DNA from: Alphaproteobacteria bacterium
GTDB lineage: Bacteria > Pseudomonadota > Alphaproteobacteria > UBA8366 > Aestuariispiraceae
Assembly: GCA_033344895.1 (NCBI GenBank)
Contig: JAWPMN010000001.1
Span: 372,001-436,000 of the forward strand
Reading direction: 5' to 3'
Length of the DNA stretch: 64,000 nucleotides
The position numbers and the translations under genes were made by a program. Under the pieces are notes generated by a model that saw only the letters and a list, made by a program, of their open reading frames with translations, searched no databases and was not told where the DNA came from. This document shows positions 1 through 64,000 of the stretch, in pieces; position 1 is the first letter of the stretch, and the number at the start of each line of letters is the position of its first letter.

Positions 1-28
1 GTTCTTCGACCGAGAAATGAATGGCCAT
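1..28 (-). CDS. N-terminus of a truncated gene, possibly M24-family metallopeptidase
   Basis: Only the first nine codons are inside the window (M-A-I-H-F-S-V-E-E), running off the left edge. The start is supported by an AGGAGAG ribosome-binding site at 35-41, seven bases upstream of the ATG and overlapping the pgeF stop codon, so the gene is the fourth member of the lgt-midA-pgeF operon. A beginning of this kind is common in Xaa-Pro aminopeptidase-like (M24) proteins of alphaproteobacteria, but nine residues cannot establish a family. The existence of the gene is fairly sure; its identity is a guess. Confidence 0.5.
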
Positions 29-40
29 GTTTCCGCTCTC

Positions 41-841
41 CTAATTCCGCAATGCAATTGTGGACAACAGCCGGCCGTAATCGATCGTGCCGTCCGTGCT
101 GCGTTCTTCCAGATGGGTCGCCCGACGATAGCTGTAGTAGCGGTCGGGGTCTGAATAGGTGTCCTCGGCCACGTGACCGATTTCCGCCACCTGCGATGCC
201 TCCAGCCGTCCCAGAACAAATCCCGGCAGGTCGAAACGGTAATGCCTGTCCCTGTCCGACGGCAGAAAGAAGACGTCGAAATCCGAAGTGACGTCCAGAA
301 AGGCCTCCCGAAACTCGGGGCCTACTTCATAAGATTGCTGATGGATGCAGGGGCCCAGGACCGCAGCGATATCGGCCCGTTCCGCACCCAGTTTTTCCAT
401 CGCCAGAACGGTGGTTTCCACCACACCGCCCAACGCGCCCTTCCATCCGGCATGGCAGGCCCCGACAATGCCGGACTTCGCATCGGCAAACAGGACCGGC
501 GCGCAATCGGCCGTCGCGATACCCAATGCAAGCCCGGGTACCGATGAAACCATTCCATCCGCCCGGGGCAGGTTTTCGGGATCCAGTGGGCGGGCCACTT
601 CGACGACATCGGCACTGTGAACCTGGTAGAGGGTGTTCAAGGCATCCGGCGGCAGTCCCAGCGCGACCATGGCCGAGGCGCGGTTGCGCTGCACTGTCAT
701 TGGGTCGTCCGCCGACCCAATCCCAATGTTCAATCCCGCATAGATGCCGGTGCTGCCGCCGCCGAGCCTGGTGAAAAACCCATGTGCGATGCGGTCCGAT
801 TCCAGCGCGGGGTGGGTCAGGTATGTCGGTTGGTCCGGCAT
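41..841 (-). CDS. pgeF: Peptidoglycan editing factor PgeF (YfiH/multicopper polyphenol oxidase-like family)
   Basis: A 266-residue protein of the YfiH/DUF152 laccase-domain family. Members include PgeF, which removes wrongly incorporated amino acids from peptidoglycan precursors in the cytoplasm, and purine-nucleoside-cleaving relatives. Family hallmarks are visible: T-A-D-C-A-P with the metal-binding cysteine near the middle, H-A-G-W-K-G just after it, and G-P-C-I-H, which together supply the His/Cys/His zinc site. The length is normal. The start codon overlaps the midA stop by one base (TGATG), so translation is coupled to midA. Clustering with lgt fits a cell-envelope role. Family confidence is high; the editing function is taken from characterised homologues. 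Confidence 0.93.
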   Translation of the reverse strand: MPDQPTYLTHPALESDRIAHGFFTRLGGGSTGIYAGLNIGIGSADDPMTVQRNRASAMVALGLPPDALNTLYQVHSADVVEVARPLDPENLPRADGMVSSVPGLALGIATADCAPVLFADAKSGIVGACHAGWKGALGGVVETTVLAMEKLGAERADIAAVLGPCIHQQSYEVGPEFREAFLDVTSDFDVFFLPSDRDRHYRFDLPGFVLGRLEASQVAEIGHVAEDTYSDPDRYYSYRRATHLEERSTDGTIDYGRLLSTIALRN

Positions 842-1941
842 CAGGCGGGCTCCAATCCTGGCAGCGGCGGGAGGTCGTTCGCCGCGAGGCCGACAACCTT
901 GAACAAGGTGCCCATTCCATCCGCCCCGATCAAGCGGTCCCGCGCCTGCTCGATTTGCCGGGCCGTTGCCTCCGGCGCCGCACTCACCAGCGATTGGGCC
1001 CGCATCTCTATCCCCAATGCCCGCAGAAAATCGCCCTGTGTCGCTGTCGGGCTGACCCGGCAGCCGCCCGATGCGGCCGCTTTCGACAAGGCAGTGAAGT
1101 CGACATGAGCCGTCAGATCCGCCTCGCCCGGCGTCTCGAATATCGAACAGGGTTTGTGCGCCTTGACCGCCTGAAGCGTATCGCCGGTCGCCGGCCCCTC
1201 ATATCCATAGTCGATAGCCAGTGCCGCGCCGCCCTGCGCTGCGATTCGGGCGCCCATATCGCCGGCGATGCGCCAGGCGAACGGCGCCAGTTCCACGACC
1301 CGGCCAACCCTTGTTCTTTGTGCCAACCCTGGGTCGATCAGGCCTGAAATCGGCCCCGGACCGGGTGCAATCATCAGCGCCAACCGGTCCTTGGCGGGAT
1401 CGACCGCCACCAGCCTTTCACGCCAGCCCTCCTTCGTCTTCTGGACCTGGCGGATCGGCAGGGCGTCAAAGAACTCGTTGGCGACGATCAGCAGCGGTGC
1501 ATCGTCTGGCAAGGTTGCAATATCGCTGTGCCATGTCGGGGCCATCGGCGCCCGCTCCAGGGCGCGCGCCTGGGACTGCCGCAGGATCGGACTGGTTTCC
1601 ACCAGATGCAGATGGACCGCCTCCAGAAAGCCCGGCATGCGCTTCGCCGCGCGCAGAAGGTCGGCCATCAGGGTACCGCGCCCTGGACCGAACTCGACCA
1701 GGTGCACCTTTCGCGGCGTTCCCATCTGTGCCCAGATTTCGGCGCACCACAGACCGATCAATTCACCGAACATCTGCGAGATTTCAGGCGCCGTCGTGAA
1801 GTCCCCGGCGCGGCCGAACGGATCGCGGGTGATATAGTATCCAAGCTCCGGATGGCCCAGCGCGTCCCCCATGAAATCCGCCAACGTCAGCGGACCTTCG
1901 ATGGCGATCCGCCGTCGCAGATGCTGCTCCAGCGGGGTCAC
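841..1941 (-). CDS. Class I SAM-dependent methyltransferase, MidA/NDUFAF7 family
   Basis: A 366-residue protein of the DUF185/MidA family. In mitochondria the NDUFAF7 member methylates an arginine of the NDUFS2 subunit of complex I; bacterial members are widespread in alphaproteobacteria, with less certain targets. Visible landmarks are an N-terminal L-x-D-F-M segment, the conserved G-D-F-T-T-A-P-E-I-S motif, a SAM-binding loop V-E-F-G-P-G-R-G-T, and N-E-F-F-D-A-L-P in the catalytic core. The first four bases overlap the end of lgt (ATGA) and the stop overlaps pgeF, so the three genes form one transcriptional unit. The complex I target is inferred from family knowledge only. Confidence 0.9.
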   Translation of the reverse strand: MTPLEQHLRRRIAIEGPLTLADFMGDALGHPELGYYITRDPFGRAGDFTTAPEISQMFGELIGLWCAEIWAQMGTPRKVHLVEFGPGRGTLMADLLRAAKRMPGFLEAVHLHLVETSPILRQSQARALERAPMAPTWHSDIATLPDDAPLLIVANEFFDALPIRQVQKTKEGWRERLVAVDPAKDRLALMIAPGPGPISGLIDPGLAQRTRVGRVVELAPFAWRIAGDMGARIAAQGGAALAIDYGYEGPATGDTLQAVKAHKPCSIFETPGEADLTAHVDFTALSKAAASGGCRVSPTATQGDFLRALGIEMRAQSLVSAAPEATARQIEQARDRLIGADGMGTLFKVVGLAANDLPPLPGLEPA

Positions 1942-2783
1942 GCGGCCGATTTCCCCTTACGCGCCTTCTCCGGCGCCACCGGCGGGCGGTGAATGGCCTG
2001 ATGGATCAGCCAGGCGCCGCCCAGCAGCATCGGCAGGGACAGCCACTGCCCCCATGTCGTGCCGAAGGGCAGAACGCTGGTCAGCACTTCCGGCTCCCTG
2101 AAGACCTCCCCCACGGCGCGGGCGACGGCATAGCCCATCAGGAAGACCCCTGTCGGCAGCCCGGGCCGCGACAGGCCATTGAAACGCCGCACCACGACGA
2201 TCATGACGATCAGCAGGATCGCCCCTTCCATCGCCGCCTCATAAAGCTGGCTGGGATGACGCGGCAGCAGATCGCCGGATCGCGGAAAGGCCATGGCCCA
2301 GGACAGGTCGGTCACGCGCCCCCAATGCTCACCATTGATGAAGTTCGCAATGCGCCCCAGCAGGATGCCGAAGGGCGCGACGGTAGCGATGATATCGGTC
2401 AGCGAGAACAGTGGAATCCTGTTCATCCGAGCAAACAGCACCATGGCCACCGTGACCCCCAGAATACCGCCGTGGAAGGACATGCCGCCCTCCCAGACCT
2501 TGAAAATCTGCAGTGGCTGCTCGATGAACATGTGCGGCGCATAGAATGCAAAGGCGCCCAGCCGACCGCCGACAATGACCCCGATCACCGCCCAGGTCAG
2601 AAAGCGGTCGATGTGGTCCCGGGTGACGCCCAGCGGGCTGGTCTCCGCCAGACGCATGCCCCAGCGCCAACCGACGATCAGGCCGAAAATGTATGCCAGG
2701 GCATACCAACGCAAATCGAACGGACCGATCGAAAGCAGTACCGGGTCCAGATCGTGCACCCACACGCCGTTTTCCATTGTCAC
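1938..2783 (-). CDS. lgt: Prolipoprotein diacylglyceryl transferase
   Basis: A 281-residue integral inner-membrane enzyme that transfers a diacylglyceryl group from phosphatidylglycerol to the lipobox cysteine of prolipoproteins, the first step of lipoprotein maturation. The Lgt signature G-R-I-A-N-F-I-N-G-E is present near the middle, followed by R-H-P-S-Q-L-Y-E-A, and about seven hydrophobic segments span the protein, with the essential early glycine and tyrosine region (R-W-Y-A-L-A-Y) near residue 25. Length and domain order are normal. It is the first gene of the minus-strand operon lgt-midA-pgeF; hldD lies 33 bp upstream on the same strand and may be co-transcribed. Confidence 0.97.
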   Translation of the reverse strand: MTMENGVWVHDLDPVLLSIGPFDLRWYALAYIFGLIVGWRWGMRLAETSPLGVTRDHIDRFLTWAVIGVIVGGRLGAFAFYAPHMFIEQPLQIFKVWEGGMSFHGGILGVTVAMVLFARMNRIPLFSLTDIIATVAPFGILLGRIANFINGEHWGRVTDLSWAMAFPRSGDLLPRHPSQLYEAAMEGAILLIVMIVVVRRFNGLSRPGLPTGVFLMGYAVARAVGEVFREPEVLTSVLPFGTTWGQWLSLPMLLGGAWLIHQAIHRPPVAPEKARKGKSAA

Positions 2784-2816
2784 TCCTGCGTACCGAACCC
2801 CGCTTCCCTGTTCGGG

Positions 2817-3800
2817 TCAGCGATAGGGGTCTTCGGTTGCCAGATATTCCTTGATATAGGTGGCGACGCCGTCTTCGACCGATGTCGCGGGGCTCTTGTA
2901 CCCGGCAGCGGCGATGCGGTCCATCCGGGCCTCCGTGAAATATTGATAATGCCTGCGGATATCTTCGGGCGTGTCGAGCCAGTCGATAGCCGGCTCCTTG
3001 CCCAGGGCAGCAAAGACCGCGTTCGCGAGATCCAGAAAACTGCGCGCCTTGCCGGAACCACAGTTGAAAACCCCGGACACATGGGGGTTGTCATAGAGCC
3101 AGAGCATCATGTCGACGCAATCGCCGACCCAGACGAAGTCCCGCATCTGACCGCCATCCTCGTAATCCGGATGGTGGGAGCGGAACAGTCGGGCCCGACC
3201 GGAATCGCGCACCTGCTCATACAACTGATGGGCGACGGATCGCATGCCACCCTTGTGATACTCATTCGGGCCATAGACATTGAAGAACTTCAATCCAGCC
3301 CATTGCAGCGGTGCTGCCCCCTGGGCCGCGAGGCGTGAAGCGTTACAGTCGAACAGCTTCTTCGACCAGCCATAGGGATTCAGCGGACGCAGGGCAGTCA
3401 GCGCCTTTAGATCGTTATCATCCTCGAAGCCCAGGCTTCCGTCGCCATAGGTCGCCGCGGAGGACGCATAGATCAGACGCACGTCGTTCTCCGCGCACCA
3501 GTACCAGAGCCGCATCGACAAGGCGAGATTGGTTTCCAGGATCAGGTCGACATCGGTTTCCGTCGTCGCGGAAATGGCGCCCATATGAAAGACGCAGTTC
3601 ACCGAGCTGCCGTTTTCATCCAGCCAGGCCGACAGGTCTTCCGGAAGGACGGTCGCAACGATCGGGTGCTTCGCGACATTCTTCCATTTTGCGCCATCGC
3701 GGAACCTGTCGCAGACCGCGATCGGACCCAGCCCGCGTGCTGCGAGCCCTGCAATCAGGTTGGAGCCGATGAACCCGGCGCCGCCGGTAACGAGAATCAT
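2817..3800 (-). CDS. hldD: ADP-L-glycero-D-manno-heptose 6-epimerase
   Basis: A 327-residue short-chain-dehydrogenase-type epimerase that converts ADP-D-glycero-manno-heptose to the L-glycero form for the lipopolysaccharide inner core. The N-terminus carries the NADP-binding G-G-A-G-F-I-G-S-N motif. The catalytic pair is in Y-G-W-S-K-K near residue 143, preceded by the Ser-containing Y-A-S-S-A-A-T-Y-G. Substrate-recognition features such as N-V-Y-G-P-N-E-Y-H-K-G are typical of HldD/RfaD rather than GalE. The length matches the family. The start is 129 bp from the divergent ubiK. The other heptose genes (hldE, gmhA, gmhB) are not in this window. Confidence 0.93.
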   Translation of the reverse strand: MILVTGGAGFIGSNLIAGLAARGLGPIAVCDRFRDGAKWKNVAKHPIVATVLPEDLSAWLDENGSSVNCVFHMGAISATTETDVDLILETNLALSMRLWYWCAENDVRLIYASSAATYGDGSLGFEDDNDLKALTALRPLNPYGWSKKLFDCNASRLAAQGAAPLQWAGLKFFNVYGPNEYHKGGMRSVAHQLYEQVRDSGRARLFRSHHPDYEDGGQMRDFVWVGDCVDMMLWLYDNPHVSGVFNCGSGKARSFLDLANAVFAALGKEPAIDWLDTPEDIRRHYQYFTEARMDRIAAAGYKSPATSVEDGVATYIKEYLATEDPYR

Positions 3801-3929
3801 GACCGGACCTTTCGTGACATTGGCCGTGCCCTTTCATAATCTGCGCGACCTGCGCTCGCAACCGTTGCCCCGCCCGGATGCAAGGAATATCTAAGGGGTA
3901 GGACACAGCCATGAAACGGGAGCTGTAAG

Positions 3930-4250
3930 ATGCAGACCACCGGCAAATTCTTCGACGATTTCGCCAAGATGGCGGGCGGCGCCATGGGTGCGCTCGGCGG
4001 CGTGAAGGAAGAAGCGGAAGCCGCCATCCGCCAGCGTCTGGAACGCATTCTGGCTGACATGGATGTCGTGCCCCGGGACGAATTCGACGCCATGGCCGAT
4101 GTCGCGCGACGCGCCCGGGAGGAACAGGAAAAGCTGTCCGCAAAGGTCGCGGACCTGGAAGCCCGGCTGAAAAAGCTGGAAGGTGGCAAGACGGCGTCAA
4201 AGAAAGCGGCGTCCAAAAAGGCAGCCGCCCGGAAGCCCGGCGCGGACTGA
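3930..4250 (+). CDS. ubiK: UbiK-type ubiquinone biosynthesis accessory factor (BMFP domain)
   Basis: A 106-residue acidic, largely helical protein of the BMFP/YqiC family. UbiK assists the UbiJ-containing soluble ubiquinone-biosynthesis complex in proteobacteria, probably by membrane or lipid contact. The sequence shows the typical N-terminal amphipathic stretch (F-F-D-D-F-A-K-M), a central R-Q-R-L-E-R-I-L, the conserved V-x-R-x-E-F-D segment near residue 50 and a coiled coil ending near residue 86, followed by a Lys/Ala-rich tail. Lipid-binding tails of this sort are common in the family. It is transcribed divergently from hldD. Family assignment is good; its exact partner here is not shown. 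Confidence 0.85.
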   Translation: MQTTGKFFDDFAKMAGGAMGALGGVKEEAEAAIRQRLERILADMDVVPRDEFDAMADVARRAREEQEKLSAKVADLEARLKKLEGGKTASKKAASKKAAARKPGAD

Positions 4251-4472
4251 TCCGGCGGGCGGAGGCGCTGGCCCCGTCGACGGCGCAGCATACCTCAAAA
4301 GCTATCGGACAGTCCGGGCGGAACGTCCGTGTTCCGGAAGTAGCCCAGGCTTCCCGCGCCTTCTTCCCGGCGCACCGGGCGATATTGGCTTTTCCCCTGC
4401 CTGTGCCCGGCTGTCATCGCGGTTGCCGGAACAACCTCGGGTCCCTCTCCCGCACCCGAACGGCATGCGTCG

Positions 4473-4530
4473 TTCTTTTTCCCGAAAGCTTGTGATACAA
4501 TGGAAACACAACCCCAAAGTGCTCTTTGGG
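4473..4530 (+). promoter_or_regulatory. Candidate promoter and leader hairpin before the solute-binding protein gene
   Basis: The 316-bp gap between ubiK and the next gene (4251-4566) holds no convincing gene or tRNA. Near its right end, TACAAT (4496-4501) resembles a sigma-70 -10 box with a weak TTCTTT -35 at the right distance. It is followed by a 7-bp hairpin, CCCAAAG (4513-4519) pairing with CTTTGGG (4524-4530) across a TGCT loop. The hairpin would lie at the very 5' end of the transcript, where it could stabilise the mRNA; there is no U-tract to make it a terminator. The rest of the gap shows nothing recognisable. Confidence 0.4.
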
Positions 4531-4566
4531 CTCGGCATCCGCTCAATCGTTCTATGAAAGGAACAG

Positions 4567-5295
4567 ATGATGAAGCGATGCACCATGATAGCGGCGGTCG
4601 CCCTGACCCTTTCAATGATCGGCGCCCTCCAGCCGATCCGATCACAAGACGCCGGCGATACGGTCGTCTTTGCCGTCGGGGAATGGCCGCCTTTCGTCTC
4701 GGAAATCGAAACCGGTTACGGAATTCACCCGCGCCTCGTCACCAGGGTCTTCGAAGACGCCGGGTACAAGGTGGCATACGACTTCATGCCGTGGCAGCGT
4801 GCGGCAGCCTCAACCAAGGCCGGTCAGTATGTCGCGACCTTTCCGTGGCAGAGAACCGGCGCACGGTCCGAAGATTTCCTGATTTCGGAGAAGTCGCTGG
4901 GCCCGAACCTTTCCGTCGCCTACTACGAAGCGGCACGCTTTCCGGAGGGGCTTCGTGGCACAACGCTGGAGGCTCTGGCGGCGGAAGGCTACAGCTTCGT
5001 CGGTGTCCGGTCCTACATACACACCCAGAAACTGACCGAAATCGGGGCCAGACTTCACATCGTCAGCAATTCGGAGCTGGCCTGGAAGATGCTGTCGCGC
5101 GGGCGCATCGACATCTACATAGACAATGAAATCGTCGGAGACATCGAAAGGGTCGATTTTCTGGGAGAGAAGCGAGCCGCGGATTTTGCGAAATCGACCC
5201 CGATCAGCGACGACCCGTTGTTCATAATGTTCAGCCGGAGCCACCCGGACAGTCGCAAGCTGCTGGAGGTCTGGGACAGTTCAATGTCCCATTGA
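4567..5295 (+). CDS. Orphan periplasmic solute-binding protein, amino-acid type (SBP_bac_3-like)
   Basis: A 242-residue secreted protein resembling the transporter substrate-binding family 3. Residues 1-26 form a signal peptide (basic start, hydrophobic core, cleavage likely after the Q-P-I-R-S-Q region). The mature part begins with the family's strand V-V-F-A-V-G-E-W-P-P-F and continues with the G-x-x-x-x-L-V-x-x-V-F-E-D-A-G-Y segment and a W-Q-R-A motif common to HisJ-like folds. An AAGGAAC ribosome site precedes the ATG. No permease or ATPase gene is adjacent, so it may act as a sensor or chemotaxis partner, or serve a distant transporter. The ligand is unknown. Confidence 0.75.
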   Translation: MMKRCTMIAAVALTLSMIGALQPIRSQDAGDTVVFAVGEWPPFVSEIETGYGIHPRLVTRVFEDAGYKVAYDFMPWQRAAASTKAGQYVATFPWQRTGARSEDFLISEKSLGPNLSVAYYEAARFPEGLRGTTLEALAAEGYSFVGVRSYIHTQKLTEIGARLHIVSNSELAWKMLSRGRIDIYIDNEIVGDIERVDFLGEKRAADFAKSTPISDDPLFIMFSRSHPDSRKLLEVWDSSMSH

Positions 5296-5340
5296 CCCCT
5301 GGCCGGCCCAGTCGCCACGCACATTGCTCAGGCACCGCCG

Positions 5341-6021
5341 TCAGATGACCTCGTCGGATCGGTCGTCGGTTTCGCCATAGCGGCGAAGCGCCGGCGGGCG
5401 CGTGCCCTCGTACAACCGGTCCAGATTGGCGGCAATCTTCGCATTCTCTCGCTCGAACAGGCTGTTTCCCTGCAGGTCGGATTCGACAATGAAGGGGCCG
5501 AACTGCGCGACCTCGAAGCACCACAACGCCTGCGCAAGGCCCAGTTCATCGATCCAGTCGACGCTGTCGACGGACCGAACGCCACGCCCCAGCAAGGCCC
5601 CTGTTCCGTAGCCGACCGTCGTCAGATAGATCGCCCCGTTCGGGACGAAGTGACGCTTGTAGTCTTCAGACGTCATGCCGCCCTTGCCGATCACGATCTT
5701 CACGCCGGATATCCGGAACCAATCGTCCAGCCATTTCGAGAACCGAAAGGACGCCGTTCCGGAAAGCGCCCCGACTTCATAGCCGCCCTTCCCGTCCGGC
5801 GTGGCGGCGGGGGAACAGTGGAAATTGACATTGGATTTCCGCAACAGGCCGTCCGGTAGGCCGTGGCCCTCCTCCAGAACGCGCTTATAGACGCCCTCCC
5901 GTCCAGTGAAGACGTGCCCCTCCAGAAAGACGATGTCACCCAGCGCCAGACCGCGCAGATCGTCGGTGGCAACCGGCGTCTTCAGCGTGTGGCGGTTGAG
6001 CGTTGCTCTTCCAGCGGCCAT
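5341..6021 (-). CDS. Fumarase/tartrate dehydratase-type hydratase, beta subunit
   Basis: A 226-residue protein of the FumA C-terminal/TtdB family, the swivelling beta domain of iron-sulfur class I fumarases and L-tartrate dehydratases. The start was set at the ATG at 6021 because it gives the normal beginning of the family (helix then L-K-T-P-V-x-x-x-D-L-R-x-L-x-x-G-D) and lies inside the end of the alpha gene; a much longer open frame continues upstream but is only the alternative frame of the alpha gene. Visible motifs include G-x-V-F-T-G-R-E and a G-K-G-G-M-T-S-E loop. It overlaps the alpha gene by 40 bases, suggesting coupled translation. Confidence 0.85.
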   Translation of the reverse strand: MAAGRATLNRHTLKTPVATDDLRGLALGDIVFLEGHVFTGREGVYKRVLEEGHGLPDGLLRKSNVNFHCSPAATPDGKGGYEVGALSGTASFRFSKWLDDWFRISGVKIVIGKGGMTSEDYKRHFVPNGAIYLTTVGYGTGALLGRGVRSVDSVDWIDELGLAQALWCFEVAQFGPFIVESDLQGNSLFERENAKIAANLDRLYEGTRPPALRRYGETDDRSDEVI

Positions 6022-6947
6022 TCGACCGTCTCCCGTCGCATGTAGGGGGTGAACCATTGCGGGTCGGTTCGGTATTCGATCCGCCCGTCGGCGTGGATGC
6101 GCGCGCAGGCCCGGCGCGAGGACAGGCAGAATGCATGGACGCTCATCGGCATGCCGCCGGTATGGCAGTAGCCGACCTCGATATGGCAATCGACAACCAT
6201 GGACTTGCCGACAAATCCCATCGCGCCCATGCCGATGGAATTGCCAAGATCCATCAATTCCTGCTCCAGCGCGGCAATCTTCGGGTCGGGGTTGCGATCG
6301 CCGACAACACGCAGACAGGCCGCCTGCTTGCCCAGCACCATGGTCGCGTCCTTGGACCCGCCCAGGCCTATGCCGATAATCGCCGGCTGACAGGCCAATC
6401 CCCGTTTCCCGAAAGCAATGAGACTGTCCAGATAGAACCGCTTGATCCCCTCGATCCCGTCGCCGGGAAACAGCATCCGGTAATCGGTGCCGAACAACCC
6501 GCCCTTGTGCACCGTGGTCAGGTCGATCCAGTCGCCCTCGGGCTCGAACGCGTATTCGATCTCCGGTGCGCCGATACCGACATTGTTGTTGTGATCCGTT
6601 CGCCAGAGCGGATGAACCCGATTCGGCCGCAACGGCACACTTCGGGTCGCGTCGGCGGTCGCGCCCCGCAGCGTCGCCTCCAGCGCGATTGGCCCGCCGT
6701 CGATGCGCGCCTCGTTCCCCAACTTCACGTACCAGCGCGGTACGCCGGTATCGGCGCACATGGCGCGGCGATCCTGTTTCGCCGCCTCGTAGTTCTCCAG
6801 CATGGCGCTCAGTACGAAAGAGGATAGATCCCCATCCTCCTGGTCTGCGGCGGCCTTTAATCCGGTCAGATAGTCGTCCGGAATTTCGATTGCGGCGCGG
6901 GCCATCAGTTCGTCGGCCGCCTGCCGCAGGACCTCCTGTCCAATCAT
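5982..6947 (-). CDS. Fumarase/tartrate dehydratase-type hydratase, alpha subunit (divergent)
   Basis: A 321-residue alpha subunit of a two-subunit class I hydro-lyase that would hold a [4Fe-4S] cluster and add or remove water on fumarate, tartrate or a related dicarboxylate. Candidate cluster cysteines are in A-M-C-A-D-T-G-V-P near residue 73, in G-Y-C-H-T-G-G and in a later A-F-C-L-S segment. The G-I-G-L-G-G-S-K-D loop corresponds to the family's GxGxGG motif. The K-G-G-G-S-E-N motif of ordinary class I fumarases is changed here to H-K-G-G-L-F-G-T-D. The start at 6947 is preferred over 6968 because GGTGGAA precedes it. The true substrate is uncertain. Confidence 0.8.
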   Translation of the reverse strand: MIGQEVLRQAADELMARAAIEIPDDYLTGLKAAADQEDGDLSSFVLSAMLENYEAAKQDRRAMCADTGVPRWYVKLGNEARIDGGPIALEATLRGATADATRSVPLRPNRVHPLWRTDHNNNVGIGAPEIEYAFEPEGDWIDLTTVHKGGLFGTDYRMLFPGDGIEGIKRFYLDSLIAFGKRGLACQPAIIGIGLGGSKDATMVLGKQAACLRVVGDRNPDPKIAALEQELMDLGNSIGMGAMGFVGKSMVVDCHIEVGYCHTGGMPMSVHAFCLSSRRACARIHADGRIEYRTDPQWFTPYMRRETVEWPLEEQRSTATR

Positions 6948-7121
6948 TGCTTTCCACCCTGATAGCATTCCCCGGCAACCTTAGCATGTTCGACGCCGTG
7001 GGACGATTCGGCAACGCCCGGCGCAAAAGCCGAAAACCGCTGAGGCAAAATCCCGGCAAGGACGTGTTGCTTTCGGGTCATTTCGTGTAAGAGAAGTAAA
7101 TTCGGGTAGTTAGGCGGACGT

Positions 7122-9317
7122 ATGGCGGGGCCGGAGACAGACGAGACGGCAGCGGCGGAAGGGCCGGCAGCGGAAGGCGCAACACAGGAACCGGTGGATA
7201 CCGGCGCGTTGTGCCTCGTTACGCTGTTGCGTTTCCTGGAATTGCCGGGCGACGCGGCACAATTGCGCCATCAGTTCGGCGAACCCGGCAAGACCATGTC
7301 TGCCGAAACCCTGGTACGCGCGGCCAAACGCCTCGATCTCAAGTCCCGGATCGTCAAGAGCCAGTGGAAGAAGCTGGATGGCACGCCGATGCCCGCCATT
7401 GCCGAGTTGAAGAACGGCAATTTCATTCTGATCGGCGGCATTCGAGAAGGCAAACTGCTGGCTCAGGACCCGACTACGGGGAAGATGGGGGCACTGGACC
7501 AGGCCCAGTTCGAGGAGATATGGACAGGCCGCCTGATTCTGGCCACCCGACGGACCAAGATCCTGGGCAAGGGGTCGAAATTCGACATCTCCTGGTTCGT
7601 CCCAGCGATCCTGAAATACAAGCGCCTGTTTATCGAGGTCCTGATCGCGTCCTTCTTTCTGCAGGTCTTCGGCCTGGTCTCGCCGCTGTTCTTTCAGGTC
7701 ATTATCGACAAGGTTCTGGTCCATCGCGGACTGACGACACTCGACGTCCTGATCTTCGGCCTTGTCGTCGTGTCCGTCTTCGAAGTCTTCATGGGGATAT
7801 TGCGGACCTATATCTTCTCGCACACGACGAACCGGATCGATGTCGAACTGGGCAGTCAGCTCTATCGTCACCTGCTTGCCCTGCCGCTCAGCTATTTCGA
7901 AAGCCGTCAGGTCGGCCAGTCCGTCGCGCGGGTTCGCGAACTGGACAGCATTCGCAACTTCATAACCGGCAGCGGCCTTACCCTGCTGATGGACCTGTTC
8001 TTCACGGTCGTCTTCTTCGCCGTCATGTGGCATTTCAGCCCGCTGCTGACGATGATCGTGCTGGGCTCTATCCCGTTTTACGTTGCGCTGGCCTTCTTCG
8101 TGACACCGGTTCTGCGCGCCCGGCTGGAGGAAAAGTTCCAGCGCAGCGCCCAGAACCAGGCGTTCCTGGTCGAAAGCGTGACCGGCGTGGAGACGATGAA
8201 GGCCCTGTCCGTCGAGCCACAGTCCCAACGCCGATGGGAAGAGCAACTGGCAGGGTATGTACAATCGGCCTTCAGGACGGCGCAGTTGGGCAATGTCGCC
8301 GGACAGTCGACCCAGCTGATCAGCAAGGTCACGATGGCGTTGACCCTCTATTTCGGGGCGACGGCAGTGATTGCGGGTGACCTCACCGTCGGGCAACTGG
8401 TTGCCTTCAACATGCTGTCGGGGCGGGTTACCGGACCGATCCTGCGGCTGGCGCAGCTATGGAACGACTTCCAGCAGGCGCGCATTTCCGTCGAGCGGCT
8501 GGGCGATATCCTGAACACCCCGACCGAACCGCAATACAATCCCAACCGCGCCACGCTGAAGGATATCGAAGGCAATGTCGTCTTCGAGAATGTCACCTTC
8601 CGATACCGCCCGGACCTGCCGGAGGTCCTGCGCCGCATCAACCTGAACGTCCCTGCCGGGCAGATTGTCGGCATTGTCGGTCCGTCGGGGTCGGGCAAGT
8701 CGACCCTGACCAAGCTGGTACAGCGCATGTATGTGCCGGAAAGCGGGCGTGTCCTGGTCGACGGCGTCGACCTGGCAATGGTCGACACGTCCTGGCTGAG
8801 GCGACAGGTCGGCGTGGTGCTGCAGGAAAACCTGCTCTTCAACCGGTCGATCCGGGAAAACATTGCACTGGCCGATCCCGGCATGCCGATGGAACGCGTT
8901 GTCGAGGCCGCAAAGATGGCCGGCGCGCACGATTTCATCACTGAACTGGCCGAAGGCTACGATACCCTGGTTGGAGAACGCGGATCGAACCTGTCCGGCG
9001 GTCAGCGTCAGCGCGTTGCGATCGCCCGGGCGCTCGTCACCAATCCACGAATTCTGATCCTCGACGAGGCGACCAGCGCCTTGGACTACGAATCCGAACG
9101 CATCATCCAGCAGAACATGCGCCGGATCTGCGAGGGCCGTACGGTCCTGATCATCGCACACCGTCTGTCGACGGTACGGACCGCCGACCGGATCGTGACC
9201 ATCGACAAGGGGGAGCTGGTCGAGGACGGAACCCACGAGGAACTGCTGAAGACCGACGGCCGATACGCCCGCTTGTGGCGCATCCAATCCGGGGAGATCG
9301 CCGATGCCGCCGAATGA
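7122..9317 (+). CDS. Type I secretion ABC exporter with inactive C39-like N-terminal domain
   Basis: A 731-residue HlyB-type inner-membrane ABC exporter. Residues about 20-140 form a C39-peptidase-like domain in which the catalytic Cys position reads D-T-G (as D-Y-G in HlyB) and the usual catalytic His region reads G-N-F-I-L-I. It should therefore bind rather than cleave its cargo. About six membrane helices follow (150-440). The nucleotide-binding domain has Walker A G-P-S-G-S-G-K-S-T near 520, signature L-S-G-G-Q-R-Q-R near 624, Walker B I-L-I-L-D-E-A-T-S and the switch histidine in I-A-H-R-L-S. It overlaps the HlyD gene by 14 bases. Such C39-like domains are typical of RTX-protein exporters; no RTX substrate gene is visible here. 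Confidence 0.93.
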   Translation: MAGPETDETAAAEGPAAEGATQEPVDTGALCLVTLLRFLELPGDAAQLRHQFGEPGKTMSAETLVRAAKRLDLKSRIVKSQWKKLDGTPMPAIAELKNGNFILIGGIREGKLLAQDPTTGKMGALDQAQFEEIWTGRLILATRRTKILGKGSKFDISWFVPAILKYKRLFIEVLIASFFLQVFGLVSPLFFQVIIDKVLVHRGLTTLDVLIFGLVVVSVFEVFMGILRTYIFSHTTNRIDVELGSQLYRHLLALPLSYFESRQVGQSVARVRELDSIRNFITGSGLTLLMDLFFTVVFFAVMWHFSPLLTMIVLGSIPFYVALAFFVTPVLRARLEEKFQRSAQNQAFLVESVTGVETMKALSVEPQSQRRWEEQLAGYVQSAFRTAQLGNVAGQSTQLISKVTMALTLYFGATAVIAGDLTVGQLVAFNMLSGRVTGPILRLAQLWNDFQQARISVERLGDILNTPTEPQYNPNRATLKDIEGNVVFENVTFRYRPDLPEVLRRINLNVPAGQIVGIVGPSGSGKSTLTKLVQRMYVPESGRVLVDGVDLAMVDTSWLRRQVGVVLQENLLFNRSIRENIALADPGMPMERVVEAAKMAGAHDFITELAEGYDTLVGERGSNLSGGQRQRVAIARALVTNPRILILDEATSALDYESERIIQQNMRRICEGRTVLIIAHRLSTVRTADRIVTIDKGELVEDGTHEELLKTDGRYARLWRIQSGEIADAAE

Positions 9318-10767
9318 CGGCACGCCGGTCGGCCGGATCACGCCGACCAAGGTCCCCGCGGATCAGGCCAATCCGGGAACGCCGGACGGATCCGATGCGG
9401 CGCCGCAGAAGCCGGCGGCAAAGCCTCCCCCGGCGCGGAAGCGGCCGGAAGGAGAGGCGCGCGAATTCCTGCCCGCGGCGCTGGAAATCCTGGAAACGCC
9501 AGCCAACCCGGCCGGCCGGGCGCTGGCATTGCTGCTGGCAGCACTGTTCGTCATCGCCCTGGCCTGGGCCTATATCGGCGAGATCGACATCGTGGCGGTG
9601 GCACAGGGCCGGATCGTCCCGGTCGGTGGCGTGAAACAGATCCAGCCGCGCGAAATCGGTAATGTCCGTGCCATTCACGTCAGCGACGGCCAGCATGTGG
9701 AAGCCGGCGATCTGCTGATCGAGCTTGATCCGACGGAAAGCGAGGTCGACAAGGACCAGTTGATCCGGGAACGCATGGAAGCCGCCGTAGAAGTGGCCCG
9801 GCTGACCGCGTATATCAACGGTCTGCGGGGGCTGCCGCCTGGCTATGACCCGCCGGACGGCATCGACGACCCGGCGATCATCGCCATGCATGCCAGCCGC
9901 CTGGAAAGTGACCTGGCCGCTTTCGAGGCCGAGATCGCCTCGCTGGACGCGGAGTTGAGCCGCCGCATCGCCGACCGTGCCGCGATTCAGGCAGAGGTGG
10001 AGAAACTGCGCGCCGTCATCCCGCTGATGGCAGAGCGTGAGTCATCCCTTCTGCAGCTGCTGGAGAAGGGACACACGCCGAAGCCGGTCTGGCAGGAAGC
10101 CAAGACCCTGCTGATCGAGACGCGTCATAACCTGACCATTCAGGGACACCGTCTTGCGGAGGCGGAAAGCGGCATGGAGGCCGCCGTCAAGGAACAGAAC
10201 CGCATGGTTGCCGACCGGCTGCGCGAGGCCTATGCGGAACTGACCGAAGCCAGAAAGAACCTGAAACAATCCGACCTTGCCTTGCGCAAGGCCCTGGCGC
10301 GGGAAGACCTGCATCGGCTTCATGCCCCTGTCAGCGGCACCGTCCAGCAATTGGCGGTCCACACGGTGGGCGGCGTCGTTCAACCCGCGGAACCGCTGAT
10401 GGTGATCGTCCCGGACGACGTGCAACTGGAGGCCCGGGCACAGGTTCTGAACAAGGATCGCGGATTCGTCGATTTCGGCGACGCGGCCGAGATCAAGCTG
10501 GAAGCCTTCAACTTCACCAAATACGGCACGCTGGACGGGGAGGTCCGCACGGTTTCCACCGATGCGGTCGAGGACGAGAATCTCGGTCTGGTCTACGACA
10601 CTCGGGTCACGCTATTCGCGGACAGCATTCGGGCGGACGGCAAGGATGTGCCGCTCAGTCCCGGCATGTCCGTGACCGTCGAAATCAAGACCGGAAAACG
10701 CAGGATCATCGAGTTTCTGCTGTCTCCGCTGCAGCGCTATCAGGACGAGGCGATCCGAGAGCGCTGA
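9304..10767 (+). CDS. HlyD-family type I secretion periplasmic adaptor
   Basis: A 487-residue membrane-fusion protein that links the inner-membrane ABC exporter to a TolC-like outer-membrane channel. It has an acidic/proline-rich cytoplasmic N-terminus, one transmembrane helix around residues 70-90 (A-L-A-L-L-L-A-A-L-F), a lipoyl-like half motif with H-V-S-D-G-Q-H-V-E-A-G-D, a long coiled-coil hairpin (about 150-330), the second lipoyl half (L-H-A-P-V-S-G-T-V-Q) and a beta-barrel C-terminus with the conserved P-G-M-S-V-T-V-E-I-K-T-G. It starts inside the end of the exporter gene, so the two proteins are made together. The outer-membrane partner is encoded elsewhere. Confidence 0.95.
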   Translation: MPPNDGTPVGRITPTKVPADQANPGTPDGSDAAPQKPAAKPPPARKRPEGEAREFLPAALEILETPANPAGRALALLLAALFVIALAWAYIGEIDIVAVAQGRIVPVGGVKQIQPREIGNVRAIHVSDGQHVEAGDLLIELDPTESEVDKDQLIRERMEAAVEVARLTAYINGLRGLPPGYDPPDGIDDPAIIAMHASRLESDLAAFEAEIASLDAELSRRIADRAAIQAEVEKLRAVIPLMAERESSLLQLLEKGHTPKPVWQEAKTLLIETRHNLTIQGHRLAEAESGMEAAVKEQNRMVADRLREAYAELTEARKNLKQSDLALRKALAREDLHRLHAPVSGTVQQLAVHTVGGVVQPAEPLMVIVPDDVQLEARAQVLNKDRGFVDFGDAAEIKLEAFNFTKYGTLDGEVRTVSTDAVEDENLGLVYDTRVTLFADSIRADGKDVPLSPGMSVTVEIKTGKRRIIEFLLSPLQRYQDEAIRER

Positions 10768-10827
10768 TTTTTCCCGGCTTCGTGAGGTCGTCGGACTTTC
10801 CCGTCGGCACACCGGCACTGCGGCTAC

Positions 10828-10878
10828 TTGACAATCATTCGCAACAGGTGGATAACCCACTCGCATTTATGCGAATGA
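10828..10878 (+). promoter_or_regulatory. Sigma-70 promoter with overlapping Fur-like inverted repeat before the haem operon
   Basis: TTGACA (10828-10833) and GATAAC (10851-10856) are separated by exactly 17 bases, giving a good sigma-70 promoter with a start near 10863. An inverted repeat overlaps it: TCATTCGCA (10835-10843) in the spacer and TGCGAATGA (10870-10878) just after the expected start. The left arm sits in GACAATCATTCGC, which matches 10 of 13 positions of a GATAATCATTATC-type Fur core. This layout suits repression by an iron-responsive regulator. Which regulator (Fur, RirA, Irr) binds is not shown by the sequence. The remainder of 10768-10986 has no gene. Confidence 0.6.
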
Positions 10879-10986
10879 CTCGCAGTTGCATGACAAGCCG
10901 AGCCAGCCCCGCCGTCTATCGGGTTCGCCAGCCAGGCGTTGAAAACAGTGCGTCGCAAAGAACGCACGTAAGACGCTGGAGCGATT

Positions 10987-13014
10987 TTGATGACCGAGCC
11001 GACGACCGCGCCCCCCCGAATGAGAGTTTTGAGCACCACGGCCCTGGCCGGAGCAATGCTGGTAATGACGGCGACCGCCGCACAGTCGCAGGATGCCGAC
11101 CGCGACCAGGGCGCCGTGACCAGCCTGGACGCCATGACCGTGACCGCAACACGGACCGAGAAGTCGGCAATTGAAGCCCCTGCGTCGGTCAGTGTCGTGG
11201 ATCGCGAGGCAATCCTGCAGGCACAGCCGCAAAGTCTGGACGATGTCCTGAAAGGCGTTCCGGGCGTCCAGATGACCGGCGGCCCCCGAAACACGGCCGA
11301 GCAGCCCAATATTCGCGGCTTCAGCGACGAGCGGGTCGTCGTGATCACCGACGGCGTCCGCAAGAACTTCCAATCCGGCCACCGTGGACGGACGTTTCTG
11401 GATCCGACCCTGCTGAAGAGCGTCGACGTTCTGCGCGGCCCCAGCTCGATGCTCTACGGTTCCGGCGCGCTGGGTGGGGTTCTGTCGATCGAAACGATCG
11501 ACGCCTCAGATTTGCTGAAGCCTGGAGAAAAAGTCGGCCTTCGCACCTCGATTGGTGGCCAGTCCAACAATGCCTACAAGAGTGCCAACGTCACCGCATT
11601 CGGCACGCCTTTGGACGGGGTCGACCTGCTGTTCAGCGCGTCTCGACACACGTCGGGCAATTACGAGGATGGCGACGGTCAGGACATCCCCTTCTCCGCC
11701 GACGACATCGGGTCCGCACTGGCGAAGGGATCGGTCGAGCATGAGGGGCATGAAGTCGAACTCAATCTTCAGCTCTTTCGGGACGATCACGAAATCCCGA
11801 CCGCGGCGAACACCAACGGCACCGTCATCGCCGACCGCGTTACCCGTGAGGAATCCGGCAGCCTGCGCTATGGCTACAACGACATGGAGGGCCTGCTGGA
11901 CCTGACGGTCACGGCCTATTCGAACAACGCTTTCATTCGTGAGATCGTCCAGACCAGCGGCCGGCATGATGTGACCAAACTGGACACGCTGGGGATCGAC
12001 GTCGCGAATACCAGCCGCACGACCCTGAGTGAGGATGCGAAGCTGGCCCTGACCTATGGCTTCGAGCTGTATCAGGACGATCAGGAAGGTGTCCGGAACG
12101 ACGCCCCACGCGGGCAGTATCCCAACGCGAGCCAGATCACCCAGGGCTATTTCGCCCAGGCGGAGTTCACCCTTTGGGACGATCTGACAGTCATACCGGG
12201 GCTGCGCTACGACACCTATGAACAGGAAGCCGCCGGCAACCGGGATGTCGGGGACAGCAAGCTTTCGAAGAAGCTGGCCCTGTCCTATCAGGCCACTGAC
12301 TGGCTGATGCTGTTCGGGTCTTACGCCGAGGCCTTCCGCGCCCCCTCCCTGACGGAGCTTTATGTCAGCGGTACACACTTCGTCTTCAACACCTTCGTGC
12401 CGAACCCGGATCTGACCCCGGAATTTGCAAAGAACAAGGAAGTCGGCGCGGCGCTCAGCTTCGATGATGTCGTGGAGGAGCGCGATGCGCTTCGCATCAA
12501 AGGCGCCGTGTTTCAGAACGATGTCGAAGACCTCATCGAGCAATCCGTCCAGGGCGGCGCGTTTGGAACCACGACGACCTCCAACGTGCCGGAAGCGCGC
12601 ATTCGCGGGGCGGAGCTGGAAATTCAGTATGAAGGTCCGATGTTCTTTTCCGGCCTGTCGGCGACCCGCATGCGCGGCGATGACCTGACCCAGGGTGACG
12701 CGCTGGCCGATATCCCGGAAGACCTTGTGACGCTCACCGCGGGCCTCCGCTTTGCAGATCTGGGTCTGACGACCGGCTGGCGGTCGATGCTGTTCTTCGG
12801 CCAGGACCGTACATCAAGCACCGGCACGGCCCATCCCGGCAAGAAAATGGTCCATGACCTGTTCGTGTCCTACACGCCGAACGATCCGCAACTGGACGGG
12901 CTGCGCGTGGATTTCGGGATCGACAACATCTTCGACAATACCTACCGGCGCTACCCGTCAGAACTCAACGAAACCGGCCGCAACGCGAAGCTGACGGCCA
13001 GCCTGCAGTTCTGA
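10987..13014 (+). CDS. TonB-dependent haem/haemoglobin-type outer-membrane receptor
   Basis: A 675-residue beta-barrel receptor that would bring haem, or haem from a host protein, across the outer membrane using TonB energy. Residues about 1-35 act as a signal peptide (hydrophobic core around T-A-L-A-G-A-M-L-V-M-T-A). A TonB-box-like D-A-M-T-V-T-A-T-R follows, then a plug domain (P-G-V-Q-M-T-G-G-P, P-N-I-R-G-F) and a 22-strand-type barrel ending in the aromatic C-terminus A-S-L-Q-F. The barrel carries a histidine/asparagine-containing loop after F-R-A-P-S-L-T-E-L-Y, a motif shared by haemoglobin and transferrin receptors. It is the first gene of the haem operon. The specific haem source is unknown. 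Confidence 0.9.
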   Translation: MMTEPTTAPPRMRVLSTTALAGAMLVMTATAAQSQDADRDQGAVTSLDAMTVTATRTEKSAIEAPASVSVVDREAILQAQPQSLDDVLKGVPGVQMTGGPRNTAEQPNIRGFSDERVVVITDGVRKNFQSGHRGRTFLDPTLLKSVDVLRGPSSMLYGSGALGGVLSIETIDASDLLKPGEKVGLRTSIGGQSNNAYKSANVTAFGTPLDGVDLLFSASRHTSGNYEDGDGQDIPFSADDIGSALAKGSVEHEGHEVELNLQLFRDDHEIPTAANTNGTVIADRVTREESGSLRYGYNDMEGLLDLTVTAYSNNAFIREIVQTSGRHDVTKLDTLGIDVANTSRTTLSEDAKLALTYGFELYQDDQEGVRNDAPRGQYPNASQITQGYFAQAEFTLWDDLTVIPGLRYDTYEQEAAGNRDVGDSKLSKKLALSYQATDWLMLFGSYAEAFRAPSLTELYVSGTHFVFNTFVPNPDLTPEFAKNKEVGAALSFDDVVEERDALRIKGAVFQNDVEDLIEQSVQGGAFGTTTTSNVPEARIRGAELEIQYEGPMFFSGLSATRMRGDDLTQGDALADIPEDLVTLTAGLRFADLGLTTGWRSMLFFGQDRTSSTGTAHPGKKMVHDLFVSYTPNDPQLDGLRVDFGIDNIFDNTYRRYPSELNETGRNAKLTASLQF

Positions 13015-13044
13015 CCATCCATGACCAGCGAGAAGGATCCGAAC

Positions 13045-13209
13045 ATGACCCTGCACCGACCGACATCTGCCGGCACACGCCTGTCCGAACCGCCTGTGCT
13101 TTCCAGTGACGAACTGTTGCAGGAAAAGGGCGAGATCCTGATCGAACATCGTGGTGAGCGCTATCGCCTGCGCCGCACGCGCCAGGACAAGCTGATCCTG
13201 ACCAAGTAG
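13045..13209 (+). CDS. hemP: Hemin uptake protein HemP
   Basis: A 54-residue protein of the HemP/HmuP family, small regulators or uptake factors found beside haem receptors. The C-terminal half shows the family pattern S-S-D-E-L-L, then E-I-L-I-E-H-R-G-E-R-Y-R-L-R-x-T-R and K-L-I-L-T-K at the end. The start at 13045 is preferred to the in-frame ATG at 13021 because AGAAGGA lies seven bases before it and no ribosome site precedes 13021. In Bradyrhizobium and Burkholderia relatives it is needed for full expression of the haem receptor or for uptake; that role is inferred here from family and position. Confidence 0.93.
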   Translation: MTLHRPTSAGTRLSEPPVLSSDELLQEKGEILIEHRGERYRLRRTRQDKLILTK

Positions 13210-13211
13210 GC

Positions 13212-14195
13212 ATGTTGCGGGCGGCTACCATGATTGGACCACGTTCCAGGGCGCCTGTCCGGCTGCATCAATCCGACCGGGCCCTTTCCGATCGGACCGA
13301 TGGAACCGGGCGCGCCCTGGCCTTCTCGGCCCTGGCCGCCTCCCTGGCGGTGCATTGGGCGATCATGTCGACCAGCAATTCCGGGGGCGCGCTCAGCCTG
13401 GGCGCGTCCACCGCGCTGAAAACGTCCATTCAGATTGCCGCCGTCAGCAATCCCGCGGATACGCTTCCGCCGGCCCCGCCAAGGCACTCGCCGCATCCGA
13501 CCGCAGTCCAGGCTGCGCAGGCCGATCCGCTGCCGCAGCCGATGACGGCAACGGTTCCGACGGAATCACCGACGCTGGCCCCTGTCGAAATCACCGACCT
13601 CGGCCCGCAGCCGATCACCACGACGGTTCCGATTGCGCCGCCGGTATTGGAACCGGTTCGGATCACGGAAGAAAAGCCGGCGAAGCCGCCCTTCCAACCC
13701 ATGGCGAAGCCAGCGGAACCGCCCCGGCCGGAACCGGCAATCGAGCCCGCACCAAAAGCACCGACGGAACCAGTCGCGAAAGCCATCGCGGAAACGCCGG
13801 CCCGGCCGGTTGAGTCGGCGCGATCCGACACGGTCCAGAGCGCCACCGCGGATCCTGTCCCGGTTCTGACGCGCGAAACCGGTGCTGCTGCCGGCGGCGC
13901 TCCCGCCGCGGACCCCGTTCTGGTAACCGAGCCGCGTTTCAGGGTGCCGCCGACCCCGCCCGCCTACCCACCCGTCGCCCGACGACGAAACGAGGAGGGT
14001 ACGGTTGTCCTGCGTGCCCTCGTTTCGCCCGGCGGCGACACACAGCGAATCGAAATCTGGCAATCCTCCGGTTTCTACCGTCTGGACGATGCCGCGCGTG
14101 CGGCCGTCGAGGATTGGCATTTCGAGCCGGCCCGGAAATCCGGACTGGCGGTCGCGTCCTGGGTCCAGGTGCCCATCCGTTTCCGACTTGATTGA
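13212..14195 (+). CDS. tonB: Energy transducer TonB dedicated to the haem system
   Basis: A 327-residue TonB protein. It has a short cytoplasmic N-terminus, one membrane anchor (about residues 34-55, A-F-S-A-L-A-A-S-L-A-V-H-W-A), a long proline/glutamate/alanine-rich periplasm-spanning linker (about 75-235) and a C-terminal TonB domain with the Y-P-P-V-A-R-R-R-N-E-E-G-T-V start and R-A-A-V-E-D-W-H-F-E-P-A motif. It begins two bases after the hemP stop, so it is part of the operon, and pairs with exbB and exbD downstream. An alternative start is the ATG at 13230; ribosome sites do not decide between them. Confidence 0.93.
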   Translation: MLRAATMIGPRSRAPVRLHQSDRALSDRTDGTGRALAFSALAASLAVHWAIMSTSNSGGALSLGASTALKTSIQIAAVSNPADTLPPAPPRHSPHPTAVQAAQADPLPQPMTATVPTESPTLAPVEITDLGPQPITTTVPIAPPVLEPVRITEEKPAKPPFQPMAKPAEPPRPEPAIEPAPKAPTEPVAKAIAETPARPVESARSDTVQSATADPVPVLTRETGAAAGGAPAADPVLVTEPRFRVPPTPPAYPPVARRRNEEGTVVLRALVSPGGDTQRIEIWQSSGFYRLDDAARAAVEDWHFEPARKSGLAVASWVQVPIRFRLD

Positions 14196-14224
14196 TCCGA
14201 CCTGCCTCAAGGAGCCCGTCTGCC

Positions 14225-15298
14225 ATGCCCGATACGCCTGAAATCTTCGAATCCAACGACCTGTTGAGCCGCTACAACGCGCTAAAGGCCGACAATCCAA
14301 TGGTCCGCGGGCGCGATGCGGCCACCCAACTGGGCGCCAGTGAGGGAGAACTGGTCGCCGCCCGATGCGGGGAGGAAGTCGTCCGCCTGAAAGCCCCGTT
14401 CAAGGATCTGATCGCGGCCCTGCCGGAACTGGGGCGGGTCATGGTCCTGACCCGGAACGAGACCGTCGTTCATGAGCGCAAGGGCGTCTTCGGCAATATC
14501 AGCCTGGACGGCCATGTCGGCCTGGTGCTGAACGAGACGATCGATCTGCGGCTGTTCCTGAATTTCTGGACACATGGTTTTGCGGTCGAGGAAACGGTCC
14601 GCAGCGGACGACGGCGCAGCCTGCAGTTCTTCGACCGGTCCGGCATGGCCGTTCACAAGGTCTACCTGCTGGACGAGAGCGACACCGAGCGGTTTGACGC
14701 CCTTATCGACGCCCATCGTGACTCCGATCAGACGCCCGGGATCAAGGTCAAACCCTATGGTGAACCGAAGCCCAATGCCGCCACATCGGAAGTGGATCTG
14801 GACGCCTTTCGGGCCGAATGGGCCAATCTGCAAGACGTCCATGACTTTCATGGAATGCTGCGCAAACACAGGCTGGACCGGCTTCAGGCGCTGCGACTGG
14901 CGGAGGACCGCTTCGCGACGGTTCTGCCGGTCACGGCCCTGCGCTCAGCGCTGGAAAAGGCCGCCGCCCGCCAACTTCCGATCATGGTATTTGCCGGCAA
15001 CCGGGGCTGCATCCAGATCCATTCCGGACCGGTATCGAACATCCGTCCGATGGAAAACTGGGAGAATGTTCTGGACCCCGACTTCAACCTTCATGTTCGG
15101 TCCGACCGGCTGATGACGGCCTATGCCGTGCGCAAGCCGACGGTGGACGGAATCGTTACGGCGCTGGAATTCTACGACATCGACGACACCCACGTGACGC
15201 AGTTCTTCGGCGTCCGCAAACCCGGTCAGCCGGAAAGTGAGGATTGGCGGACGCTGGTTGCGGACATCGAGGCCGAACGGGAAGAGGTCCCCGCATGA
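14225..15298 (+). CDS. hmuS: Hemin-degrading/haem-trafficking factor HmuS (ChuS/HemS family)
   Basis: A 357-residue cytoplasmic protein of the HemS/ChuS/HmuS family, which receives imported haem and in several bacteria degrades it. The protein consists of two similar halves, as usual: the first contains L-G-A-S-E-G-E-L-V-A and G-L-V-L-N-E-T-I-D-L-R-L-F, and the second repeats similar patterns near V-F-A-G-N-R-G-C-I-Q-I-H-S-G-P. The ATG at 14225 was chosen because AAGGAG lies ten bases before it; the open frame extends upstream into tonB without a ribosome site. The stop overlaps exbB (ATGA). Whether it cleaves haem or only carries it cannot be read from sequence. Confidence 0.93.
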   Translation: MPDTPEIFESNDLLSRYNALKADNPMVRGRDAATQLGASEGELVAARCGEEVVRLKAPFKDLIAALPELGRVMVLTRNETVVHERKGVFGNISLDGHVGLVLNETIDLRLFLNFWTHGFAVEETVRSGRRRSLQFFDRSGMAVHKVYLLDESDTERFDALIDAHRDSDQTPGIKVKPYGEPKPNAATSEVDLDAFRAEWANLQDVHDFHGMLRKHRLDRLQALRLAEDRFATVLPVTALRSALEKAAARQLPIMVFAGNRGCIQIHSGPVSNIRPMENWENVLDPDFNLHVRSDRLMTAYAVRKPTVDGIVTALEFYDIDDTHVTQFFGVRKPGQPESEDWRTLVADIEAEREEVPA

Positions 15299-15972
15299 TG
15301 GGACTTCCGGAGATCGATGTGTCACTGCTGCTGACGCGCCTCGGGCCGGTCGGCATTCCCTTGGCCCTTTGTTCGGTAGTCGCGCTGGCAGTCGTGCTGG
15401 ACAAGACCGTCCGTGCCATTTGCACCCAAAGGATCGACATGCAGCGGCTGCGCGGCCTCGCCGACACCGCCCGTCGGGATGGCCCCTCCGCTGTGACGGC
15501 GGGGATCGGCCGACTGCCGGAGCCATTGCGCAGCGGTGCGGCGGTGCTGATGGATCCTGTGCATGCCGACAGGGCACAACGTGAGGACGCTGCCTCACAC
15601 TGGCTGGATCAGCAGCGCAGCACGATCAACCGTGGCGTCGGTCTGCTGCACCTGATCGCCGGGCTGGCCCCGATGCTGGGGCTTCTCGGCACAGTGATCG
15701 GGATGACCGTCGCCTTTCGCGATATTGCCGGACATGACGGCCCGGTCCATCCAGCCCTTCTGGCGGATGGATTGTGGCAGGCCCTGCTGACCACGATCGT
15801 CGGCATGGCAATCGCCCTGCCCGCAACGGTCGCAGCGTGGATTTTCCAGGCGATGACCGAGCGGCGCATATCCACATTGGCTTCGGCCCTGACGATCCTC
15901 TCTTTGTCCCTCGAGCACACGCCTGCCCAGTCCGCGCACTTCGGCACGCATCTGGCGGAGGCGGCGGAATGA
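15295..15972 (+). CDS. exbB: ExbB-type proton channel subunit (MotA/TolQ/ExbB family)
   Basis: A 225-residue inner-membrane protein with three predicted membrane helices: the first near residues 15-35 and the other two around 120-200. The conserved channel segment is visible as L-L-H-L-I-A-G-L-A-P-M-L-G-L-L-G-T-V-I-G-M. With ExbD it converts proton-motive force into TonB movement. The start is the first ATG of ATGATG overlapping the hmuS stop, and its own stop overlaps exbD by four bases, so stoichiometric coupled translation is expected. Position in the haem operon marks it as the dedicated partner of the local TonB rather than of TolQ. Confidence 0.92.
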   Translation: MMGLPEIDVSLLLTRLGPVGIPLALCSVVALAVVLDKTVRAICTQRIDMQRLRGLADTARRDGPSAVTAGIGRLPEPLRSGAAVLMDPVHADRAQREDAASHWLDQQRSTINRGVGLLHLIAGLAPMLGLLGTVIGMTVAFRDIAGHDGPVHPALLADGLWQALLTTIVGMAIALPATVAAWIFQAMTERRISTLASALTILSLSLEHTPAQSAHFGTHLAEAAE

Positions 15973-16391
15973 TCCGTGCGTCTCAGCCCGACGCTGCTTC
16001 CGGACCGCGTTTCGGAGCGGATCTGACACCGCTGATCGATGTTCTGTTTATGCTGATCGTCTTCATGGTGCTGACGGCGAACAGTGCGCAGTTGGCGGTC
16101 GAGGCGGACCTGCCCAGTACGGAGGAATCGGGCTTGTCCCTGCCCAGTCCGGAATCGCCGCTTACCATAACCATCCGCGCGGCGGGCAACGCGTATTCAG
16201 TCGATGAGGTCGACTATCCCGACTGGTCGGCCGCCCGCACAGCCATGCAGTCGGCGCTGGAAGCCGACCCGGACCGACCCGTCGTGCTGGCGACCGAACC
16301 CGATGCCCCCGTTCAGCGTCTGATCGATGCCATGGCCTATCTGCAGCGGGCCGGCATTCCCGACGCCCAAATACTCCTGGAAGCCCGATAG
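15969..16391 (+). CDS. exbD: ExbD-type energy transducer subunit
   Basis: A 140-residue protein with one N-terminal membrane helix (about 19-40) containing the essential membrane aspartate in L-T-P-L-I-D-V-L-F-M-L-I-V-F, followed by a periplasmic domain ending in Q-I-L-L-E-A-R. The length and motif are normal for ExbD/TolR. The start overlaps the exbB stop (ATGA). It completes the TonB-ExbB-ExbD motor in this operon. hmuT follows seven bases after its stop. Confidence 0.93.
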   Translation: MIRASQPDAASGPRFGADLTPLIDVLFMLIVFMVLTANSAQLAVEADLPSTEESGLSLPSPESPLTITIRAAGNAYSVDEVDYPDWSAARTAMQSALEADPDRPVVLATEPDAPVQRLIDAMAYLQRAGIPDAQILLEAR

Positions 16392-16398
16392 GAAAGGC

Positions 16399-17298
16399 AT
16401 GCCCAACATGACTATGTCCCGACGCGCCCTGCTGGCCGGTATGGCCGCCGCCCCCCTGCTGCCCAAACTTGCCGTCGCCCGCGACACCAGCCGCATTGTC
16501 TCGATCGGCGGATCGGTAACGGAGACGATATACTTCCTAAGCGAAGAAGCCGGTCTGATCGGGGCTGACACGACGTCGCTCTTTCCCGCTGCGGCCATGG
16601 AACTGCCCAAGGTCGGCTATATGCGCAATCTGTCGGTCGAAGGCGTGCTGTCACTCGACCCCAGCCTGATGCTCGCCGTTGAGGGATCCGGCCCGCCCAA
16701 TGCCCTGGACAGCCTGCGCGACGCCGGGCTGGACCTCGTCATGGTGCCAGAAGCCCACGACATTGACGGCGTCATCACGAAGATCCGCACAATCGCGGAT
16801 GTACTGGGGGTCCCGGAGAAAGGCCGCACCTTGATACGCGACGTGGAAATCCGGGCGAATACGGTCACCGAAGCCATTGCCGGAAAGACCAGGAAGCCCC
16901 GCGTCCTGTTCCTGCTGGATTTTCGGGAAGGATCATTGATGGCGGCCGGCCGAAACACCGCCGCGGAGGGAATCATTTCCCTGGCGGGGGGCGAGTTGGT
17001 TTTTGACGACTTTCAGGGTTACAAGCCGATTTCCACAGAAAGCGCGTTGAACGCCGATTGCGACGTGATCCTGATGATGGACCAGACTGTCGAGCGCCTG
17101 GGCGGACCGAACGCCGTTTTGGACCTGGGGCCGATACGGCCGCTGCGCGCAGCGCGGGAAGGCCGTCTGATTTCCATGGACGGGCTGTTGATGCTCGGTT
17201 TCGGGCCCCGCACACCGGACGCGATGGTCGCGCTGGCCACCCACCTGTATGGTCCGGATACCCTCTCCGTGACCCTGCCCGCCCTGATCCCGGCATGA
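16399..17298 (+). CDS. hmuT: Periplasmic haem-binding protein of the hemin ABC importer
   Basis: A 299-residue substrate-binding protein of the class III (BtuF/FhuD) type. The start is the ATG at 16399, preceded by GGAAAGG; upstream in-frame codons belong to the end of exbD in another frame. The N-terminus carries a twin-arginine-like M-S-R-R-A-L-L-A-G followed by an alanine-rich core, then the mature start R-I-V-S-I-G-G-S-V-T-E-T-I-Y-F-L typical of HmuT. A long backbone helix links two lobes in the middle, and the conserved Y near L-P-K-V-G-Y-M-R-N-L-S-V-E-G is where HmuT proteins bind haem. The stop overlaps hmuU. Confidence 0.93.
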   Translation: MPNMTMSRRALLAGMAAAPLLPKLAVARDTSRIVSIGGSVTETIYFLSEEAGLIGADTTSLFPAAAMELPKVGYMRNLSVEGVLSLDPSLMLAVEGSGPPNALDSLRDAGLDLVMVPEAHDIDGVITKIRTIADVLGVPEKGRTLIRDVEIRANTVTEAIAGKTRKPRVLFLLDFREGSLMAAGRNTAAEGIISLAGGELVFDDFQGYKPISTESALNADCDVILMMDQTVERLGGPNAVLDLGPIRPLRAAREGRLISMDGLLMLGFGPRTPDAMVALATHLYGPDTLSVTLPALIPA

Positions 17299-18350
17299 CG
17301 ACGGCCGAAATGCTGGATCCGGGTCTGCGTGCCCGGCGGCGGGCAAGCCTGCTGGCGGCCCTGTCCGTTGCTGTGGCCGTGACCGGAATCGCCTGTCTTT
17401 CCATCGGCGCCTATTCCGTCCCGCCGATCAGCGTGCTGGAGGCCGTGTTCCTGGGCGGGGACAGCCGCGCAGATCTGGTCATCGCCCAGGTCCGCCTGCC
17501 GCGCATCGTCTTCGGTCTACTGGTCGGCGCGGCACTGGGGGGCAGCGGCGCGGCGCTGCAGGTACTGTTCCGCAACCCGCTGGCCGATCCGGGTCTTATC
17601 GGCATTTCGTCGGGCGCCGCTTTGGGTGCGGTCACGGCCATCGTACTGGGCGGCAGCCTCGCCCCGGCGGTCATGTCGGTGATGTCGATCTACGCCATTC
17701 CTTGCGCCGCCTTTATCGGCGCGGGCCTCGCAACCCTGGCCATCGTCACCATCGGCAACCGGCGCGGAAAGGTGGATGTCGCGCTGATGCTGCTGGCAGG
17801 CATTGCCATCAACGCAATCGCCCAGTCGGGGATCGGCGGCCTGTCCTTCATTGCCGACGATCAGCAATTGCGCACCCTGACCTTCTGGACGCTAGGCAGT
17901 CTGGCAATCGCCGGATGGGACGCGCTGCCGCTCATTGCCGTATGCGTACTGATTCCGATGGCGCTGATCGCATCCCAGGCCAGCGCCCTGAACCGGTTCA
18001 TGCTGGGCGAGGTCGAGGCCGCCCATCTGGGGCTCAACGTGAGGAGATTGAAACGGATGATCATCCTGTCGGTCGCGCTGTCGGTCGGCGTGGCGGTTTC
18101 CTTTTCCGGGGCGATCAACTTTGTCGGGCTGGTCGTTCCGCATGTGGTTCGGATCGTCGCTGGCGCAGACAACCGGATTGTTGTCCCCGGCTCCATGTTG
18201 TGCGGCGCCATCCTGACCGTACTGGCCGATCTGGCTGCCCGCATGGCGGTGATACCCGCGGAACTGCCGGTCGGGCTGGTCATGGGCGCGGTCGGCGGGC
18301 CGTTCTTCCTTTGGCTGCTGTTGCGCACCCAATGGAGACGGTCGATATGA
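17295..18350 (+). CDS. hmuU: Haem ABC transporter permease (FecCD family)
   Basis: A 351-residue inner-membrane permease with about ten hydrophobic helices of the FecCD/BtuC family. Recognisable family segments are R-L-P-R-I-V-F-G-L-L-V-G-A-A-L-G-G-S-G-A-A-L-Q, N-P-L-A-D-P-G-L-I-G-I-S-S-G-A-A-L-G, the coupling region around A-A-H-L-G-L-N-V-R-R, and F-S-G-A-I-N-F-V-G-L-V-V-P-H near the end. The start codon overlaps the hmuT stop and the stop overlaps hmuV, so the three importer genes are translationally coupled. As a homodimer it would form the haem channel. Confidence 0.95.
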   Translation: MTTAEMLDPGLRARRRASLLAALSVAVAVTGIACLSIGAYSVPPISVLEAVFLGGDSRADLVIAQVRLPRIVFGLLVGAALGGSGAALQVLFRNPLADPGLIGISSGAALGAVTAIVLGGSLAPAVMSVMSIYAIPCAAFIGAGLATLAIVTIGNRRGKVDVALMLLAGIAINAIAQSGIGGLSFIADDQQLRTLTFWTLGSLAIAGWDALPLIAVCVLIPMALIASQASALNRFMLGEVEAAHLGLNVRRLKRMIILSVALSVGVAVSFSGAINFVGLVVPHVVRIVAGADNRIVVPGSMLCGAILTVLADLAARMAVIPAELPVGLVMGAVGGPFFLWLLLRTQWRRSI

Positions 18351-19117
18351 TGGAACTGCGCAACGTCGACGTCGAACGCGGCGGAAACCGCGTTCTGCAA
18401 GGTTTCGACATAAAGGTGGCGCCCGGCGAGATCGTCGCCCTGGTCGGCCCGAACGGCGCCGGAAAATCCACAGCACTGGGGGTTCTTGCCGGTGACATTC
18501 GACCTTCGCGCGGTGCGGTGACCCTGAACGGTCACGACGTGGCAACCCTGCGCATGACGGAGCAGGCGACCCTGCGCGCGGTCATGCGGCAAAGCATCGA
18601 CATTCCCTTCGCCTTTACCGTGACGGAAATTGTGGAGATGGGCCTGTTGATGCGCAGCGGCGACCGCGGCGCCGGCGACATCATCGAACGTGCCATCGCC
18701 CGCTGCGGGTTACGGGACCTGGCCGACCGTCCGATCACGCAACTGTCCGGCGGCGAGCGCCAGCGCGTATCCCTTGCCCGCGCGCTGGTTCAGATCGAAT
18801 CCAGCCCGGCCTACGGCGACCCGCGATTCCTGCTTCTGGATGAGCCGACGGCCAGTCTCGACCTGACGCATCAGGCAGCGATCCTGCATACGGTCCGCGA
18901 ACTGGCTGCAGAAGGAATTGGCGTCCTGGCGGTACTGCACGACCTGAACCTTGCGGTGGTGATGGCCGACCGGATTGCCGTCCTGTCGCGGGGCATCAAG
19001 GTCGCCGACGGTCCGCCGGGTGAGGTGGTCACGGCAGAGCGTGTCTCGTCCGTCTATGACACCAGAATTGATATAGTGGAGACCAATGGGCGCCGACTCG
19101 TCGCCATCGGCACCTGA
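18347..19117 (+). CDS. hmuV: Haem ABC transporter ATP-binding protein
   Basis: A 256-residue ABC ATPase. Walker A is G-P-N-G-A-G-K-S-T near residue 35, the signature is L-S-G-G-E-R-Q-R-V-S-L-A-R-A near 131, and Walker B is F-L-L-L-D-E-P-T-A-S-L-D near 162, followed by the switch histidine in V-L-H-D-L-N. The spacer after the signature (S-S-P-A-Y-G-D-P-R) is characteristic of HmuV. It is the last gene of the haem operon. The overlap with hmuU (ATGA) sets the start at 18347; a second ATG follows directly at 18350. Confidence 0.95.
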   Translation: MMELRNVDVERGGNRVLQGFDIKVAPGEIVALVGPNGAGKSTALGVLAGDIRPSRGAVTLNGHDVATLRMTEQATLRAVMRQSIDIPFAFTVTEIVEMGLLMRSGDRGAGDIIERAIARCGLRDLADRPITQLSGGERQRVSLARALVQIESSPAYGDPRFLLLDEPTASLDLTHQAAILHTVRELAAEGIGVLAVLHDLNLAVVMADRIAVLSRGIKVADGPPGEVVTAERVSSVYDTRIDIVETNGRRLVAIGT

Positions 19118-19198
19118 CCATACCGCTCAGGCCTTTCACTCCGGTCGGACGCCTCCTAAACTCCGCGCCGATTTGGGACGCAACGAGGCGACGACGCG

Positions 19199-20497
19199 AT
19201 GAAACCGGTTCTGGACGAGACACACGATCCCGCCCGCAGAAGTTGGATTGAAACGGCCAACCGGCCCGATTGCGACTTTCCGATTCAGAACCTGCCCTAT
19301 GGTGTGTTTGAAACGAAGGGCGGCGCCCGGCCCGGCGTGGCCATCGGCGATTGCGTGATCGATCTGCGCGCCCTGTCCCGCGGCGGCCTGCTGCCCGTTC
19401 CATCGGGAGTGTTCGACGGGCCGTCCCTGAACCCGTTCATGGCGCTGGGACCGGAGGTCTGGCGCGCGACACGACGCGCGGTGTCAGGGCTGCTGGACCG
19501 GGACTGTCCGGATTTGCGCGACGACGCCGACGCCCGCGCGGCGGTACTGCATGCCCTGTCGGATGTGACCCTGCGGATGCCCTTCGACCTTGCCGAATAC
19601 ACCGATTTCTATGCCTCCCGCGAACACGCGACCAATGTCGGCACCATGTTCCGCGATCCCGAAAACGCCCTGATGCCGAACTGGCTTCATATCCCGATCG
19701 GCTATAACGGCCGCGCCAGCACGGTGGTGGTCAGCGGCACCGACATCCGGCGCCCCTGTGGCCAATTGAAGGCACCGGACCAGGCGGCGCCGACTTTCGG
19801 CCCGACCGCCAAGCTGGATATCGAGCTGGAGATCGGGGCAGTTGTCGGCACCCCGAACGCCATGGGCACGCCCGTCACGACCGAACAGGCCGAGGCGATG
19901 ATCTTCGGCTATGTCCTGCTGAACGACTGGAGCGCGCGGGACATCCAGGTCTGGGAGTATCAGCCCCTCGGGCCCTTCCAGGCCAAGGTGTTCGGGACGA
20001 CGATCTCTCCCTGGATCGTGACCGCCGACGCGCTCGCGCCGTTCCGGGTCGACGGGCCGGTCCAGGACCCGCATCCGCTTCCCTATCTTCGCCAGGCCGA
20101 TCCCCGCAATATCGATATCGCGCTGTCAGCGTCGCTGACCCCGCCGGGCGGGCCGGAAACGACGATCAGCCGGACCAACTTCCGCCACATGTACTGGTCC
20201 AGCGCCCAGCAATTGACCCACCATGCCGGCGGCGGCTGCGCCATGCGTACCGGCGATCTGCTCGGCTCCGGCACGATCAGCGGCCCGACCCGCGACAGCT
20301 GCGGCAGCCTGCTGGAACTGACCTGGAACGGCCGCGACCCGATCACGCTGGACGGTGGCGGCCAACGCACCTTCATTGAAGACGGCGACACGATCACCCT
20401 GCGCGGCTGGGCGCCGGGCGCGGGCTACAGGATCGGCTTCGGGGACTGCGCAGGAACGGTGCTGCCGGCCCGCCCCCATCCTGTCGAGGCGGGCTAG
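19199..20497 (+). CDS. fahA: Fumarylacetoacetase
   Basis: A 432-residue enzyme that hydrolyses fumarylacetoacetate to fumarate and acetoacetate, the last step of tyrosine and homogentisate catabolism. It has the N-terminal SH3-like domain (residues 25-130) with N-L-P-Y-G-V-F, and a C-terminal FAH fold with metal ligands in D-F-Y-A-S-R-E-H-A, in L-D-I-E-L-E-I-G and in L-L-N-D-W-S-A-R-D-I-Q-x-W-E. The extended G-S-G-T-I-S-G-P sequence near the end is specific for true fumarylacetoacetases. It stands alone here: homogentisate dioxygenase and maleylacetoacetate isomerase are not adjacent. The gene ends four bases inside a convergent LysR gene. Confidence 0.94.
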   Translation: MKPVLDETHDPARRSWIETANRPDCDFPIQNLPYGVFETKGGARPGVAIGDCVIDLRALSRGGLLPVPSGVFDGPSLNPFMALGPEVWRATRRAVSGLLDRDCPDLRDDADARAAVLHALSDVTLRMPFDLAEYTDFYASREHATNVGTMFRDPENALMPNWLHIPIGYNGRASTVVVSGTDIRRPCGQLKAPDQAAPTFGPTAKLDIELEIGAVVGTPNAMGTPVTTEQAEAMIFGYVLLNDWSARDIQVWEYQPLGPFQAKVFGTTISPWIVTADALAPFRVDGPVQDPHPLPYLRQADPRNIDIALSASLTPPGGPETTISRTNFRHMYWSSAQQLTHHAGGGCAMRTGDLLGSGTISGPTRDSCGSLLELTWNGRDPITLDGGGQRTFIEDGDTITLRGWAPGAGYRIGFGDCAGTVLPARPHPVEAG

Positions 20498-21396
20498 CCG
20501 GCTCTGCGACTGGCCAGCGATGCCACCGTCTCCAGGAACCGCCGTGCTTCGGGCGATGGGTCTTCGAGGCACAGAACACCGAAATAGTAGCGCCCGGACC
20601 GGGCATAGGACGGGATCGGCGTGACCAGTTGGCCGGTGGCAAGATAATCGTCGACGAGACCGCGCCACCCCAGGGCAACGCCGCGCCCAGCCATGGCCGC
20701 CTGCAGCACCAGTTGATAGGTGGAAAAGGCCGATTGGGTGCCCGACGGCGTCCAGTCCACCCCCCGATCAGCGAACCAGTCGCGCCACGAACTCCAGGCG
20801 TCGGGCGTCGGCCCCTCATTGTGGATCAGCGGCAGGTCGACCAGACTTTCGGCCCGGCCCGCCCCCTCATGCGCGGCCAGAAAGCGGGGTGAGCAGACCG
20901 GCGTCACCGCCTCCGGGAACAATCGGATGGCGTGGTCCGGCATATCGTCCGGCCAGGCCAGAACGAAGGCGACATCGCCGTCCCGCAGATGACGCTCAGG
21001 GCTCAGTTGTGCGGAATTGATCTGCAGATCGATGCTTTCCGGCAGCAGATCGTTCACCGTCAAACGGGGCATCAGCCACATCGACCCGAAGGCAAAATCC
21101 AGCGAAATCCGGATGCGCTGATGCGCGTCCTCCTGCCGGAAGCGGTCCACAACCCGGCGAATCCGATCCAGCGACGCCGTCACCGCGTCGAACAGGACCT
21201 CCCCGTCCGGCGTCAGCACGACGCCCTTGTGCTGGCGCAGGAACAGCTTCCGCCCGACGCGTTCTTCCAATAGACGAATTCGATGGCTAAGGGCCGGCTG
21301 GGATATGCCGAGGGACTGGGCCGCCCGTGTAAAACTGCCGGTTCCCGCCGCTTCCTCAAAGGCAACCAGGTGGGAGAAATCCAGATGCGCATTCAT
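20494..21396 (-). CDS. LysR-family transcriptional regulator
   Basis: A 300-residue LysR-type regulator. The N-terminal winged helix-turn-helix covers about residues 8-66 (F-E-E-A-A-G-T-G-S-F-T-R-A-A-Q-S-L, then Q-P-A-L-S-H-R-I), followed by a linker helix and a periplasmic-binding-protein-like effector domain with P-L-I-H-N-E-G and a C-terminal A-A-M-A-G-R-G-V-A-L-G-W-R pattern, which resembles the GcvA/AmpR branch. It converges on fahA with a four-base overlap, so regulation of that gene is not implied by layout. The target is unknown. Confidence 0.9.
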   Translation of the reverse strand: MNAHLDFSHLVAFEEAAGTGSFTRAAQSLGISQPALSHRIRLLEERVGRKLFLRQHKGVVLTPDGEVLFDAVTASLDRIRRVVDRFRQEDAHQRIRISLDFAFGSMWLMPRLTVNDLLPESIDLQINSAQLSPERHLRDGDVAFVLAWPDDMPDHAIRLFPEAVTPVCSPRFLAAHEGAGRAESLVDLPLIHNEGPTPDAWSSWRDWFADRGVDWTPSGTQSAFSTYQLVLQAAMAGRGVALGWRGLVDDYLATGQLVTPIPSYARSGRYYFGVLCLEDPSPEARRFLETVASLASRRAG

Positions 21397-21428
21397 CAGA
21401 TTTATACCTTCAATTCGAACGGGCCATC

Positions 21429-21665
21429 TTCACACGGAATTTTGGCGAATGATAGCGTTCCGAACTGAAGAGACGGCTCGTTCCAATCGGTGGCGGGCCG
21501 GCCCTTGGCGCCAGCTTCTTCGGGACACGGGGGAGGCGCGGCACCGACCGGCCCGGACGGGCATCGGCGGCGCGTCTTGTTGTCTTGCGGGACACGGCCT
21601 TCCGGCGGTCTGAGCCGCCGGATTCAATGCACTGGCCCGGCGTCTTTCACGCCGGGCCTTTCTTT
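21429..21665 (+). ncRNA. Candidate small RNA with its own promoter-like sequence and terminator
   Basis: Between the lysR start (21396) and the osmC stop (21681) lies a 284-bp gap without a convincing protein gene. On the plus strand there is a TTCACA (21429-21434), a 16-base spacer, GATAGC (21451-21456), then about 180 bases rich in self-complementary stretches, including a CCGGCGG/CCGCCGG hairpin near 21602-21621, and finally a strong intrinsic terminator. No plus-strand gene precedes this terminator within range. The boundaries are guesses (start near 21462) and no known RNA family was recognised (6S, 4.5S and tmRNA hallmarks were looked for and not found). Confidence 0.3.
21634..21665 (+). 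terminator. Rho-independent terminator facing right
   Basis: A perfect 10-bp stem, GGCCCGGCGT (21634-21643) with ACGCCGGGCC (21649-21658), closes a five-base CTTTC loop and is followed by TTTCTTT. The T-run is on the plus strand only, so it terminates rightward transcription. The flanking genes (lysR and osmC) are both on the minus strand, which is why a separate rightward transcript is suspected. It may also slow transcription leaving osmC on the other strand. Confidence 0.75.
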
Positions 21666-21680
21666 AGCCGGACACTGTCG

Positions 21681-22151
21681 TCATGCGGCGGAATAGCTTG
21701 CCTCGTAGCTGACCGGGAAGTTCACCGACCGCGCGATGAAACAGTATTGATGGATTTCGTGATGGAGCGCGTCGGCCCGGTCCCGATCCCCGATATCCGA
21801 CAGCACGATGCTGGGGCGCAGGATCGCGCGCAGGAACCGCCCGGCACCGGACGGCTCGCTTTCGCCGATGCCGATCGGCGTGTCGGTATAGGACTGCACG
21901 ACGATCTTCTCGCGGCTCGCCAGGTGCAGGTACCAGAGCATGTGACAGGCCGACAGCGACGATATCAGCAGGTCCTCCGGGTTCGGCAGGCCGGGATCGC
22001 CGCCCAGAAGCGGATCGTTGGAGCAATGAATGACCGGCTTTCCGGGCGTCGCGATGTCCCAGGTCCGGTCATAGCCGCGATAGGTCTTCGTGCCGTCGCC
22101 GCGATTGCCCGTCCACTGAACCTGACAGGTGTATTCATGCTCTTTCGCCAT
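21681..22151 (-). CDS. OsmC/Ohr-family protein
   Basis: A 156-residue OsmC-like protein; characterised family members are thiol-dependent peroxidases acting on organic hydroperoxides. The start at 22151 (M-A-K-E-H-E-Y) has AGGAG about ten bases upstream and matches family length. The conserved N-P-E-D-L-L-I-S-S-L-S-A-C-H-M-L-W-Y motif contains the first redox cysteine. The second cysteine expected near the C-terminus is in H-Q-Y-C-F-I-A-R, which matches the family pattern H-x-x-C-x-x-x-x-S-V-N-F-P-V. It follows the DUF1272 gene by 14 bases and is probably co-transcribed. Confidence 0.88.
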   Translation of the reverse strand: MAKEHEYTCQVQWTGNRGDGTKTYRGYDRTWDIATPGKPVIHCSNDPLLGGDPGLPNPEDLLISSLSACHMLWYLHLASREKIVVQSYTDTPIGIGESEPSGAGRFLRAILRPSIVLSDIGDRDRADALHHEIHQYCFIARSVNFPVSYEASYSAA

Positions 22152-22165
22152 GGAATGTGCCGCTC

Positions 22166-22480
22166 CTATCGCTGGTCCGGCGGGATGTGCCGGACGTCGT
22201 TCACGAAGCTGTCTATCTGATCCCGCGACCATTTGGAATGGCGGCGCCGCGTCGAGGCGGGATGATTGGCGAGGCCCAGTTTCAGCTCCGGCCGCAAGGC
22301 ACGCGCGGGGCGGATCGGACGCGGCACCAGATTGCCGCCGCAGGTCGGGCAGACATGATGCAGCACGTCCTCCGCACATCCGGCGCAGTAGGTGCATTCA
22401 TAGGTGCAGATCCGCGCATCCGCCGCAACGGGCGGCAGGTCGGCATCACACAATTCGCAATTGGGGCGCAGGTCCAGCAT
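22166..22480 (-). CDS. DUF1272 zinc-ribbon-type protein
   Basis: A 104-residue protein whose first half matches the DUF1272 family: C-E-L-C-D near residue 8, then I-C-T-Y-E-C-T-Y-C-A-G-C-A and V-C-P-T-C-G-G-N-L-V-P-R-P. The multiple CxxC pairs should bind zinc. The C-terminal part (A-N-H-P-A-S, R-R-R-H-S-K-W) is basic and less conserved. The start at 22480 is preferred because GGAGA lies eight bases before it. It precedes osmC in a short operon. The function of DUF1272 is not established. Confidence 0.83.
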   Translation of the reverse strand: MLDLRPNCELCDADLPPVAADARICTYECTYCAGCAEDVLHHVCPTCGGNLVPRPIRPARALRPELKLGLANHPASTRRRHSKWSRDQIDSFVNDVRHIPPDQR

Positions 22481-22585
22481 CAGGGCGTCTCCGGTCGTTT
22501 GAGATGCCCGATACTGCCACATCCCGCCGACCGGGACGGGTCGTTGACCCCACGATTTGCGCCAATACCGGCTCTGTCCCGGCGC

Positions 22586-23689
22586 TCAGTCCTGCGCGCT
22601 GATCCGGTAATCGGCCTTGTCGAGCCAGGCGGGGCTGATTTCCACACCCCAGCCCGGTCGGTCTGTGACCGTGGCCCGGCCGTCGACGATGTCATAGGGG
22701 CTTTCGACGAACAGGCCGTATTGCCAGGGATAGTAATCCGCCTCCTCGATGGAGAATTCGAGGTACTTCCCGGCATTCGGAATGGCGCGCAGCAGATGCA
22801 TGGTGAACAGCGTCACCATGGACCAGTTGGCGCAATGGGGCGTGCAGGGAATGCCCGCCTTCTCCGCCATCGCCGCCACCCGCAGGGTCCGGGTCAGGCC
22901 GCCCAGATAGCAGACATCGGGCTGGATGATGTCGACCACGCGCTGGTCGATCATCCGCTGCCAGTCGACCAGGGAGCAATCCTGCTCCCCGCCGGTGACG
23001 TCGATGTCGAGCGCGTCCGTCACCTGCTTGGTCTGGTCGTAATGCCAGTAGGGGCACGGTTCCTCGAAATGGCCGACGCCGTTATCCTGCAGCATGTGGC
23101 CGACCTCGATCGCGCGCCCGGGCGAAAAGCCGGAATTGCCGTCGACCAGCAGCGCCGCATCGTCGCCCAGCGCCTTGCGCACCGTCGGCACGATTTCCTC
23201 CGTCCGGCCGGGCCATTCGTCGACATCGTGGCCGACCTCCGCCCCGACGCGGAACTTGAAGGCGTCGAAGCCGAACCTGTCGCGCAGTCTCAGGAAGCGG
23301 TCCGCCTCGTCCGCCGGGGTGATGTCCCGCTTCATGGAGGACGCATAGGCCCGCACCGTGCCCGGCGTCCCGCCGATCAGGGCGCAGACCGGCTTGCCCG
23401 CGCGCTTCGCCTTCAGGTCCCACAGTGCGGTGTCCAGCCCGCCGACCGCCCGCTGGATGTAGGAGCCGGGGAACTTGTGCTCCTTTTCCGGCACCAGATC
23501 GACCAGCGCATCGATATCGTCGCCGTCCCGGCCCAGGACATGGGGCGCGACCTGCCGGTGCACGACCGCCGCCGTGATGTCGGCATGATAGGGCGCGACC
23601 TGTCCCCAGCCCTCGGCGCCGTCCTCGGTCCGGACACGGACGAAACATACGAATTCCGTCGAAAAGGTTTCGATGCTGGTGATCTTCAT
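22586..23689 (-). CDS. Mandelate racemase/muconate lactonizing enzyme-family protein (enolase superfamily)
   Basis: A 367-residue enolase-superfamily enzyme that would abstract the proton alpha to a carboxylate. The N-terminal capping domain covers about 1-120. In the barrel, the second-strand basic motif is F-K-F-R-V-G, metal ligands are the Asp of L-L-V-D-G-N-S-G-F, the Glu of F-E-E-P-C-P-Y-W and the Glu of G-G-E-Q-D-C, and the His-Asp dyad is I-Q-P-D-V and T-P-H-C-A-N-W, which places it in the mandelate racemase subgroup. The final Glu is in Y-L-E-F-S-I. It is divergent from a MocR-type regulator across a shared operator. The substrate is unknown, perhaps a sugar acid or an amino acid derivative. 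Confidence 0.88.
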   Translation of the reverse strand: MKITSIETFSTEFVCFVRVRTEDGAEGWGQVAPYHADITAAVVHRQVAPHVLGRDGDDIDALVDLVPEKEHKFPGSYIQRAVGGLDTALWDLKAKRAGKPVCALIGGTPGTVRAYASSMKRDITPADEADRFLRLRDRFGFDAFKFRVGAEVGHDVDEWPGRTEEIVPTVRKALGDDAALLVDGNSGFSPGRAIEVGHMLQDNGVGHFEEPCPYWHYDQTKQVTDALDIDVTGGEQDCSLVDWQRMIDQRVVDIIQPDVCYLGGLTRTLRVAAMAEKAGIPCTPHCANWSMVTLFTMHLLRAIPNAGKYLEFSIEEADYYPWQYGLFVESPYDIVDGRATVTDRPGWGVEISPAWLDKADYRISAQD

Positions 23690-23740
23690 CGCGGCCGGAC
23701 TTTCCTGGCTGGAGGGTGATTGCGGGGAACGATAGCGAAA

Positions 23741-23786
23741 ATTGGACTTGAACGAAGAGCCATTATCGGTCGTCCTATAGTCCAAT
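23741..23786. promoter_or_regulatory. Inverted-repeat operator in the enolase-family/mocR divergent promoter
   Basis: ATTGGACT (23741-23748) and its perfect reverse complement AGTCCAAT (23779-23786) are separated by exactly 30 bases. A -10-like TATAGT (23776-23781) for the mocR gene overlaps the right arm. The same design, ATTGGTCT-N30-AGACCAAT, occurs at 27598-27643 before the ABC importer operon. Widely spaced half-sites are common for MocR regulators, so this is the likely binding site of the adjacent regulator. Confidence 0.65.
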
Positions 23787-23801
23787 CTGTGGGGAGGATT
23801 C

Positions 23802-25277
23802 ATGAAGACGACCGGCGGCGCGCTGTTATCCTCGGTCTGGATCGACCGGCAATCCAGCCGAAAGATCAGCGTGCAATTGTATATGAGCCTGAAGGAAATC
23901 CTTCTCACCGGCGGCGTCAATCCCGGGGAGCGCCTGCCCGCGACGCGCATCCTGGCGAAGGAGATCGGCGTGTCGCGCACCACGGTCGTCGACGCCATCG
24001 ACCGGCTGATCTCCGAAGGCCTGCTGGAGGCCCGGGTCGGCGCCGGCACCTTCGTCAGCCCGACCCTGGCCGAGAACAGACCCGCCGCGCCCGCCGTCCC
24101 GGACCTGTCGGACGAGCCCGCCGCGCCGCGCCTTTCCCACGCCGCGCGCCATGCCGACCGGTTCTTCACCCCGCGCGCCTGGCTGCCGCACCAGTCCAAG
24201 GCCTTCATCACCGCCCTGCCCGCGCTGGACCTGTTCCCGATGGCCCACTGGGCGCGGCTGTCGGCCCGGCACTGGCGCGGCAACCGCGAGGAGGTGATGG
24301 GATACGGCCATCCCTTCGGCCACCGGCCGCTGCGCGAGGCCATTGCGACCCATCTGAACGCCGCGCGCGGCATCAAGTCGGACCCGGACCAGATCTTCAT
24401 CGTCGCCGGCGCGCAGCAGGCCTTCTATCAGATCGCCTCGCTGCTGCTGAATCCGGGCGATCCGATCTGGTTCGAAAATCCCGGCGCCATCGGCGCACGC
24501 AACGCCTTCGTCGCCAGCGGGGCCAATGCCGTCCCGGTCGATATCGACGATCAGGGTCTGAGCGTCGAGGACGGGCTGCGCAAGGCGCCGCATTTCCGCC
24601 TCGCCTTCGTCACCCCGTCGCATCAGCAGCCGCTGGGCCCCGTCATGCCGCTGCAGCGCCGCCTCGCTCTCCTGCGCGCGGCGGAGGAGGCGGACGCCCT
24701 CATCGTGGAAGATGATTACGACGGCGAGTTCTATTACGGCAGCCGCCCGCAGCCACCGCTGAAAGGCATCGATACCCAGGACCGCGTGATCTATGTCGGC
24801 ACCTTCTCCAAGTCGCTGTTCCCGTCCCTGCGCGTCGGCTACATCCTGGCGCCGCCCAGCCTGATCGACACCTTTTCCCGCGTCAGTTCGAACTTCCTCA
24901 GCGGCGTACCGACCGCGACACAGGCCATCGTCGCCGATTTCATGAACGAGGGCCTGTTCGCCAACCATATCCGCGCCATGCGCCAGGCCTACAAGACCCG
25001 CCACGACGCCCTGATCGACGCCGCCGCCGCCCTCAAGGGCCGCCTCGACGTCCGCCCCGCCTCCAGCGGCTTCCATACCGTCGGCTTCCTGCCCGACGGC
25101 GCCGACGAAAACGGCATCACCGAAGCCGCGAAGGAAAAGAACCTGATCGTCGCCCCCCTGTCCCGCTACTGCAGCGCCCCGATCCAGCAACGCGGCCTCG
25201 TCCTCGGCTTCGGCGGCGTCGACCCGGACCAGATCCGCCGCGGGGTGGGGGTGTTGGATGGGTTGTTGGGGGGATGA
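23802..25277 (+). CDS. MocR/PdxR-type transcriptional regulator (GntR HTH fused to aminotransferase fold)
   Basis: A 491-residue regulator. Residues about 12-80 are a GntR winged helix (L-P-A-T-R-I-L-A-K-E-I-G-V-S-R-T-T-V), followed by a linker (85-125) and a fold-type I aminotransferase domain. The PLP site is visible: the binding lysine is in V-G-T-F-S-K-S-L-F-P-S-L-R-V-G-Y and the ring-stacking Asp in V-E-D-D-Y-D-G-E-F. MocR proteins sense amines or amino acids through PLP and usually activate adjacent catabolic or transport genes. It is divergent from the enolase-family gene, with an inverted-repeat operator between them that recurs before the importer at 27717. Confidence 0.93.
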   Translation: MKTTGGALLSSVWIDRQSSRKISVQLYMSLKEILLTGGVNPGERLPATRILAKEIGVSRTTVVDAIDRLISEGLLEARVGAGTFVSPTLAENRPAAPAVPDLSDEPAAPRLSHAARHADRFFTPRAWLPHQSKAFITALPALDLFPMAHWARLSARHWRGNREEVMGYGHPFGHRPLREAIATHLNAARGIKSDPDQIFIVAGAQQAFYQIASLLLNPGDPIWFENPGAIGARNAFVASGANAVPVDIDDQGLSVEDGLRKAPHFRLAFVTPSHQQPLGPVMPLQRRLALLRAAEEADALIVEDDYDGEFYYGSRPQPPLKGIDTQDRVIYVGTFSKSLFPSLRVGYILAPPSLIDTFSRVSSNFLSGVPTATQAIVADFMNEGLFANHIRAMRQAYKTRHDALIDAAAALKGRLDVRPASSGFHTVGFLPDGADENGITEAAKEKNLIVAPLSRYCSAPIQQRGLVLGFGGVDPDQIRRGVGVLDGLLGG

Positions 25278-25386
25278 GGGCTCATCGCCGCTTCAGTTCA
25301 TTGCCGCAACTGCCCCTTTCAGTGTCTAGTCAAAACTTTTGATTAGTTTTAGGTTGGGCTTATGCAACCATGGACTGACTGATTAG

Positions 25387-27543
25387 ATGAACAGCCAATA
25401 CTTAAATGACAGCCCTATCGCGACTTCAGCCGATGATCAGTACGGAATCACGTCGTTTGCAGAGTCGATAGCAAAAGGCATTCTTGGAGTAAAAAATCCC
25501 GTAGGCACAGCTATCGCGCTAAACGGTGCTTGGGGCTCTGGGAAAAGCAGCGCGGTGAACCTCATTAGAAGCCAACTTGAGCAGTCGAACTGCGAAAACC
25601 TTACCATCTCCGAGTTCAAGTGCTGGTGGTATAGAGGTGAAGAAGCTCTCGCCCTCGCATTTCTGCAGAACCTTAATGCTCTGCTAAGCGATACATTAAA
25701 GGGCAAAGTAAAGGACCTTATTCCAAAAATTGGGCGGGGGTTGCTACAAGCTGGACCTGTAATTGGTGCCGCTGTTGCATTAACATCGGCAGGAAGCTTT
25801 GCATCGCTCAGTAGCGCTACGACAAATTTCGCGAAGCGCTTTTTCGGCGAAGGTGACACTATAGAGGCAACCTTCCAGAAATTGGCCAAAGTTCTTGAGG
25901 GGGAAGATCGGCGTTTTCTTATCATTATCGATGACATAGATCGATTAAGCACAGACGAAGCATTGGCTATATTTCGCTTGGTGAAATCTGTTGGACGTTT
26001 ACCCAATGTTATGTATTTGCTTGTATTTGACAGGCGCCTTGCAGATCAAGCGGTGTCTGAGAGGCACCCGTCTGAAGGACCCCATTTCCTAGAGAAAATT
26101 ATACAGGTTGGATTTGAACTTCCTCTACCACTCAGAACAGACCTTAATCGTGCCACCCTTACCGCAATCGAATCTACTTGTGGCCCCGCAGACGAAGCGC
26201 ATGTTCAACGAATAATGAACCTATTTCATGACGTCGTTGTTCCATACCTGACCACACCAAGACATGTGGCCCGATTCCAAAACGCGATAAGCCTTTCATG
26301 GCCCGCTATATCTGGCGAAGTGAGTATCGCTGATTTCATCGCGCTAGAAACACTAAGGCTATATGAACCTTCAACTTTTCAGGCAATCAGAACACACAAG
26401 GAGTCCCTGTGCGGTGCTCGAGGCCGCAATGACATTGGCAACCAAGATCGTGACAGTAGGTTCGATCCGTTCCTTCAATCAGTCGCCGAAGAACGACAAG
26501 AAACTGTTCGAATAGCCTTGCAGCGCCTGTTTCCCCGTATGGAAGAAATGCTTTACGAGAATGGGTTCCAAGCTCAGTGGGAGACTGAGCGAAGGGTATG
26601 CATAGAAGCGCATTTTGACACATATTTCCGAATGTCGCTGAGCGACGAAACACTCTCGATGACTTTTATAAATCAACTCGTTGAGCGAGCGGACGACGCT
26701 GAATTTATCCAAACGGCTTTTCGTGACGCGGCGAGGACGCGGCGGCGTGTTGGCACATCTATGGTGCCGGTCTTACTCGACGAACTTAATGCGCACGCAC
26801 TCAACATTGAGCGTGAGAAGGTTGAGCCATTAATTAGCTCATTGTTCGAAATACACGATGAAATAGATCTCGAAGTCGACCGAGAACGCGGATTTATGGC
26901 GATGGCGGACACGACGCTTAGATATCACTGGCTCATCCGCCGGCTCACAAATGGTCGCTTTACGATAGATGAAAGAACAGCTGTTTACATATCGGCTTGC
27001 GAAAAAGCATCGATTGGATGGCTGGTTGACTTCACCGCTTCTTCTCGAGGGGACTATCGAGAGCGAGAGAATGGCCCCCAACGGGAAGAAGCCTGTTTGA
27101 TCAATGAAAATGCTGTCTCTCCCCTTGTAGATAGCACTCTATCGAAAATTCGCGAAGCAGCCTCGAACAACACCCTCCTTAGCCACAACGATTTATTTTA
27201 TATTCTTTATCGCTGGCGCGATTTTATGGGTGGAGACCCGTCCGAAGTACTCGAATGGACGAACTTGCAACTCAATAACGATAACGCACTTGTCATATTC
27301 GCGCGGCAATTGACTGGGGAGTCTTGGTCGCAAGGTATGGGATTTGCGGGGCTTGGAGATCGCGTCGCAAGACGGCAAGTGGAGGCTCGAATAGACGAGA
27401 AAACGGACATCTTAGACATTACCCATTTTCGTGCTGAACTAGAGCGCTTACGAGCAAGCGACCAGTTGGATAAAACTGCAAAAGGGATCGTTAACGAATT
27501 TCTTGATGCGTGGGATCGACGTCGAGAAGGGCACGATGATTGA
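25387..27543 (+). CDS. KAP-family P-loop NTPase, AT-rich foreign gene, candidate phage-defence protein
   Basis: A 718-residue KAP NTPase. Walker A is G-A-W-G-S-G-K-S at about 47-54, a hydrophobic membrane-like insert lies at about 118-140, and Walker B is F-L-I-I-I-D-D-I-D-R-L at about 177-187. This order (membrane segment between Walker A and B) is typical of the family. The C-terminal 350 residues match nothing I recognise. Base use is unlike the neighbours: line 25921-25980 has 23 G+C in 60, line 25021-25080 has 47 in 60. KAP proteins include PifA of the F plasmid, which blocks phage T7 growth, so defence is plausible but unproven. It stands alone, with no toxin, nuclease or integrase gene beside it. 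Confidence 0.87.
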   Translation: MNSQYLNDSPIATSADDQYGITSFAESIAKGILGVKNPVGTAIALNGAWGSGKSSAVNLIRSQLEQSNCENLTISEFKCWWYRGEEALALAFLQNLNALLSDTLKGKVKDLIPKIGRGLLQAGPVIGAAVALTSAGSFASLSSATTNFAKRFFGEGDTIEATFQKLAKVLEGEDRRFLIIIDDIDRLSTDEALAIFRLVKSVGRLPNVMYLLVFDRRLADQAVSERHPSEGPHFLEKIIQVGFELPLPLRTDLNRATLTAIESTCGPADEAHVQRIMNLFHDVVVPYLTTPRHVARFQNAISLSWPAISGEVSIADFIALETLRLYEPSTFQAIRTHKESLCGARGRNDIGNQDRDSRFDPFLQSVAEERQETVRIALQRLFPRMEEMLYENGFQAQWETERRVCIEAHFDTYFRMSLSDETLSMTFINQLVERADDAEFIQTAFRDAARTRRRVGTSMVPVLLDELNAHALNIEREKVEPLISSLFEIHDEIDLEVDRERGFMAMADTTLRYHWLIRRLTNGRFTIDERTAVYISACEKASIGWLVDFTASSRGDYRERENGPQREEACLINENAVSPLVDSTLSKIREAASNNTLLSHNDLFYILYRWRDFMGGDPSEVLEWTNLQLNNDNALVIFARQLTGESWSQGMGFAGLGDRVARRQVEARIDEKTDILDITHFRAELERLRASDQLDKTAKGIVNEFLDAWDRRREGHDD

Positions 27544-27597
27544 ATAAGTTGACGATACAGAATTAGAAGTTCAATGACATCGCATCTCCCACCATCA

Positions 27598-27643
27598 ATT
27601 GGTCTGCTACTCTCTCGATAGTGGATATATTTCCTAGACCAAT
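27598..27643. promoter_or_regulatory. Inverted-repeat operator before the ABC importer operon, twin of the mocR operator
   Basis: ATTGGTCT (27598-27605) and AGACCAAT (27636-27643) form a perfect 8-bp inverted repeat with a 30-base spacer, the same arm pattern and spacing as at 23741-23786 (only the A/T at arm position 6 differs). A TATATT (27626-27631) in the spacer could be a -10 element. It lies 73 bases before the importer start codon and after the end of the AT-rich NTPase gene. Confidence 0.65.
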
Positions 27644-27716
27644 GCTGACCTAGGCTTTCCGGATCAATCACCGTGCCGTCCGCTTCATCGGAGGGCCAAT
27701 GGAGTGGGAGGCTAAG

Positions 27717-28796
27717 ATGACGTATGGGAAAATGACGGCGCTGCTGGCGTCGGCGGCGTTTCTGGGGGCGGTTTCGACACCGGTTCAGGCCGAGACGCTG
27801 CGGCTGCTGACCTGGGGCTCGTATGCGCCGGAGGAAGTGATCCAGAAATTCGAGGAGAAATACCCCGATATCGATGTCGAGGTGACCTTTTCGAACAACG
27901 AGGAAATGATCGCCAAGCTGCGGGCGACCGGCGGGGCGGGGTTCGACCTGGCCCAGCCGAGCCATGACCGCATCTATGCGGCGCAACTGGAATACAATAT
28001 CTACAAGCCGATGGACCTGTCGAAGATCGACACCTCGATCTATGAGCAGAAGCTGCTGGACGGGGTCAAGGCGAACACGACCATCGACGGCGAGGTCTAT
28101 TCGGTCCCCCACCAATGGGGCACGTCCGGCCTGATGGCGGACAAGACCAAGGCGCCGGACTTCAAGAGCTGGGGCGATCTGTGCGACCCGCAATACAAGG
28201 GCCGGACGTCGATGCGCCTGAAGCGCACGATCCTGCTGGGCACGGCCTTCGCCATGGGCGAGGACCCGTTCGCGGCCTATGCCGACCTGGACAAGTATCA
28301 GGAGATCCTGGACAAGGTCGTCGACAAGCTGATCGCGTGCAAGGACAACGTGAAGGCCTATTGGAAGGGCGGGGACGATCTGTCGGCGCTGATGCTGTCG
28401 GGTGAGATCGTGGCGTCGGAAACGTGGGATTCCACGGCCTTCCGCCTGTACAGCCAGAATCCGAACATCGTCTTCGTGCCGCCGGAAACCGGTGCGCTGG
28501 CCTGGATCGACACCTTCACCCTGCCGCGCAAGGGCAAGGCGGATGACGCGGCCTACAAGTGGATCAACTTCGTCATGCAGCCGGAAATCGTCGAGCTGAT
28601 GTCCGCCAGCAGCGGCGGCACCTCGGCCCGCAAGGGCGGGCGCGACCTGCTGCCGGCCGACAAGAAGGCGGCGGTCAACGCGGCCTTCACGGACGAGGAC
28701 ATCGCCAATCTGCAGTTCTTCGCCAACATCCCCCCGGGCGTGGAGGATATGGAAGGCAAGGCGCTGGAGAAGATCAAGGCGGCGACGGGCGGCTGA
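27717..28796 (+). CDS. Periplasmic substrate-binding protein, spermidine/putrescine (PotD) type
   Basis: A 359-residue extracellular solute-binding protein. The start at 27717 is supported by GGGAGG seven bases upstream; the earlier in-frame ATG at 27699 lacks one. A signal peptide ends near A-Q-A (about residue 26). The mature start E-T-L-R-L-L-T-W-G-S-Y-A-P-E-E-V-I-Q-K-F-E is characteristic of PotD/PotF relatives. The protein heads an ABC importer operon and is followed by an intrinsic terminator before the ATPase gene, which would give extra binding protein. The ligand may be a polyamine, a quaternary amine or an opine; sequence does not decide. Confidence 0.92.
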   Translation: MTYGKMTALLASAAFLGAVSTPVQAETLRLLTWGSYAPEEVIQKFEEKYPDIDVEVTFSNNEEMIAKLRATGGAGFDLAQPSHDRIYAAQLEYNIYKPMDLSKIDTSIYEQKLLDGVKANTTIDGEVYSVPHQWGTSGLMADKTKAPDFKSWGDLCDPQYKGRTSMRLKRTILLGTAFAMGEDPFAAYADLDKYQEILDKVVDKLIACKDNVKAYWKGGDDLSALMLSGEIVASETWDSTAFRLYSQNPNIVFVPPETGALAWIDTFTLPRKGKADDAAYKWINFVMQPEIVELMSASSGGTSARKGGRDLLPADKKAAVNAAFTDEDIANLQFFANIPPGVEDMEGKALEKIKAATGG

Positions 28797-28829
28797 CGCC
28801 CGGCGTCCCGGACTTCGGTCCCAAACTCG

Positions 28830-28871
28830 GGGAAGCCGCCCCACTCCTTGCGGCGGCTTCCCTTTTCGTTT
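28830..28871 (+). terminator. Intra-operon terminator after the binding-protein gene
   Basis: GGGAAGCCGCC (28830-28840) pairs perfectly with GGCGGCTTCCC (28852-28862) around an 11-base loop and is followed by TTTTCGTTT. It sits between the binding-protein gene and the ATPase gene of the same importer. Partial read-through here would explain the excess of binding protein usual in ABC importers. Confidence 0.75.
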
Positions 28872-28918
28872 CTCAATAATTCCCGGACTTTTCTTCCGGC
28901 CATGAATTGGGTGTCAGC

Positions 28919-30079
28919 ATGACCACCGATCCGATCCACGATTTGGAATGCGCGAATATTTCCAAGAATTTCGGCGCGGTGCGCGCCGTCGATGATGTGT
29001 CCTTTGAAATTCCCAGCGGATCGTTCTTCTCCATCCTGGGTCCGTCCGGCTGCGGCAAGACCACGCTGATGCGCATGATCGCGGGGTTCGAGACGCCCAG
29101 CGCCGGCGACATCCGGATCAAGGGACGGTCGGTCGTCTCCCTGGCCCCGAACCGGCGCAACGTGAAGATGGTGTTCCAGCATCTGGCCCTGTTCCCGATG
29201 ATGAATGTCTATGAGAACATCGCCTATGGCCTGCGCTGCAGCGGGACGCCGAAGGCCGATATCCCCGGCAAGGTCCAGAATGTGCTGGAGCGTATCGCCC
29301 TGCCCGATGTCGGCGAACGCGAAATCCATCAGCTGTCCGGCGGCCAGAAGCAGCGCATCGCCATCGCGCGCTGCATGGTGCTGGACCCGGATGTGCTGCT
29401 GCTGGACGAGCCGCTGGGCGCGCTGGACCTGAAGCTGCGCGAGGCGATGAAGATCGAACTGAAACTGCTGCAGCATCAGTTCAACACCACCTTCGTCTAC
29501 ATCACCCACGATCAGTCGGAAGCCCTGGTCATGTCGGACCGGGTCGCGGTGATGAACAACGGCCGCTTCGAACAGATCGGCCGACCGCAGGAGCTGTATC
29601 ACGCCCCGACCAGCGCCTTCGTCGCGGGCTTCGTGGGCGACAGCAACCGCTGGGCCGGGCGCGTGGTCGACGCCGATGCGCAATCCGCCAAGATCGAGAC
29701 CGCGGACGGGCTGGTCACCGAATGCGTCCAGCGCGCGGCGCACCGGCTGAACGGCGGCGACGCGGTCGAACTGTTCGTGCGGCCGGAATTCATCACCGTC
29801 GGCGGCAAGAACGGTGCGGCGTCGGGCGGCAATACCCTGACCGGCATCGTCGACAGCATCCTGTTCAACGGCGCGAACAGCCGCGTTCTGGTGCGCACGG
29901 CGTCCAACGCGCTGATCGAGGCCGATGTGACCCTGACCGGCGGCGATGCCGACTTCCAGGAGGGCGATACGGTCGCGCTGAACTGGTCGGCGGAAAACGC
30001 CATGAGTTTCCGCACCGAAGCCGCCGCGGGCCATGTGAATTCGGGCGGTCAGAACGCGGGCCGGGAGAATGCGGCATGA
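28919..30079 (+). CDS. ABC importer ATP-binding protein, PotA type
   Basis: A 386-residue ABC ATPase with a C-terminal TOBE regulatory domain. Walker A is G-P-S-G-C-G-K-T-T near residue 41, the signature L-S-G-G-Q-K-Q-R-I-A-I-A-R near 138, and Walker B is V-L-L-L-D-E-P-L-G-A-L-D near 158, followed by the switch region T-H-D-Q-S-E-A-L. The ATG at 28919 is used; a TTG twelve bases earlier is an alternative. The stop overlaps the first permease (ATGA). It powers uptake by the permease pair that follows. Confidence 0.94.
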   Translation: MTTDPIHDLECANISKNFGAVRAVDDVSFEIPSGSFFSILGPSGCGKTTLMRMIAGFETPSAGDIRIKGRSVVSLAPNRRNVKMVFQHLALFPMMNVYENIAYGLRCSGTPKADIPGKVQNVLERIALPDVGEREIHQLSGGQKQRIAIARCMVLDPDVLLLDEPLGALDLKLREAMKIELKLLQHQFNTTFVYITHDQSEALVMSDRVAVMNNGRFEQIGRPQELYHAPTSAFVAGFVGDSNRWAGRVVDADAQSAKIETADGLVTECVQRAAHRLNGGDAVELFVRPEFITVGGKNGAASGGNTLTGIVDSILFNGANSRVLVRTASNALIEADVTLTGGDADFQEGDTVALNWSAENAMSFRTEAAAGHVNSGGQNAGRENAA

Positions 30080-30945
30080 GCCACCGCGACACCCGGCGCC
30101 TGATGCTGATCCTGCTCTTCGCGCCCTTCGCCCTGTGGATCCTGCTGCTGATTGTGCTGCCGCATATCGGCATGGGCTATCTGGCCCTGCGGGAGAAGAT
30201 CGGGCCGCGGGAGTACGAATTCGGCTTCGGCAATTTCGTCGAATTCGCGATGGAGCCGATTTACTGGAACACGCTGCTGCGCACCGGCAGCATGTCGCTG
30301 CTGGTCACCGCGCTGGCGCTGCTGGTCGGCTTTCCCATCGCCTATTACATCGCCAAGATTGCCGGCCATCGGACGCGCGGCGCGATGTTCCTGCTGTGTC
30401 TGATCCCGCTCTGGGTCAGCGACCTGATCCGCGCCTTCGGCTGGATCCTGCTGCTGCGCGAAACGGGAGTCGTGTCTTCCGGGCTGCAGGCCATGGGCCT
30501 GATCGATGCGCCGGTGGAACTGCTCTACAACGACGTCACCGTGGTGATCGGCCTGGTCTACACCGTCATGCTGTTCATGATCGTGCCCCTGGTCTCGACC
30601 CTGGACGGCATGGACAATTCGATGATCGAAGCCGGGTACAATCTGGGCGGCAGCGGGTTGACCGTGCTGCGCCGGATCATCATCCCCTATGCCATGCCGG
30701 GCATCGTGTCGGGCTGCATCATCGTCTTCATGCTGACGGCGGGCAGCTATCTGACGCCGATCCTGCTGGGTGGCAAGAATTCCAGCTGGTTCACCGAGAT
30801 GATCTACGAACAGTTCATCACCCGCTACAACTGGGAGGCCGGCGCGACCTTCGGCTTCCTGCTGCTGGCCTTCACCTCGCTGGTCGTCTGGCTGGGCCTC
30901 AAGATTTCGCGCCAGACCCTGGCCGGCACCGTGGCGCGGAGCTGA
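30076..30945 (+). CDS. ABC importer permease, PotB type
   Basis: A 289-residue inner-membrane permease with about six helices, the first at residues 8-32. The EAA loop that contacts the ATPase is visible as M-I-E-A-G-Y-N-L-G-G-S-G-L-T-V-L-R-R-I-I-I-P. The sequence G-S-Y-L-T-P-I-L-L-G-G near the end is typical of PotB permeases of polyamine-class importers. The start overlaps the ATPase stop, and the second permease begins four bases after its stop codon. Confidence 0.94.
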   Translation: MSHRDTRRLMLILLFAPFALWILLLIVLPHIGMGYLALREKIGPREYEFGFGNFVEFAMEPIYWNTLLRTGSMSLLVTALALLVGFPIAYYIAKIAGHRTRGAMFLLCLIPLWVSDLIRAFGWILLLRETGVVSSGLQAMGLIDAPVELLYNDVTVVIGLVYTVMLFMIVPLVSTLDGMDNSMIEAGYNLGGSGLTVLRRIIIPYAMPGIVSGCIIVFMLTAGSYLTPILLGGKNSSWFTEMIYEQFITRYNWEAGATFGFLLLAFTSLVVWLGLKISRQTLAGTVARS

Positions 30946-30949
30946 GCCG

Positions 30950-31810
30950 ATGATGAAAGCACGCTCCAACTGGGCCTTCCTTCTCGGCTACCGCTTCTAT
31001 GTCGCGGCCTTCTTCGTCTTCCTGGCCGCCCCCCTGATCGCGGCGGGCAGCTTCGCCTTCAACGATTCCCTGTTCCCGGCGCTGCCCTGGCAGGGCTTCA
31101 CGCTGGACTGGTTCTTCAACGACACGGAACCGAAACTGGGCATGTTCCATGACCGGCGATTGCTGCGCGGGCTCTATTACTCCTTCGTAATCGCCTGCGG
31201 CGTGTCGGCGCTGTCGGTCTTCGTCGGCACCTGCAACGCATTCCTGTTCGTGCGCTCGGACCTGCCGGCGAAGAATTTCTTCTACATCGTGATGGTCGTG
31301 CCGCTGGTCATTCCGGGGGTGATCCTGGGCATCTCGATCCTCGCCATGGCCAGCCAGTTCGCCAACAGCCTGGAAGAAGCCCACGGAATCGAACTGGAAT
31401 TTCTGCGCCCCGGGCTGCCTCTGGTCATCCTGGGCCAGTTTTCCTTCATCGCCACGATCACCTCGCTGGTCATCACGGCTCGGCTGCGCAAGTTCGATGC
31501 GACGATGGAGGAGGCGGCGTATAACCTGGGCGCGGGGCGGCTGCGCGTGCTCCTGACGATCACCCTGCCCTTCCTCCGGCCGGCGATGATCGCCGCCGGG
31601 ATCGTGGCCTTCCTGGTTTCCTTCGAGAACTTCAACACGACTCTTTTCCTGGTCGGTTCCGAATCGCCGTTGACGATCACGATGTTCGATCGTATGGCGA
31701 AAGTCGGATCGACGCCGGTCCTGAATGCGGTTTCGTTTTTCCTCATGATCGGTTCCGGCGCTCTCGCACTCGTATCGGTGCTGGTGCAACGCGACAGGAC
31801 GAAAGTCTGA
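30950..31810 (+). CDS. ABC importer permease, PotC type
   Basis: A 286-residue permease, partner of the upstream PotB-type protein. Helices are visible at about 13-35, 80-105, 110-135, 150-175, 200-225 and 255-280. The EAA loop reads M-E-E-A-A-Y-N-L-G-A-G-R-L-R-V-L-L-T-I-T-L-P. The later F-E-N-F-N-T-T-L-F-L-V-G segment is typical of PotC-like proteins. It lies immediately before a GMC oxidoreductase gene (seven bases between), so uptake and oxidation of the same compound are probably linked. Confidence 0.93.
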   Translation: MMKARSNWAFLLGYRFYVAAFFVFLAAPLIAAGSFAFNDSLFPALPWQGFTLDWFFNDTEPKLGMFHDRRLLRGLYYSFVIACGVSALSVFVGTCNAFLFVRSDLPAKNFFYIVMVVPLVIPGVILGISILAMASQFANSLEEAHGIELEFLRPGLPLVILGQFSFIATITSLVITARLRKFDATMEEAAYNLGAGRLRVLLTITLPFLRPAMIAAGIVAFLVSFENFNTTLFLVGSESPLTITMFDRMAKVGSTPVLNAVSFFLMIGSGALALVSVLVQRDRTKV

Positions 31811-31817
31811 CCCCTCC

Positions 31818-33431
31818 ATGGAAACCTATGACTATGTGATCGTCGGCGCGGGCTCCGCCGGCTGCGTTCTGGCGAACCGGCTGACCCAGGACGGCAAGAG
31901 CAAGGTTCTGCTGATCGAGGCTGGGCCCGACGACCGCCGGTTCTGGATTCAGGTGCCGATCGGCTACGGCAAGTCCTTCTACGATCCGAAGGTCAACTGG
32001 ATGTACACGACGGAACCGGTGCCGTCGCTGAACAACCGGACCAGCTACTGGCCGCGCGGCCGGGTTCTGGGCGGGTCCAGCTCGATCAACGCGATGGTCT
32101 ATATCCGCGGCCAGGCGCAGGATTACGAGGACTGGCGCGCGGCGGGCAATCCCGGCTGGGGCTGGGACGACATCCTGCCGATCTACAAGCGCATGGAAAG
32201 CCACGCCGGGGGCGAGAGCGAATACCATGGCGGGTCCGGCCCGCTGCATGTCTATGCGCCGGGCGAACGCCTGCATCCCAGTTGCGAACATTTCTTCCGC
32301 GCCGGGGAGGAAATGGGCCTGCCGCGCAATCCGGATTTCAACGGCGAAAGCCAGCGCGGCGTCGGCCATTACCAGGTCACGGTGCGTGACGGCATGCGCA
32401 TGTCCGCCGCCCGCGCCTATCTGTGGCCCGCGCGCAAACGGCCCAATCTGCGCATCGTCACCCATGCCGAAGCGCGGCGCATCCGCTTTGAAGGCAAGCG
32501 CGCCGCGGGTGTGGAATATGTGAAGGGCGGCAAGTCCCATCTGGTCCGTGCATCGCGCGAAGTCATTCTTTCCGGCGGTTCGGTCAATTCGCCCAAACTT
32601 CTGATGCTGTCGGGCGTCGGTGCCGCCGCCGATCTGGCACAGCATGACATTCAGCCCGTCCACGACCTGCCCGCCGTCGGCCGAAACCTGCTGGACCACC
32701 TGGATTGCGGGGTCATCTACAAATCCAAGGTGCCGACCCTGAACGACCAGCTTTATCCGCTGTGGGGCAAGCTGTGGGCCGGGATGCAGTATGTGCTGGC
32801 GCGCCGGGGCCCGTTGTCGCTCAGCGTCAATCACGGCGGCGGATTCTTCAGTGTCGGACCGGACCAGACGCGCCCGAACATCCAGCTCTACTTCTCGCCC
32901 CTCAGCTACACGCGCGTGCCGGCGGGTACCCGCGCGTTGATGAGCCCGGACCCCTATTCCGCCTTCAACCTCAGCATCTCGCCCTGCCGGCCGACCAGCC
33001 GAGGACAGGTCAGCCTCCGACCGGGGGCCCCGCATGGCGCACCGGTCATCGACCCCAACTATCTGGCGACCGAACATGACCGGTTCGAGATTATCGAAGG
33101 CATGCGTTTCCTGCTGAAGTTCGGCCGCACCGAAGCGATGCGGAAGATCGTCGAGGCGCCGGTCGACCCCTTCCCCAAAGGCGAGGACGACGAGACCCTG
33201 ATGGACTATATCCGCGATCGTGCCGTGACCGTCTTTCATCCGGTCAGCACGTGCCGGATGGGCCCGGCCGGCCCGGACACCGTGGTCGGCCCGGATCTGA
33301 AGGTACATGGACTGGTGGGTTTGCGCGTCGCCGATGCGTCGATCTTCCCGTCCCTAACCTCAGGCAACACCAACGCCCCATCGATCATGGTCGGCGAGAA
33401 GGCCAGCGATCTGATCCTGAGCGACCGTTAG
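31818..33431 (+). CDS. GMC-family FAD oxidoreductase (choline dehydrogenase-like)
   Basis: A 537-residue flavoprotein of the glucose-methanol-choline family, which oxidises primary or secondary alcohols. It has the FAD-binding V-G-A-G-S-A-G-C-V-L-A-N-R-L near residue 10, the first GMC signature R-G-R-V-L-G-G-S-S-S-I-N-A around 82, the second signature G-S-V-N-S-P-K-L-L-M-L-S-G-V-G near 255, and the catalytic His in V-F-H-P-V-S-T-C-R-M-G near 473. It resembles BetA and related alcohol dehydrogenases, but choline specificity is not established because no betaine aldehyde dehydrogenase is adjacent. It is the last gene of the importer operon. Confidence 0.9.
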   Translation: METYDYVIVGAGSAGCVLANRLTQDGKSKVLLIEAGPDDRRFWIQVPIGYGKSFYDPKVNWMYTTEPVPSLNNRTSYWPRGRVLGGSSSINAMVYIRGQAQDYEDWRAAGNPGWGWDDILPIYKRMESHAGGESEYHGGSGPLHVYAPGERLHPSCEHFFRAGEEMGLPRNPDFNGESQRGVGHYQVTVRDGMRMSAARAYLWPARKRPNLRIVTHAEARRIRFEGKRAAGVEYVKGGKSHLVRASREVILSGGSVNSPKLLMLSGVGAAADLAQHDIQPVHDLPAVGRNLLDHLDCGVIYKSKVPTLNDQLYPLWGKLWAGMQYVLARRGPLSLSVNHGGGFFSVGPDQTRPNIQLYFSPLSYTRVPAGTRALMSPDPYSAFNLSISPCRPTSRGQVSLRPGAPHGAPVIDPNYLATEHDRFEIIEGMRFLLKFGRTEAMRKIVEAPVDPFPKGEDDETLMDYIRDRAVTVFHPVSTCRMGPAGPDTVVGPDLKVHGLVGLRVADASIFPSLTSGNTNAPSIMVGEKASDLILSDR

Positions 33432-33491
33432 TCCGGGTCTTGTTGCGCAAATAAGTCGCATCGCGAACGGTACTGCTCACTCGGAATTTGC

Positions 33492-34787
33492 TTATAGCCC
33501 CGTTGCGTCCATGAGCCGATACCAGGCGACGGAAGCCGGAAGGAACCACGGGTTTCCCGTATAGAACGGCCGCGTCGAGAAGGACGTATCCTGTAGCGGC
33601 GACTGCCCTTCCTTGCGCCCCAGAACCTGCAACCCGGTCTTCATGCCCAGATAGCTGGCCATCGACACGCCGGACCCGCAATAGCCCATCGCATAGTACA
33701 TGCCGTCGCGCTGTCCCAGATGGGCCATCGTTCCGAAAGTGTAGGCGACCGTTCCCATCCAGGAGTGACCGACGCCGACCCCGTCCAACTGCGGAAAAAG
33801 GCGCAACAGTTCCCGGTGCAGCAAGGTGCCGCTGATCTTGGGGTCGACCTCACCGTTGGTAACCCGGCCACCGAAGAGAATACGGCTGCGATCGGGCGAG
33901 GGGCGGTAGTAATGGACGACCTTTCGGCTGTCGCTGACGATCCGGTCGCGGGGCATGACCTCGGCCATCACATTCGGATCGATCGGGTCAGTCGCGATGA
34001 CATAGCTACCGATCGGGATGACCCGTCGGCGCTGCCATGGGGTGAGCGGCCCCGTGTAGCCGTTGGTTGCGATCACGACGTCACGTGCCCTCACCTGCCC
34101 GCCCGGAACGTGAACCAGGAAACCGTTCCTGTCGCGGTCGATCCGTGTCACCGGGCTGTTCCCCAGCACCGACGCCCCGGCTTCCAGCACCTTCCTCAGA
34201 AGTCCGCCGTGATATCGCCCCGGGTCCAGTGATGCATGGGCCTCGAACACCACACCGCCGAAATAGACATCCGTGCCCAATTCGGTGCGCAGGTCGGATC
34301 GCGGCACGGCATGGGCGGGAACCTCCAGCCCCTTCGGCTGGTCCCCGATCTCCCGAACCAGCCTTTCGTAGCGACGGGCACTATGGGCCGCATGGAACCG
34401 GCCGGGGACCTTGAAATCGCATGCGATCCCCTCCTCGGCCACGAAGCGTTCGATCCAGGACAGGGCGTCCCGGCCTTCCTTCAGAATCGCGAACGCGGCC
34501 GCCTCACCATAGCGCTTCGACAAGGCCCGATATCCAGGTTTGATGCTGGTGCTGATCTGCCCGCCATTGCGCGTCGAGCACCCGAATCCCGCGGCTTCGG
34601 CATCGAACACCAGGGTCGACCGTCCGCCCCGCGCGGTCTGCAGCGCCGCATGGAGCCCGGTATAGCCTGATCCGACCACCACCACGTCGACCTGCGCCGG
34701 CAAGTCGGCCTGCGGCAGGTCCGGGCGCGGCGTTTCCTCCCACCAGTAAGGGTAAGGTCTGAATGCATTGCGGACATCTTCATTCAT
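33492..34787 (-). CDS. FAD-dependent amine oxidoreductase (DAO family, gamma-glutamylputrescine oxidase-like)
   Basis: A 431-residue flavoprotein of the D-amino-acid-oxidase superfamily. The N-terminal P-Y-P-Y-W-W-E preceding the Rossmann motif V-V-V-G-S-G-Y-T-G-L-H-A-A is characteristic of PuuB/OrdL-type oxidases that attack secondary amines. The substrate side contains G-R-F-H-A-A-H-S and the C-terminal FAD loop is A-M-G-Y-C-G-S-G-V-S-M-A. It lies convergent to the GMC gene, 60 bases away, beside an importer of polyamine type, so an amine substrate is likely. The exact substrate is unknown. Confidence 0.87.
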   Translation of the reverse strand: MNEDVRNAFRPYPYWWEETPRPDLPQADLPAQVDVVVVGSGYTGLHAALQTARGGRSTLVFDAEAAGFGCSTRNGGQISTSIKPGYRALSKRYGEAAAFAILKEGRDALSWIERFVAEEGIACDFKVPGRFHAAHSARRYERLVREIGDQPKGLEVPAHAVPRSDLRTELGTDVYFGGVVFEAHASLDPGRYHGGLLRKVLEAGASVLGNSPVTRIDRDRNGFLVHVPGGQVRARDVVIATNGYTGPLTPWQRRRVIPIGSYVIATDPIDPNVMAEVMPRDRIVSDSRKVVHYYRPSPDRSRILFGGRVTNGEVDPKISGTLLHRELLRLFPQLDGVGVGHSWMGTVAYTFGTMAHLGQRDGMYYAMGYCGSGVSMASYLGMKTGLQVLGRKEGQSPLQDTSFSTRPFYTGNPWFLPASVAWYRLMDATGL

Positions 34788-34900
34788 GCGACGGCGGCCT
34801 GATCCAGTCGATTTTGCGCGCTCAGTGTGCCCCCCGATTCAGGCGGAGTGGAGTGCCAATTTCATCCAGTCTCCAGTCCATGAATGTCGGTAGGGCGACG

Positions 34901-36541
34901 TCAGGTCGCCGGCACCTTGTCGGCGGCGAGGCGTTCCATCGCCATGGCGCGCAGTTTCGCGCGCTGCACCTTTACGCCGTTCGCACTTTGGGTCACCGGA
35001 AAGGCCTCGAGGGGATAAACCCGCAGCGGCCGCTTGAACTTCGCCAGACGAGCGGCGGCAGCGGCATGTACGACCGCTTCATCGAATGCCGTTATCGGAT
35101 CGCAGATCACGAAGGCAACAGGAAGCAACCTCTCGTGCCACTCGACGGCGACGACCTGGGCGTCGGCCACGCCCGGCAGGGTCTTCAGGACCTCTTCGAT
35201 CTCGGCGGGATCTACAAGGAAACCCCCCAACCGGATCGCGTCCCCGGCCCGCGTGATGTAGACGAAGGAACCATCGTCCCGCATCGCGCCGATATCCCCG
35301 GTCCGGAAAAACCCATCGCCCGTCATGGCCTCCGCCATGGCATCCGGATTCCTGAAGTAGCCCGTGAAGCTGGTTTGCGCCCTGATCTCCAGCGCCCCTG
35401 CTTCCCCGATCGGCAGGACCTTCCCGCTTTGCGCATCGACCACGCGCACGTCCGCATCGGCGGAGGTCGGACTACCGCCCGCCTTCAGCCGCTCCTCCAG
35501 CGGCAAGTCCGCGTCCTGCAGCGCGAACAACGCGTTGACCTCCGACGATCCATACAATCCCCGAAGCGGCAGCCCGCCCTGCGCCGCGTCCCGGAGGCGC
35601 GACGACAGCCCCGGCGTGAAGGATGCGAAGCCGCAGAGGCGGAGCGATTTCAGACACGCCCCCCTGTCGCCCCCCGGCTCATCCGCCACATCCAGGAGAC
35701 GGGCCAGCATCTCATCACTGCCGATCAGATGGGTCAGGGTGTGTGCCTCGACCCGGGACAAGGCATCCTGCGGATCAAAGACATCACAGAGATGAAGACC
35801 GGCACCGCCCGCAATCGCGCCCAGGGCGGCGTTGAGCCCGAACACCCCGCAGAAAGGCATGGCCGCGAGAAGGCCAGCCCCCGGCGCATCAAATCCGAAC
35901 CTTGGCGCCACACGCTGGGAGTGGAGGGCAAGCGTTGCCTGCGAATGCATCACCAGTTTTGGTGACCGGGTCGTACCGGAGGTCGTGAAAAAGGCCAGCG
36001 CCGCAGACGGGTCGCTCAACACATCCCACGACATTCCTGCCCCTGGCTGAACCCCGGCCCACAAATTGACCGGGCGGACCTTCCGCCCCAGCAAGACTTC
36101 CGGCAGCCCGAATTCAGATTTCCCAGACCCGGTCAGCACAGAAACCGCCTGCAGATCCGGCAGCGACGCCGAATCGACACCATTGAGAATTCCTGGAAAG
36201 TCGATGCCCCGAAAATCCGTCTGCAGGATCAGCCGGGACGCGGCAGAGGCCTTCAGGATGTATTCAACTTCTGCCGCGCGGTATCGGGTGTTGACCGCCA
36301 CCAGCGTCACCCCTGCGCGTGCCATGGCAAAGAGCAGCGCCAGCCACTCAACCCGGTTCGGCAGCCACACCGCCACCCGGTCTCCGCCTGTCAGCCCTTC
36401 GGCGGCCAGCCAACGCTCCGCTGCCGCAACCAGATCGGCAAAATCGTCGAAGGCAATGGAAGTGTCCGCGGAAAGCCACAGCACGTTGCCGGGGTTCTGA
36501 CGCCAGGCATCGAGAAGACAATCGAGACGGGGTTTCGGCAT
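34901..36541 (-). CDS. Class I adenylate-forming enzyme (acyl-CoA synthetase-like)
   Basis: A 546-residue AMP-binding protein that would activate a carboxylic acid as acyl-AMP and pass it to CoA or another acceptor. The P-loop motif appears as F-F-T-T-S-G-T-T-R-S-P-K, the adenine motif as G-L-Y-G-S-S-E-V, and the hinge region as F-F-R-T-G-D-I-G-A-M-R-D-D-G-S. The catalytic lysine near the C-terminus is probably in Q-S-A-N-G-V-K-V-Q-R-A-K-L. It stands alone on the minus strand between two divergent or convergent neighbours, so context gives no substrate hint. Fatty acids, aromatic acids or carnitine-like acids all remain possible. Confidence 0.87.
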   Translation of the reverse strand: MPKPRLDCLLDAWRQNPGNVLWLSADTSIAFDDFADLVAAAERWLAAEGLTGGDRVAVWLPNRVEWLALLFAMARAGVTLVAVNTRYRAAEVEYILKASAASRLILQTDFRGIDFPGILNGVDSASLPDLQAVSVLTGSGKSEFGLPEVLLGRKVRPVNLWAGVQPGAGMSWDVLSDPSAALAFFTTSGTTRSPKLVMHSQATLALHSQRVAPRFGFDAPGAGLLAAMPFCGVFGLNAALGAIAGGAGLHLCDVFDPQDALSRVEAHTLTHLIGSDEMLARLLDVADEPGGDRGACLKSLRLCGFASFTPGLSSRLRDAAQGGLPLRGLYGSSEVNALFALQDADLPLEERLKAGGSPTSADADVRVVDAQSGKVLPIGEAGALEIRAQTSFTGYFRNPDAMAEAMTGDGFFRTGDIGAMRDDGSFVYITRAGDAIRLGGFLVDPAEIEEVLKTLPGVADAQVVAVEWHERLLPVAFVICDPITAFDEAVVHAAAAARLAKFKRPLRVYPLEAFPVTQSANGVKVQRAKLRAMAMERLAADKVPAT

Positions 36542-36709
36542 GGACAGAACTCAACGCGTTGTTTCTGCCATTCCATACCCTACTGCGCCGTCGCGCAATG
36601 CCGCGCAGGCTTCGATACCCTTGAGTCCTGCGTCAGCCCGCACCTGAAACCCCGCCGCGAACCACTACAGCGGCCAAACGTTTATCACCCAGTAGAAAGG
36701 AGATATGAC

Positions 36710-37393
36710 ATGGCACAGATCCTCATTCTCTCGACCGCGACCGACAGTCTCGGTTCGACGGGAAAATCCACCGGTGTCTGGTATGAAGAACTGACGACCC
36801 CCTATTACGCCTTCACGGATGCCGGCCACGACGTCACCCTGGTTACACTCGGCGGCCGCCCCGTACCGATTGACCCGAACTCGGATTTGAGCGGCGACGA
36901 TGCGCCGGCATCGGTCAACCGGTTCCGAAACGATCCCGCAGCAACTGCCCTGCTTTCAAAACCGGGCAAGCTGGAGGACCAGAAAGTCTCGGATTACGAC
37001 GCGGTCTATATCCCGGGCGGTCATGGCGCCATGTGGGATCTGGCCGAGAGTGATCTTGTCGCAACATTCCTGGGACGTGCCTGGGACGCGGGCAAGGTGG
37101 TCGCCTCGGTCTGCCATGGCCCGGCTGCCTTCTCGAAGGTCCGCGACGCCAATGGCGACCCGATCGTGAAGGGCCGGAAAGTGTCCGCCTTCACGGACAG
37201 TGAGGAAAACGCGGTCGGTCTTGCCGATGCGGTACCGTTCCTGCTCGAGACGCGATTGCGCGAACTGGGAGCCGTTTTCGAGGGCGTTGCGGACTGGCAG
37301 CCCCATTCCGTAGCCGATGGAAAGCTGGTAACCGGCCAGAACCCGGCTTCTTCGGAAGGTGCGGCCCAGAAGGTGCTGGCCCAGCTTCGCTGA
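36710..37393 (+). CDS. DJ-1/PfpI-family protein (Hsp31-like type 1 glutamine amidotransferase fold)
   Basis: A 227-residue protein of the DJ-1/PfpI superfamily, closest in layout to the class I fungal/bacterial Hsp31-like proteins that can convert methylglyoxal to lactate. The nucleophile elbow is A-S-V-C-H-G-P-A-A with the reactive cysteine followed by His, the acidic partner is in I-P-G-G-H-G-A-M-W-D, and the T-D-S-E-E-N-A-V-G-L motif is typical of this branch. A strong AAAGGAG ribosome site precedes the ATG by about eight bases. It is a single gene, followed by a GC-rich hairpin. Whether it is a glyoxalase or chaperone here is unproven. Confidence 0.88.
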   Translation: MAQILILSTATDSLGSTGKSTGVWYEELTTPYYAFTDAGHDVTLVTLGGRPVPIDPNSDLSGDDAPASVNRFRNDPAATALLSKPGKLEDQKVSDYDAVYIPGGHGAMWDLAESDLVATFLGRAWDAGKVVASVCHGPAAFSKVRDANGDPIVKGRKVSAFTDSEENAVGLADAVPFLLETRLRELGAVFEGVADWQPHSVADGKLVTGQNPASSEGAAQKVLAQLR

Positions 37394-37418
37394 ATGCATG
37401 AAGCCCATGAGGCGTTGA

Positions 37419-37443
37419 GGGCGGCACCTCCACGGTGCCGCCC
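37419..37443 (+). terminator. GC-rich hairpin after the DJ-1/PfpI gene, possible weak terminator
   Basis: GGGCGGCACC (37419-37428) pairs perfectly with GGTGCCGCCC (37434-37443) around a TCCAC loop. There is no T-run after it, so intrinsic termination would be inefficient; it may instead protect the 3' end of the mRNA. The rest of 37394-37589 has no gene that I can support. Confidence 0.45.
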
Positions 37444-37589
37444 CTCGGCGCCGTCACATCGTCCCGTCTGTTCATCACCATCAGGCAAACCTGGCGTCAC
37501 TCCGTCCAGGTGCGGACAACATCGCAGTTTCGAGGTGCACTTGCGGGACGGACAGATCGCCATAAGTTTGTTTACGGGGATTCACGGGA

Positions 37590-39026
37590 ATGGTTGATGC
37601 GAGGTCATGCATGGGAGGCAGCCAATCGCCACAATCGAGCGGCGTGAACGAAACGCGGGACCGGTTGGATGACGGCCGAGTTGCCTCCGTCGATGGTTCG
37701 ACGCCGCCGCTCAAGGTTCTGACACTGCCAGAAACCGGCGCATTCCCGCCGGAGATCGATGGAGTCCAAGCGGTTCGGGATCCCCTGGACCGTTTTGATC
37801 TGGTGGCCCTGACCGATCAGGTGAGCCCTGCAGTGCTGTACCGTACGCTTTCCGAAGGCTCGGGATTGCTCTGCCCGATCATCGACCTGACCGGGTCGAT
37901 GGGTGATATGGCGGACGTCTCGATACCGACACCGACACAAGACGGTTTCCGGGACGCACTTGGCGAAATCGTTCCCGTTCTGCGTCGGCTGGATGAGATT
38001 CCAAGCTTGGAGCAATCAGCGGATTCGGACGGATTGTTTGTGCTTGCGATGGCCTATTCCCGACGCGAGGGGCTTGAACCACGCATCGATCCCGACAGAA
38101 AGCAGGCCATGGGCTATCCGCTGCTGCGAGGGATGCCGGCTGCCAGAAAGACACTGGAAATGCTGCATCAGGCCGGCCTTCTGTCACGCCGACATCACGA
38201 GCGGCTGCATATCTGTTCGAACTGTCAATCCTCACGGCTCAACATCCGGGAGGTGGACCCGGAGACCGGCAGCAGCAACCTGCACGAGGTCCCCCTGACC
38301 CATCATTACGAATGCGGGCACCAGGCACCGGAAACGGAGTTTCTGCGCGATGGCAGCCTGGTCTGCCCCAAATGTCGACGCACGCTTCACCATTTCGGCG
38401 TGGACTATGACAAGCCGGGAACCGTTCTGGTTTCCGGCGAAAGCGGCGAAGCGGTGAGCGACCCGGAGGTGGAGTTCGTCTGTCTGGACTGCCAATCGAA
38501 GATTCCAGGGGATTCCGCCGATACCGTCGACTGGTTTGCCTATGACCTGACAGAGGATGGAAAGACCGCCGTCCGCTCCGGTAGGCTGCCGCATGTCGAT
38601 CTTACCGACCTGCTGACAGGCACGGACCACGCACGAAGTCTCCGCGATTTTCTGATCCTGGTCGACCATGACAACGACACGGCCCTTCGGTATGAGCGCC
38701 CCCTCTCCCTGTGCCGTTTCGACATTGTCGATGGCGAGGAGATGCGGCGCACTTTGGGCCGCCGGGGCGCCTCCGAGACATTATCGGCAATCATCACCGT
38801 TCTCGTCGAAGTCCTGCGAGAGACGGATTATGTGACATCGCGCGGCGACAGCATCTATGTCGCGATGCCGGAGACGACGCCGGAGAACGCACGCAAGGCA
38901 TTCCGGCGCGTGGAAGAACAGATCGGAAAATCCATTCGCGAACCGCCGAAGATCGCGGTCAAGCTGTTCTCATCCCCGGATCTGGACGAAGGGCTGAACC
39001 CGCTGCGCACTGAGGGCAATGGGTGA
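37590..39026 (+). CDS. TackOD1-like zinc-binding protein with degenerate GGDEF domain
   Basis: A 478-residue cytoplasmic protein with three parts. Residues 40-190 are an unrecognised N-terminal region. Residues about 190-310 form a cysteine-rich domain with C-S-N-C near 209, H-H-Y-E-C-G-H near 239, V-C-P-K-C near 260 and F-V-C-L-D-C near 296, a pattern resembling the TackOD1 output domain. Residues 340-465 look like a GGDEF domain, but the active-site loop reads S-R-G-D-S-I instead of G-G-D/E-E-F, so cyclic-di-GMP synthesis is unlikely. It is immediately followed by a membrane glycosyltransferase (stop/start overlap). A role in sensing or controlling polysaccharide synthesis is inferred. An alternative start is at 37611. 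Confidence 0.75.
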   Translation: MVDARSCMGGSQSPQSSGVNETRDRLDDGRVASVDGSTPPLKVLTLPETGAFPPEIDGVQAVRDPLDRFDLVALTDQVSPAVLYRTLSEGSGLLCPIIDLTGSMGDMADVSIPTPTQDGFRDALGEIVPVLRRLDEIPSLEQSADSDGLFVLAMAYSRREGLEPRIDPDRKQAMGYPLLRGMPAARKTLEMLHQAGLLSRRHHERLHICSNCQSSRLNIREVDPETGSSNLHEVPLTHHYECGHQAPETEFLRDGSLVCPKCRRTLHHFGVDYDKPGTVLVSGESGEAVSDPEVEFVCLDCQSKIPGDSADTVDWFAYDLTEDGKTAVRSGRLPHVDLTDLLTGTDHARSLRDFLILVDHDNDTALRYERPLSLCRFDIVDGEEMRRTLGRRGASETLSAIITVLVEVLRETDYVTSRGDSIYVAMPETTPENARKAFRRVEEQIGKSIREPPKIAVKLFSSPDLDEGLNPLRTEGNG

Positions 39027-40291
39027 TGGAGGGTTCGCTCGACTATCTGCTGGGTCTCGATCTCGCCGGTTTCGTAGCGATGTTCTGGTACCTGATCTTT
39101 CTGGAAGGACCGCGCTACATTCTGTCGGCCCACTTGGTCGCGCTGAGCCGGGTGAGTGCGCCGCGCATTGAGGGAACCGGTTTCCGGAGCGGCCAACACC
39201 GGATCAGTGTCCTGCTGGCCTGCCACAACAACGCCGACAAGCTTCCCTTTGCCGCGCGGTCGATTGCGGAACAGACCATCGGCAAGGTTCAGGTCGTGGT
39301 CGTGAATGACGGATCGACGGACGAAACCGACGCCGTGGTGAAGTCGCTCCTGCGCCTTGGACTGGTCGATGTGTATCAGAAGACCGATGTTCGCTGCGGT
39401 AAGGCCGCCGCCCTCAATCTGGGTTTCCGGTACTGCACCGGCGACTTTGTCGTTACCGCCGACGCGGATACGTCCTATGACCGGGATGCCTTCGAAAAAC
39501 TGATGGTTGCTTTCGACGACCCGAAGGTGGGGGCCGTCGCGGGCAATATCGCCGTGCGGAACTGGCAGCAGAACCTGCTAACCAGAATGCAGGCAATTCA
39601 GTATCTGATTTCGATTTCGGTCGGACGGCAGGTCAACGCGATGTTCGACATCCTGTTCATCGTGTCTGGTGCCTTCGGCGCCTTCCGCCGGGAAGCGATC
39701 ACGGCGGTCGGGGGGTGGGACGTCGGACCCGGCGATGATTCCAATTTGACGATCAAGGTCCGCCGCGCAGGCTGGCGCATAGAGTTCGCACCGGACGCCT
39801 GGTCGATGACCGATGTACCGGCAAACATGACCGCCTTCACGAACCAACGGCTGCGCTGGAACAGAAGCCTCATTCGCAACAGATTTCGAAAGTTCCGCAG
39901 CGCGCTCAACCCGGGGACAGCACAGTTTTCCCTGACCGATGCCTTGGGCATTATCGACGTTCTGTTCTTTCAGGCAGCCCTCGCCTTTGCATGGTTCTTC
40001 TATCTGGGCTGGCTGTTCTACAATTACGGGTCGTTCGGCTGGACGGTCCTCGGCGCCGTTACCGTGGTTCAGATCATCGTGACGGTCATGACATTTCTGG
40101 CGGCCGGAGCCGCCGCCCGACGCCATGCGCGACTGTCGCTGCTGCCGTTCTCGATCCTGTACAGTCTGTTTGTGAGTTACCTACTGCGCGCCATCCGGGT
40201 TGTGGCCTATCTGGACGAGCTGATCTTCAGGCATTCCTACTCCGACAGCTTCGTTCCAAGACATGTTCGAAACAGGTTGGAGAGATTCTAG
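39026..40291 (+). CDS. Membrane processive glycosyltransferase, family 2
   Basis: A 421-residue GT2 enzyme of the cellulose/hyaluronan-synthase type. An N-terminal membrane helix (about 10-30) precedes the catalytic domain, whose motifs are V-V-N-D-G-S-T-D near 92, T-A-D-A-D-T near 150, a G-D-D-S-N-L-T loop in place of the usual T-E-D, and N-Q-R-L-R-W-N-R-S giving the processive QxxRW. Three or four further helices follow (about 305-395). It should polymerise a sugar and move the chain across the inner membrane. The ATG at 39026 shares a base with the previous stop codon (a GTG at 39023 is an alternative). The sugar is unknown. Confidence 0.88.
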   Translation: MEGSLDYLLGLDLAGFVAMFWYLIFLEGPRYILSAHLVALSRVSAPRIEGTGFRSGQHRISVLLACHNNADKLPFAARSIAEQTIGKVQVVVVNDGSTDETDAVVKSLLRLGLVDVYQKTDVRCGKAAALNLGFRYCTGDFVVTADADTSYDRDAFEKLMVAFDDPKVGAVAGNIAVRNWQQNLLTRMQAIQYLISISVGRQVNAMFDILFIVSGAFGAFRREAITAVGGWDVGPGDDSNLTIKVRRAGWRIEFAPDAWSMTDVPANMTAFTNQRLRWNRSLIRNRFRKFRSALNPGTAQFSLTDALGIIDVLFFQAALAFAWFFYLGWLFYNYGSFGWTVLGAVTVVQIIVTVMTFLAAGAAARRHARLSLLPFSILYSLFVSYLLRAIRVVAYLDELIFRHSYSDSFVPRHVRNRLERF

Positions 40292-41328
40292 TGCTGACGA
40301 GTCTCAGACGACGACAATCGACAATGCAACAGCGGCGGGACCAGCGCCGCACCGGTCCCAGATGGACGCCCTATATCTATGTCGGCGTGTTGCTGACCCT
40401 CGCCCTATGGGCCGGTAACAACCTGTTCGGCCACATGTTCTTCCTGAGGGCCGACGGTTTGGTCGTGGCCACGGCCACGGCTGTATCGAGCGAAAACGTG
40501 GCGCGAGTCGACGCCGTTCATGTCGAACAGGGCCAACGGGTACAGCGCGACGCGCCGGTGGTCGATTTGTCGTCGCAATCCTATGCGGAAAAAATCGCCA
40601 CCTTGACGCTGCGCCGGGCGCAGAATGCCAGCCAACTGGCGGAACTCCGCGCCCGCCGGGATTCCCTTCCGGAACTGATGGCGGCCGCGACCGCGCGAAC
40701 CGAGGCGGCCGGAGAGCGCCTGAAATCGCTCAGCGCGCTGGCGGAACAGAACATCGTCACGGAGTCCGAAGTCGCCGCGGCTCACGACCGATATTACCGT
40801 GCGCTTGCCGAACGCCGCAGCCTGGAAGGTGATCAGCAGACCATCAGCCAGCGGATCGATGATCTGAGGACAGCGGTGGAAGCCGCAGACGAAACCATCG
40901 CCACTTTGAAACAGCGATACGGATCGGGCCGGATCAGCGCGCCCGCCGATGGCATCGTGGGGCAGGTATCCGTTTCCCCGGGCGATGTCGTTCAGCCTGG
41001 GCAAAGCATGCTTCGCATCTATCGCGAACCGCGTTTCGTGCTTGGCTTCCTGCCCGCGACGGCATTCTACGACATTCGACCCGGTGATCGTGTCGAGGTG
41101 CGTTACGGCCTGATCGCCCTGCCCGCGACGATTGAGAAGATCGAACCGGTGGCCCCGGAACTGCCGGAGGAGTTTCAGAAATCCTTCAAACCGGTGGACC
41201 GACAGCAGCTTGCCTATATTCGTCTCGCCGACCCCGCCGCCGCCCCGCCGCTCTTCGCCAAGGTCGAACTGCGGTCGGGGATTTCGGAATGGGAACGGCT
41301 TCGCACCCTTCTGGGCCTGGACCGATAG
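40291..41328 (+). CDS. HlyD-like periplasmic adaptor of the glycosyltransferase operon
   Basis: A 345-residue membrane-fusion-type protein. It has one N-terminal membrane helix (about 30-50), a first lipoyl half around V-E-Q-G-Q-R-V-Q-R-D, a short coiled-coil hairpin (about 90-205), a second lipoyl half with R-I-S-A-P-A-D-G-I-V-G-Q-V, and a beta-barrel segment after P-G-D-V-V-Q-P-G-Q. A GTG start at 40291 is chosen: GGAGAG lies seven bases before it, and the codon overlaps the last base of the glycosyltransferase stop. Such proteins accompany synthase-dependent polysaccharide systems (Alg44-like role). It probably guides the polymer through the periplasm. Confidence 0.85.
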   Translation: MLTSLRRRQSTMQQRRDQRRTGPRWTPYIYVGVLLTLALWAGNNLFGHMFFLRADGLVVATATAVSSENVARVDAVHVEQGQRVQRDAPVVDLSSQSYAEKIATLTLRRAQNASQLAELRARRDSLPELMAAATARTEAAGERLKSLSALAEQNIVTESEVAAAHDRYYRALAERRSLEGDQQTISQRIDDLRTAVEAADETIATLKQRYGSGRISAPADGIVGQVSVSPGDVVQPGQSMLRIYREPRFVLGFLPATAFYDIRPGDRVEVRYGLIALPATIEKIEPVAPELPEEFQKSFKPVDRQQLAYIRLADPAAAPPLFAKVELRSGISEWERLRTLLGLDR

Positions 41329-41364
41329 TCCATTCCCGGCATTCGGCGAGCCGGGCTTCGGGAA

Positions 41365-43743
41365 TCAGGCCAGGTAGTGGATCGACTTTCCGGTCGTCAG
41401 TCCGCTGACCTTTTCGACGATCGATTGGGCGTCGATCCCGTAGTGGCGGTAGAGATCCTGGATGGATCCGGTCTGGCCGAAATGCTCGACACCCAGCGGG
41501 ATCGTCTGATGCCCCTGCACCGCCCCCAACCAGGCCAGCGTCGCCGGATGGCCGTCGATGACGGTAACCAGCTTGCAATGCCTCGGCAGGTCCGCAAACA
41601 GGGTCTCGATATGGCTGACGGCGTTGCTGTTGCCACGTGACCGGGCGCGCTGGGCGGCGGTCCAGCCGGCATTCAGGCGATCTGCGGACGTCACGCTCAA
41701 GACCGCGACATCGCGTCGTCCGCCGGCAACGATGCCGGCCGCCTGGATGACTTCCGGCGCCACCACGCCCTGATAGGCCAGAACGACCTCGCAGTTCGGG
41801 CCCGGTTCGCGAACCCAGTAGGCACCGTCGATCGTCCCCTGACGGAAGTCCTGATCGGTCCGGCGGGCTGCCTGTTCGATCGGGTTGGTGCTGAGCCTCA
41901 GATAGACCGAGCCACCGACCTCGTCGCGAAGCCAGGTCCGCTCGTCCGGATCGCCCTCGCCGTCGCGCTGCATATAGTCGAAGGCCCATTCCAGAATGAC
42001 CGCCAGTTCGTCGGCGAAGGCAGGCTCGAAAGCGGCCAACCCGTCCTGGCTCATTCCGATCAGCGGCGAGGCGATGGATTGATGGGCGCCGCCTTCGGGC
42101 GCCAGGGTCACACCCGACGGCGTGCCGACGATCATGAAACGCGCATCCTGGTAACAGGCATAGTTCAACGCATCGAGGCCGCGCGATACAAAGGGATCGT
42201 AGACCGTACCGATCGGGATCAGCCGCTTGCCGAAGAGCGAATGCGACAAGCCGGCGGCGGCAAGCAGCAGGAACAGGTTCATCTCCGCAATACCCAGCTC
42301 CAGATGTTGGCCGTCCGGAGTGAAGTCCCATTTTGCAGTCGACGGAATCTTTTCCTCGCGAAACAGGTCGGTCGACGCGGTCCGGGCGTAGAGTTTCCTT
42401 CGGTTGACCCATGGGCCCAGGCTGGTCGTGCCGGTCACATCGGGCGAAGTTGTCAGAATCCGCTGCACCAGCGGTGCGTCCTGCTTTGCCAGGTTGCCGA
42501 GAATTTTGCCGAAGGCGGCCTGTGTCGATATTTCCTTATCACCCGGCACTTCCAGTTCGGGAACCGGCAGCACCGCGTCCCGGTAACGACGCCGACCGTC
42601 CGCGAAGAACGGCACTCCATCGAGGAACGCCTTGAATCCGTCGACATCGTCGATGGTGGCGAAGCGATCCCATTCCTGCCCGTCCGGAACCCCCATATGG
42701 CGCTGCCAGTCCGCCATCTGCGCCGGGGTCATCAGGCCGCCGTGATTGTCCTTGTGCCCGGCGATCGGCGTGCCCCAGCCCTTGATCGTGTAGGCCAGGA
42801 AACATGTCGGCCGCTCATCGTCGATATCGGCGAAAGCGTCGGCCATGGAACTGACACAGTTGCCGCCGAGATTTTCCATCAGCGCCGCCAGTTCCGCGTC
42901 GCTGCGCCGGTCCAGCAGCGCGCTGACCTCGCTTTGGTCACCGAGGTCGTTCATCAGCCGTTCGCGCCACACCGCACCGCCCTGATAGGTGAGTGCGCTG
43001 TAATCCTGGTTCGGACAATTGTCGATCCAGTCGCGCAGTTTCTCGCCGCCGGGCTCCTTGAACGCCTCGCGCTGCAGGGCCCCGTACTTGACCTTCACAA
43101 CCCGCCATCCGAAGGCGTCGAACACCTTCTCAATGCGCTGCCACAGGCCTTCCCGGACAATGCCGTCCAGCGACTGCCGGTTATAGTCGATGATCCACCA
43201 GCAGTTCCGCAGATCGTTCTTCCAGGCTTCCTGCAGACATTCGTAGACATTGCCTTCGTCGAGTTCGGCATCGCCTGCCAGCGCAATCATGCGGCCGGTC
43301 CGAATGCCGCTGCCCCAGTCCTTGGACTGGATGAAGTCCTGCACCATCGACGCAAAGGAAGTCACGGCGATCCCCAGACCGACAGAGCCGGTGGAAAAAT
43401 CGACATCGTCGATATCCTTGGTCCGGCTGGGATAAGATTGCGCGCCGCCAAATCCGCGGAAATCCATCATCTTCTTCAGGGTCTGATTGCCCATCAGATA
43501 CTGCATGGCATGGAACAGGGGCGACGCATGAGGTTTCACGGCAACCCGGTCCTGCGGCCGCAGCGCACTGAAATACAAGGCAGTCATGATGGAGACCATT
43601 GAGGCAGAGGACGCCTGATGTCCGCCGACCTTGATCCCGTCCGGATTGGGCCGGATGTGATTGGCGTAGTGGATCATCCAATGCGACAACCAGAGCAGCC
43701 GCTGTTCGACAGTCTTGAGGGAATTGTCTTCGGTCTGCGTCAT
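41365..43743 (-). CDS. Large thiamine-diphosphate enzyme of the transketolase/AceE type
   Basis: A 792-residue protein with the full ThDP architecture in one chain. The ThDP-binding motif G-D-A-E-L-D-E-G-N-V-Y-E-C-L-Q-E-A lies near residue 170, the pyrimidine-binding domain runs from about 470 (E-L-G-I-A-E-M-N-L), and a C-terminal transketolase-like domain follows. The pattern Q-S-L-D-G-I-V-R-E-G resembles homodimeric pyruvate dehydrogenase E1 (AceE), but the protein is shorter than AceE (about 890) and longer than ordinary transketolase (about 660). No E2 or E3 gene is adjacent. Its substrate, a ketose phosphate or a 2-oxoacid, cannot be decided from sequence. Confidence 0.82.
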   Translation of the reverse strand: MTQTEDNSLKTVEQRLLWLSHWMIHYANHIRPNPDGIKVGGHQASSASMVSIMTALYFSALRPQDRVAVKPHASPLFHAMQYLMGNQTLKKMMDFRGFGGAQSYPSRTKDIDDVDFSTGSVGLGIAVTSFASMVQDFIQSKDWGSGIRTGRMIALAGDAELDEGNVYECLQEAWKNDLRNCWWIIDYNRQSLDGIVREGLWQRIEKVFDAFGWRVVKVKYGALQREAFKEPGGEKLRDWIDNCPNQDYSALTYQGGAVWRERLMNDLGDQSEVSALLDRRSDAELAALMENLGGNCVSSMADAFADIDDERPTCFLAYTIKGWGTPIAGHKDNHGGLMTPAQMADWQRHMGVPDGQEWDRFATIDDVDGFKAFLDGVPFFADGRRRYRDAVLPVPELEVPGDKEISTQAAFGKILGNLAKQDAPLVQRILTTSPDVTGTTSLGPWVNRRKLYARTASTDLFREEKIPSTAKWDFTPDGQHLELGIAEMNLFLLLAAAGLSHSLFGKRLIPIGTVYDPFVSRGLDALNYACYQDARFMIVGTPSGVTLAPEGGAHQSIASPLIGMSQDGLAAFEPAFADELAVILEWAFDYMQRDGEGDPDERTWLRDEVGGSVYLRLSTNPIEQAARRTDQDFRQGTIDGAYWVREPGPNCEVVLAYQGVVAPEVIQAAGIVAGGRRDVAVLSVTSADRLNAGWTAAQRARSRGNSNAVSHIETLFADLPRHCKLVTVIDGHPATLAWLGAVQGHQTIPLGVEHFGQTGSIQDLYRHYGIDAQSIVEKVSGLTTGKSIHYLA

Positions 43744-43850
43744 GGTCCTGCCTTTGTTACCAAGGTTCTGCGCCAGATGGTGGCCCCATTCTGATATGCG
43801 TGCCGATACTCTTCACTCCACGGGCCGAATCTCAGACCCGCCCCAGAGGG

Positions 43851-43873
43851 AAAATGCGGGCGATCATCCCGCA
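43851..43873 (-). terminator. Leftward intrinsic terminator after the methionine gamma-lyase gene
   Basis: On the minus strand a 6-bp stem TGCGGG/CCCGCA (43873-43868 with 43860-43855) around a 7-base loop is followed by TTTT (43854-43851). It lies about 130 bases beyond the stop of the leftward gamma-lyase gene and so probably ends that transcript. The rest of the 43744-44005 gap shows no gene. Confidence 0.5.
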
Positions 43874-44005
43874 GGGCAACCCAGCGAAGCGCTTCTTCGA
43901 CCCGCCGGTTACGGAGATTCTGTAGTCAAATCCGGAAATGCCAATGGTGTTCATGGTCCCAAGACCCATGAAGCACGGTTAACCAGGCACCCGGCAAAAC
44001 CGGCA

Positions 44006-45208
44006 TCACGCCGCCTGCATGTTGTGCCCGGCCAATGCGTTCATCAGGTCGTCAATCAGGTCGTCGACGGCCTCAAGGCCGACCGACAGGCGAACCAGAC
44101 CTTCCGCAATACCGTGCGCGGCCCGTTCCTCCGGCGTGTAAGTCGAGTGGGTCATGCTGGCCGGGTGCTGAATCAGGCTTTCCGCATCCCCAAGACTGAC
44201 CGCTCGCTGGATCAGTTTGAGGCGGTTCATGAACGCGATCCCGGCCTGTTTCCCGCCCTTCACTTCGAAGGGGATCATGCCGCCGAACGCCGACATCTGC
44301 CGTTCGGCAACGTCCCGCTGCCGAAAACTTTCAAGGCCGGGATAATGGACGCAGCTTACGGCCGGATGGTTCTCCAACGCCTGGGCAATCTTGAATGCAG
44401 AGCGGCAATGGCGTTCCATCCGAAGTTCCAGCGTCTTGATTCCGCGCAGCAGCAGCATGGCTGTCAGCGGCGACATTACCGCGCCGGTCATGTCCTTCAA
44501 TCCGACCAGTCGGATCCGTGAAATGTCTTCCGACGATCCGACGATGAGACCGGCAATGACGTCCCCATGTCCCCCCAGATATTTGGTGGCGGAATGGACA
44601 ACGATATCCGCGCCGAGTTCGATGGGACGGGTGACTACCGGGGTGGCATAGGTGTTGTCGACCACCACCTTTGCCCCGGCCTGCCGGGCAATCTGCGAGA
44701 TCGCCGCGATATCAACCAGTCGATTGTTCGGATTGGCCGGTGTCTCAAAGTAGACGATTTTCGTATTGGCGCTGATCGCATCAGCCAGCTTGGTCGGGTC
44801 GCACATGTCGACCGTCGTGACCTTCACGCCGAATTTCGGAAGGCCATGGGTCATGAAGGCGAAGGTGCAGCCGTACAGGGTCTTGTCGACGATGATCTCG
44901 TCACCCGCCTCCAGGAATGTCCAAAGGGTCGACGTGATTGCCCCGATACCGGAGGCCGTCGCCAATCCCGCCTGCGCCCCTTCCAGATTGGCGATACGAT
45001 CTTCCAGTTGCGCCAGCGTCGGATTCGAGATGCGGGTGTAGAAATGCCCCTCACGCTCGCCGGCAAACATCGCCCCGCCATCCTCGGCATTTTCGAATGT
45101 GAATGTCGAGGTGAGATAGATCGGCGGATTCAGCGACCCCTGCGCATCCCGGGAATCATATCCATGGTGTATCGCACGCGTGGCAAATTCTTTCCGATCC
45201 GGATTCAT
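44006..45208 (-). CDS. Methionine gamma-lyase (Cys/Met metabolism PLP enzyme)
   Basis: A 400-residue PLP enzyme of the cystathionine gamma-synthase superfamily. The PLP lysine is in S-A-T-K-Y-L-G-G-H-G-D near residue 208, phosphate contacts in A-S-G-I-G-A-I and Y-T-R-I-S-N-P-T. The active-site cysteine typical of methionine gamma-lyases is present in T-L-Y-G-C-T-F-A-F, where cystathionine enzymes usually carry another residue. It would split L-methionine into methanethiol, ammonia and 2-oxobutyrate. It is divergent from an Lrp-type regulator, as mdeA is from mdeR in Pseudomonas. Activity on homocysteine or O-acylhomoserine cannot be excluded. Confidence 0.88.
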   Translation of the reverse strand: MNPDRKEFATRAIHHGYDSRDAQGSLNPPIYLTSTFTFENAEDGGAMFAGEREGHFYTRISNPTLAQLEDRIANLEGAQAGLATASGIGAITSTLWTFLEAGDEIIVDKTLYGCTFAFMTHGLPKFGVKVTTVDMCDPTKLADAISANTKIVYFETPANPNNRLVDIAAISQIARQAGAKVVVDNTYATPVVTRPIELGADIVVHSATKYLGGHGDVIAGLIVGSSEDISRIRLVGLKDMTGAVMSPLTAMLLLRGIKTLELRMERHCRSAFKIAQALENHPAVSCVHYPGLESFRQRDVAERQMSAFGGMIPFEVKGGKQAGIAFMNRLKLIQRAVSLGDAESLIQHPASMTHSTYTPEERAAHGIAEGLVRLSVGLEAVDDLIDDLMNALAGHNMQAA

Positions 45209-45303
45209 CCTAACCTCCCAGTTGTTGGCGGAAGCATAATAGGATGACTGTTCTGCATTTTAGTTGCTAACTTGGCCCCAAATAGCAGAGGAGTTGGCAT
45301 TTT

Positions 45304-45780
45304 ATGCCCGAAAAAGCCGAACTGGATCGTACGGACCGACGCATCATCCGCGCCCTTCAACAGAATGGGCGCATGACCAATCTGGACCTTTCCGCCGCCG
45401 TGAACCTATCCCCGTCGCCCTGTCTGCGTCGGCTGAAGGCTCTGGAACAGAACGACGTGATCCAGGGCTACAGCGCGCAGGTAGACCCCCGTCGCTATGG
45501 GCTGCCCGTGACCGTTTTCGTCCGGATCAGGCTGGAACTGCACTCACGGGAATCGGTGCTCCGGTTCGAGGAAAGTGTCCGGTCAATTCCCGAGATTCTC
45601 GAGTGCCACCTGATGACCGGCCTGTCCGACTACCTGTTGCGTGTTCTTGTCAGCGACCTGGAGGATTACGAGCGGTTCGTCCGGACCCGGCTGCACCCGA
45701 TCGGAGGCATCAGTTCTATCGATTCAAGCTTCGTTTATGGCGTAGTCAAACGAACCCACGTCTTTCCCGACATTGAATAG
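45304..45780 (+). CDS. Lrp/AsnC-family transcriptional regulator
   Basis: A 158-residue Lrp-type regulator. The AsnC helix-turn-helix occupies about residues 8-60 (L-D-R-T-D-R-R-I-I-R-A-L-Q-Q-N-G-R-M, L-S-P-S-P-C-L-R-R), followed by a RAM ligand-binding domain with V-R-S-I-P-E-I-L-E-C-H-L-M-T-G-L-S-D-Y. It is divergent from the methionine gamma-lyase gene with 95 bases between, so it most likely activates that gene in response to methionine, as MdeR does in Pseudomonas putida. This regulatory link is inferred from arrangement. Confidence 0.92.
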   Translation: MPEKAELDRTDRRIIRALQQNGRMTNLDLSAAVNLSPSPCLRRLKALEQNDVIQGYSAQVDPRRYGLPVTVFVRIRLELHSRESVLRFEESVRSIPEILECHLMTGLSDYLLRVLVSDLEDYERFVRTRLHPIGGISSIDSSFVYGVVKRTHVFPDIE

Positions 45781-45804
45781 CCTGCCACCAACCGGAACGC
45801 GGCA

Positions 45805-46749
45805 TTAGCCGGAACGGTTTCGATGCTTCGCATTCGCGGTCTGCATGCCGACGATCAGGGCGTCGCGTTCGGCCATCAGGTCGGTCATGGCGCGCGCGCC
45901 CTGCTCCGCTTCGATTCCGGCGCGCAGGGCAGCGATGGTGTCGGCATTCAGCTCGACATCCTTCATGGATTCCCACCAGCGATTGAAGCTGGGTTCATAC
46001 CGGCTGCAGAACTCGCCCAGGCCGAGATCTCCGGCGCCCAGATGGAACAGCATATGCGGTCCCATCGCCGCCCAGCGCAGACCGGGCCCGGCCCAGATCG
46101 CCTTGTCGACATCCTCGACGGAGGCCACACCTTCGACAACGAGGGAAATCGCCTCTCGCCACAGCGCGGCCTGAAGCCGATTGGCGGCATGGCCGGGCAC
46201 TTCGCGGTGGAGGCGGATCGTCACCTTGCCGCATTCGGCATAGAAGGCCTCCGCGCGCTCCAGGACATCATCATCGGTCCGCTCATTCGCCAACAATTCG
46301 ACCAGTGGGATCAGATGCGGAGGATTGAAGGGATGGCCCAGCACCAGGCGCCCCGGATTCCGCCAGCCCTTTTGCATTTCGGAAACCATCAGCCCGGATG
46401 CGGAGGAAGCCACCACCGCATCGGCGTCCAACACCGGCTCGATCTCAGCAAAAAGCGCGTGCTTGATCTCGATCCGCTCCGGCACGCTTTCCTGGACGAA
46501 AAACGTCCCTTCGACAGCCTCGGCGGCGGAGGCGTGGAACGTCATCGACGCCGGCGTGTCGGCCGATGGCAGGCCCAACGCGACCAGCGCCGGCTGCGCC
46601 CTTTCGGCATAGGCGCGAATTTGGGCTTCCGCCCCTTCGGCCGGATCGAATACGCGGACCGGATAGCCGGTTGCGGTGAACAGGCTGGCCCAGCTGGCGC
46701 CGATCACCCCACCGCCCAGAATGGCGACGGACTTGGACTTCTGGCTCAT
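45805..46749 (-). CDS. L-carnitine dehydrogenase-like 3-hydroxyacyl-CoA dehydrogenase family enzyme
   Basis: A 314-residue NAD-dependent dehydrogenase. The Rossmann motif is V-A-I-L-G-G-G-V-I-G-A-S-W near residue 8, the catalytic region contains A-S-S-A-S-G-L and L-G-H-P-F-N-P-P-H with the active histidine, and the C-terminal domain has G-P-G-L-R-W-A-A-M-G-P, a sequence shared by carnitine dehydrogenases and lambda-crystallin relatives. It would oxidise the 3-hydroxy group of L-carnitine to 3-dehydrocarnitine. It is the last gene of a six-gene minus-strand operon that also contains a BKACE enzyme, the known next step of this route. Substrate identity is inferred. Confidence 0.82.
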   Translation of the reverse strand: MSQKSKSVAILGGGVIGASWASLFTATGYPVRVFDPAEGAEAQIRAYAERAQPALVALGLPSADTPASMTFHASAAEAVEGTFFVQESVPERIEIKHALFAEIEPVLDADAVVASSASGLMVSEMQKGWRNPGRLVLGHPFNPPHLIPLVELLANERTDDDVLERAEAFYAECGKVTIRLHREVPGHAANRLQAALWREAISLVVEGVASVEDVDKAIWAGPGLRWAAMGPHMLFHLGAGDLGLGEFCSRYEPSFNRWWESMKDVELNADTIAALRAGIEAEQGARAMTDLMAERDALIVGMQTANAKHRNRSG

Positions 46750-46768
46750 TTGGTGGTTTCCCTTCGAT

Positions 46769-47545
46769 CTAGAACAGCGCCGGGTTCAGTGGTGACGCGG
46801 CGGTCAGGCCGCCATCGGCGGTCAGCATGCTGCCGGTCATGAAATCGGATTCGTCCGAGGCCAGCCACACGGCGACCTTAGCGATATCCTCCGGCTTGCC
46901 GAAGCGGCGGGACGGATGACGCGCCAAAGCATCCTGCTTCGCCCGATCCGGATCGGTGGCAACGGCGAAACCGGCCTCCGCCATTTCCGTCATGATCCAG
47001 CCGGGACAGATCGCGTTACAGCGGATTCCCTGCGGACCGTGGTCGACGGCAATCGACCGGGTCAGCCCATGTACGAAAGCCTTGCTCGCGTTGTAGAGCG
47101 CCATCGCGGGGTCCGCGACACTGGCGGAGATCGATCCCAGATTGACGATCGCGCCGCCCCCATTGGCGGCCATTACCGGGATCGCCGCACGGCACATGTT
47201 GAAAACGCCCCGCGCATTCGCGCCCATCAGCAGGTCCCAGTCCGCGTCGGTGCTTTCGGTGACCGTCTTCTCGATCTGCACGCCGGCATTGTTGACCAGA
47301 ATGCCGGGCGTGCCGAACCGTTCCGCCGTTTCCGCAACCAGTCGCTCACAATCGGCCGAGATGGAAACGTCGATGGTGGTCCAGCCCACCGCAGGGTCCA
47401 GCCCGTCCGGTCGCGCGCCGCGCCCGCAGGTCATGACGGCGGCACCGGCCGCAAGGTATGAGGACACGATCGCAGCCCCGATGCCGCGACCGCCCCCCGT
47501 CACGATCGCCGTCTTCCCGGCGAGAAGGGTCGATGCGGTGCTCAT
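46769..47545 (-). CDS. SDR-family oxidoreductase
   Basis: A 258-residue short-chain dehydrogenase/reductase. It has the G-G-G-R-G-I-G cofactor motif near residue 18, N-N-A-G in the middle, the catalytic Ser in N-L-G-S-I-S-A and the Tyr/Lys pair in A-L-Y-N-A-S-K-A. The N-terminal sequence is classic-type. The start at 47545 overlaps the aldehyde dehydrogenase stop (ATGA). It probably oxidises a hydroxyl intermediate in the quaternary-amine operon; the substrate is unknown. Confidence 0.88.
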
Positions 47546-48975
47546 GCGTGGGCCACCATGACATGACGGACGGCGGTGTAGGCATCCAGCGCATAGACGG
47601 ACATGTCGCAACCGGTCCCGGACCCGCGCATTGCCGCCCAGGGCATCTCCGCCGTTGCGACGCCATGGGTATTGATCCAGGTGAAGCCGAAGCGCAATCG
47701 GCTGGCGACGGCCATGGCCCGACCGACATCGGCTGTCCAGACCGAGGAGGCGAGACCGTAGATGCTGTCATTGGCCCAAGCGATGGCCTGTTCCGCATCG
47801 TCGAACGGCGTGACCGTTACCACCGGCCCGAAGATTTCCTGCTGCACGGCCTCACTGGATTGCGCAGGGCCGGCCAGGACCGTCGGGGCGACATAGAAAC
47901 CTTCCCCCTGTGGTGCGGCTCCGCCCAGAACATCGACGCCGTCCGCGGCGCCCGCCCGGTCGATGAAGCCCTGCACACGAATGCGGTGACCGGCACTGAT
48001 CAGTGGGCCCATCTCGACATCGGCATCCAGACGGGCACCAACCTTGATGTCCGCCACCGCACTGCCGAGATCGGCGACGAAGTTCTCGAACCGCGCTTTC
48101 GGCACATAGAGACGGGACGGCTGGGCGCAGTCCTGACCGGCGTTGAAATAGCTGCCGCCGCGCACTGTCTCCAGGACGGCCTCCAGATCGGCGTCATCGA
48201 AAACCAGCACAGGGGCCTTGCCGCCCAATTCCAGATGAGTATGCCGGATCTTCCGCGACGCCGCAGCCATGGCACGTTTCCCGGTTTCCGGCGAACCGGT
48301 GATCGAGATACCCTCCATGGCCGGATGGTTGATCAGCGCCTCACCGACCTGCGGGCCGCGCCCGTGGACTACATTCACGACGCCCTTCGGGAAGATATCG
48401 GCCAGATCGTCCGCCAACCGCATCAGGGACAATGGCGTCAGTTCCGACGGCTTCAAGACAATGGTGCATCCGGCTGCCAGGGCGGGGGCCAGTTTCCACG
48501 ACGCCATCATCAACGGATAGTTCCAGGGGGCAATCGCCGCAATCGGCCCGATCGGATCGCGCCGGATCATGGAGGTATGCCCGGCGACATACTCGCCGGC
48601 GGCAGACCCGGTCATGGTACGCGCGGCACCGGCGAAGAAGCGAAAGACATCACTGCACAGCGGCAATTCCTCGCTTTCCGTCAGCGCGCGGGGCTTGCCG
48701 CAATTCAGGCTTTCCAGATCGGCCAGCTCGGCCGCCGCCGCATCGATCCGATCGGCAAGGGCCAGCAGCATCGTTGCGCGCTCACCCGGCGGTGTACGCG
48801 ACCAGCCTTCAAAGGCCACCTGCGCTGCGCGGGCCGCCGCATCGACCTGCTCCCCGGTTGCCTCTGCCAGTGACAGGATGGTCTCCCCGGTGCACGGGTC
48901 GACGACCGGCAGCGCCTCGCCGCCCCCGTCCACACGCTCCCCATCGATCAGCATGCGCGGATTTCCAATCTTCAT
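47542..48975 (-). CDS. Aldehyde dehydrogenase, aminobutyraldehyde/betaine aldehyde type
   Basis: A 477-residue NAD(P)-dependent aldehyde dehydrogenase. The general base is in H-L-E-L-G-G-K-A-P near residue 249 and the nucleophile in N-A-G-Q-D-C-A near 280. The sequence [14 protein letters not shown] resembles gamma-aminobutyraldehyde dehydrogenases (PatD type). In this operon a trimethylaminobutyraldehyde, betaine aldehyde or malic semialdehyde substrate is plausible, but not proven. It overlaps the following SDR gene by four bases and lies 28 bases after the BKACE gene. Confidence 0.88.
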
Positions 48976-49003
48976 TCCCTGCCCTCCCGTTGGCGTCGTC
49001 GAG

Positions 49004-49933
49004 TCAGAATGCGACCGCGTCGGCGCCCTTCAGCCCCAGACGGCGACGTGCCTCTTCCGGCGTCGCGACTTCGCGGCCCAGCGCCTCGACAATCGTGCGG
49101 ATCTTTCGGACCTGATCGGCGTTGCTGCGCGCCAGTTCGCCCTTGCCGATGTAAAGGCTGTCTTCGAGCCCGACCCGCAGATTCCCGCCCAGCATCGCGC
49201 TCTGGGTCGCGAAATTCATCTGGTGGCGACCGGCCGCCAGCACGGACCATTCGAACTGGTCGCCGAACAACCGCGTCGCGACCTTTTCCAGATGGATCAG
49301 ATTGTCCAGATCCGCGCCCATACCGCCCATGATCCCGAACACCATCTGGATGAAGAAGGGCGGCTTCACCATGCCCTGATCCACGAACCAGGCCAGATTG
49401 TAGAGGTGCCCCAGGTCGTAGCACTCGAACTCGAACCGTGTGCCGTGCCCCTCCCCCAACGTCTTGAGGATGTATTCGATGTCTTCGAACGTGTTCTTGA
49501 AGATGAAATCCTTCGTCATCTCCAGAAACGCCGGCTCCCATTCGTGCTGCCAGTCCTGATATTTCTGCAGCAATGGAAACAGTCCGAAATTCAACGACCC
49601 GACATTCAGCGACGCCATTTCCGGTGAGGCACGATCGGCGGCGCGCAGACGCTCCTCCCGCGTCATGCCCAGCCCGCCACCAGTCGATATGTTTATGACG
49701 GCATCTGTGGACTGCTTGATCACCGGCAGGAACTCCATGAACCGGTCCGGGCTGGGATCCGGCTTTCCGGTTTCCGGGTCGCGGGCATGCAAGTGGATTA
49801 TGCTGGCACCGGCCTCCGCCGCGTCGATCGATTGCCGCGCGATATCCTGCGGCGTGATCGGCAGATGGGGCGACATGGTCGGTGTGTGAATGCCGCCGGT
49901 CGGGGCACAGGTAATGATAACGGGTTTTGTCAT
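49004..49933 (-). CDS. BKACE-family beta-keto acid cleavage enzyme (dehydrocarnitine-type)
   Basis: A 309-residue enzyme of the 3-keto-5-aminohexanoate cleavage (BKACE/DUF849) family, which reacts a beta-keto acid with acetyl-CoA to give acetoacetate and a new CoA ester. The zinc histidines are in H-L-H-A-R-D-P near residue 48, and [10 protein letters not shown] marks the active site. Family members acting on 3-dehydrocarnitine give betainyl-CoA. The pairing with a carnitine-dehydrogenase-like gene in the same operon supports that substrate. It lies ten bases after an SDR stop codon. Confidence 0.9.
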
Positions 49934-49943
49934 GGCGGCTTCC

Positions 49944-50699
49944 TTACAGCTTCATCTGCTGAACCTGGGCGCTGAGGCCGCCATCCAGAACCCAGAGTTG
50001 CCCGCTGGCATAGCGCGCTTCGGAAGAGGCCAGCCAGTTGACCAGATTGGCGATATCCTCTGGCGTGCCATAGCGGCGCATGGGGTGCACGTCGCGCACG
50101 GCCTGCTGCAAGGTATCGATGTCGCCGTGATCTCGGAAAAAGCTCTGCAGCATCGGGGTGTCGATGTAACCGGGGCAGATCGCATTGACGCGGATACCTT
50201 CCGGCCCGTGATCGCAGGCCATGGCCTTGGTCAGGGCATGGACCGCGCCCTTGGTCGCGCAATAGGCGGCCAGCCCCGGATCGGCGATGAACCCGTCATA
50301 GGATCCGAAATTGATGATACCGGCATCGCTACCGCGGCGCAGTCGGGGCAGCGCCGCCTTCGACATCAGGAACATCGCGGTCACGTTGATCGCGAAAATC
50401 CGGTTCCATTCCGCCAGCGTGGTTTCCTCGATCGTCTTTTCGATCTCGATGCCGGCAGCATTGACCAGCACATCCAGCGAGTCTCCGGGCAATCCATCGA
50501 AGAAGGCGGTGACCGCCCCCTCGTCGGTTACGTCCAGCGCATGAACCGTGACCCCGTCCGGCACCGGCTTGTCCAGTCCGGCAATATCACAGGCATGAAC
50601 CGTGGCCCCTTCTCGGGCGAAGCGGGCACAGACCGCCGCGCCGATGCCGCCACATCCGCCGGTCACGACGGCAGTCTTTTGCTCCAGCGCCCCCATCAC
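49944..50699 (-). CDS. SDR-family oxidoreductase
   Basis: A 251-residue classical SDR with cofactor motif G-G-C-G-G-I-G-A-A near residue 14, N-A-A-G in the middle, catalytic Ser in N-F-G-S-Y-D-G and the Tyr/Lys pair in A-A-Y-C-A-T-K-G. It starts inside the end of the Rieske oxygenase gene (four-base ATGA overlap), so the two are made together. Its substrate is probably an alcohol intermediate of the same pathway; this is inference. Confidence 0.88.
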   Translation of the reverse strand: MMGALEQKTAVVTGGCGGIGAAVCARFAREGATVHACDIAGLDKPVPDGVTVHALDVTDEGAVTAFFDGLPGDSLDVLVNAAGIEIEKTIEETTLAEWNRIFAINVTAMFLMSKAALPRLRRGSDAGIINFGSYDGFIADPGLAAYCATKGAVHALTKAMACDHGPEGIRVNAICPGYIDTPMLQSFFRDHGDIDTLQQAVRDVHPMRRYGTPEDIANLVNWLASSEARYASGQLWVLDGGLSAQVQQMKL

Positions 50700-51847
50700 G
50701 CAGCCCCCTGGCGATAGGCATCCAGAAGCAATCCATGGAAGTGATGCAGCGCATGTTCCGACAGTCCGGATCCGTTCGGGTCCGACACGATCCAGCCCTG
50801 ATCAAAAGCGGGGGTTTCCATGCCGCGCTGAACCGACTCGCACAGGGCTATGTCCTCCGGCTGCAGCACGTCGTCGATATAACGGATCGCGTCCAGTTCG
50901 GCGGCGTTCGGCTCCGGCTCTTGGAGATAGAAATCGTAGGTTTCGATCGTCCGGTCCACATCGACCGGGATCACGTTCAGGATCAGGAAGTTGCCGCGTC
51001 CGGGATAGCGCATCATGCAGGTGTTCGGCCACAGCCACCATACGGCGTGGTCCTTCACCGTCGCGCCCTCCACCGAATAGGCGCTGTTGGCGGACTTGCC
51101 GGCCTCGGCCATGTGACTGGAATAGATGCCATGGGTGGTGACCTTGTAGGTCTCCATATCCACCAACGTGACAAAGTCCTTATGGGCGGTATGGCAGTGA
51201 TAGCATTCCAGGAAGTTGTCGATGACATTCTTCCAGTTCGACCTGATATCGTAGGTCAGTCGATGGGCAAAGGTCAGGCGCTCCACATCCGGCGCATAAT
51301 GACGGATTTCACCGGCCAGGTCGCCAGTCTGTTCCGCCAGTGACGCCGCATCCGGATCCAGATTGACGTAAACGAAGCCGCAGAACTCCTCGACCTGAAC
51401 CTGGGACAGGCAGATATCTTCGGTCTTGAAGCCTTCCAGCCCCCCGGTTTCGCGCGCGGCACGCAACTTGCCGGCCAGATCGTAGGACCAGGCGTGATAG
51501 GGACAGGTGATCATCCGCGCCTTGCCCGACCCGCTGAGCAGTTGGTGCGCCCGGTGCTTGCAGACATTGTAGAAGGCACGCAAGGCGCCCTGACGGTCGC
51601 GCACAACGGCAATGGGGGACCCGGCGATATCGGCGGTCACATAGCTTCCAGGATCCCGCACAGATTCGGCGTGACACACCCATTGCCAGGACTTCGCAAA
51701 AACCGTCCGGCGCTCATGATCGAACCATTTGCGGCGGGTATAGGCATCCGCATGCAGAGACTTTGTGCTCTGTGGGTTATCCGTATAGCCCGTGCCGATC
51801 CGGCGCAGGTCTTCCGCACCGATATCGATATCCGGCATTGCGCTCAT
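50696..51847 (-). CDS. Rieske non-haem iron oxygenase, quaternary-ammonium (CntA/GbcA-like) type
   Basis: A 383-residue oxygenase alpha subunit. The Rieske cluster ligands are C-K-H near residue 95 and C-P-Y-H near 113. The mononuclear iron site is in D-N-F-L-E-C-Y-H-C-H-T-A-H near 212-224, with the third ligand expected in Q-P-E-D-I-A-L-C-E. Together with the S-G-S-G-K motif between the Rieske pairs, this matches the quaternary-ammonium oxygenase group (carnitine, glycine betaine and stachydrine oxygenases). It should hydroxylate a methyl or backbone carbon of a quaternary amine, releasing formaldehyde or trimethylamine. The reductase gene is not in the window. It is the first gene of the operon. 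Confidence 0.88.
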   Translation of the reverse strand: MSAMPDIDIGAEDLRRIGTGYTDNPQSTKSLHADAYTRRKWFDHERRTVFAKSWQWVCHAESVRDPGSYVTADIAGSPIAVVRDRQGALRAFYNVCKHRAHQLLSGSGKARMITCPYHAWSYDLAGKLRAARETGGLEGFKTEDICLSQVQVEEFCGFVYVNLDPDAASLAEQTGDLAGEIRHYAPDVERLTFAHRLTYDIRSNWKNVIDNFLECYHCHTAHKDFVTLVDMETYKVTTHGIYSSHMAEAGKSANSAYSVEGATVKDHAVWWLWPNTCMMRYPGRGNFLILNVIPVDVDRTIETYDFYLQEPEPNAAELDAIRYIDDVLQPEDIALCESVQRGMETPAFDQGWIVSDPNGSGLSEHALHHFHGLLLDAYRQGAA

Positions 51848-51968
51848 CGCCCAATTCTCCCGATCTGGGTATTGCAGGAACTGTCCGGAGGCCCTCCGGC
51901 ATCCGGAACGATGGGTTCAGAATAGGGGCAGCAAACCCCGCGCACCTAAATAAATTCGCCACCAATCT

Positions 51969-52973
51969 TCACTTTTTCGACGGCACCGGATGCATGGGCC
52001 AGGCGCGATACTCAAACGGGATGCGTCCTTCGATCCGGTCGCTGCGCGGGGTCGTCCGAAAACGGTCGCGATAGGCACGGGCAAAGTATTCCGCACTTTC
52101 AAAGCCGCAGGCCACCGCGACGGACAGGATGCTCATTTCAGTTTGCGTGATCAGCGACCGGCCGCGATCCAACCGGATGTTTCTGTAGTACTGAACCGGC
52201 GAGCACTTCGTATGCGACCGAAACAGCCGCGCCAACTGCCGCTGGGACAGTCCGATCGCATCGGCGATATCCGGAATTGCCAGCGGCACTTCCAGATTGG
52301 CCTCCATCAGCCGGATTGCCTCCCTCAGCGCATCCGGTGTGGTCTGACCGAAGGGGACACGGTTCGTCACGTTCTGCCTCTCGCCCGGCAGACGAATCCG
52401 GTCGTGCAGCACGTAGCGCGCGCAGGCATTCGCCAGTTCCGCGCCATGATCCCGCTCCAGGATGTGCAATGCCAAATCGGTCGACGCCGTCCCGCCCGCG
52501 CAGGTCAGGATCGCATTATGGGCGCAGATGAGTTCCTCCGTGCAGGTGATCTCGGGATAGACCTCCTGGAAGGAATCGATGTGCTCGTAATGGGTCGCAA
52601 CCTTGCCGCCGGTCAGCAATCCCGCGCGGGCCAGCAGGAAGGCCCCGGTGTCGATTCCGCAGATCCGGATGCCCCGGCGCCCCCAGCTCCGAATGGATGC
52701 CATCACGATTTCGCTGTCATAGAACCGTTCCGGCGTCCAGCTGGAGGAGACGACGCCTATGCCGGGTTCGAATGCCCCGACTTCCGACAGGGGCCGTACC
52801 GCCAATTGAACCCCATTGCTGGCCTTCTCATGATCGGCCGTCAGCGCGAACAGTTGCCACGTGTAGTGCGCCACGCCGCTCAGATAGTTGGCGGCACGGA
52901 AGGGGTCGATGAAGGACAGCGTCGCGGCTGCATTGAATCCGGGAACCACGATGACGGCAATCCGCTGGGTCAG
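51969..52973 (-). CDS. GlxA-family AraC-type regulator (CdhR-like), probable CTG start
   Basis: A regulator with an N-terminal DJ-1/class I amidotransferase-like domain (about 1-190) and a C-terminal AraC helix-turn-helix pair (about 235-320; I-A-D-A-I-G-L-S-Q-R-Q-L-A-R-L-F, V-A-C-G-F-E-S-A-E-Y-F). The lost nucleophile in I-D-T-G-A-F-L-L makes it a sensor. The usual first strand is missing if translation starts at GTG 52949; starting at CTG 52973 restores Q-R-I-A-V-I-V-V-P-G-F and sits six bases after a perfect GAGGAGGAG. CdhR, which controls carnitine dehydrogenase in Pseudomonas, is of this type, so it probably activates the operon starting at 51847. Confidence 0.85.
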   Translation of the reverse strand: MTQRIAVIVVPGFNAAATLSFIDPFRAANYLSGVAHYTWQLFALTADHEKASNGVQLAVRPLSEVGAFEPGIGVVSSSWTPERFYDSEIVMASIRSWGRRGIRICGIDTGAFLLARAGLLTGGKVATHYEHIDSFQEVYPEITCTEELICAHNAILTCAGGTASTDLALHILERDHGAELANACARYVLHDRIRLPGERQNVTNRVPFGQTTPDALREAIRLMEANLEVPLAIPDIADAIGLSQRQLARLFRSHTKCSPVQYYRNIRLDRGRSLITQTEMSILSVAVACGFESAEYFARAYRDRFRTTPRSDRIEGRIPFEYRAWPMHPVPSKK

Positions 52974-53113
52974 GGCGCACTCCTCCTCGACACATGCAGC
53001 GATGCCTCAGTATCGCGCCTTTCCGAGCGGAAGGCCAGTAACCGCGCGTCGGCTGCGTTGCTTACGACACAAAATCCGAAGCGGTCTGGCTTGACAAGGA
53101 TCGGCCCGGAATT

Positions 53114-53142
53114 GTTTGCTGTGCGTCAGATGCACAGCAAAC
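53114..53142. promoter_or_regulatory. Perfect palindrome spanning the lysR start codon
   Basis: GTTTGCTGTGC (53114-53124) and GCACAGCAAAC (53132-53142) are perfect inverted 11-bp arms around a seven-base loop. The ATG of the LysR gene (53130-53132) lies in the loop and the first base of the right arm. A TTGACA (53091-53096) upstream is correctly placed for a promoter whose -10 lies inside the left arm. It could be an autoregulatory operator (LysR sites are T-N11-A type) or an mRNA hairpin hiding the start codon. Confidence 0.55.
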
Positions 53143-54005
53143 CACGCCCCTCCCTGGAGAGTTTTCAGGCGCTTCTCGCCGCTGCCGAAACCGGCTCTTT
53201 CTCAGCCGCGGCCGAGGCGCTGAACATTACGCACGGGTCGGTCAGCCGCCGCGTTTCAGCCGTCGAGGCGTGGGCGGGTCGGCCGATCTTTCGGCGGCAT
53301 GGACGCGGCGTTCAGGTGACCCTGGACGGTCAGTCGCTGATCGGTCGGATCGAACAGGCACTTGCCATGCTGGATGACAGTGCCCGGCTCGCCGAACGAG
53401 ACGACGAGCTCGACATTGTGCGGGTCAGCGTGGTTCCGTCCTTTGCCCGCCTGTGGCTGTTGCCCAACACCCCGGCCCTGGAAGGCATGCCCCAGGACCT
53501 CGTCCTGGACATCGACATCAGCTACCGCGTGGCCTCCCTGTCCGAATCCCGGATCGCCATCCGCCACGGACGCGGCCATTGGCCCGGCGTTTCTGTCACG
53601 CCGCTGTTTCAGGAAAGGCTGATACCCGTCGCAGCCCCGGACATTGCCGACAATCTGCGCGGCAGTTCCCCGGACCGGGTACTGGATTACCCGTTGATCC
53701 TGGATTCGCCGGACAGCATTTGGAAGATCTGGTTTGCCAGTTGTGATATCGATTATGCCCGGCGCCCGCAGGATCGGACCTTTGCCGATTACGACATGAC
53801 CCTGCTGGCGGCCGCTCAGGGTCTGGGCATTGCCATGTTGAGGGATCCATTCGGCCGGCAGGTTTGCGACAGCTACGGACTTCGCCCAGTTTCCGACCAT
53901 CAGGCGGACAATCTGGACCGCTTCTTCCTTGTCACCCGTCTGGGTCATCGCAGCGACGCCACGGAACGGCTGTCGGAAAGGCTTATTGCTCTCACCGCGT
54001 CCTGA
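53130..54005 (+). CDS. LysR-family transcriptional regulator
   Basis: A 291-residue LysR-type regulator. The helix-turn-helix spans about residues 6-64 (F-Q-A-L-L-A-A-A-E-T-G-S-F-S-A-A-A-E-A-L), followed by an effector domain with V-V-P-S-F-A-R-L-W-L-L-P near 95, a GcvA-like pattern. The ATG at 53130 is the first plausible start; no ribosome-binding site precedes it, and the promoter-like TTGACA ends only 33 bases upstream, so the mRNA may be leaderless. The long open frame upstream is read antisense through the GlxA-type gene and is not real. The target is unknown. Confidence 0.88.
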   Translation: MHSKPRPSLESFQALLAAAETGSFSAAAEALNITHGSVSRRVSAVEAWAGRPIFRRHGRGVQVTLDGQSLIGRIEQALAMLDDSARLAERDDELDIVRVSVVPSFARLWLLPNTPALEGMPQDLVLDIDISYRVASLSESRIAIRHGRGHWPGVSVTPLFQERLIPVAAPDIADNLRGSSPDRVLDYPLILDSPDSIWKIWFASCDIDYARRPQDRTFADYDMTLLAAAQGLGIAMLRDPFGRQVCDSYGLRPVSDHQADNLDRFFLVTRLGHRSDATERLSERLIALTAS

Positions 54006-54172
54006 TCCGGGGCACGGTTCATGCGTTTTCCTCATCCGGACTGATGTGCATGAGATACACATCTGACTGCAACATATCGCCATAGCTTCAGCGAAGCCAC
54101 TTTGAGAGAGATGAGGCCTCTCGTCGGCCTGATCGGGTCGGCCGCAGCATGTCGCAGCAATGGAGAAACATT

Positions 54173-54580
54173 ATGCCGGAGGTTGCCAAGGGGTCCTGCC
54201 TGTGTGGTGCGGTTCGCTTCAGCGTTCCGCAGACCTTCCCCGTCGCCTATTTCTGCCATTGCGCCCAATGCAGAAAGATCACCGGAACCGCCTACGCGTC
54301 CAATCTGTTCGCGGATCCGGCCGGTTTCGTTTGGATGTCCGGTGAGGATCGCATTCAACGCTTCGATCATCCGTCTCGCGGGTTCACCAAGGCATTCTGC
54401 CGCGACTGCGGATCGGGCATTCCCTATCTGAACAGTGCCGGCACCAGAATGGTCGTTCCGGCGGGTTCACTGGATACGGAACCCGACATCGGGGCGGCGG
54501 ACAGGATTTTCTGGGACGACCGCGCTGACTGGTGCGATATCGTCGATCTGGCGCCGCACCATTGCGGGTTCCCGGACTAA
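54173..54580 (+). CDS. GFA-family zinc protein (glutathione-dependent formaldehyde-activating enzyme-like)
   Basis: A 135-residue protein of the GFA/CENP-V family. The zinc-binding cysteines are in G-S-C-L-C-G-A-V-R-F near residue 8, C-H-C-A-Q-C-R-K near 28 and F-C-R-D-C-G-S near 80. Start 54173 is favoured by GGAG seven bases upstream over the ATG at 54149. Characterised members speed the reaction of formaldehyde with glutathione; most are uncharacterised. A link to formaldehyde released by the nearby demethylating oxygenase is possible, but the gene is in a different unit. Confidence 0.85.
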   Translation: MPEVAKGSCLCGAVRFSVPQTFPVAYFCHCAQCRKITGTAYASNLFADPAGFVWMSGEDRIQRFDHPSRGFTKAFCRDCGSGIPYLNSAGTRMVVPAGSLDTEPDIGAADRIFWDDRADWCDIVDLAPHHCGFPD

Positions 54581-54612
54581 CCTCTCTCCTCCTTTCGCCA
54601 AAGGAAACAGCA

Positions 54613-54816
54613 ATGCCCTATGTCAACGTCCAGATCACCGCCGGTGTGACGCGTCAGCAGAAATCGGAAATGGTGCGCCAGATCACCGACACGCTGGTCA
54701 CGGTCCTGAACAAGTCGCCCGAACACATCCACATCGTGCTGCAGGAGATTGAGGAACAGGACTGGGGCTATGCGGGCATGCTGACCGACGAATGGAAGGC
54801 GCAGCGGTCAGGATAA
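54613..54816 (+). CDS. Tautomerase-family protein (4-oxalocrotonate tautomerase-like)
   Basis: A 67-residue small tautomerase. After the initiator Met, the catalytic N-terminal proline is present (M-P-Y-V-N-V-Q-I-T-A-G-V), and the helix and second strand (I-T-D-T-L-V-T-V-L-N-K-S-P-E-H-I-H-I-V-L-Q-E-I) match the family. A clear AAGGAAA ribosome site precedes it. It follows the GFA gene by 32 bases and ends nine bases inside the convergent CitE-like gene. Substrate unknown. Confidence 0.9.
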   Translation: MPYVNVQITAGVTRQQKSEMVRQITDTLVTVLNKSPEHIHIVLQEIEEQDWGYAGMLTDEWKAQRSG

Positions 54817-55689
54817 CCGGCGGTTCGGCGGCAAACCAGCCCGACCCAGAAGCTTTTCCGCCTGTCTCAGATGCGGCCGGTCGAGCATTTTCCCGTCCAA
54901 CCGGGCGACGCCGTCCCCCGCCGCGGCCATGGCATCGACGACCTGTTTCGCCCAGGTAATCTGATCCTCTGTCGGCGCAAAAGCCCGGTGGATCGGATCA
55001 ATCTGCACCGGATGGATCGCCAGCTTGCCGTCGAACCCGCAGGCCGAGGCGGCCAATGCCTCCGCGTTCAGTCCGGGCTCGTCACGAAAATTGGTGAACA
55101 CCGCGTCAATGGCCGCGACGCCGGCGGCCTTCGCGGCGAACAGCATGGTGTCCCTGGCAAACCGGAAGGGCGAATGATAGGCACCATCCGTTGCCCTGTT
55201 GGCGACGGCACCAAGGTCGGCGGCCAGATCCTCGCCGCCCCATGCCATCCCCATGAGACGCGAATGAGACCAGTCTTCTTGCATGAGGGCCCGGACCGCG
55301 CGCACCGTCTCCGTGGCAATCGCCAGGATCCCGCACTCCGCCTCTAGGGCATGGCGGGTCATGACGTCCGACAGCGCATCGATATCGTCACGCCCTTCGC
55401 ATTTCGGCAGGACATAGCCGGCCGGCCCGGCAGCGGCCGTGGCAGCTATATCCGCCTCGACCATGCCGGTTTCCAACGCGTTGACCCGAACGAAACGCGG
55501 CATCGGCGCGGGCCGTTTCAGGAACTCGGCAACTATGGTCCGGGCGGCGTCCTTCATTTCCGGCCCGACCGCGTCCTCCAGATCGAGGATCAGCGCACCG
55601 GCACCGCTCTCCAACGCCTTTTCCATCTTGCGCTCACTGTCGCCCGGTACGAAGAGGTAACTCAGGATCTGCACGGTGGACTCCGTCAT
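54808..55689 (-). CDS. HpcH/HpaI-family CoA ester lyase (CitE/CLYBL-like)
   Basis: A 293-residue aldolase-fold lyase related to citrate lyase beta, malyl-CoA lyase and citramalyl-CoA lyase. Family segments are L-F-V-P-G-D-S-E-R-K-M-E-K-A near residue 13, L-I-L-D-L-E-D-A-V, R-V-N-A-L-E-T-G with the substrate-binding Arg, the metal ligand Glu in A-I-A-T-E-T-V, and D-E-P-G-L-N near 205. It would cleave a 3-hydroxyacyl-CoA-type ester such as 3-methylmalyl-, citramalyl- or HMG-CoA, giving acetyl-CoA or a similar product. It is the last gene of the carboxylase operon, following the SDR by 18 bases. Confidence 0.88.
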   Translation of the reverse strand: MTESTVQILSYLFVPGDSERKMEKALESGAGALILDLEDAVGPEMKDAARTIVAEFLKRPAPMPRFVRVNALETGMVEADIAATAAAGPAGYVLPKCEGRDDIDALSDVMTRHALEAECGILAIATETVRAVRALMQEDWSHSRLMGMAWGGEDLAADLGAVANRATDGAYHSPFRFARDTMLFAAKAAGVAAIDAVFTNFRDEPGLNAEALAASACGFDGKLAIHPVQIDPIHRAFAPTEDQITWAKQVVDAMAAAGDGVARLDGKMLDRPHLRQAEKLLGRAGLPPNRRLS

Positions 55690-55707
55690 CGATCTAAGGT
55701 CGTTTCA

Positions 55708-56472
55708 CTATAGGGCCGAAATTCCGCCGGTCACGGAGATGGTCTGACCCGTGATCCTGGCCGCCGCAGGACTGGCCAGAAATACGGCCAGTGCCGCCAG
55801 ATCCTCCGACTCAACGACGCCCAGATCGGCCATCGTCTCCGCCTTTGAGAACAGTTTCCGCGCAAACGGGTTTGCCATCAGCGTTTCGTACAATGGCGTG
55901 TCGCGCACCACCGACGGGGTCAGGCAGTTGACGCGGATTTTCTGGCGCTTGGCTTCGATTGCCATGCCGCGACAGAACATGGCGATGCCCCCCATTGCCG
56001 CACCGATGGCGACTTCGCCCGGTGTCGCGATCTTGCCGGCATCGGACGCAACGCACAGGATTGCCCCGCCGCCGGCCGCGGCCATGACGGGGTAGACTGC
56101 GCGACACGGTGTGATCACCGGCGCCAGCGTATTGGTCACGTCCGCCATCAGTTCCGCCGTCGGGATATCCTTCAGCAGACGCGGCATCGGATCGCCCCCG
56201 GCACAAGACAGCAGGACATCGATACCGCCCATGCGGTCCGCCGCCTCGGCGACGATACGATCCGCGTCATCCGGATTGCCTGCATCGCCATGCACGAAAC
56301 CGGCTGCGGTATTGTCCAATGCGTCCAGCGCGGCCGCGCCGCGCTCCGCTTTCCGGCCCGCCAAGGTGACCGCGCCGGCGCCTTCGGCCAGCATTCGGCG
56401 GGCGGAGGCTAGCCCGATGCCCGAGGTGCCGCCGACCACGAGAATTCGCAATCCTTCAAGCGGACCCGTCAT
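55708..56472 (-). CDS. SDR-family oxidoreductase
   Basis: A 254-residue SDR. The cofactor motif is V-V-G-G-T-S-G-I-G-L-A near residue 13, and S-C-A-G-G lies in the middle. The catalytic tetrad is unusual: the Ser is in C-V-A-S-D-A-G, but the normal Tyr-x-x-x-Lys is not evident (A-A-M-G-G-I-A-M occupies that place), so it may be catalytically changed. Start 56472 overlaps the MaoC stop codon (ATGA). It is the fourth gene of the carboxylase operon. Confidence 0.82.
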   Translation of the reverse strand: MTGPLEGLRILVVGGTSGIGLASARRMLAEGAGAVTLAGRKAERGAAALDALDNTAAGFVHGDAGNPDDADRIVAEAADRMGGIDVLLSCAGGDPMPRLLKDIPTAELMADVTNTLAPVITPCRAVYPVMAAAGGGAILCVASDAGKIATPGEVAIGAAMGGIAMFCRGMAIEAKRQKIRVNCLTPSVVRDTPLYETLMANPFARKLFSKAETMADLGVVESEDLAALAVFLASPAAARITGQTISVTGGISAL

Positions 56473-56933
56473 GCCCTGGGCTCCGCCGGTCGCTTCATCA
56501 TCAGCGCCGCGCGATCGCAGACACCGCACAACGCCCCGTCCTGATTGAAGCATTCATGGCGCAAGGTCACGATCCCCTCCGTCGGTCGAGACTTGCTCTC
56601 ACGCTTGGCGATCACGGTCGTACGCATCCGGATCGTGTCACCCTCGAAAAGCGGATGCGGAAACTTCACTTCGCTCATGCCCAGATTGGCAACCGTGGTC
56701 CCGAAGGTCGTGTCATTGACCGTCATGCCGACCATGCATCCCAGGGTCAGCAGCGAATTGACCAAGGGCCGTCCCCAGACCGATTTCGCGGCGGCATGCG
56801 CGTCGATGTGAACCGGTTGCGTGTTCATCGTAAGCAGAGAGAACCAGCGATTGTCCGTCTCGGTAATCGTCCGCGTCCACTCATGATCGAAGACCATGCC
56901 CTCTTCGAATTCCTCATACCACAGGCCAGCCAT
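56469..56933 (-). CDS. MaoC-family hydratase/dehydratase
   Basis: A 154-residue single hot-dog-fold protein of the MaoC family. The hydratase motif D-N-R-W-F-S-L-L-T-M-N-T-Q-P-V-H-I-D near residue 27 supplies the catalytic Asp and His. R-P-L-V-N-S-L-L-T-L helps shape the acyl pocket. It would hydrate an enoyl-CoA, plausibly the carboxylated product of the adjacent biotin carboxylase. Start and stop overlap neighbouring genes (TGATG and ATGA). Position suggests the step after carboxylation; this is inference. Confidence 0.88.
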   Translation of the reverse strand: MAGLWYEEFEEGMVFDHEWTRTITETDNRWFSLLTMNTQPVHIDAHAAAKSVWGRPLVNSLLTLGCMVGMTVNDTTFGTTVANLGMSEVKFPHPLFEGDTIRMRTTVIAKRESKSRPTEGIVTLRHECFNQDGALCGVCDRAALMMKRPAEPRA

Positions 56934-58879
56934 CAGTCCGTCTCCTCCACTTCGACAAGCAGGGTTTTCGCCGCAACACTGGCACCGGCCGAAGCCGAAA
57001 GCCGGGCAATTCTTCCGTCATGGGGTGCGGTCAAGGTGTGCACCAGCTTCATCGCCTCCATGACCAGCAGCGGCTGGCCCTTGGCAACAACCTCCCCTTC
57101 GGCAACCAGTACCTCGGTGATCAATCCAGTCAGCGGGGCCTGAATTGCCCCTTCGGCCGTACTTTCGGATGGGGTCGCCATGCGTGCCTCGGCAAGGGGC
57201 CGCAGCGTCAGCGCAATGGACATCCCGCCATCCGCGGCGTGGGCGGCGCCATCCCTGAGGCTCAATCCCGCCGGCGGCGCGCCCAGCGCAATTGTCCGCG
57301 CGCCATCCGACACAGCCGGATCCGCACCGAAATGCACCACGATTTCAGCCGTGCCATAGTCGTCTTCGACATGGACCGGCGCCCGGCCCGGCATGCAGCG
57401 TCCGCCGACCCGGAAACCGTCATTGCGATCGGCCCCCTGCGTCGTACCGGTCAGGAGGGCCATCGCCGCGTGACCGCGCAGGCGCAACAGCCGGTCATGG
57501 TCAGGCTGCCATCCGTCAGGGAAGTTGGTTGCCAGAAATCCGGTCGTCGCCTCTCCCTTCCGAAAAGCGGGGGCGGCAAGGCAATCTGCCAGAAAGCCCA
57601 GATTGCTGCCGATACCATCCAGAACCGTGCCCGCGACACCTTTCGCCAAACGATCAAGCGCAGCAGCCCGGTCCGGCCCATGGGCGATCAGCTTCGCAAG
57701 CATGCTGTCGTAATGGCTGGACACATCCGTCCCGTTTGCAACTCCCGTATCAAGTCTCAGCCCCGGAGGAATCTCAAAGGTCTCGACACGGCCGGTAGCC
57801 GGAAGAAAGCCCGTTTCCGGCCGTTCCGCGTTGATCCGGACTTCGATGGCATGGCCCTTCGGTCGAATCTGATCCTGAGACAGCGGCAGCGGCAGTCCCG
57901 CCGCCTGACGCAATTGCCATTCGACAAGGTCGACGCCGCAAATGGCCTCCGTCACCGGATGTTCGACCTGCAGCCGGGTGTTCATTTCCAGGAAGTACGG
58001 ACTGTCATCGCCCGCCTGCATGACGAACTCCACCGTACCCGCCCCGGCGTAACCGATCGCGGAGGCCAGCTTCGTCGCATGGTCGAAAAGGGCGTCCCGG
58101 ACAGAAACCGGCAGGTTCGGCGCCGGCGCCTCCTCTATCACCTTCTGATGGTTGCGCTGAACGGAGCAATCCCGCTCGTAAAAATGCAGAACGCCACCGG
58201 CGCCATCGCCAAAAATCTGTACCTCGAGATGCCGCGGCTCCTGAATGAGTTTCTCCAGAAATACCGTCGCGTCCCCGAAGGATGTGGCAGCCTCCGACCG
58301 GGCGGCGGCGAGCGCCTGCGGCAGATCTTCCGGGCACGCGGCCTGGCGCATGCCGCGCCCGCCGCCCCCGGCGCTGGCCTTCACCAGAACCGGATAACCG
58401 ATCTCCGCCGCCGCCGTCGCCAGTTCCTCGTCCGACGCATCGATGCCATCAAACCCGGGCACGACCGGCACACCGGCTTCCCGAGCGACCCTGCGGGCGG
58501 CGATCTTGGATCCCATGGTCTCAACGGCACGGGAATCCGGCCCGACGAAGGCAAGGCCGGCAGTCTCAACCGCGCGAACAAAGCCGGGGTTTTCAGACAG
58601 GAAGCCATAACCCGGATGGATCGCGTCCGCCCCGCCGGCACGGGCCGCCGCCAGGATTGCCTCGATCTTCAGATAGCTTTCCCCAGCCGGTGCCGGGCCG
58701 ATGCGATGGGCCTCGTCGGCCATCGCGACATGCAGGGCGTCAGCATCGGCGTCTGAATAGACCGCGACGGCGCGCAGCCCCAGCCGGCGGCACGTCCGGA
58801 TGATCCGGCAAGCGATCTCTCCACGGTTTGCGATCAGAACCGATCGGATCGGATTGGAGGCTGTCAGAAACTCGGTCAT
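56933..58879 (-). CDS. Biotin-dependent acyl-CoA carboxylase, alpha subunit (methylcrotonyl-CoA carboxylase type)
   Basis: A 648-residue protein joining biotin carboxylase (about 10-455), a linker and a C-terminal biotin carrier domain. The ATP-grasp loop is V-K-A-S-A-G-G-G-G-R-G-M near 178, the bicarbonate/catalytic site is in E-M-N-T-R-L-Q-V-E-H, and biotin is attached at the Lys of V-M-E-A-M-K-L-V near 608. Start 58879 (M-T-E-F-L-T-A) is used rather than the longer frame into the upstream gene. It lies five bases after the beta-subunit stop. The type of partner subunit suggests 3-methylcrotonyl-CoA or a related branched enoyl-CoA. Confidence 0.9.
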   Translation of the reverse strand: MTEFLTASNPIRSVLIANRGEIACRIIRTCRRLGLRAVAVYSDADADALHVAMADEAHRIGPAPAGESYLKIEAILAAARAGGADAIHPGYGFLSENPGFVRAVETAGLAFVGPDSRAVETMGSKIAARRVAREAGVPVVPGFDGIDASDEELATAAAEIGYPVLVKASAGGGGRGMRQAACPEDLPQALAAARSEAATSFGDATVFLEKLIQEPRHLEVQIFGDGAGGVLHFYERDCSVQRNHQKVIEEAPAPNLPVSVRDALFDHATKLASAIGYAGAGTVEFVMQAGDDSPYFLEMNTRLQVEHPVTEAICGVDLVEWQLRQAAGLPLPLSQDQIRPKGHAIEVRINAERPETGFLPATGRVETFEIPPGLRLDTGVANGTDVSSHYDSMLAKLIAHGPDRAAALDRLAKGVAGTVLDGIGSNLGFLADCLAAPAFRKGEATTGFLATNFPDGWQPDHDRLLRLRGHAAMALLTGTTQGADRNDGFRVGGRCMPGRAPVHVEDDYGTAEIVVHFGADPAVSDGARTIALGAPPAGLSLRDGAAHAADGGMSIALTLRPLAEARMATPSESTAEGAIQAPLTGLITEVLVAEGEVVAKGQPLLVMEAMKLVHTLTAPHDGRIARLSASAGASVAAKTLLVEVEETD

Positions 58880-58883
58880 GCGA

Positions 58884-60485
58884 TCACATCCTGTAAACGG
58901 GCCGGGACGGGCGTTCCTCAACGCGGCCCGTCACGACTGAAAGACAGAGCCCCAGAACCCGTCGCGTATCGCGCGGGTCGATGATCCCGTCATCGAACAG
59001 GCGCGCGGTACAGAAATACGGGTTCGACTTTTCCTCGAACATCGCGCGCAGCTTCGCCTCATGCTCGGCAAGTTCCGTATCGCTGGCCGGATCGCGTGAG
59101 ATCGAGGCGCGTCGCAGGTCCATCAACACGCTGCTGCCGACATCAGGGTTCATGCCGCCCAGTCGCGCATTCGGCCACATGAACAGGAAATGTGGACGGA
59201 ATCCGCGCCCGGACATGCCGTAATTGCCGGCGCCATAAGAGCTGCCGGTGATCACGGTCAGCCGCGGAACCCTTGTATTCGACATGGCATAGACCAGTTT
59301 CGCCGAATGCTTGGATATGCCCCCCAGTTCCGCATCCCGACCGACGATGAATCCGGTCGTGTTCTGCAGGAACAGAAGCGGCGTGCCGCGCTGATCGCAC
59401 AGTTCGATGAAATGGGTGACCTTGAGGCAGGCTTCGGCGAACAGGACGCCGTTATTGGCGACGATGCCGACGGCCATGCCTTCGATCCGCGCGAAGCCGC
59501 AGCAGATCGTGTCGCCCCATTCGGGCTTGAACTCATGGAAGTCACTGCCGTCGACGATGCGCGCGATCACTTCGCGCTGATCGAAGGGGTGCGACAGATG
59601 CGTGCCGACGATGCCCGGCAGGTCCGCGATGTCATGAACCGGCGCCACCGGGTCGGTCCGGTTGACGGCCGGCAGGCGAGTATAGGCCAGGGCGCCAACC
59701 ATGTCGCGCATCCGGCCCAGGGCTGTGTATTCGTCCGGGACGATGTGATCTGAAACGCCGCTCTGCCGGGAATGCAGCACCGCTCCGCCCAGTTCGTGCC
59801 GGTCGACGATCTCGGAAATTGCCGCCTTCACGATGGGCGGTCCGCCGAGATGGATCGAGGCGTTCCCCTCGACCATGATGAATTCGTCGCACAGTGCCGG
59901 GATATAGGCGCCACCAGCCGTGCATTCGCCAAAGACCGCTGCCAGTTGGGGAATTCCCGATGCGGACATCCGGCACTGGCGATGGAAGGTGCCGCCGAAA
60001 TGGTTCTCGTCGTAGAACACTTCCTCCAGCTGGTTCAGATTGGCGCCGCCGCAATCGACCAGATAGACGACCGGCAATCGGTTTTCGGCAGCAATATCCT
60101 GGGCACGGATATGCTTCTTCACCGTCTCCCGATGGAAGCTGCCCCCCTTTACCGTGGCGTCGTTGGCGATGATCATGCAGTCGGTGCCGCGGATTCGACC
60201 AATACCGGTGACGATCCCCGCCGACGCGACCTTTCCGTCATAAAGACCCCATGCCGCCAATGGCGTCAGTTCCAGAAAGGCGCTGCCGGGGTCGATCAGA
60301 AGGTCGATCCGGTCACGCACCGGAATCTTTCCGCGCTCGCGGTGCCGTGCCATCATCTTCTCGCCGCCGCCCGCACGTGCCCAGGCCAGCTTCCGGTCCA
60401 GGTCATCGATCAGCGCGGCATAGTCGTCGGCGCGCTGGCGGAGCGCCTCGGACTGCGGGTCGATTTGGGAGTTGAGAAGCGCCAT
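58884..60485 (-). CDS. Acyl-CoA carboxylase, carboxyltransferase (beta) subunit, methylcrotonyl/geranyl-CoA type
   Basis: A 533-residue carboxyltransferase with the crotonase-like double fold. Features typical of MCC-beta and geranyl-CoA carboxylase rather than propionyl-CoA carboxylase are A-N-D-A-T-V-K-G-G-S-F-H, N-Q-L-E-E-V-F-Y-D-E-N-H-F-G, and Q-N-T-T-G-F-I-V-G-R. The last part (M-W-P-N-A-R-L-G-G-M-N) is normal. It is the first gene of a five-gene minus-strand operon and starts 97 bases from the divergent tetR, with a TetR-type palindrome between. The missing HMG-CoA lyase and isovaleryl-CoA dehydrogenase genes leave the pathway unclear. Confidence 0.9.
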   Translation of the reverse strand: MALLNSQIDPQSEALRQRADDYAALIDDLDRKLAWARAGGGEKMMARHRERGKIPVRDRIDLLIDPGSAFLELTPLAAWGLYDGKVASAGIVTGIGRIRGTDCMIIANDATVKGGSFHRETVKKHIRAQDIAAENRLPVVYLVDCGGANLNQLEEVFYDENHFGGTFHRQCRMSASGIPQLAAVFGECTAGGAYIPALCDEFIMVEGNASIHLGGPPIVKAAISEIVDRHELGGAVLHSRQSGVSDHIVPDEYTALGRMRDMVGALAYTRLPAVNRTDPVAPVHDIADLPGIVGTHLSHPFDQREVIARIVDGSDFHEFKPEWGDTICCGFARIEGMAVGIVANNGVLFAEACLKVTHFIELCDQRGTPLLFLQNTTGFIVGRDAELGGISKHSAKLVYAMSNTRVPRLTVITGSSYGAGNYGMSGRGFRPHFLFMWPNARLGGMNPDVGSSVLMDLRRASISRDPASDTELAEHEAKLRAMFEEKSNPYFCTARLFDDGIIDPRDTRRVLGLCLSVVTGRVEERPSRPVYRM

Positions 60486-60519
60486 GCCCCTAACAGTTCC
60501 TTTCTGGAAAAATATTGTT

Positions 60520-60537
60520 ACCTAACGTTCGTTTGGT
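60520..60537. promoter_or_regulatory. TetR-type operator between the carboxylase operon and tetR
   Basis: ACCTAACG-TT-CGTTTGGT (60520-60537) is a near-perfect palindrome (seven of eight arm positions pair). It lies between the divergent carboxylase operon and the tetR gene, and its AACGTTCGTT core resembles sites used by TetR regulators of branched acyl-CoA catabolism. The adjacent TetR protein is the likely ligand. Confidence 0.65.
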
Positions 60538-60582
60538 GTAGACAGCGGCCTACGCAATTCAGCCACGGCATGAGGAGTTCCG

Positions 60583-61200
60583 ATGCCCCAGTCCGACGCC
60601 CCCCGTAAGGCCCGGCTTCGTGATGTGTCCCGGCGAACCATTCTGGACCGGACGGCCCGGCTCCTGGTGGAACGGGGATACTCGTCGACATCTCTGCGCG
60701 AGATCGCCAAAGCCGTCGGAATGAAGGCCGGCAGCCTGTACTACCACTTCGACAACAAGGAGAGCCTGGTCGAGGAGATCCTGACCGAAGGGGTGGTCCA
60801 TGTTCAGGAAAGTGTGGGCGCGGCCCTGGACGCGGCGCGGGATGCCGGCCCGATGGAACGCCTGCGCATCGCGATGGAATGCCACCTGCGCACCCTGCAT
60901 GAACAAAGCGATTACGCGTCGGCGCATATTCGCTGTTTCGCCCATGTGCCCCCGGAAATCCGACATCGACTTCGAAAGGTCCGGGAAGATTACGACGCCG
61001 TCTGGATACAACTGCTGAAAGAGGCCGAGGATGCGGGCGCCCTGGCCGAGGGAATCGACCCGCATTTCCTGCGCATGACCTTGTTCGGCACGCTGAACTG
61101 GACACTGGAATGGCGACTGCCGCCGGGTCGCAGCCTGGAAGACCTGACGAACCAGTTCTATCGCATCGTATTTGAGGGAGCCGCCCGTGACCGAGCGTAA
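60583..61200 (+). CDS. TetR/AcrR-family transcriptional regulator
   Basis: A 205-residue TetR-type repressor. The N-terminal helix-turn-helix occupies about residues 18-65 (R-T-A-R-L-L-V-E-R-G-Y, L-R-E-I-A-K-A-V-G-M-K-A-G-S-L-Y-Y-H-F). The C-terminal ligand domain (H-M-C-like region replaced by E-C-H-L-R-T-L-H-E-Q) resembles TetR_C_33/KstR2-like proteins, which respond to CoA thioesters. GAGGAG lies five bases before the ATG. The stop overlaps the next gene. A palindrome at 60520-60537 is its probable operator. A CoA-ester effector is inferred. Confidence 0.92.
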   Translation: MPQSDAPRKARLRDVSRRTILDRTARLLVERGYSSTSLREIAKAVGMKAGSLYYHFDNKESLVEEILTEGVVHVQESVGAALDAARDAGPMERLRIAMECHLRTLHEQSDYASAHIRCFAHVPPEIRHRLRKVREDYDAVWIQLLKEAEDAGALAEGIDPHFLRMTLFGTLNWTLEWRLPPGRSLEDLTNQFYRIVFEGAARDRA

Positions 61201-62365
61201 GGGACCGCTGACAGGCGTCCGCATTGTCGAGATGACCGGAATCGGCCCGGTTCCCTATGCCGCCATGATCCTGGCCGACATGGGCGCGGAAATACTGCGC
61301 ATCGACCGTCCCGGCGGGTATCCGGCCGTTGGCCCGACGCTCGATTTCTCGGCCATGGAAAAGGCATCGATTTTCTACCGCTCCCGACGTCTGGTGCGTG
61401 TCGATTTGAAGACCAAGGCCGGACGCGATCTGGTACTGGACCTGATCGGGAAGGCCGATGCGCTGCTGGAAGGCTACCGGCCCGGCACCATGGAACGGCT
61501 CGGGCTCGGTCCGGAACCCTGCCTCACCCGCAATGCCGCCCTGTCCTACGTTCGGGTCACCGGCTGGGGTCAGGGTGGACCGATGGCCCGGATGGCCGGC
61601 CATGACATGAACTATATCGGGGTGTCGGGCGCACTGTCCCTTTTCGCCCGCGACGGCAAGCTGCCGCCCGGAATCCCGCCGCTGATCGGCGACATGGCAG
61701 GCGGCGCACTGTTCGCCGTGATCGGCTGTTTGGCCGCCGTACTGAACGCCAGAGCGACTGGGCAGGGCCAAGTGGTCGACGCCAACATGGTCGACGGCAC
61801 CGCCAATCTTTATACCCTGCTGTCCGCCTTGGCGGCGATGGGCCTGCACGATGTCCAGGCGGGAAACAATGTTCTGGATGGCGGTCGCCACTACTATCGG
61901 ACCTATGTCTGCGGCGACGGACTGCCGATCGCGGTTGGTGCGATCGAGCCGGGGTTCCGCAAGGTACTGCTCGAAAAACTCGACCTCTTGGACGATCCGC
62001 GCTTCCGGAGTGACATCCCGGAGGACGAGGTCTACTGCACGGAAACGCTCGCCAACCGCTTCGCAGGGCAGCCGCGCGACCACTGGGTCGCCCTGTTCGA
62101 CGGTACGGACGGTTGCGTAACGCCTGTCCTGACGCTGGACGAGGCACCGCACCACCCCCACAACCAGGAACGGGGGGTTTTCCGAACCGTCGACGGCGTG
62201 GTGCAGCCGGCGCCTGCCCCACGTTTTGAAGGCACGCCGGGCGACATCTCGACACCGGCCGCGGCTGCCAGCCGCAGCGACCCCGACATCCTCGCGCATT
62301 GGGGCGTCGACCCGGCGCAGATCGAAGCCCTGGTCCGCGACGGCGTGGTGGTCGGCGCCGAATAG
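61187..62365 (+). CDS. CaiB/BaiF-family protein, alpha-methylacyl-CoA racemase-like
   Basis: A 392-residue protein of the type III CoA-transferase family, but with the layout of alpha-methylacyl-CoA racemases: G-I-G-P-V-P-Y-A-A-M-I-L-A-D-M-G-A near residue 12, the catalytic histidine region A-G-H-D-M-N-Y-I-G near 140, and I-G-D-M-A-G-G near 167 that carries the catalytic aspartate. AMACR enzymes invert the 2-methyl centre of branched acyl-CoAs. A GTG start at 61187 is chosen because GAGGGAG precedes it by six bases; it overlaps the end of tetR by 14 bases. The role is likely to adjust stereochemistry for the adjacent acyl-CoA pathway. Confidence 0.88.
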   Translation: MTERKGPLTGVRIVEMTGIGPVPYAAMILADMGAEILRIDRPGGYPAVGPTLDFSAMEKASIFYRSRRLVRVDLKTKAGRDLVLDLIGKADALLEGYRPGTMERLGLGPEPCLTRNAALSYVRVTGWGQGGPMARMAGHDMNYIGVSGALSLFARDGKLPPGIPPLIGDMAGGALFAVIGCLAAVLNARATGQGQVVDANMVDGTANLYTLLSALAAMGLHDVQAGNNVLDGGRHYYRTYVCGDGLPIAVGAIEPGFRKVLLEKLDLLDDPRFRSDIPEDEVYCTETLANRFAGQPRDHWVALFDGTDGCVTPVLTLDEAPHHPHNQERGVFRTVDGVVQPAPAPRFEGTPGDISTPAAAASRSDPDILAHWGVDPAQIEALVRDGVVVGAE

Positions 62366-62366
62366 C

Positions 62367-63569
62367 TCAGAACCGGCGCGCATCGTCGATGTCCGTCTCT
62401 ATGGTGAAGGCATCAACGCGGGTCACCGTATCGGCCCGCAGGCGCGTCACGGTCCGGAATGCCTCTTCAATTGCCGTCTCAGGCAGAGTACGCCCCCGGT
62501 ATTCCAGGGCGATGTGATCGCGCCCATGCTGGCGCGTGACGCATGCCCGGACCGACTCCAATCCGTCCAGCCGCGTGGTTACCGCATTGAGATGGGCCGG
62601 ATAGATGAAGATTTCCCTTACCTTTACGCCAGCGCCGACCCGCCCTTCAATCGGGCCGATCCGCGCGGCAAAGCCGTCCTGTGCGAAGGATTCTGCCCGT
62701 GCCAGATCACCGGTGCCGAAACGGATCATCGGCCAACCCCGTGCCAGGGTGGAGACGACGACCTCCCCCGGCACCCCCGGTTCCAGAGGTGAGCCCGTCT
62801 CCGGATCGCAGATCTGTACCAGCCGTTCCGGATGCACCGAGTAGCCGGGACGATCATCCTCCTCGTATCCGACCAGACCGACATCGGCGGTGCCGTATCC
62901 GCCATGCGTCGAAATTCCGTGTGCGTCCTCCAACCGGCGTCGTTTGCCGTACCAGTCCCCGGGCTCCCCGCCCAGGAAGGCTCGGGTCAGGGACCAAACA
63001 CCCTTCGTCCCGCCATAACGCTCGGCAAAGGCCGCGGCGACCGTTTCGAAATAGGCGGTCGACCCCAGAAAGGCGGTCACGCCGGCCCGCGCCATCAACT
63101 GGACTTGCAGGTCCGTCTGTCCCGGCCCCGACGGGATGACACTGGCCCCGGCATCGCGGGCACCCTGACCGAACAGCAGACCGGCCGGCACGAGATGATA
63201 GTTCCAGGTGTTCAGGGCAATATCCCCGGGGCCGATCCCCGCCGCACGAAACATCAGATCGAACCCGCAGCCGCGCCCCGGCCCTTTCAGAACCGGTTCG
63301 AAGATCGGCCCCGGGGAGACATAGATGTGATCGACCTCTTCCATCGGGCAGGACAGGAAACCGGCAAAAGGCGGGTCCGCGGCCTGCAGCGCCATCAGCC
63401 CTTCCTTCTTCAGAACCGGCAACCGGTCGAGACCACCAGGTGCAGCCAGGTCCTTCGCGGACAACCCGGCATCGCGCAGCCGCGCGGCGAATGCCGGGGC
63501 ATGCCGGGCGGCCTCTTCAGCGACTTGGGCCAGACGGGTCAGGCGGGAATTCTGAGCTGTCGTTGTCAT
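62367..63569 (-). CDS. PaaK-like adenylate-forming family protein with altered nucleotide loop
   Basis: A 400-residue protein resembling phenylacetate-CoA ligases. It has the N-terminal helix with L-P-V-L-K-K-E, a central Rossmann-like part (G-V-T-A-F-L-G-S-T-A-Y), the Y-G-T-A-D region and the hinge-like R-F-G-T-G-D-L-A, ending with a C-terminal domain of V-K-V-R-E-I-F-I-Y-P. The usual S-S-G-T-T-G nucleotide loop is replaced by Y-V-S-P-G-P-I, so ligase activity is uncertain. Start 63569 overlaps the LivF stop (ATGA), so it belongs to a branched-chain-type ABC transporter operon continuing beyond the window. It ends two bases from the convergent CaiB gene. Confidence 0.8.
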   Translation of the reverse strand: MTTTAQNSRLTRLAQVAEEAARHAPAFAARLRDAGLSAKDLAAPGGLDRLPVLKKEGLMALQAADPPFAGFLSCPMEEVDHIYVSPGPIFEPVLKGPGRGCGFDLMFRAAGIGPGDIALNTWNYHLVPAGLLFGQGARDAGASVIPSGPGQTDLQVQLMARAGVTAFLGSTAYFETVAAAFAERYGGTKGVWSLTRAFLGGEPGDWYGKRRRLEDAHGISTHGGYGTADVGLVGYEEDDRPGYSVHPERLVQICDPETGSPLEPGVPGEVVVSTLARGWPMIRFGTGDLARAESFAQDGFAARIGPIEGRVGAGVKVREIFIYPAHLNAVTTRLDGLESVRACVTRQHGRDHIALEYRGRTLPETAIEEAFRTVTRLRADTVTRVDAFTIETDIDDARRF

Positions 63570-64000
63570 CCCAGCCACCTCTTGCGGCGGCGATAGTGCT
63601 TCACGTCACGATAGCTCGGTCGGTCCGCCGCACCTGACATGCCGAGATAGAATTCCTGTACGTCCTGATTGCCCTGAAGCTGTTCGCGGTCGCCATGCAG
63701 CACGATGCGCCCGCCTTCCATGATGTAGCCGTAGTCGCATTGCGCGATGGCGGCGCGAGCGTTCTGCTCGACAAGAAGCACCGTCAGCCCCTCTTCGCGC
63801 TTGATGCGCCCGATGGTCTGAAAAAGCTGCTGAACCAGGATCGGAGCAAGGCCCATGGACGGCTCATCAAGGATCAGCAGTTCGGGCCGGGCCATCAGGG
63901 CGCGGCCGATCAGCACCATCTGCATTTCGCCGCCCGACAGGTATCCAGCCGTGCGGTTCAGCAGCGGCGGCAGGGCGGGGAAGTAGTCATAGACCCGTTC
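63566..64000 (-). CDS. livF: Branched-chain amino acid-type ABC transporter ATP-binding protein LivF (3' part)
   Basis: The C-terminal 144 residues of a LivF-like ATPase, cut by the right edge. Visible parts are the signature L-S-G-G-E-M-Q-M at the window edge, Walker B L-L-I-L-D-E-P-S-M-G-L-A-P, the switch region L-V-E-Q-N-A and the end M-E-G-G-R-I-V-L-H-G-D. The C-terminal tail (Y-R-R-R-K-R-W-L-G) is longer and more basic than in standard LivF. The stop overlaps the PaaK-like gene. Liv-type transporters also carry aromatic and short-chain organic acids, so the substrate is open. Confidence 0.88.
   Translation of the reverse strand, partial: ERVYDYFPALPPLLNRTAGYLSGGEMQMVLIGRALMARPELLILDEPSMGLAPILVQQLFQTIGRIKREEGLTVLLVEQNARAAIAQCDYGYIMEGGRIVLHGDREQLQGNQDVQEFYLGMSGAADRPSYRDVKHYRRRKRWLG

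Follow-up and report, generated by a model that had tools for sequence, protein, structure and literature searches.

The six enzyme genes at positions 45805–51847 of the window (the whole 64,000-nucleotide stretch analysed) lie on the minus strand together with a GbdR-like regulator gene, and the operon that they form is a real, recurring unit, beyond chance. We tentatively read it as a self-contained catabolic operon for a quaternary ammonium compound that bears a hydroxyl group and is similar to, yet distinct from, carnitine or choline-O-sulfate. The gene set is conserved, carries its own residue signatures and is distinct from the carnitine and choline-sulfate sets found in many of the genomes that hold it. 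Quaternary amines occur commonly in sea water, algae, plants and soil, as do their sulfates, and both supply the cycles through which bacteria turn over carbon, nitrogen, sulfur and trimethylamine. The cassette is widespread and runs parallel to the toolkits for carnitine and choline sulfate, and with its changed specificity residues it points to a substrate beyond the known routes. Public records, which label its genes as choline-sulfatase, aminobutyraldehyde dehydrogenase and 3-keto-5-aminohexanoate cleavage protein, may mislead.

Gene organization

The Rieske non-heme iron oxygenase (50696–51847; Pfam Rieske and Ring_hydroxyl_A), assigned to group Va (CntA-like) by a pocket residue, overlaps by 4 bp with the short-chain dehydrogenase SDR-B (49944–50699; Pfam adh_short_C2). 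A gap of 10 bp leads to the BKACE gene (49004–49933; Pfam BKACE, NCBIfam NF053538) and one of 28 bp to an aldehyde dehydrogenase (ALDH) of the aminobutyraldehyde dehydrogenase subfamily (47542–48975; NF010000). The latter overlaps by 4 bp with a second short-chain dehydrogenase, SDR-A (46769–47545; Pfam adh_short_C2), whose ATG is at 47545. After a further 19 bp comes the CDH-like gene (45805–46749; Pfam 3HCDH_N and 3HCDH), which encodes an unfused relative of L-carnitine dehydrogenase with the 3-hydroxyacyl-CoA-dehydrogenase fold. The AraC-type regulator (51969–52973, also minus strand; Pfam HTH_18 and DJ-1_PfpI) lies 121 bp upstream of the oxygenase gene. The original prediction had described six genes that overlap or lie fewer than 30 bases apart; all were found at these coordinates, and the families that it named matched Pfam and NCBIfam. 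Its end for the regulator, 52973, does fall on an in-frame CTG behind GGAGGAG; the first ATG, GTG or TTG start, however, is the GTG at 52949.

For the regulator, which combines an N-terminal DJ-1/PfpI domain with an AraC helix–turn–helix domain, the best NCBIfam model was GbdR (235.5 bits, cut-off 480). The nearest solved relatives were dihydroanticapsin 7-dehydrogenase 5itv for SDR-B (162.3 bits), 3uxy for SDR-A (165.6 bits) and 1wnb for ALDH (567.9 bits). ALDH scored 675.5 bits on NF010000 (cut-off 615) and 612.3 bits on the equivalog TIGR03374, below its cut-off of 909.3. Searching the window by tblastn with the relatives' reductase, ferredoxin reductase, ferredoxin, two thioesterases and sulfatase gave no match at E ≤ 1e-3, which agrees with the earlier statement that a betainyl-CoA thioesterase and an oxygenase reductase are both absent. 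Gapped DNA words were common to 18–22 of 73 upstream stretches; since the window's match falls within coding sequence, at the end of the regulator gene lying upstream, we claim no regulatory motif.

Conservation and spread of the cassette

A contig scan with the oxygenase matched 526 stretches, of which 514 were confirmed and the best 80 kept as named loci. Neighbours were counted within 9.5 kb of the oxygenase relative at score thresholds that we set ourselves, on contigs some of which end early. All six enzyme genes occurred together in 32 of the best 80 of the 514 loci. This recurrence weakens the earlier suggestion that two routes are bundled, and on its account we reject two routes that are adjacent by accident. 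Counted singly in the same best 80 of 514, SDR-B was near the oxygenase in 72 loci, the CDH-like enzyme in 51, SDR-A in 48, the regulator in 47, BKACE in 45 and ALDH in 34.

Carriers include Roseobacters, rhizobia and Pseudomonas, with a shorter form in actinobacterial genomes, and plasmids also bear the cassette. Within the class of the source organism, a match to the oxygenase with E ≤ 1e-120 was present in 5 of 387 sampled genomes, its own and that of one congener among them. The neighbouring genes at 15 loci, mostly actinobacterial, were inspected by eye and gave no clue to the substrate. Among the open-access publications listed by literature searches, several of them aimed at side issues, none described this gene set, and a search combining the annotated product names of the cassette returned zero matches.

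The oxygenase is of the CntA kind

The best solved relative of the oxygenase was CntA (6y8j, 270.6 bits). The two share the fold family, the ECYHC motif, the Asp323 ligand, an aromatic residue at position 203 and Tyr225 and Tyr295 (CntA numbering), with Phe212, Tyr234 and Tyr304 of the operon enzyme at the positions of Tyr203, Tyr225 and Tyr295. It was 39–41% identical to matches in E. coli and Klebsiella, one of which is annotated YeaW. In an alignment of 87 rows, in which the window is present twice (as itself and as L001), the Tyr203 position was Phe and a nearby Cys pair was present in all 87; Tyr225 was kept in all 87 and Tyr295 in 81. The aromatic residue and the Cys pair together place the enzyme in group Va. 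The full CntA pocket (Y203, Y225, F258, N270, Y295, Y315 and F319) was not retained: apart from the conservative change at Tyr203, Phe258 is replaced by His (86 of 87 rows), Asn270 by Met, Tyr315 by Leu or Ile and Phe319 by Leu (87 of 87). One study reports that the Y203F variant of CntA is active and that choline monooxygenases also belong to group Va (PMC7948474).

GbcA and Stc2, group Vb demethylases, are likewise Rieske oxygenases that act on quaternary amines, but the same study gives Asn at position 203 for group Vb (PMC7948474), whereas the operon-type oxygenases had Phe throughout. The GbcA model gave only 139.5 bits against a cut-off of 670. Demethylation of the GbcA/Stc2 type is rejected on account of the Phe, so that of the earlier label 'CntA/GbcA type' the CntA half stands and the joint class does not.

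The CntA system (CntA/CntB, or YeaW/YeaX) includes a reductase, whereas tblastn found no CntB-like reductase in the window. Among the best 80 of the 514 loci, a reductase was near the oxygenase in nine, and three reductase and ferredoxin probes had no match within 9.5 kb in 71, which counts against our preferred reading. Pseudomonas sp. MPC6 encodes a PDR-type reductase (L166, 20055–21008).

BKACE and the proposed order of steps

BKACE scored 359.7 bits on Pfam PF05853 (gathering 24.8), and its residues H47, H49 and E257, which we take to be the Zn ligands, are conserved in the alignment. It also exceeded the cut-off of NF053538, the model for 3,5-dioxohexanoate BKACE (511.7 bits against 430), and this activity is accordingly a predicted one. 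The solved relatives were 3e02 (418.9 bits) and 8rio (383 bits). BKACE15 of Paracoccus denitrificans (8rio/8rip/9hnf) falls in the same subgroup and aligned over the full length, including a loop at ∼117–141; its genomic context is said to suggest aromatic degradation (PMC11961710). Four BKACEs from carnitine-type loci, which have no operon-type loop, were about 31–32% identical (152–161 bits), and the one at L128, the carnitine-type locus of the organism's own genome, gave 155 bits and 32% identity. By this comparison the operon enzyme is not an orthologue of the dehydrocarnitine-cleaving BKACE.

From these families we infer both the substrate type and the order of steps. Where a sulfatase is present, an operon-type enzyme encoded outside the window would free the hydroxyl group from an O-sulfate ester. 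By analogy with CntA, the oxygenase would hold the ammonium group through a cation–π contact with Phe212 and hydroxylate the carbon next to the nitrogen, whereupon the C–N bond would break to give a tertiary amine and an aldehyde. SDR-B, ALDH and SDR-A might then take the remaining hydroxy-aldehyde to a β-hydroxy acid, and the CDH-like enzyme, to judge by its family, would convert this to a β-keto acid. BKACE, with acetyl-CoA, would split the β-keto acid into acetoacetate and an acyl-CoA; its specificity is carried over by homology from the characterised member of its subgroup, which accepts uncharged β-keto acids, and this counts against our reading. Finally, a thioesterase may release the acid. 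Reduced loci fit this oxygenase-first order: among the best 80 of 514, 13 paired the oxygenase with SDR-B only and four had the sulfatase in addition. Dehydrogenase and BKACE are missing from all 17 of these loci, 11 of which are flanked on either side by 6 kb or more; the others are possibly cut.

It is possible, if somewhat unlikely, that the ammonium group is instead retained throughout. An SDR together with ALDH would oxidise an ω-ammonio alcohol, or its sulfate, and the betaine acid so formed would be hydroxylated at the β position by the oxygenase; the CDH-like enzyme and an SDR would form the β-keto acid, BKACE would yield acetoacetate and a betaine-CoA, and a thioesterase of the betainyl-CoA type would free the betaine. 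Candidate substrates would be δ-valerobetaine and homocarnitine or their alcohols, and homocarnitine is described as a real metabolite (PMC11773067). ALDH, by its aminobutyraldehyde dehydrogenase subfamily an enzyme of the ω-aminoaldehyde kind, suits this route and counts against ours, and the kinship of the dehydrogenase with carnitine dehydrogenase also speaks for it. So does a thioesterase of the betainyl-CoA kind, found within 9.5 kb of the oxygenase in five of the best 80 of 514 loci (at L077 on the other strand); it resembles the thioesterase half of carnitine 3-dehydrogenase, at 31–46% identity and, for the copy in Pseudomonas sp. MPC6, 112.3 bits. In the same strain a choline-type binding protein, over the cut-off of TIGR03414, adjoins the operon, a further point for this route and against ours. 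Weighing against retention of the ammonium group are the uncharged substrates of the characterised BKACE and the distance from the carnitine-locus enzyme; the 17 loci in which oxygenase and SDR-B occur without dehydrogenase or BKACE would also be odd for a hydroxylase acting in mid-pathway.

A separate carnitine-type locus

The L-carnitine route of dehydrogenase, BKACE and betainyl-CoA thioesterase shares its enzyme classes and a related regulator with the operon, as well as the thioesterase of the five loci above. The dehydrogenase and BKACE logic of the original prediction is supported, as is a quaternary-amine-type operon. The operon differs in the dehydrogenase itself, which scored 236.9 bits on NF005471 (cut-off 414) and 242.8 bits on NF005716 (cut-off 592), far below what either L-carnitine dehydrogenase model requires. 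In a FastTree phylogeny with rows labelled by genome position, 52 operon dehydrogenase rows (some genomes appearing twice) formed one clade against 27 others with support 1.0; the operon side plus one further paralogue, L125, had support 0.984. It differs too in its BKACE subgroup and in the presence of a carnitine-type locus elsewhere in the genome: L128 combines a BKACE and a related regulator with a dehydrogenase that reached 451.7 bits on NF005471 (cut-off 414). Among 25 operon genomes that we picked from the carriers for the dehydrogenase and sulfatase counts, 18 had an over-cut-off carnitine 3-dehydrogenase.

Carnitine, the substrate on one branch of the original prediction, is rejected on the strength of this separate locus in the organism's own genome and in most of the carriers examined, and the operon is probably not the site of the carnitine route. 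The evidence favours the other branch, that the operon serves a different quaternary amine. It is improbable that we are dealing with a redundant or alternative system for carnitine, in which the dehydrocarnitine/betainyl-CoA route and CntA-type cleavage are bundled in one operon. The enzyme classes of both routes are there, the regulator is closest to GbdR, and CntA Tyr225 and Tyr295 are kept. One of the 25 genomes, G062, has the operon dehydrogenase and no second carnitine dehydrogenase homologue, which also tells against our preferred reading. Opposed to bundling are the separate carnitine-type loci, the distance of the operon dehydrogenase and BKACE from the carnitine versions, and the recurrent sulfatase partner.

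A choline-sulfatase-like partner in relatives

A choline-sulfatase-like gene, absent from the window, occurred in 42 of the best 80 of the 514 oxygenase loci; lying outside the window, this partner was invisible to the earlier reader. In many relatives the substrate seems to arrive as a sulfate; Ruegeria sp. THAF33 (L167) offers one example of an operon-type sulfatase. The likeness to BetC of the betICBA choline-O-sulfate route lies in model score and clamp: three operon-type sulfatases of relatives passed TIGR03417 with 656–696 bits (cut-off 433.45), and the ammonium clamp W-X13-WYH (W129/H145) was matched in 40 of 43 operon-cluster sulfatases. The differences lie at the tunnel and lid. Position 142 was K in 39 of the 43, L in one and not matched in three, while in high-scoring sulfatases it was W in 17 of 19 and S in two (with a hairpin one residue shorter). 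Lid position 499 was W in 42 of the 43 and L in one, against L in 18 of the 19 high-scoring enzymes, the other being not matched. The aromatic tunnel residue W142 and the lid residue L499 that mark BetC are therefore replaced in most sulfatases of the operon type, whose partners are the Rieske oxygenase, SDRs and BKACE.

Canonical choline sulfatase (837–911 bits) was present in 19 of the 25 operon genomes, and a second class, including the operon copies, scored 681–709 bits. Six carriers, the source organism among them, were without the canonical class. In that organism's genome the sole choline-sulfatase-family gene above the limit set for the count scored 699.3 bits; it is unlinked, 1 Mb away, and has Leu at both 142 and 499. 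This enzyme may serve choline sulfate, in which case the sulfatase argument might not apply to this organism; as the one distant homologue, with Leu at both signature sites, it leaves the part of a sulfatase here uncertain and counts against our reading.

A more specific form of the preferred reading is correspondingly doubtful, the own genome's sulfatase having neither signature residue. The substrate would be a carboxylated hydroxybetaine, common in the environment and often present as its O-sulfate, degraded by a new pathway of desulfation, Rieske C–N cleavage, β-keto acid formation and BKACE cleavage, with K142, the residue in place of the tunnel Trp in most operon-type sulfatases, as a carboxylate clamp. 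A literature search turned up no relevant account of any named carnitine-like compound in sulfated form, which weighs on the hydroxylated-amine reading as a whole.

A choline-O-sulfate or choline route, in which the sulfatase yields choline, the oxygenase is a choline monooxygenase and ALDH gives glycine betaine while dehydrogenase and BKACE serve another compound, is very improbable and is rejected: it suits the TIGR03417 scores, the clamp, the group Va membership of choline monooxygenases and the six carriers without the canonical class, but it leaves the SDRs, the CDH-like enzyme and BKACE unexplained, and the canonical sulfatase of the 19 other carriers together with K142 and W499 argues against it, less firmly for the organism's own genome.

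Organisation and distribution of the operon

The operon lies on the minus strand of a 4.64-Mb genome assembled as one contig (window at C1:372001–436000). As transcribed, a DJ-1/PfpI-AraC regulator (51969–52949, possible CTG start at 52973) is followed by the Rieske oxygenase (50696–51847), SDR-B (49944–50699), the beta-keto acid cleavage enzyme (BKACE; 49004–49933), ALDH (47542–48975), SDR-A (46769–47545) and the CDH-like dehydrogenase (45805–46749). With each family backed by both Pfam and NCBIfam, and the six enzyme genes either overlapping (by up to 4 bp) or lying no more than 28 bp apart, the tightly spaced operon of the original prediction was borne out. Divergent from it, a LysR-type regulator was recognized by eye from about 53000 to 54005 (plus strand), within a longer open frame (51990–54005).

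A scan of genome contigs with the oxygenase gave 514 confirmed relatives. The best 80 (66–72% identity) came from Roseobacters, rhizobia, Labrys, Pseudomonas, Granulosicoccaceae and actinobacteria. At a distance of up to 9.5 kb from the oxygenase, these 80 loci held SDR-B (72 loci), the CDH-like dehydrogenase (51), SDR-A (48), the regulator (47), BKACE (45), a sulfatase (42) and ALDH (34); 32 had the complete six-enzyme set. One common order was oxygenase, sulfatase, SDR-B, BKACE, ALDH, SDR-A, CDH-like; others, likewise common, differed only in having the sulfatase at the front or lacking it. The regulator occurred at either end. The operon is thus a conserved unit. SDR-B was the sole partner in 13 of the 80 loci, was joined by the sulfatase in four, and six loci had no enzyme partner over this distance. 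Seventeen loci had SDR-B without the dehydrogenase or BKACE; 11 of these are truly short forms, since at least 6 kb was present on both sides.

The oxygenase was found in 5/387 genomes sampled from the window's class, so its distribution there is patchy. It was also present on 10 of 29 matched plasmid records (63–67% identity), one of which, from Pseudomonas, was typed as conjugative; on this plasmid the operon runs on into a PDR/VanB reductase, a thioesterase and a choline-type binding protein. On the annotated plasmids L166 (Pseudomonas sp. MPC6), L167 (Ruegeria sp. THAF33) and L168, operon parts are labelled aminobutyraldehyde dehydrogenase and 3-keto-5-aminohexanoate cleavage protein, and in L167 and L168 also choline-sulfatase (betC). 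These public labels may mislead pathway reconstruction.

Substrate pockets of the oxygenase and sulfatase

We aligned the oxygenases (87 rows, the window counted twice) with the carnitine monooxygenase oxygenase CntA. Phe212 of the window protein aligns with CntA Tyr203, which holds the ammonium and can be changed to Phe (Y203F) with activity kept (PMC7948474). This position is Phe in all 87 rows, whereas the group Vb demethylases carry Asn (PMC7948474). CntA likeness extends to Tyr225 (87/87) and Tyr295 (81/87), but Phe258 is replaced by His (86/87), Asn270 by Met (80/87), Tyr315 by Leu or Ile (83/87) and Phe319 by Leu (87/87). From these kept and replaced residues, the binding mode looks CntA-like, with a remodelled pocket that is probably roomier than that of CntA.

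Three operon sulfatases of relatives were scanned and all scored above the choline-sulfatase model cut-off; the solved proteins nearest to one of them are choline sulfatases. The Sinorhizobium enzyme binds choline through a hairpin with Trp129 and His145, has Trp142 listed in its aromatic tunnel and contacts the ammonium methyls through Leu499 (PMC9063841). The hairpin is kept in 40 of 43 operon sulfatases. Position 142 is Lys in 39 of the 43 (Leu in one, unmatched in three); in 19 high-scoring sulfatases (837–911 bits) it is Trp (17) or Ser (2). Position 499 is Trp in 42/43 operon sulfatases and Leu in 18/19 high-scoring ones (one unmatched). We infer that Lys142 would serve as a carboxylate clamp.

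The high-scoring class was also present in 19 of 25 operon genomes, which were picked by the analyst among carriers; it was not found in the window's own genome, G001, G004, G007, G013 or G071. The own genome has a single sulfatase homologue above the score limit (C1:1468383–1469894), 1 Mb from the operon, with Leu at both signature positions. It is 63% identical to the operon sulfatase of G007, a genome of the same family, and 49% identical to the main operon type. In this organism a sulfate ester is therefore no more than a possible source for the operon.

Order of steps and nature of the substrate

Close relatives of the operon BKACE are 3e02, 3e49 and 8rio. The last is BKACE15, which takes uncharged beta-keto acids and whose physiological role is given as not known (PMC11961710). 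If this preference holds here, the ammonium would be lost before the BKACE step, which fits an early, CntA-like C–N cleavage and the short oxygenase/SDR-B loci. We tentatively favour this order, at somewhat under even odds. A route keeping the ammonium is less likely, yet it suits the ALDH subfamily, the choline-type binding protein and the kinship of the thioesterase to the thioesterase half of carnitine 3-dehydrogenase.

The original prediction of quaternary-amine catabolism stood as to kind, but carnitine as the substrate was not supported. A second locus of the own genome, L128, encodes a regulator, BKACE and dehydrogenase (36, 32 and 36% identical to those of the operon). A gene for an acyl-CoA dehydrogenase and one like a CoA ligase were also recognized there by eye. 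On the NCBI L-carnitine dehydrogenase model (cut-off 414), the L128 dehydrogenase scored 451.7 bits and the operon enzyme 236.9. Carnitine 3-dehydrogenase exceeded its cut-off of 592 bits in 18 of the 25 picked genomes; six of the other seven, including the own one, had a higher-scoring second homologue (376–404 bits, two of these matches reading through a stop), and in G062 the operon dehydrogenase alone was seen. In a tree, 52 operon dehydrogenase rows (some genomes twice) stood apart from 27 others with support of 1.0. Given the separate carnitine-type locus, the sub-cut-off dehydrogenase and its own clade, the operon is probably not the carnitine route. The gene set is best read as a variant form of known quaternary-amine catabolism, probably for a substrate other than carnitine. 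None of the papers listed by searches of an open-access library described it.

Electron supply and other loci

In line with the original prediction, no reductase matched in the window; among the best 80 loci, 9 gave a hit to a reductase or ferredoxin probe at up to 9.5 kb from the oxygenase. Two good PDR-type homologues in the own genome (C1:561361 and C1:156950) adjoin other Rieske hits (560664 and 154531), so a shared reductase is likely.

Two further CntA-class Rieske oxygenases were seen in this genome. One (L131, C1:776000–789000; 34% identical to that of the operon) adjoins a GMC-type oxidoreductase (recognized by eye) as well as a regulator that shares 34% identity with the operon regulator, and may mark another quaternary-amine-like locus. 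Reading by eye placed the other (L130, C1:469000–482000; 36% identical) beside a dimethylglycine/sarcosine dehydrogenase-like gene, a member of the enolase superfamily and an ABC transporter of the amino-acid type, a set reminiscent of proline-betaine loci.

Within the window, an ABC transporter cluster followed by a GMC oxidoreductase (27699–33431, plus strand) is possibly a second amine-uptake/oxidation cluster; its solute-binding protein was assigned by Pfam, whereas the ATPase and permeases were recognized by eye. A MaoC-like hydratase and HpcH/HpaI-type lyase (Pfam), with an acyl-CoA carboxylase pair, an SDR and a CaiB-type CoA transferase (by eye), suggest an organic-acid CoA route at 54808–62365. 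Finally, a 718-aa KAP-family P-loop NTPase (25387–27540, plus strand) matches PifA of PADLOC (376.9 bits, phage exclusion); its gene was probably acquired horizontally, given its low GC (about 0.48 versus 0.63 around it).
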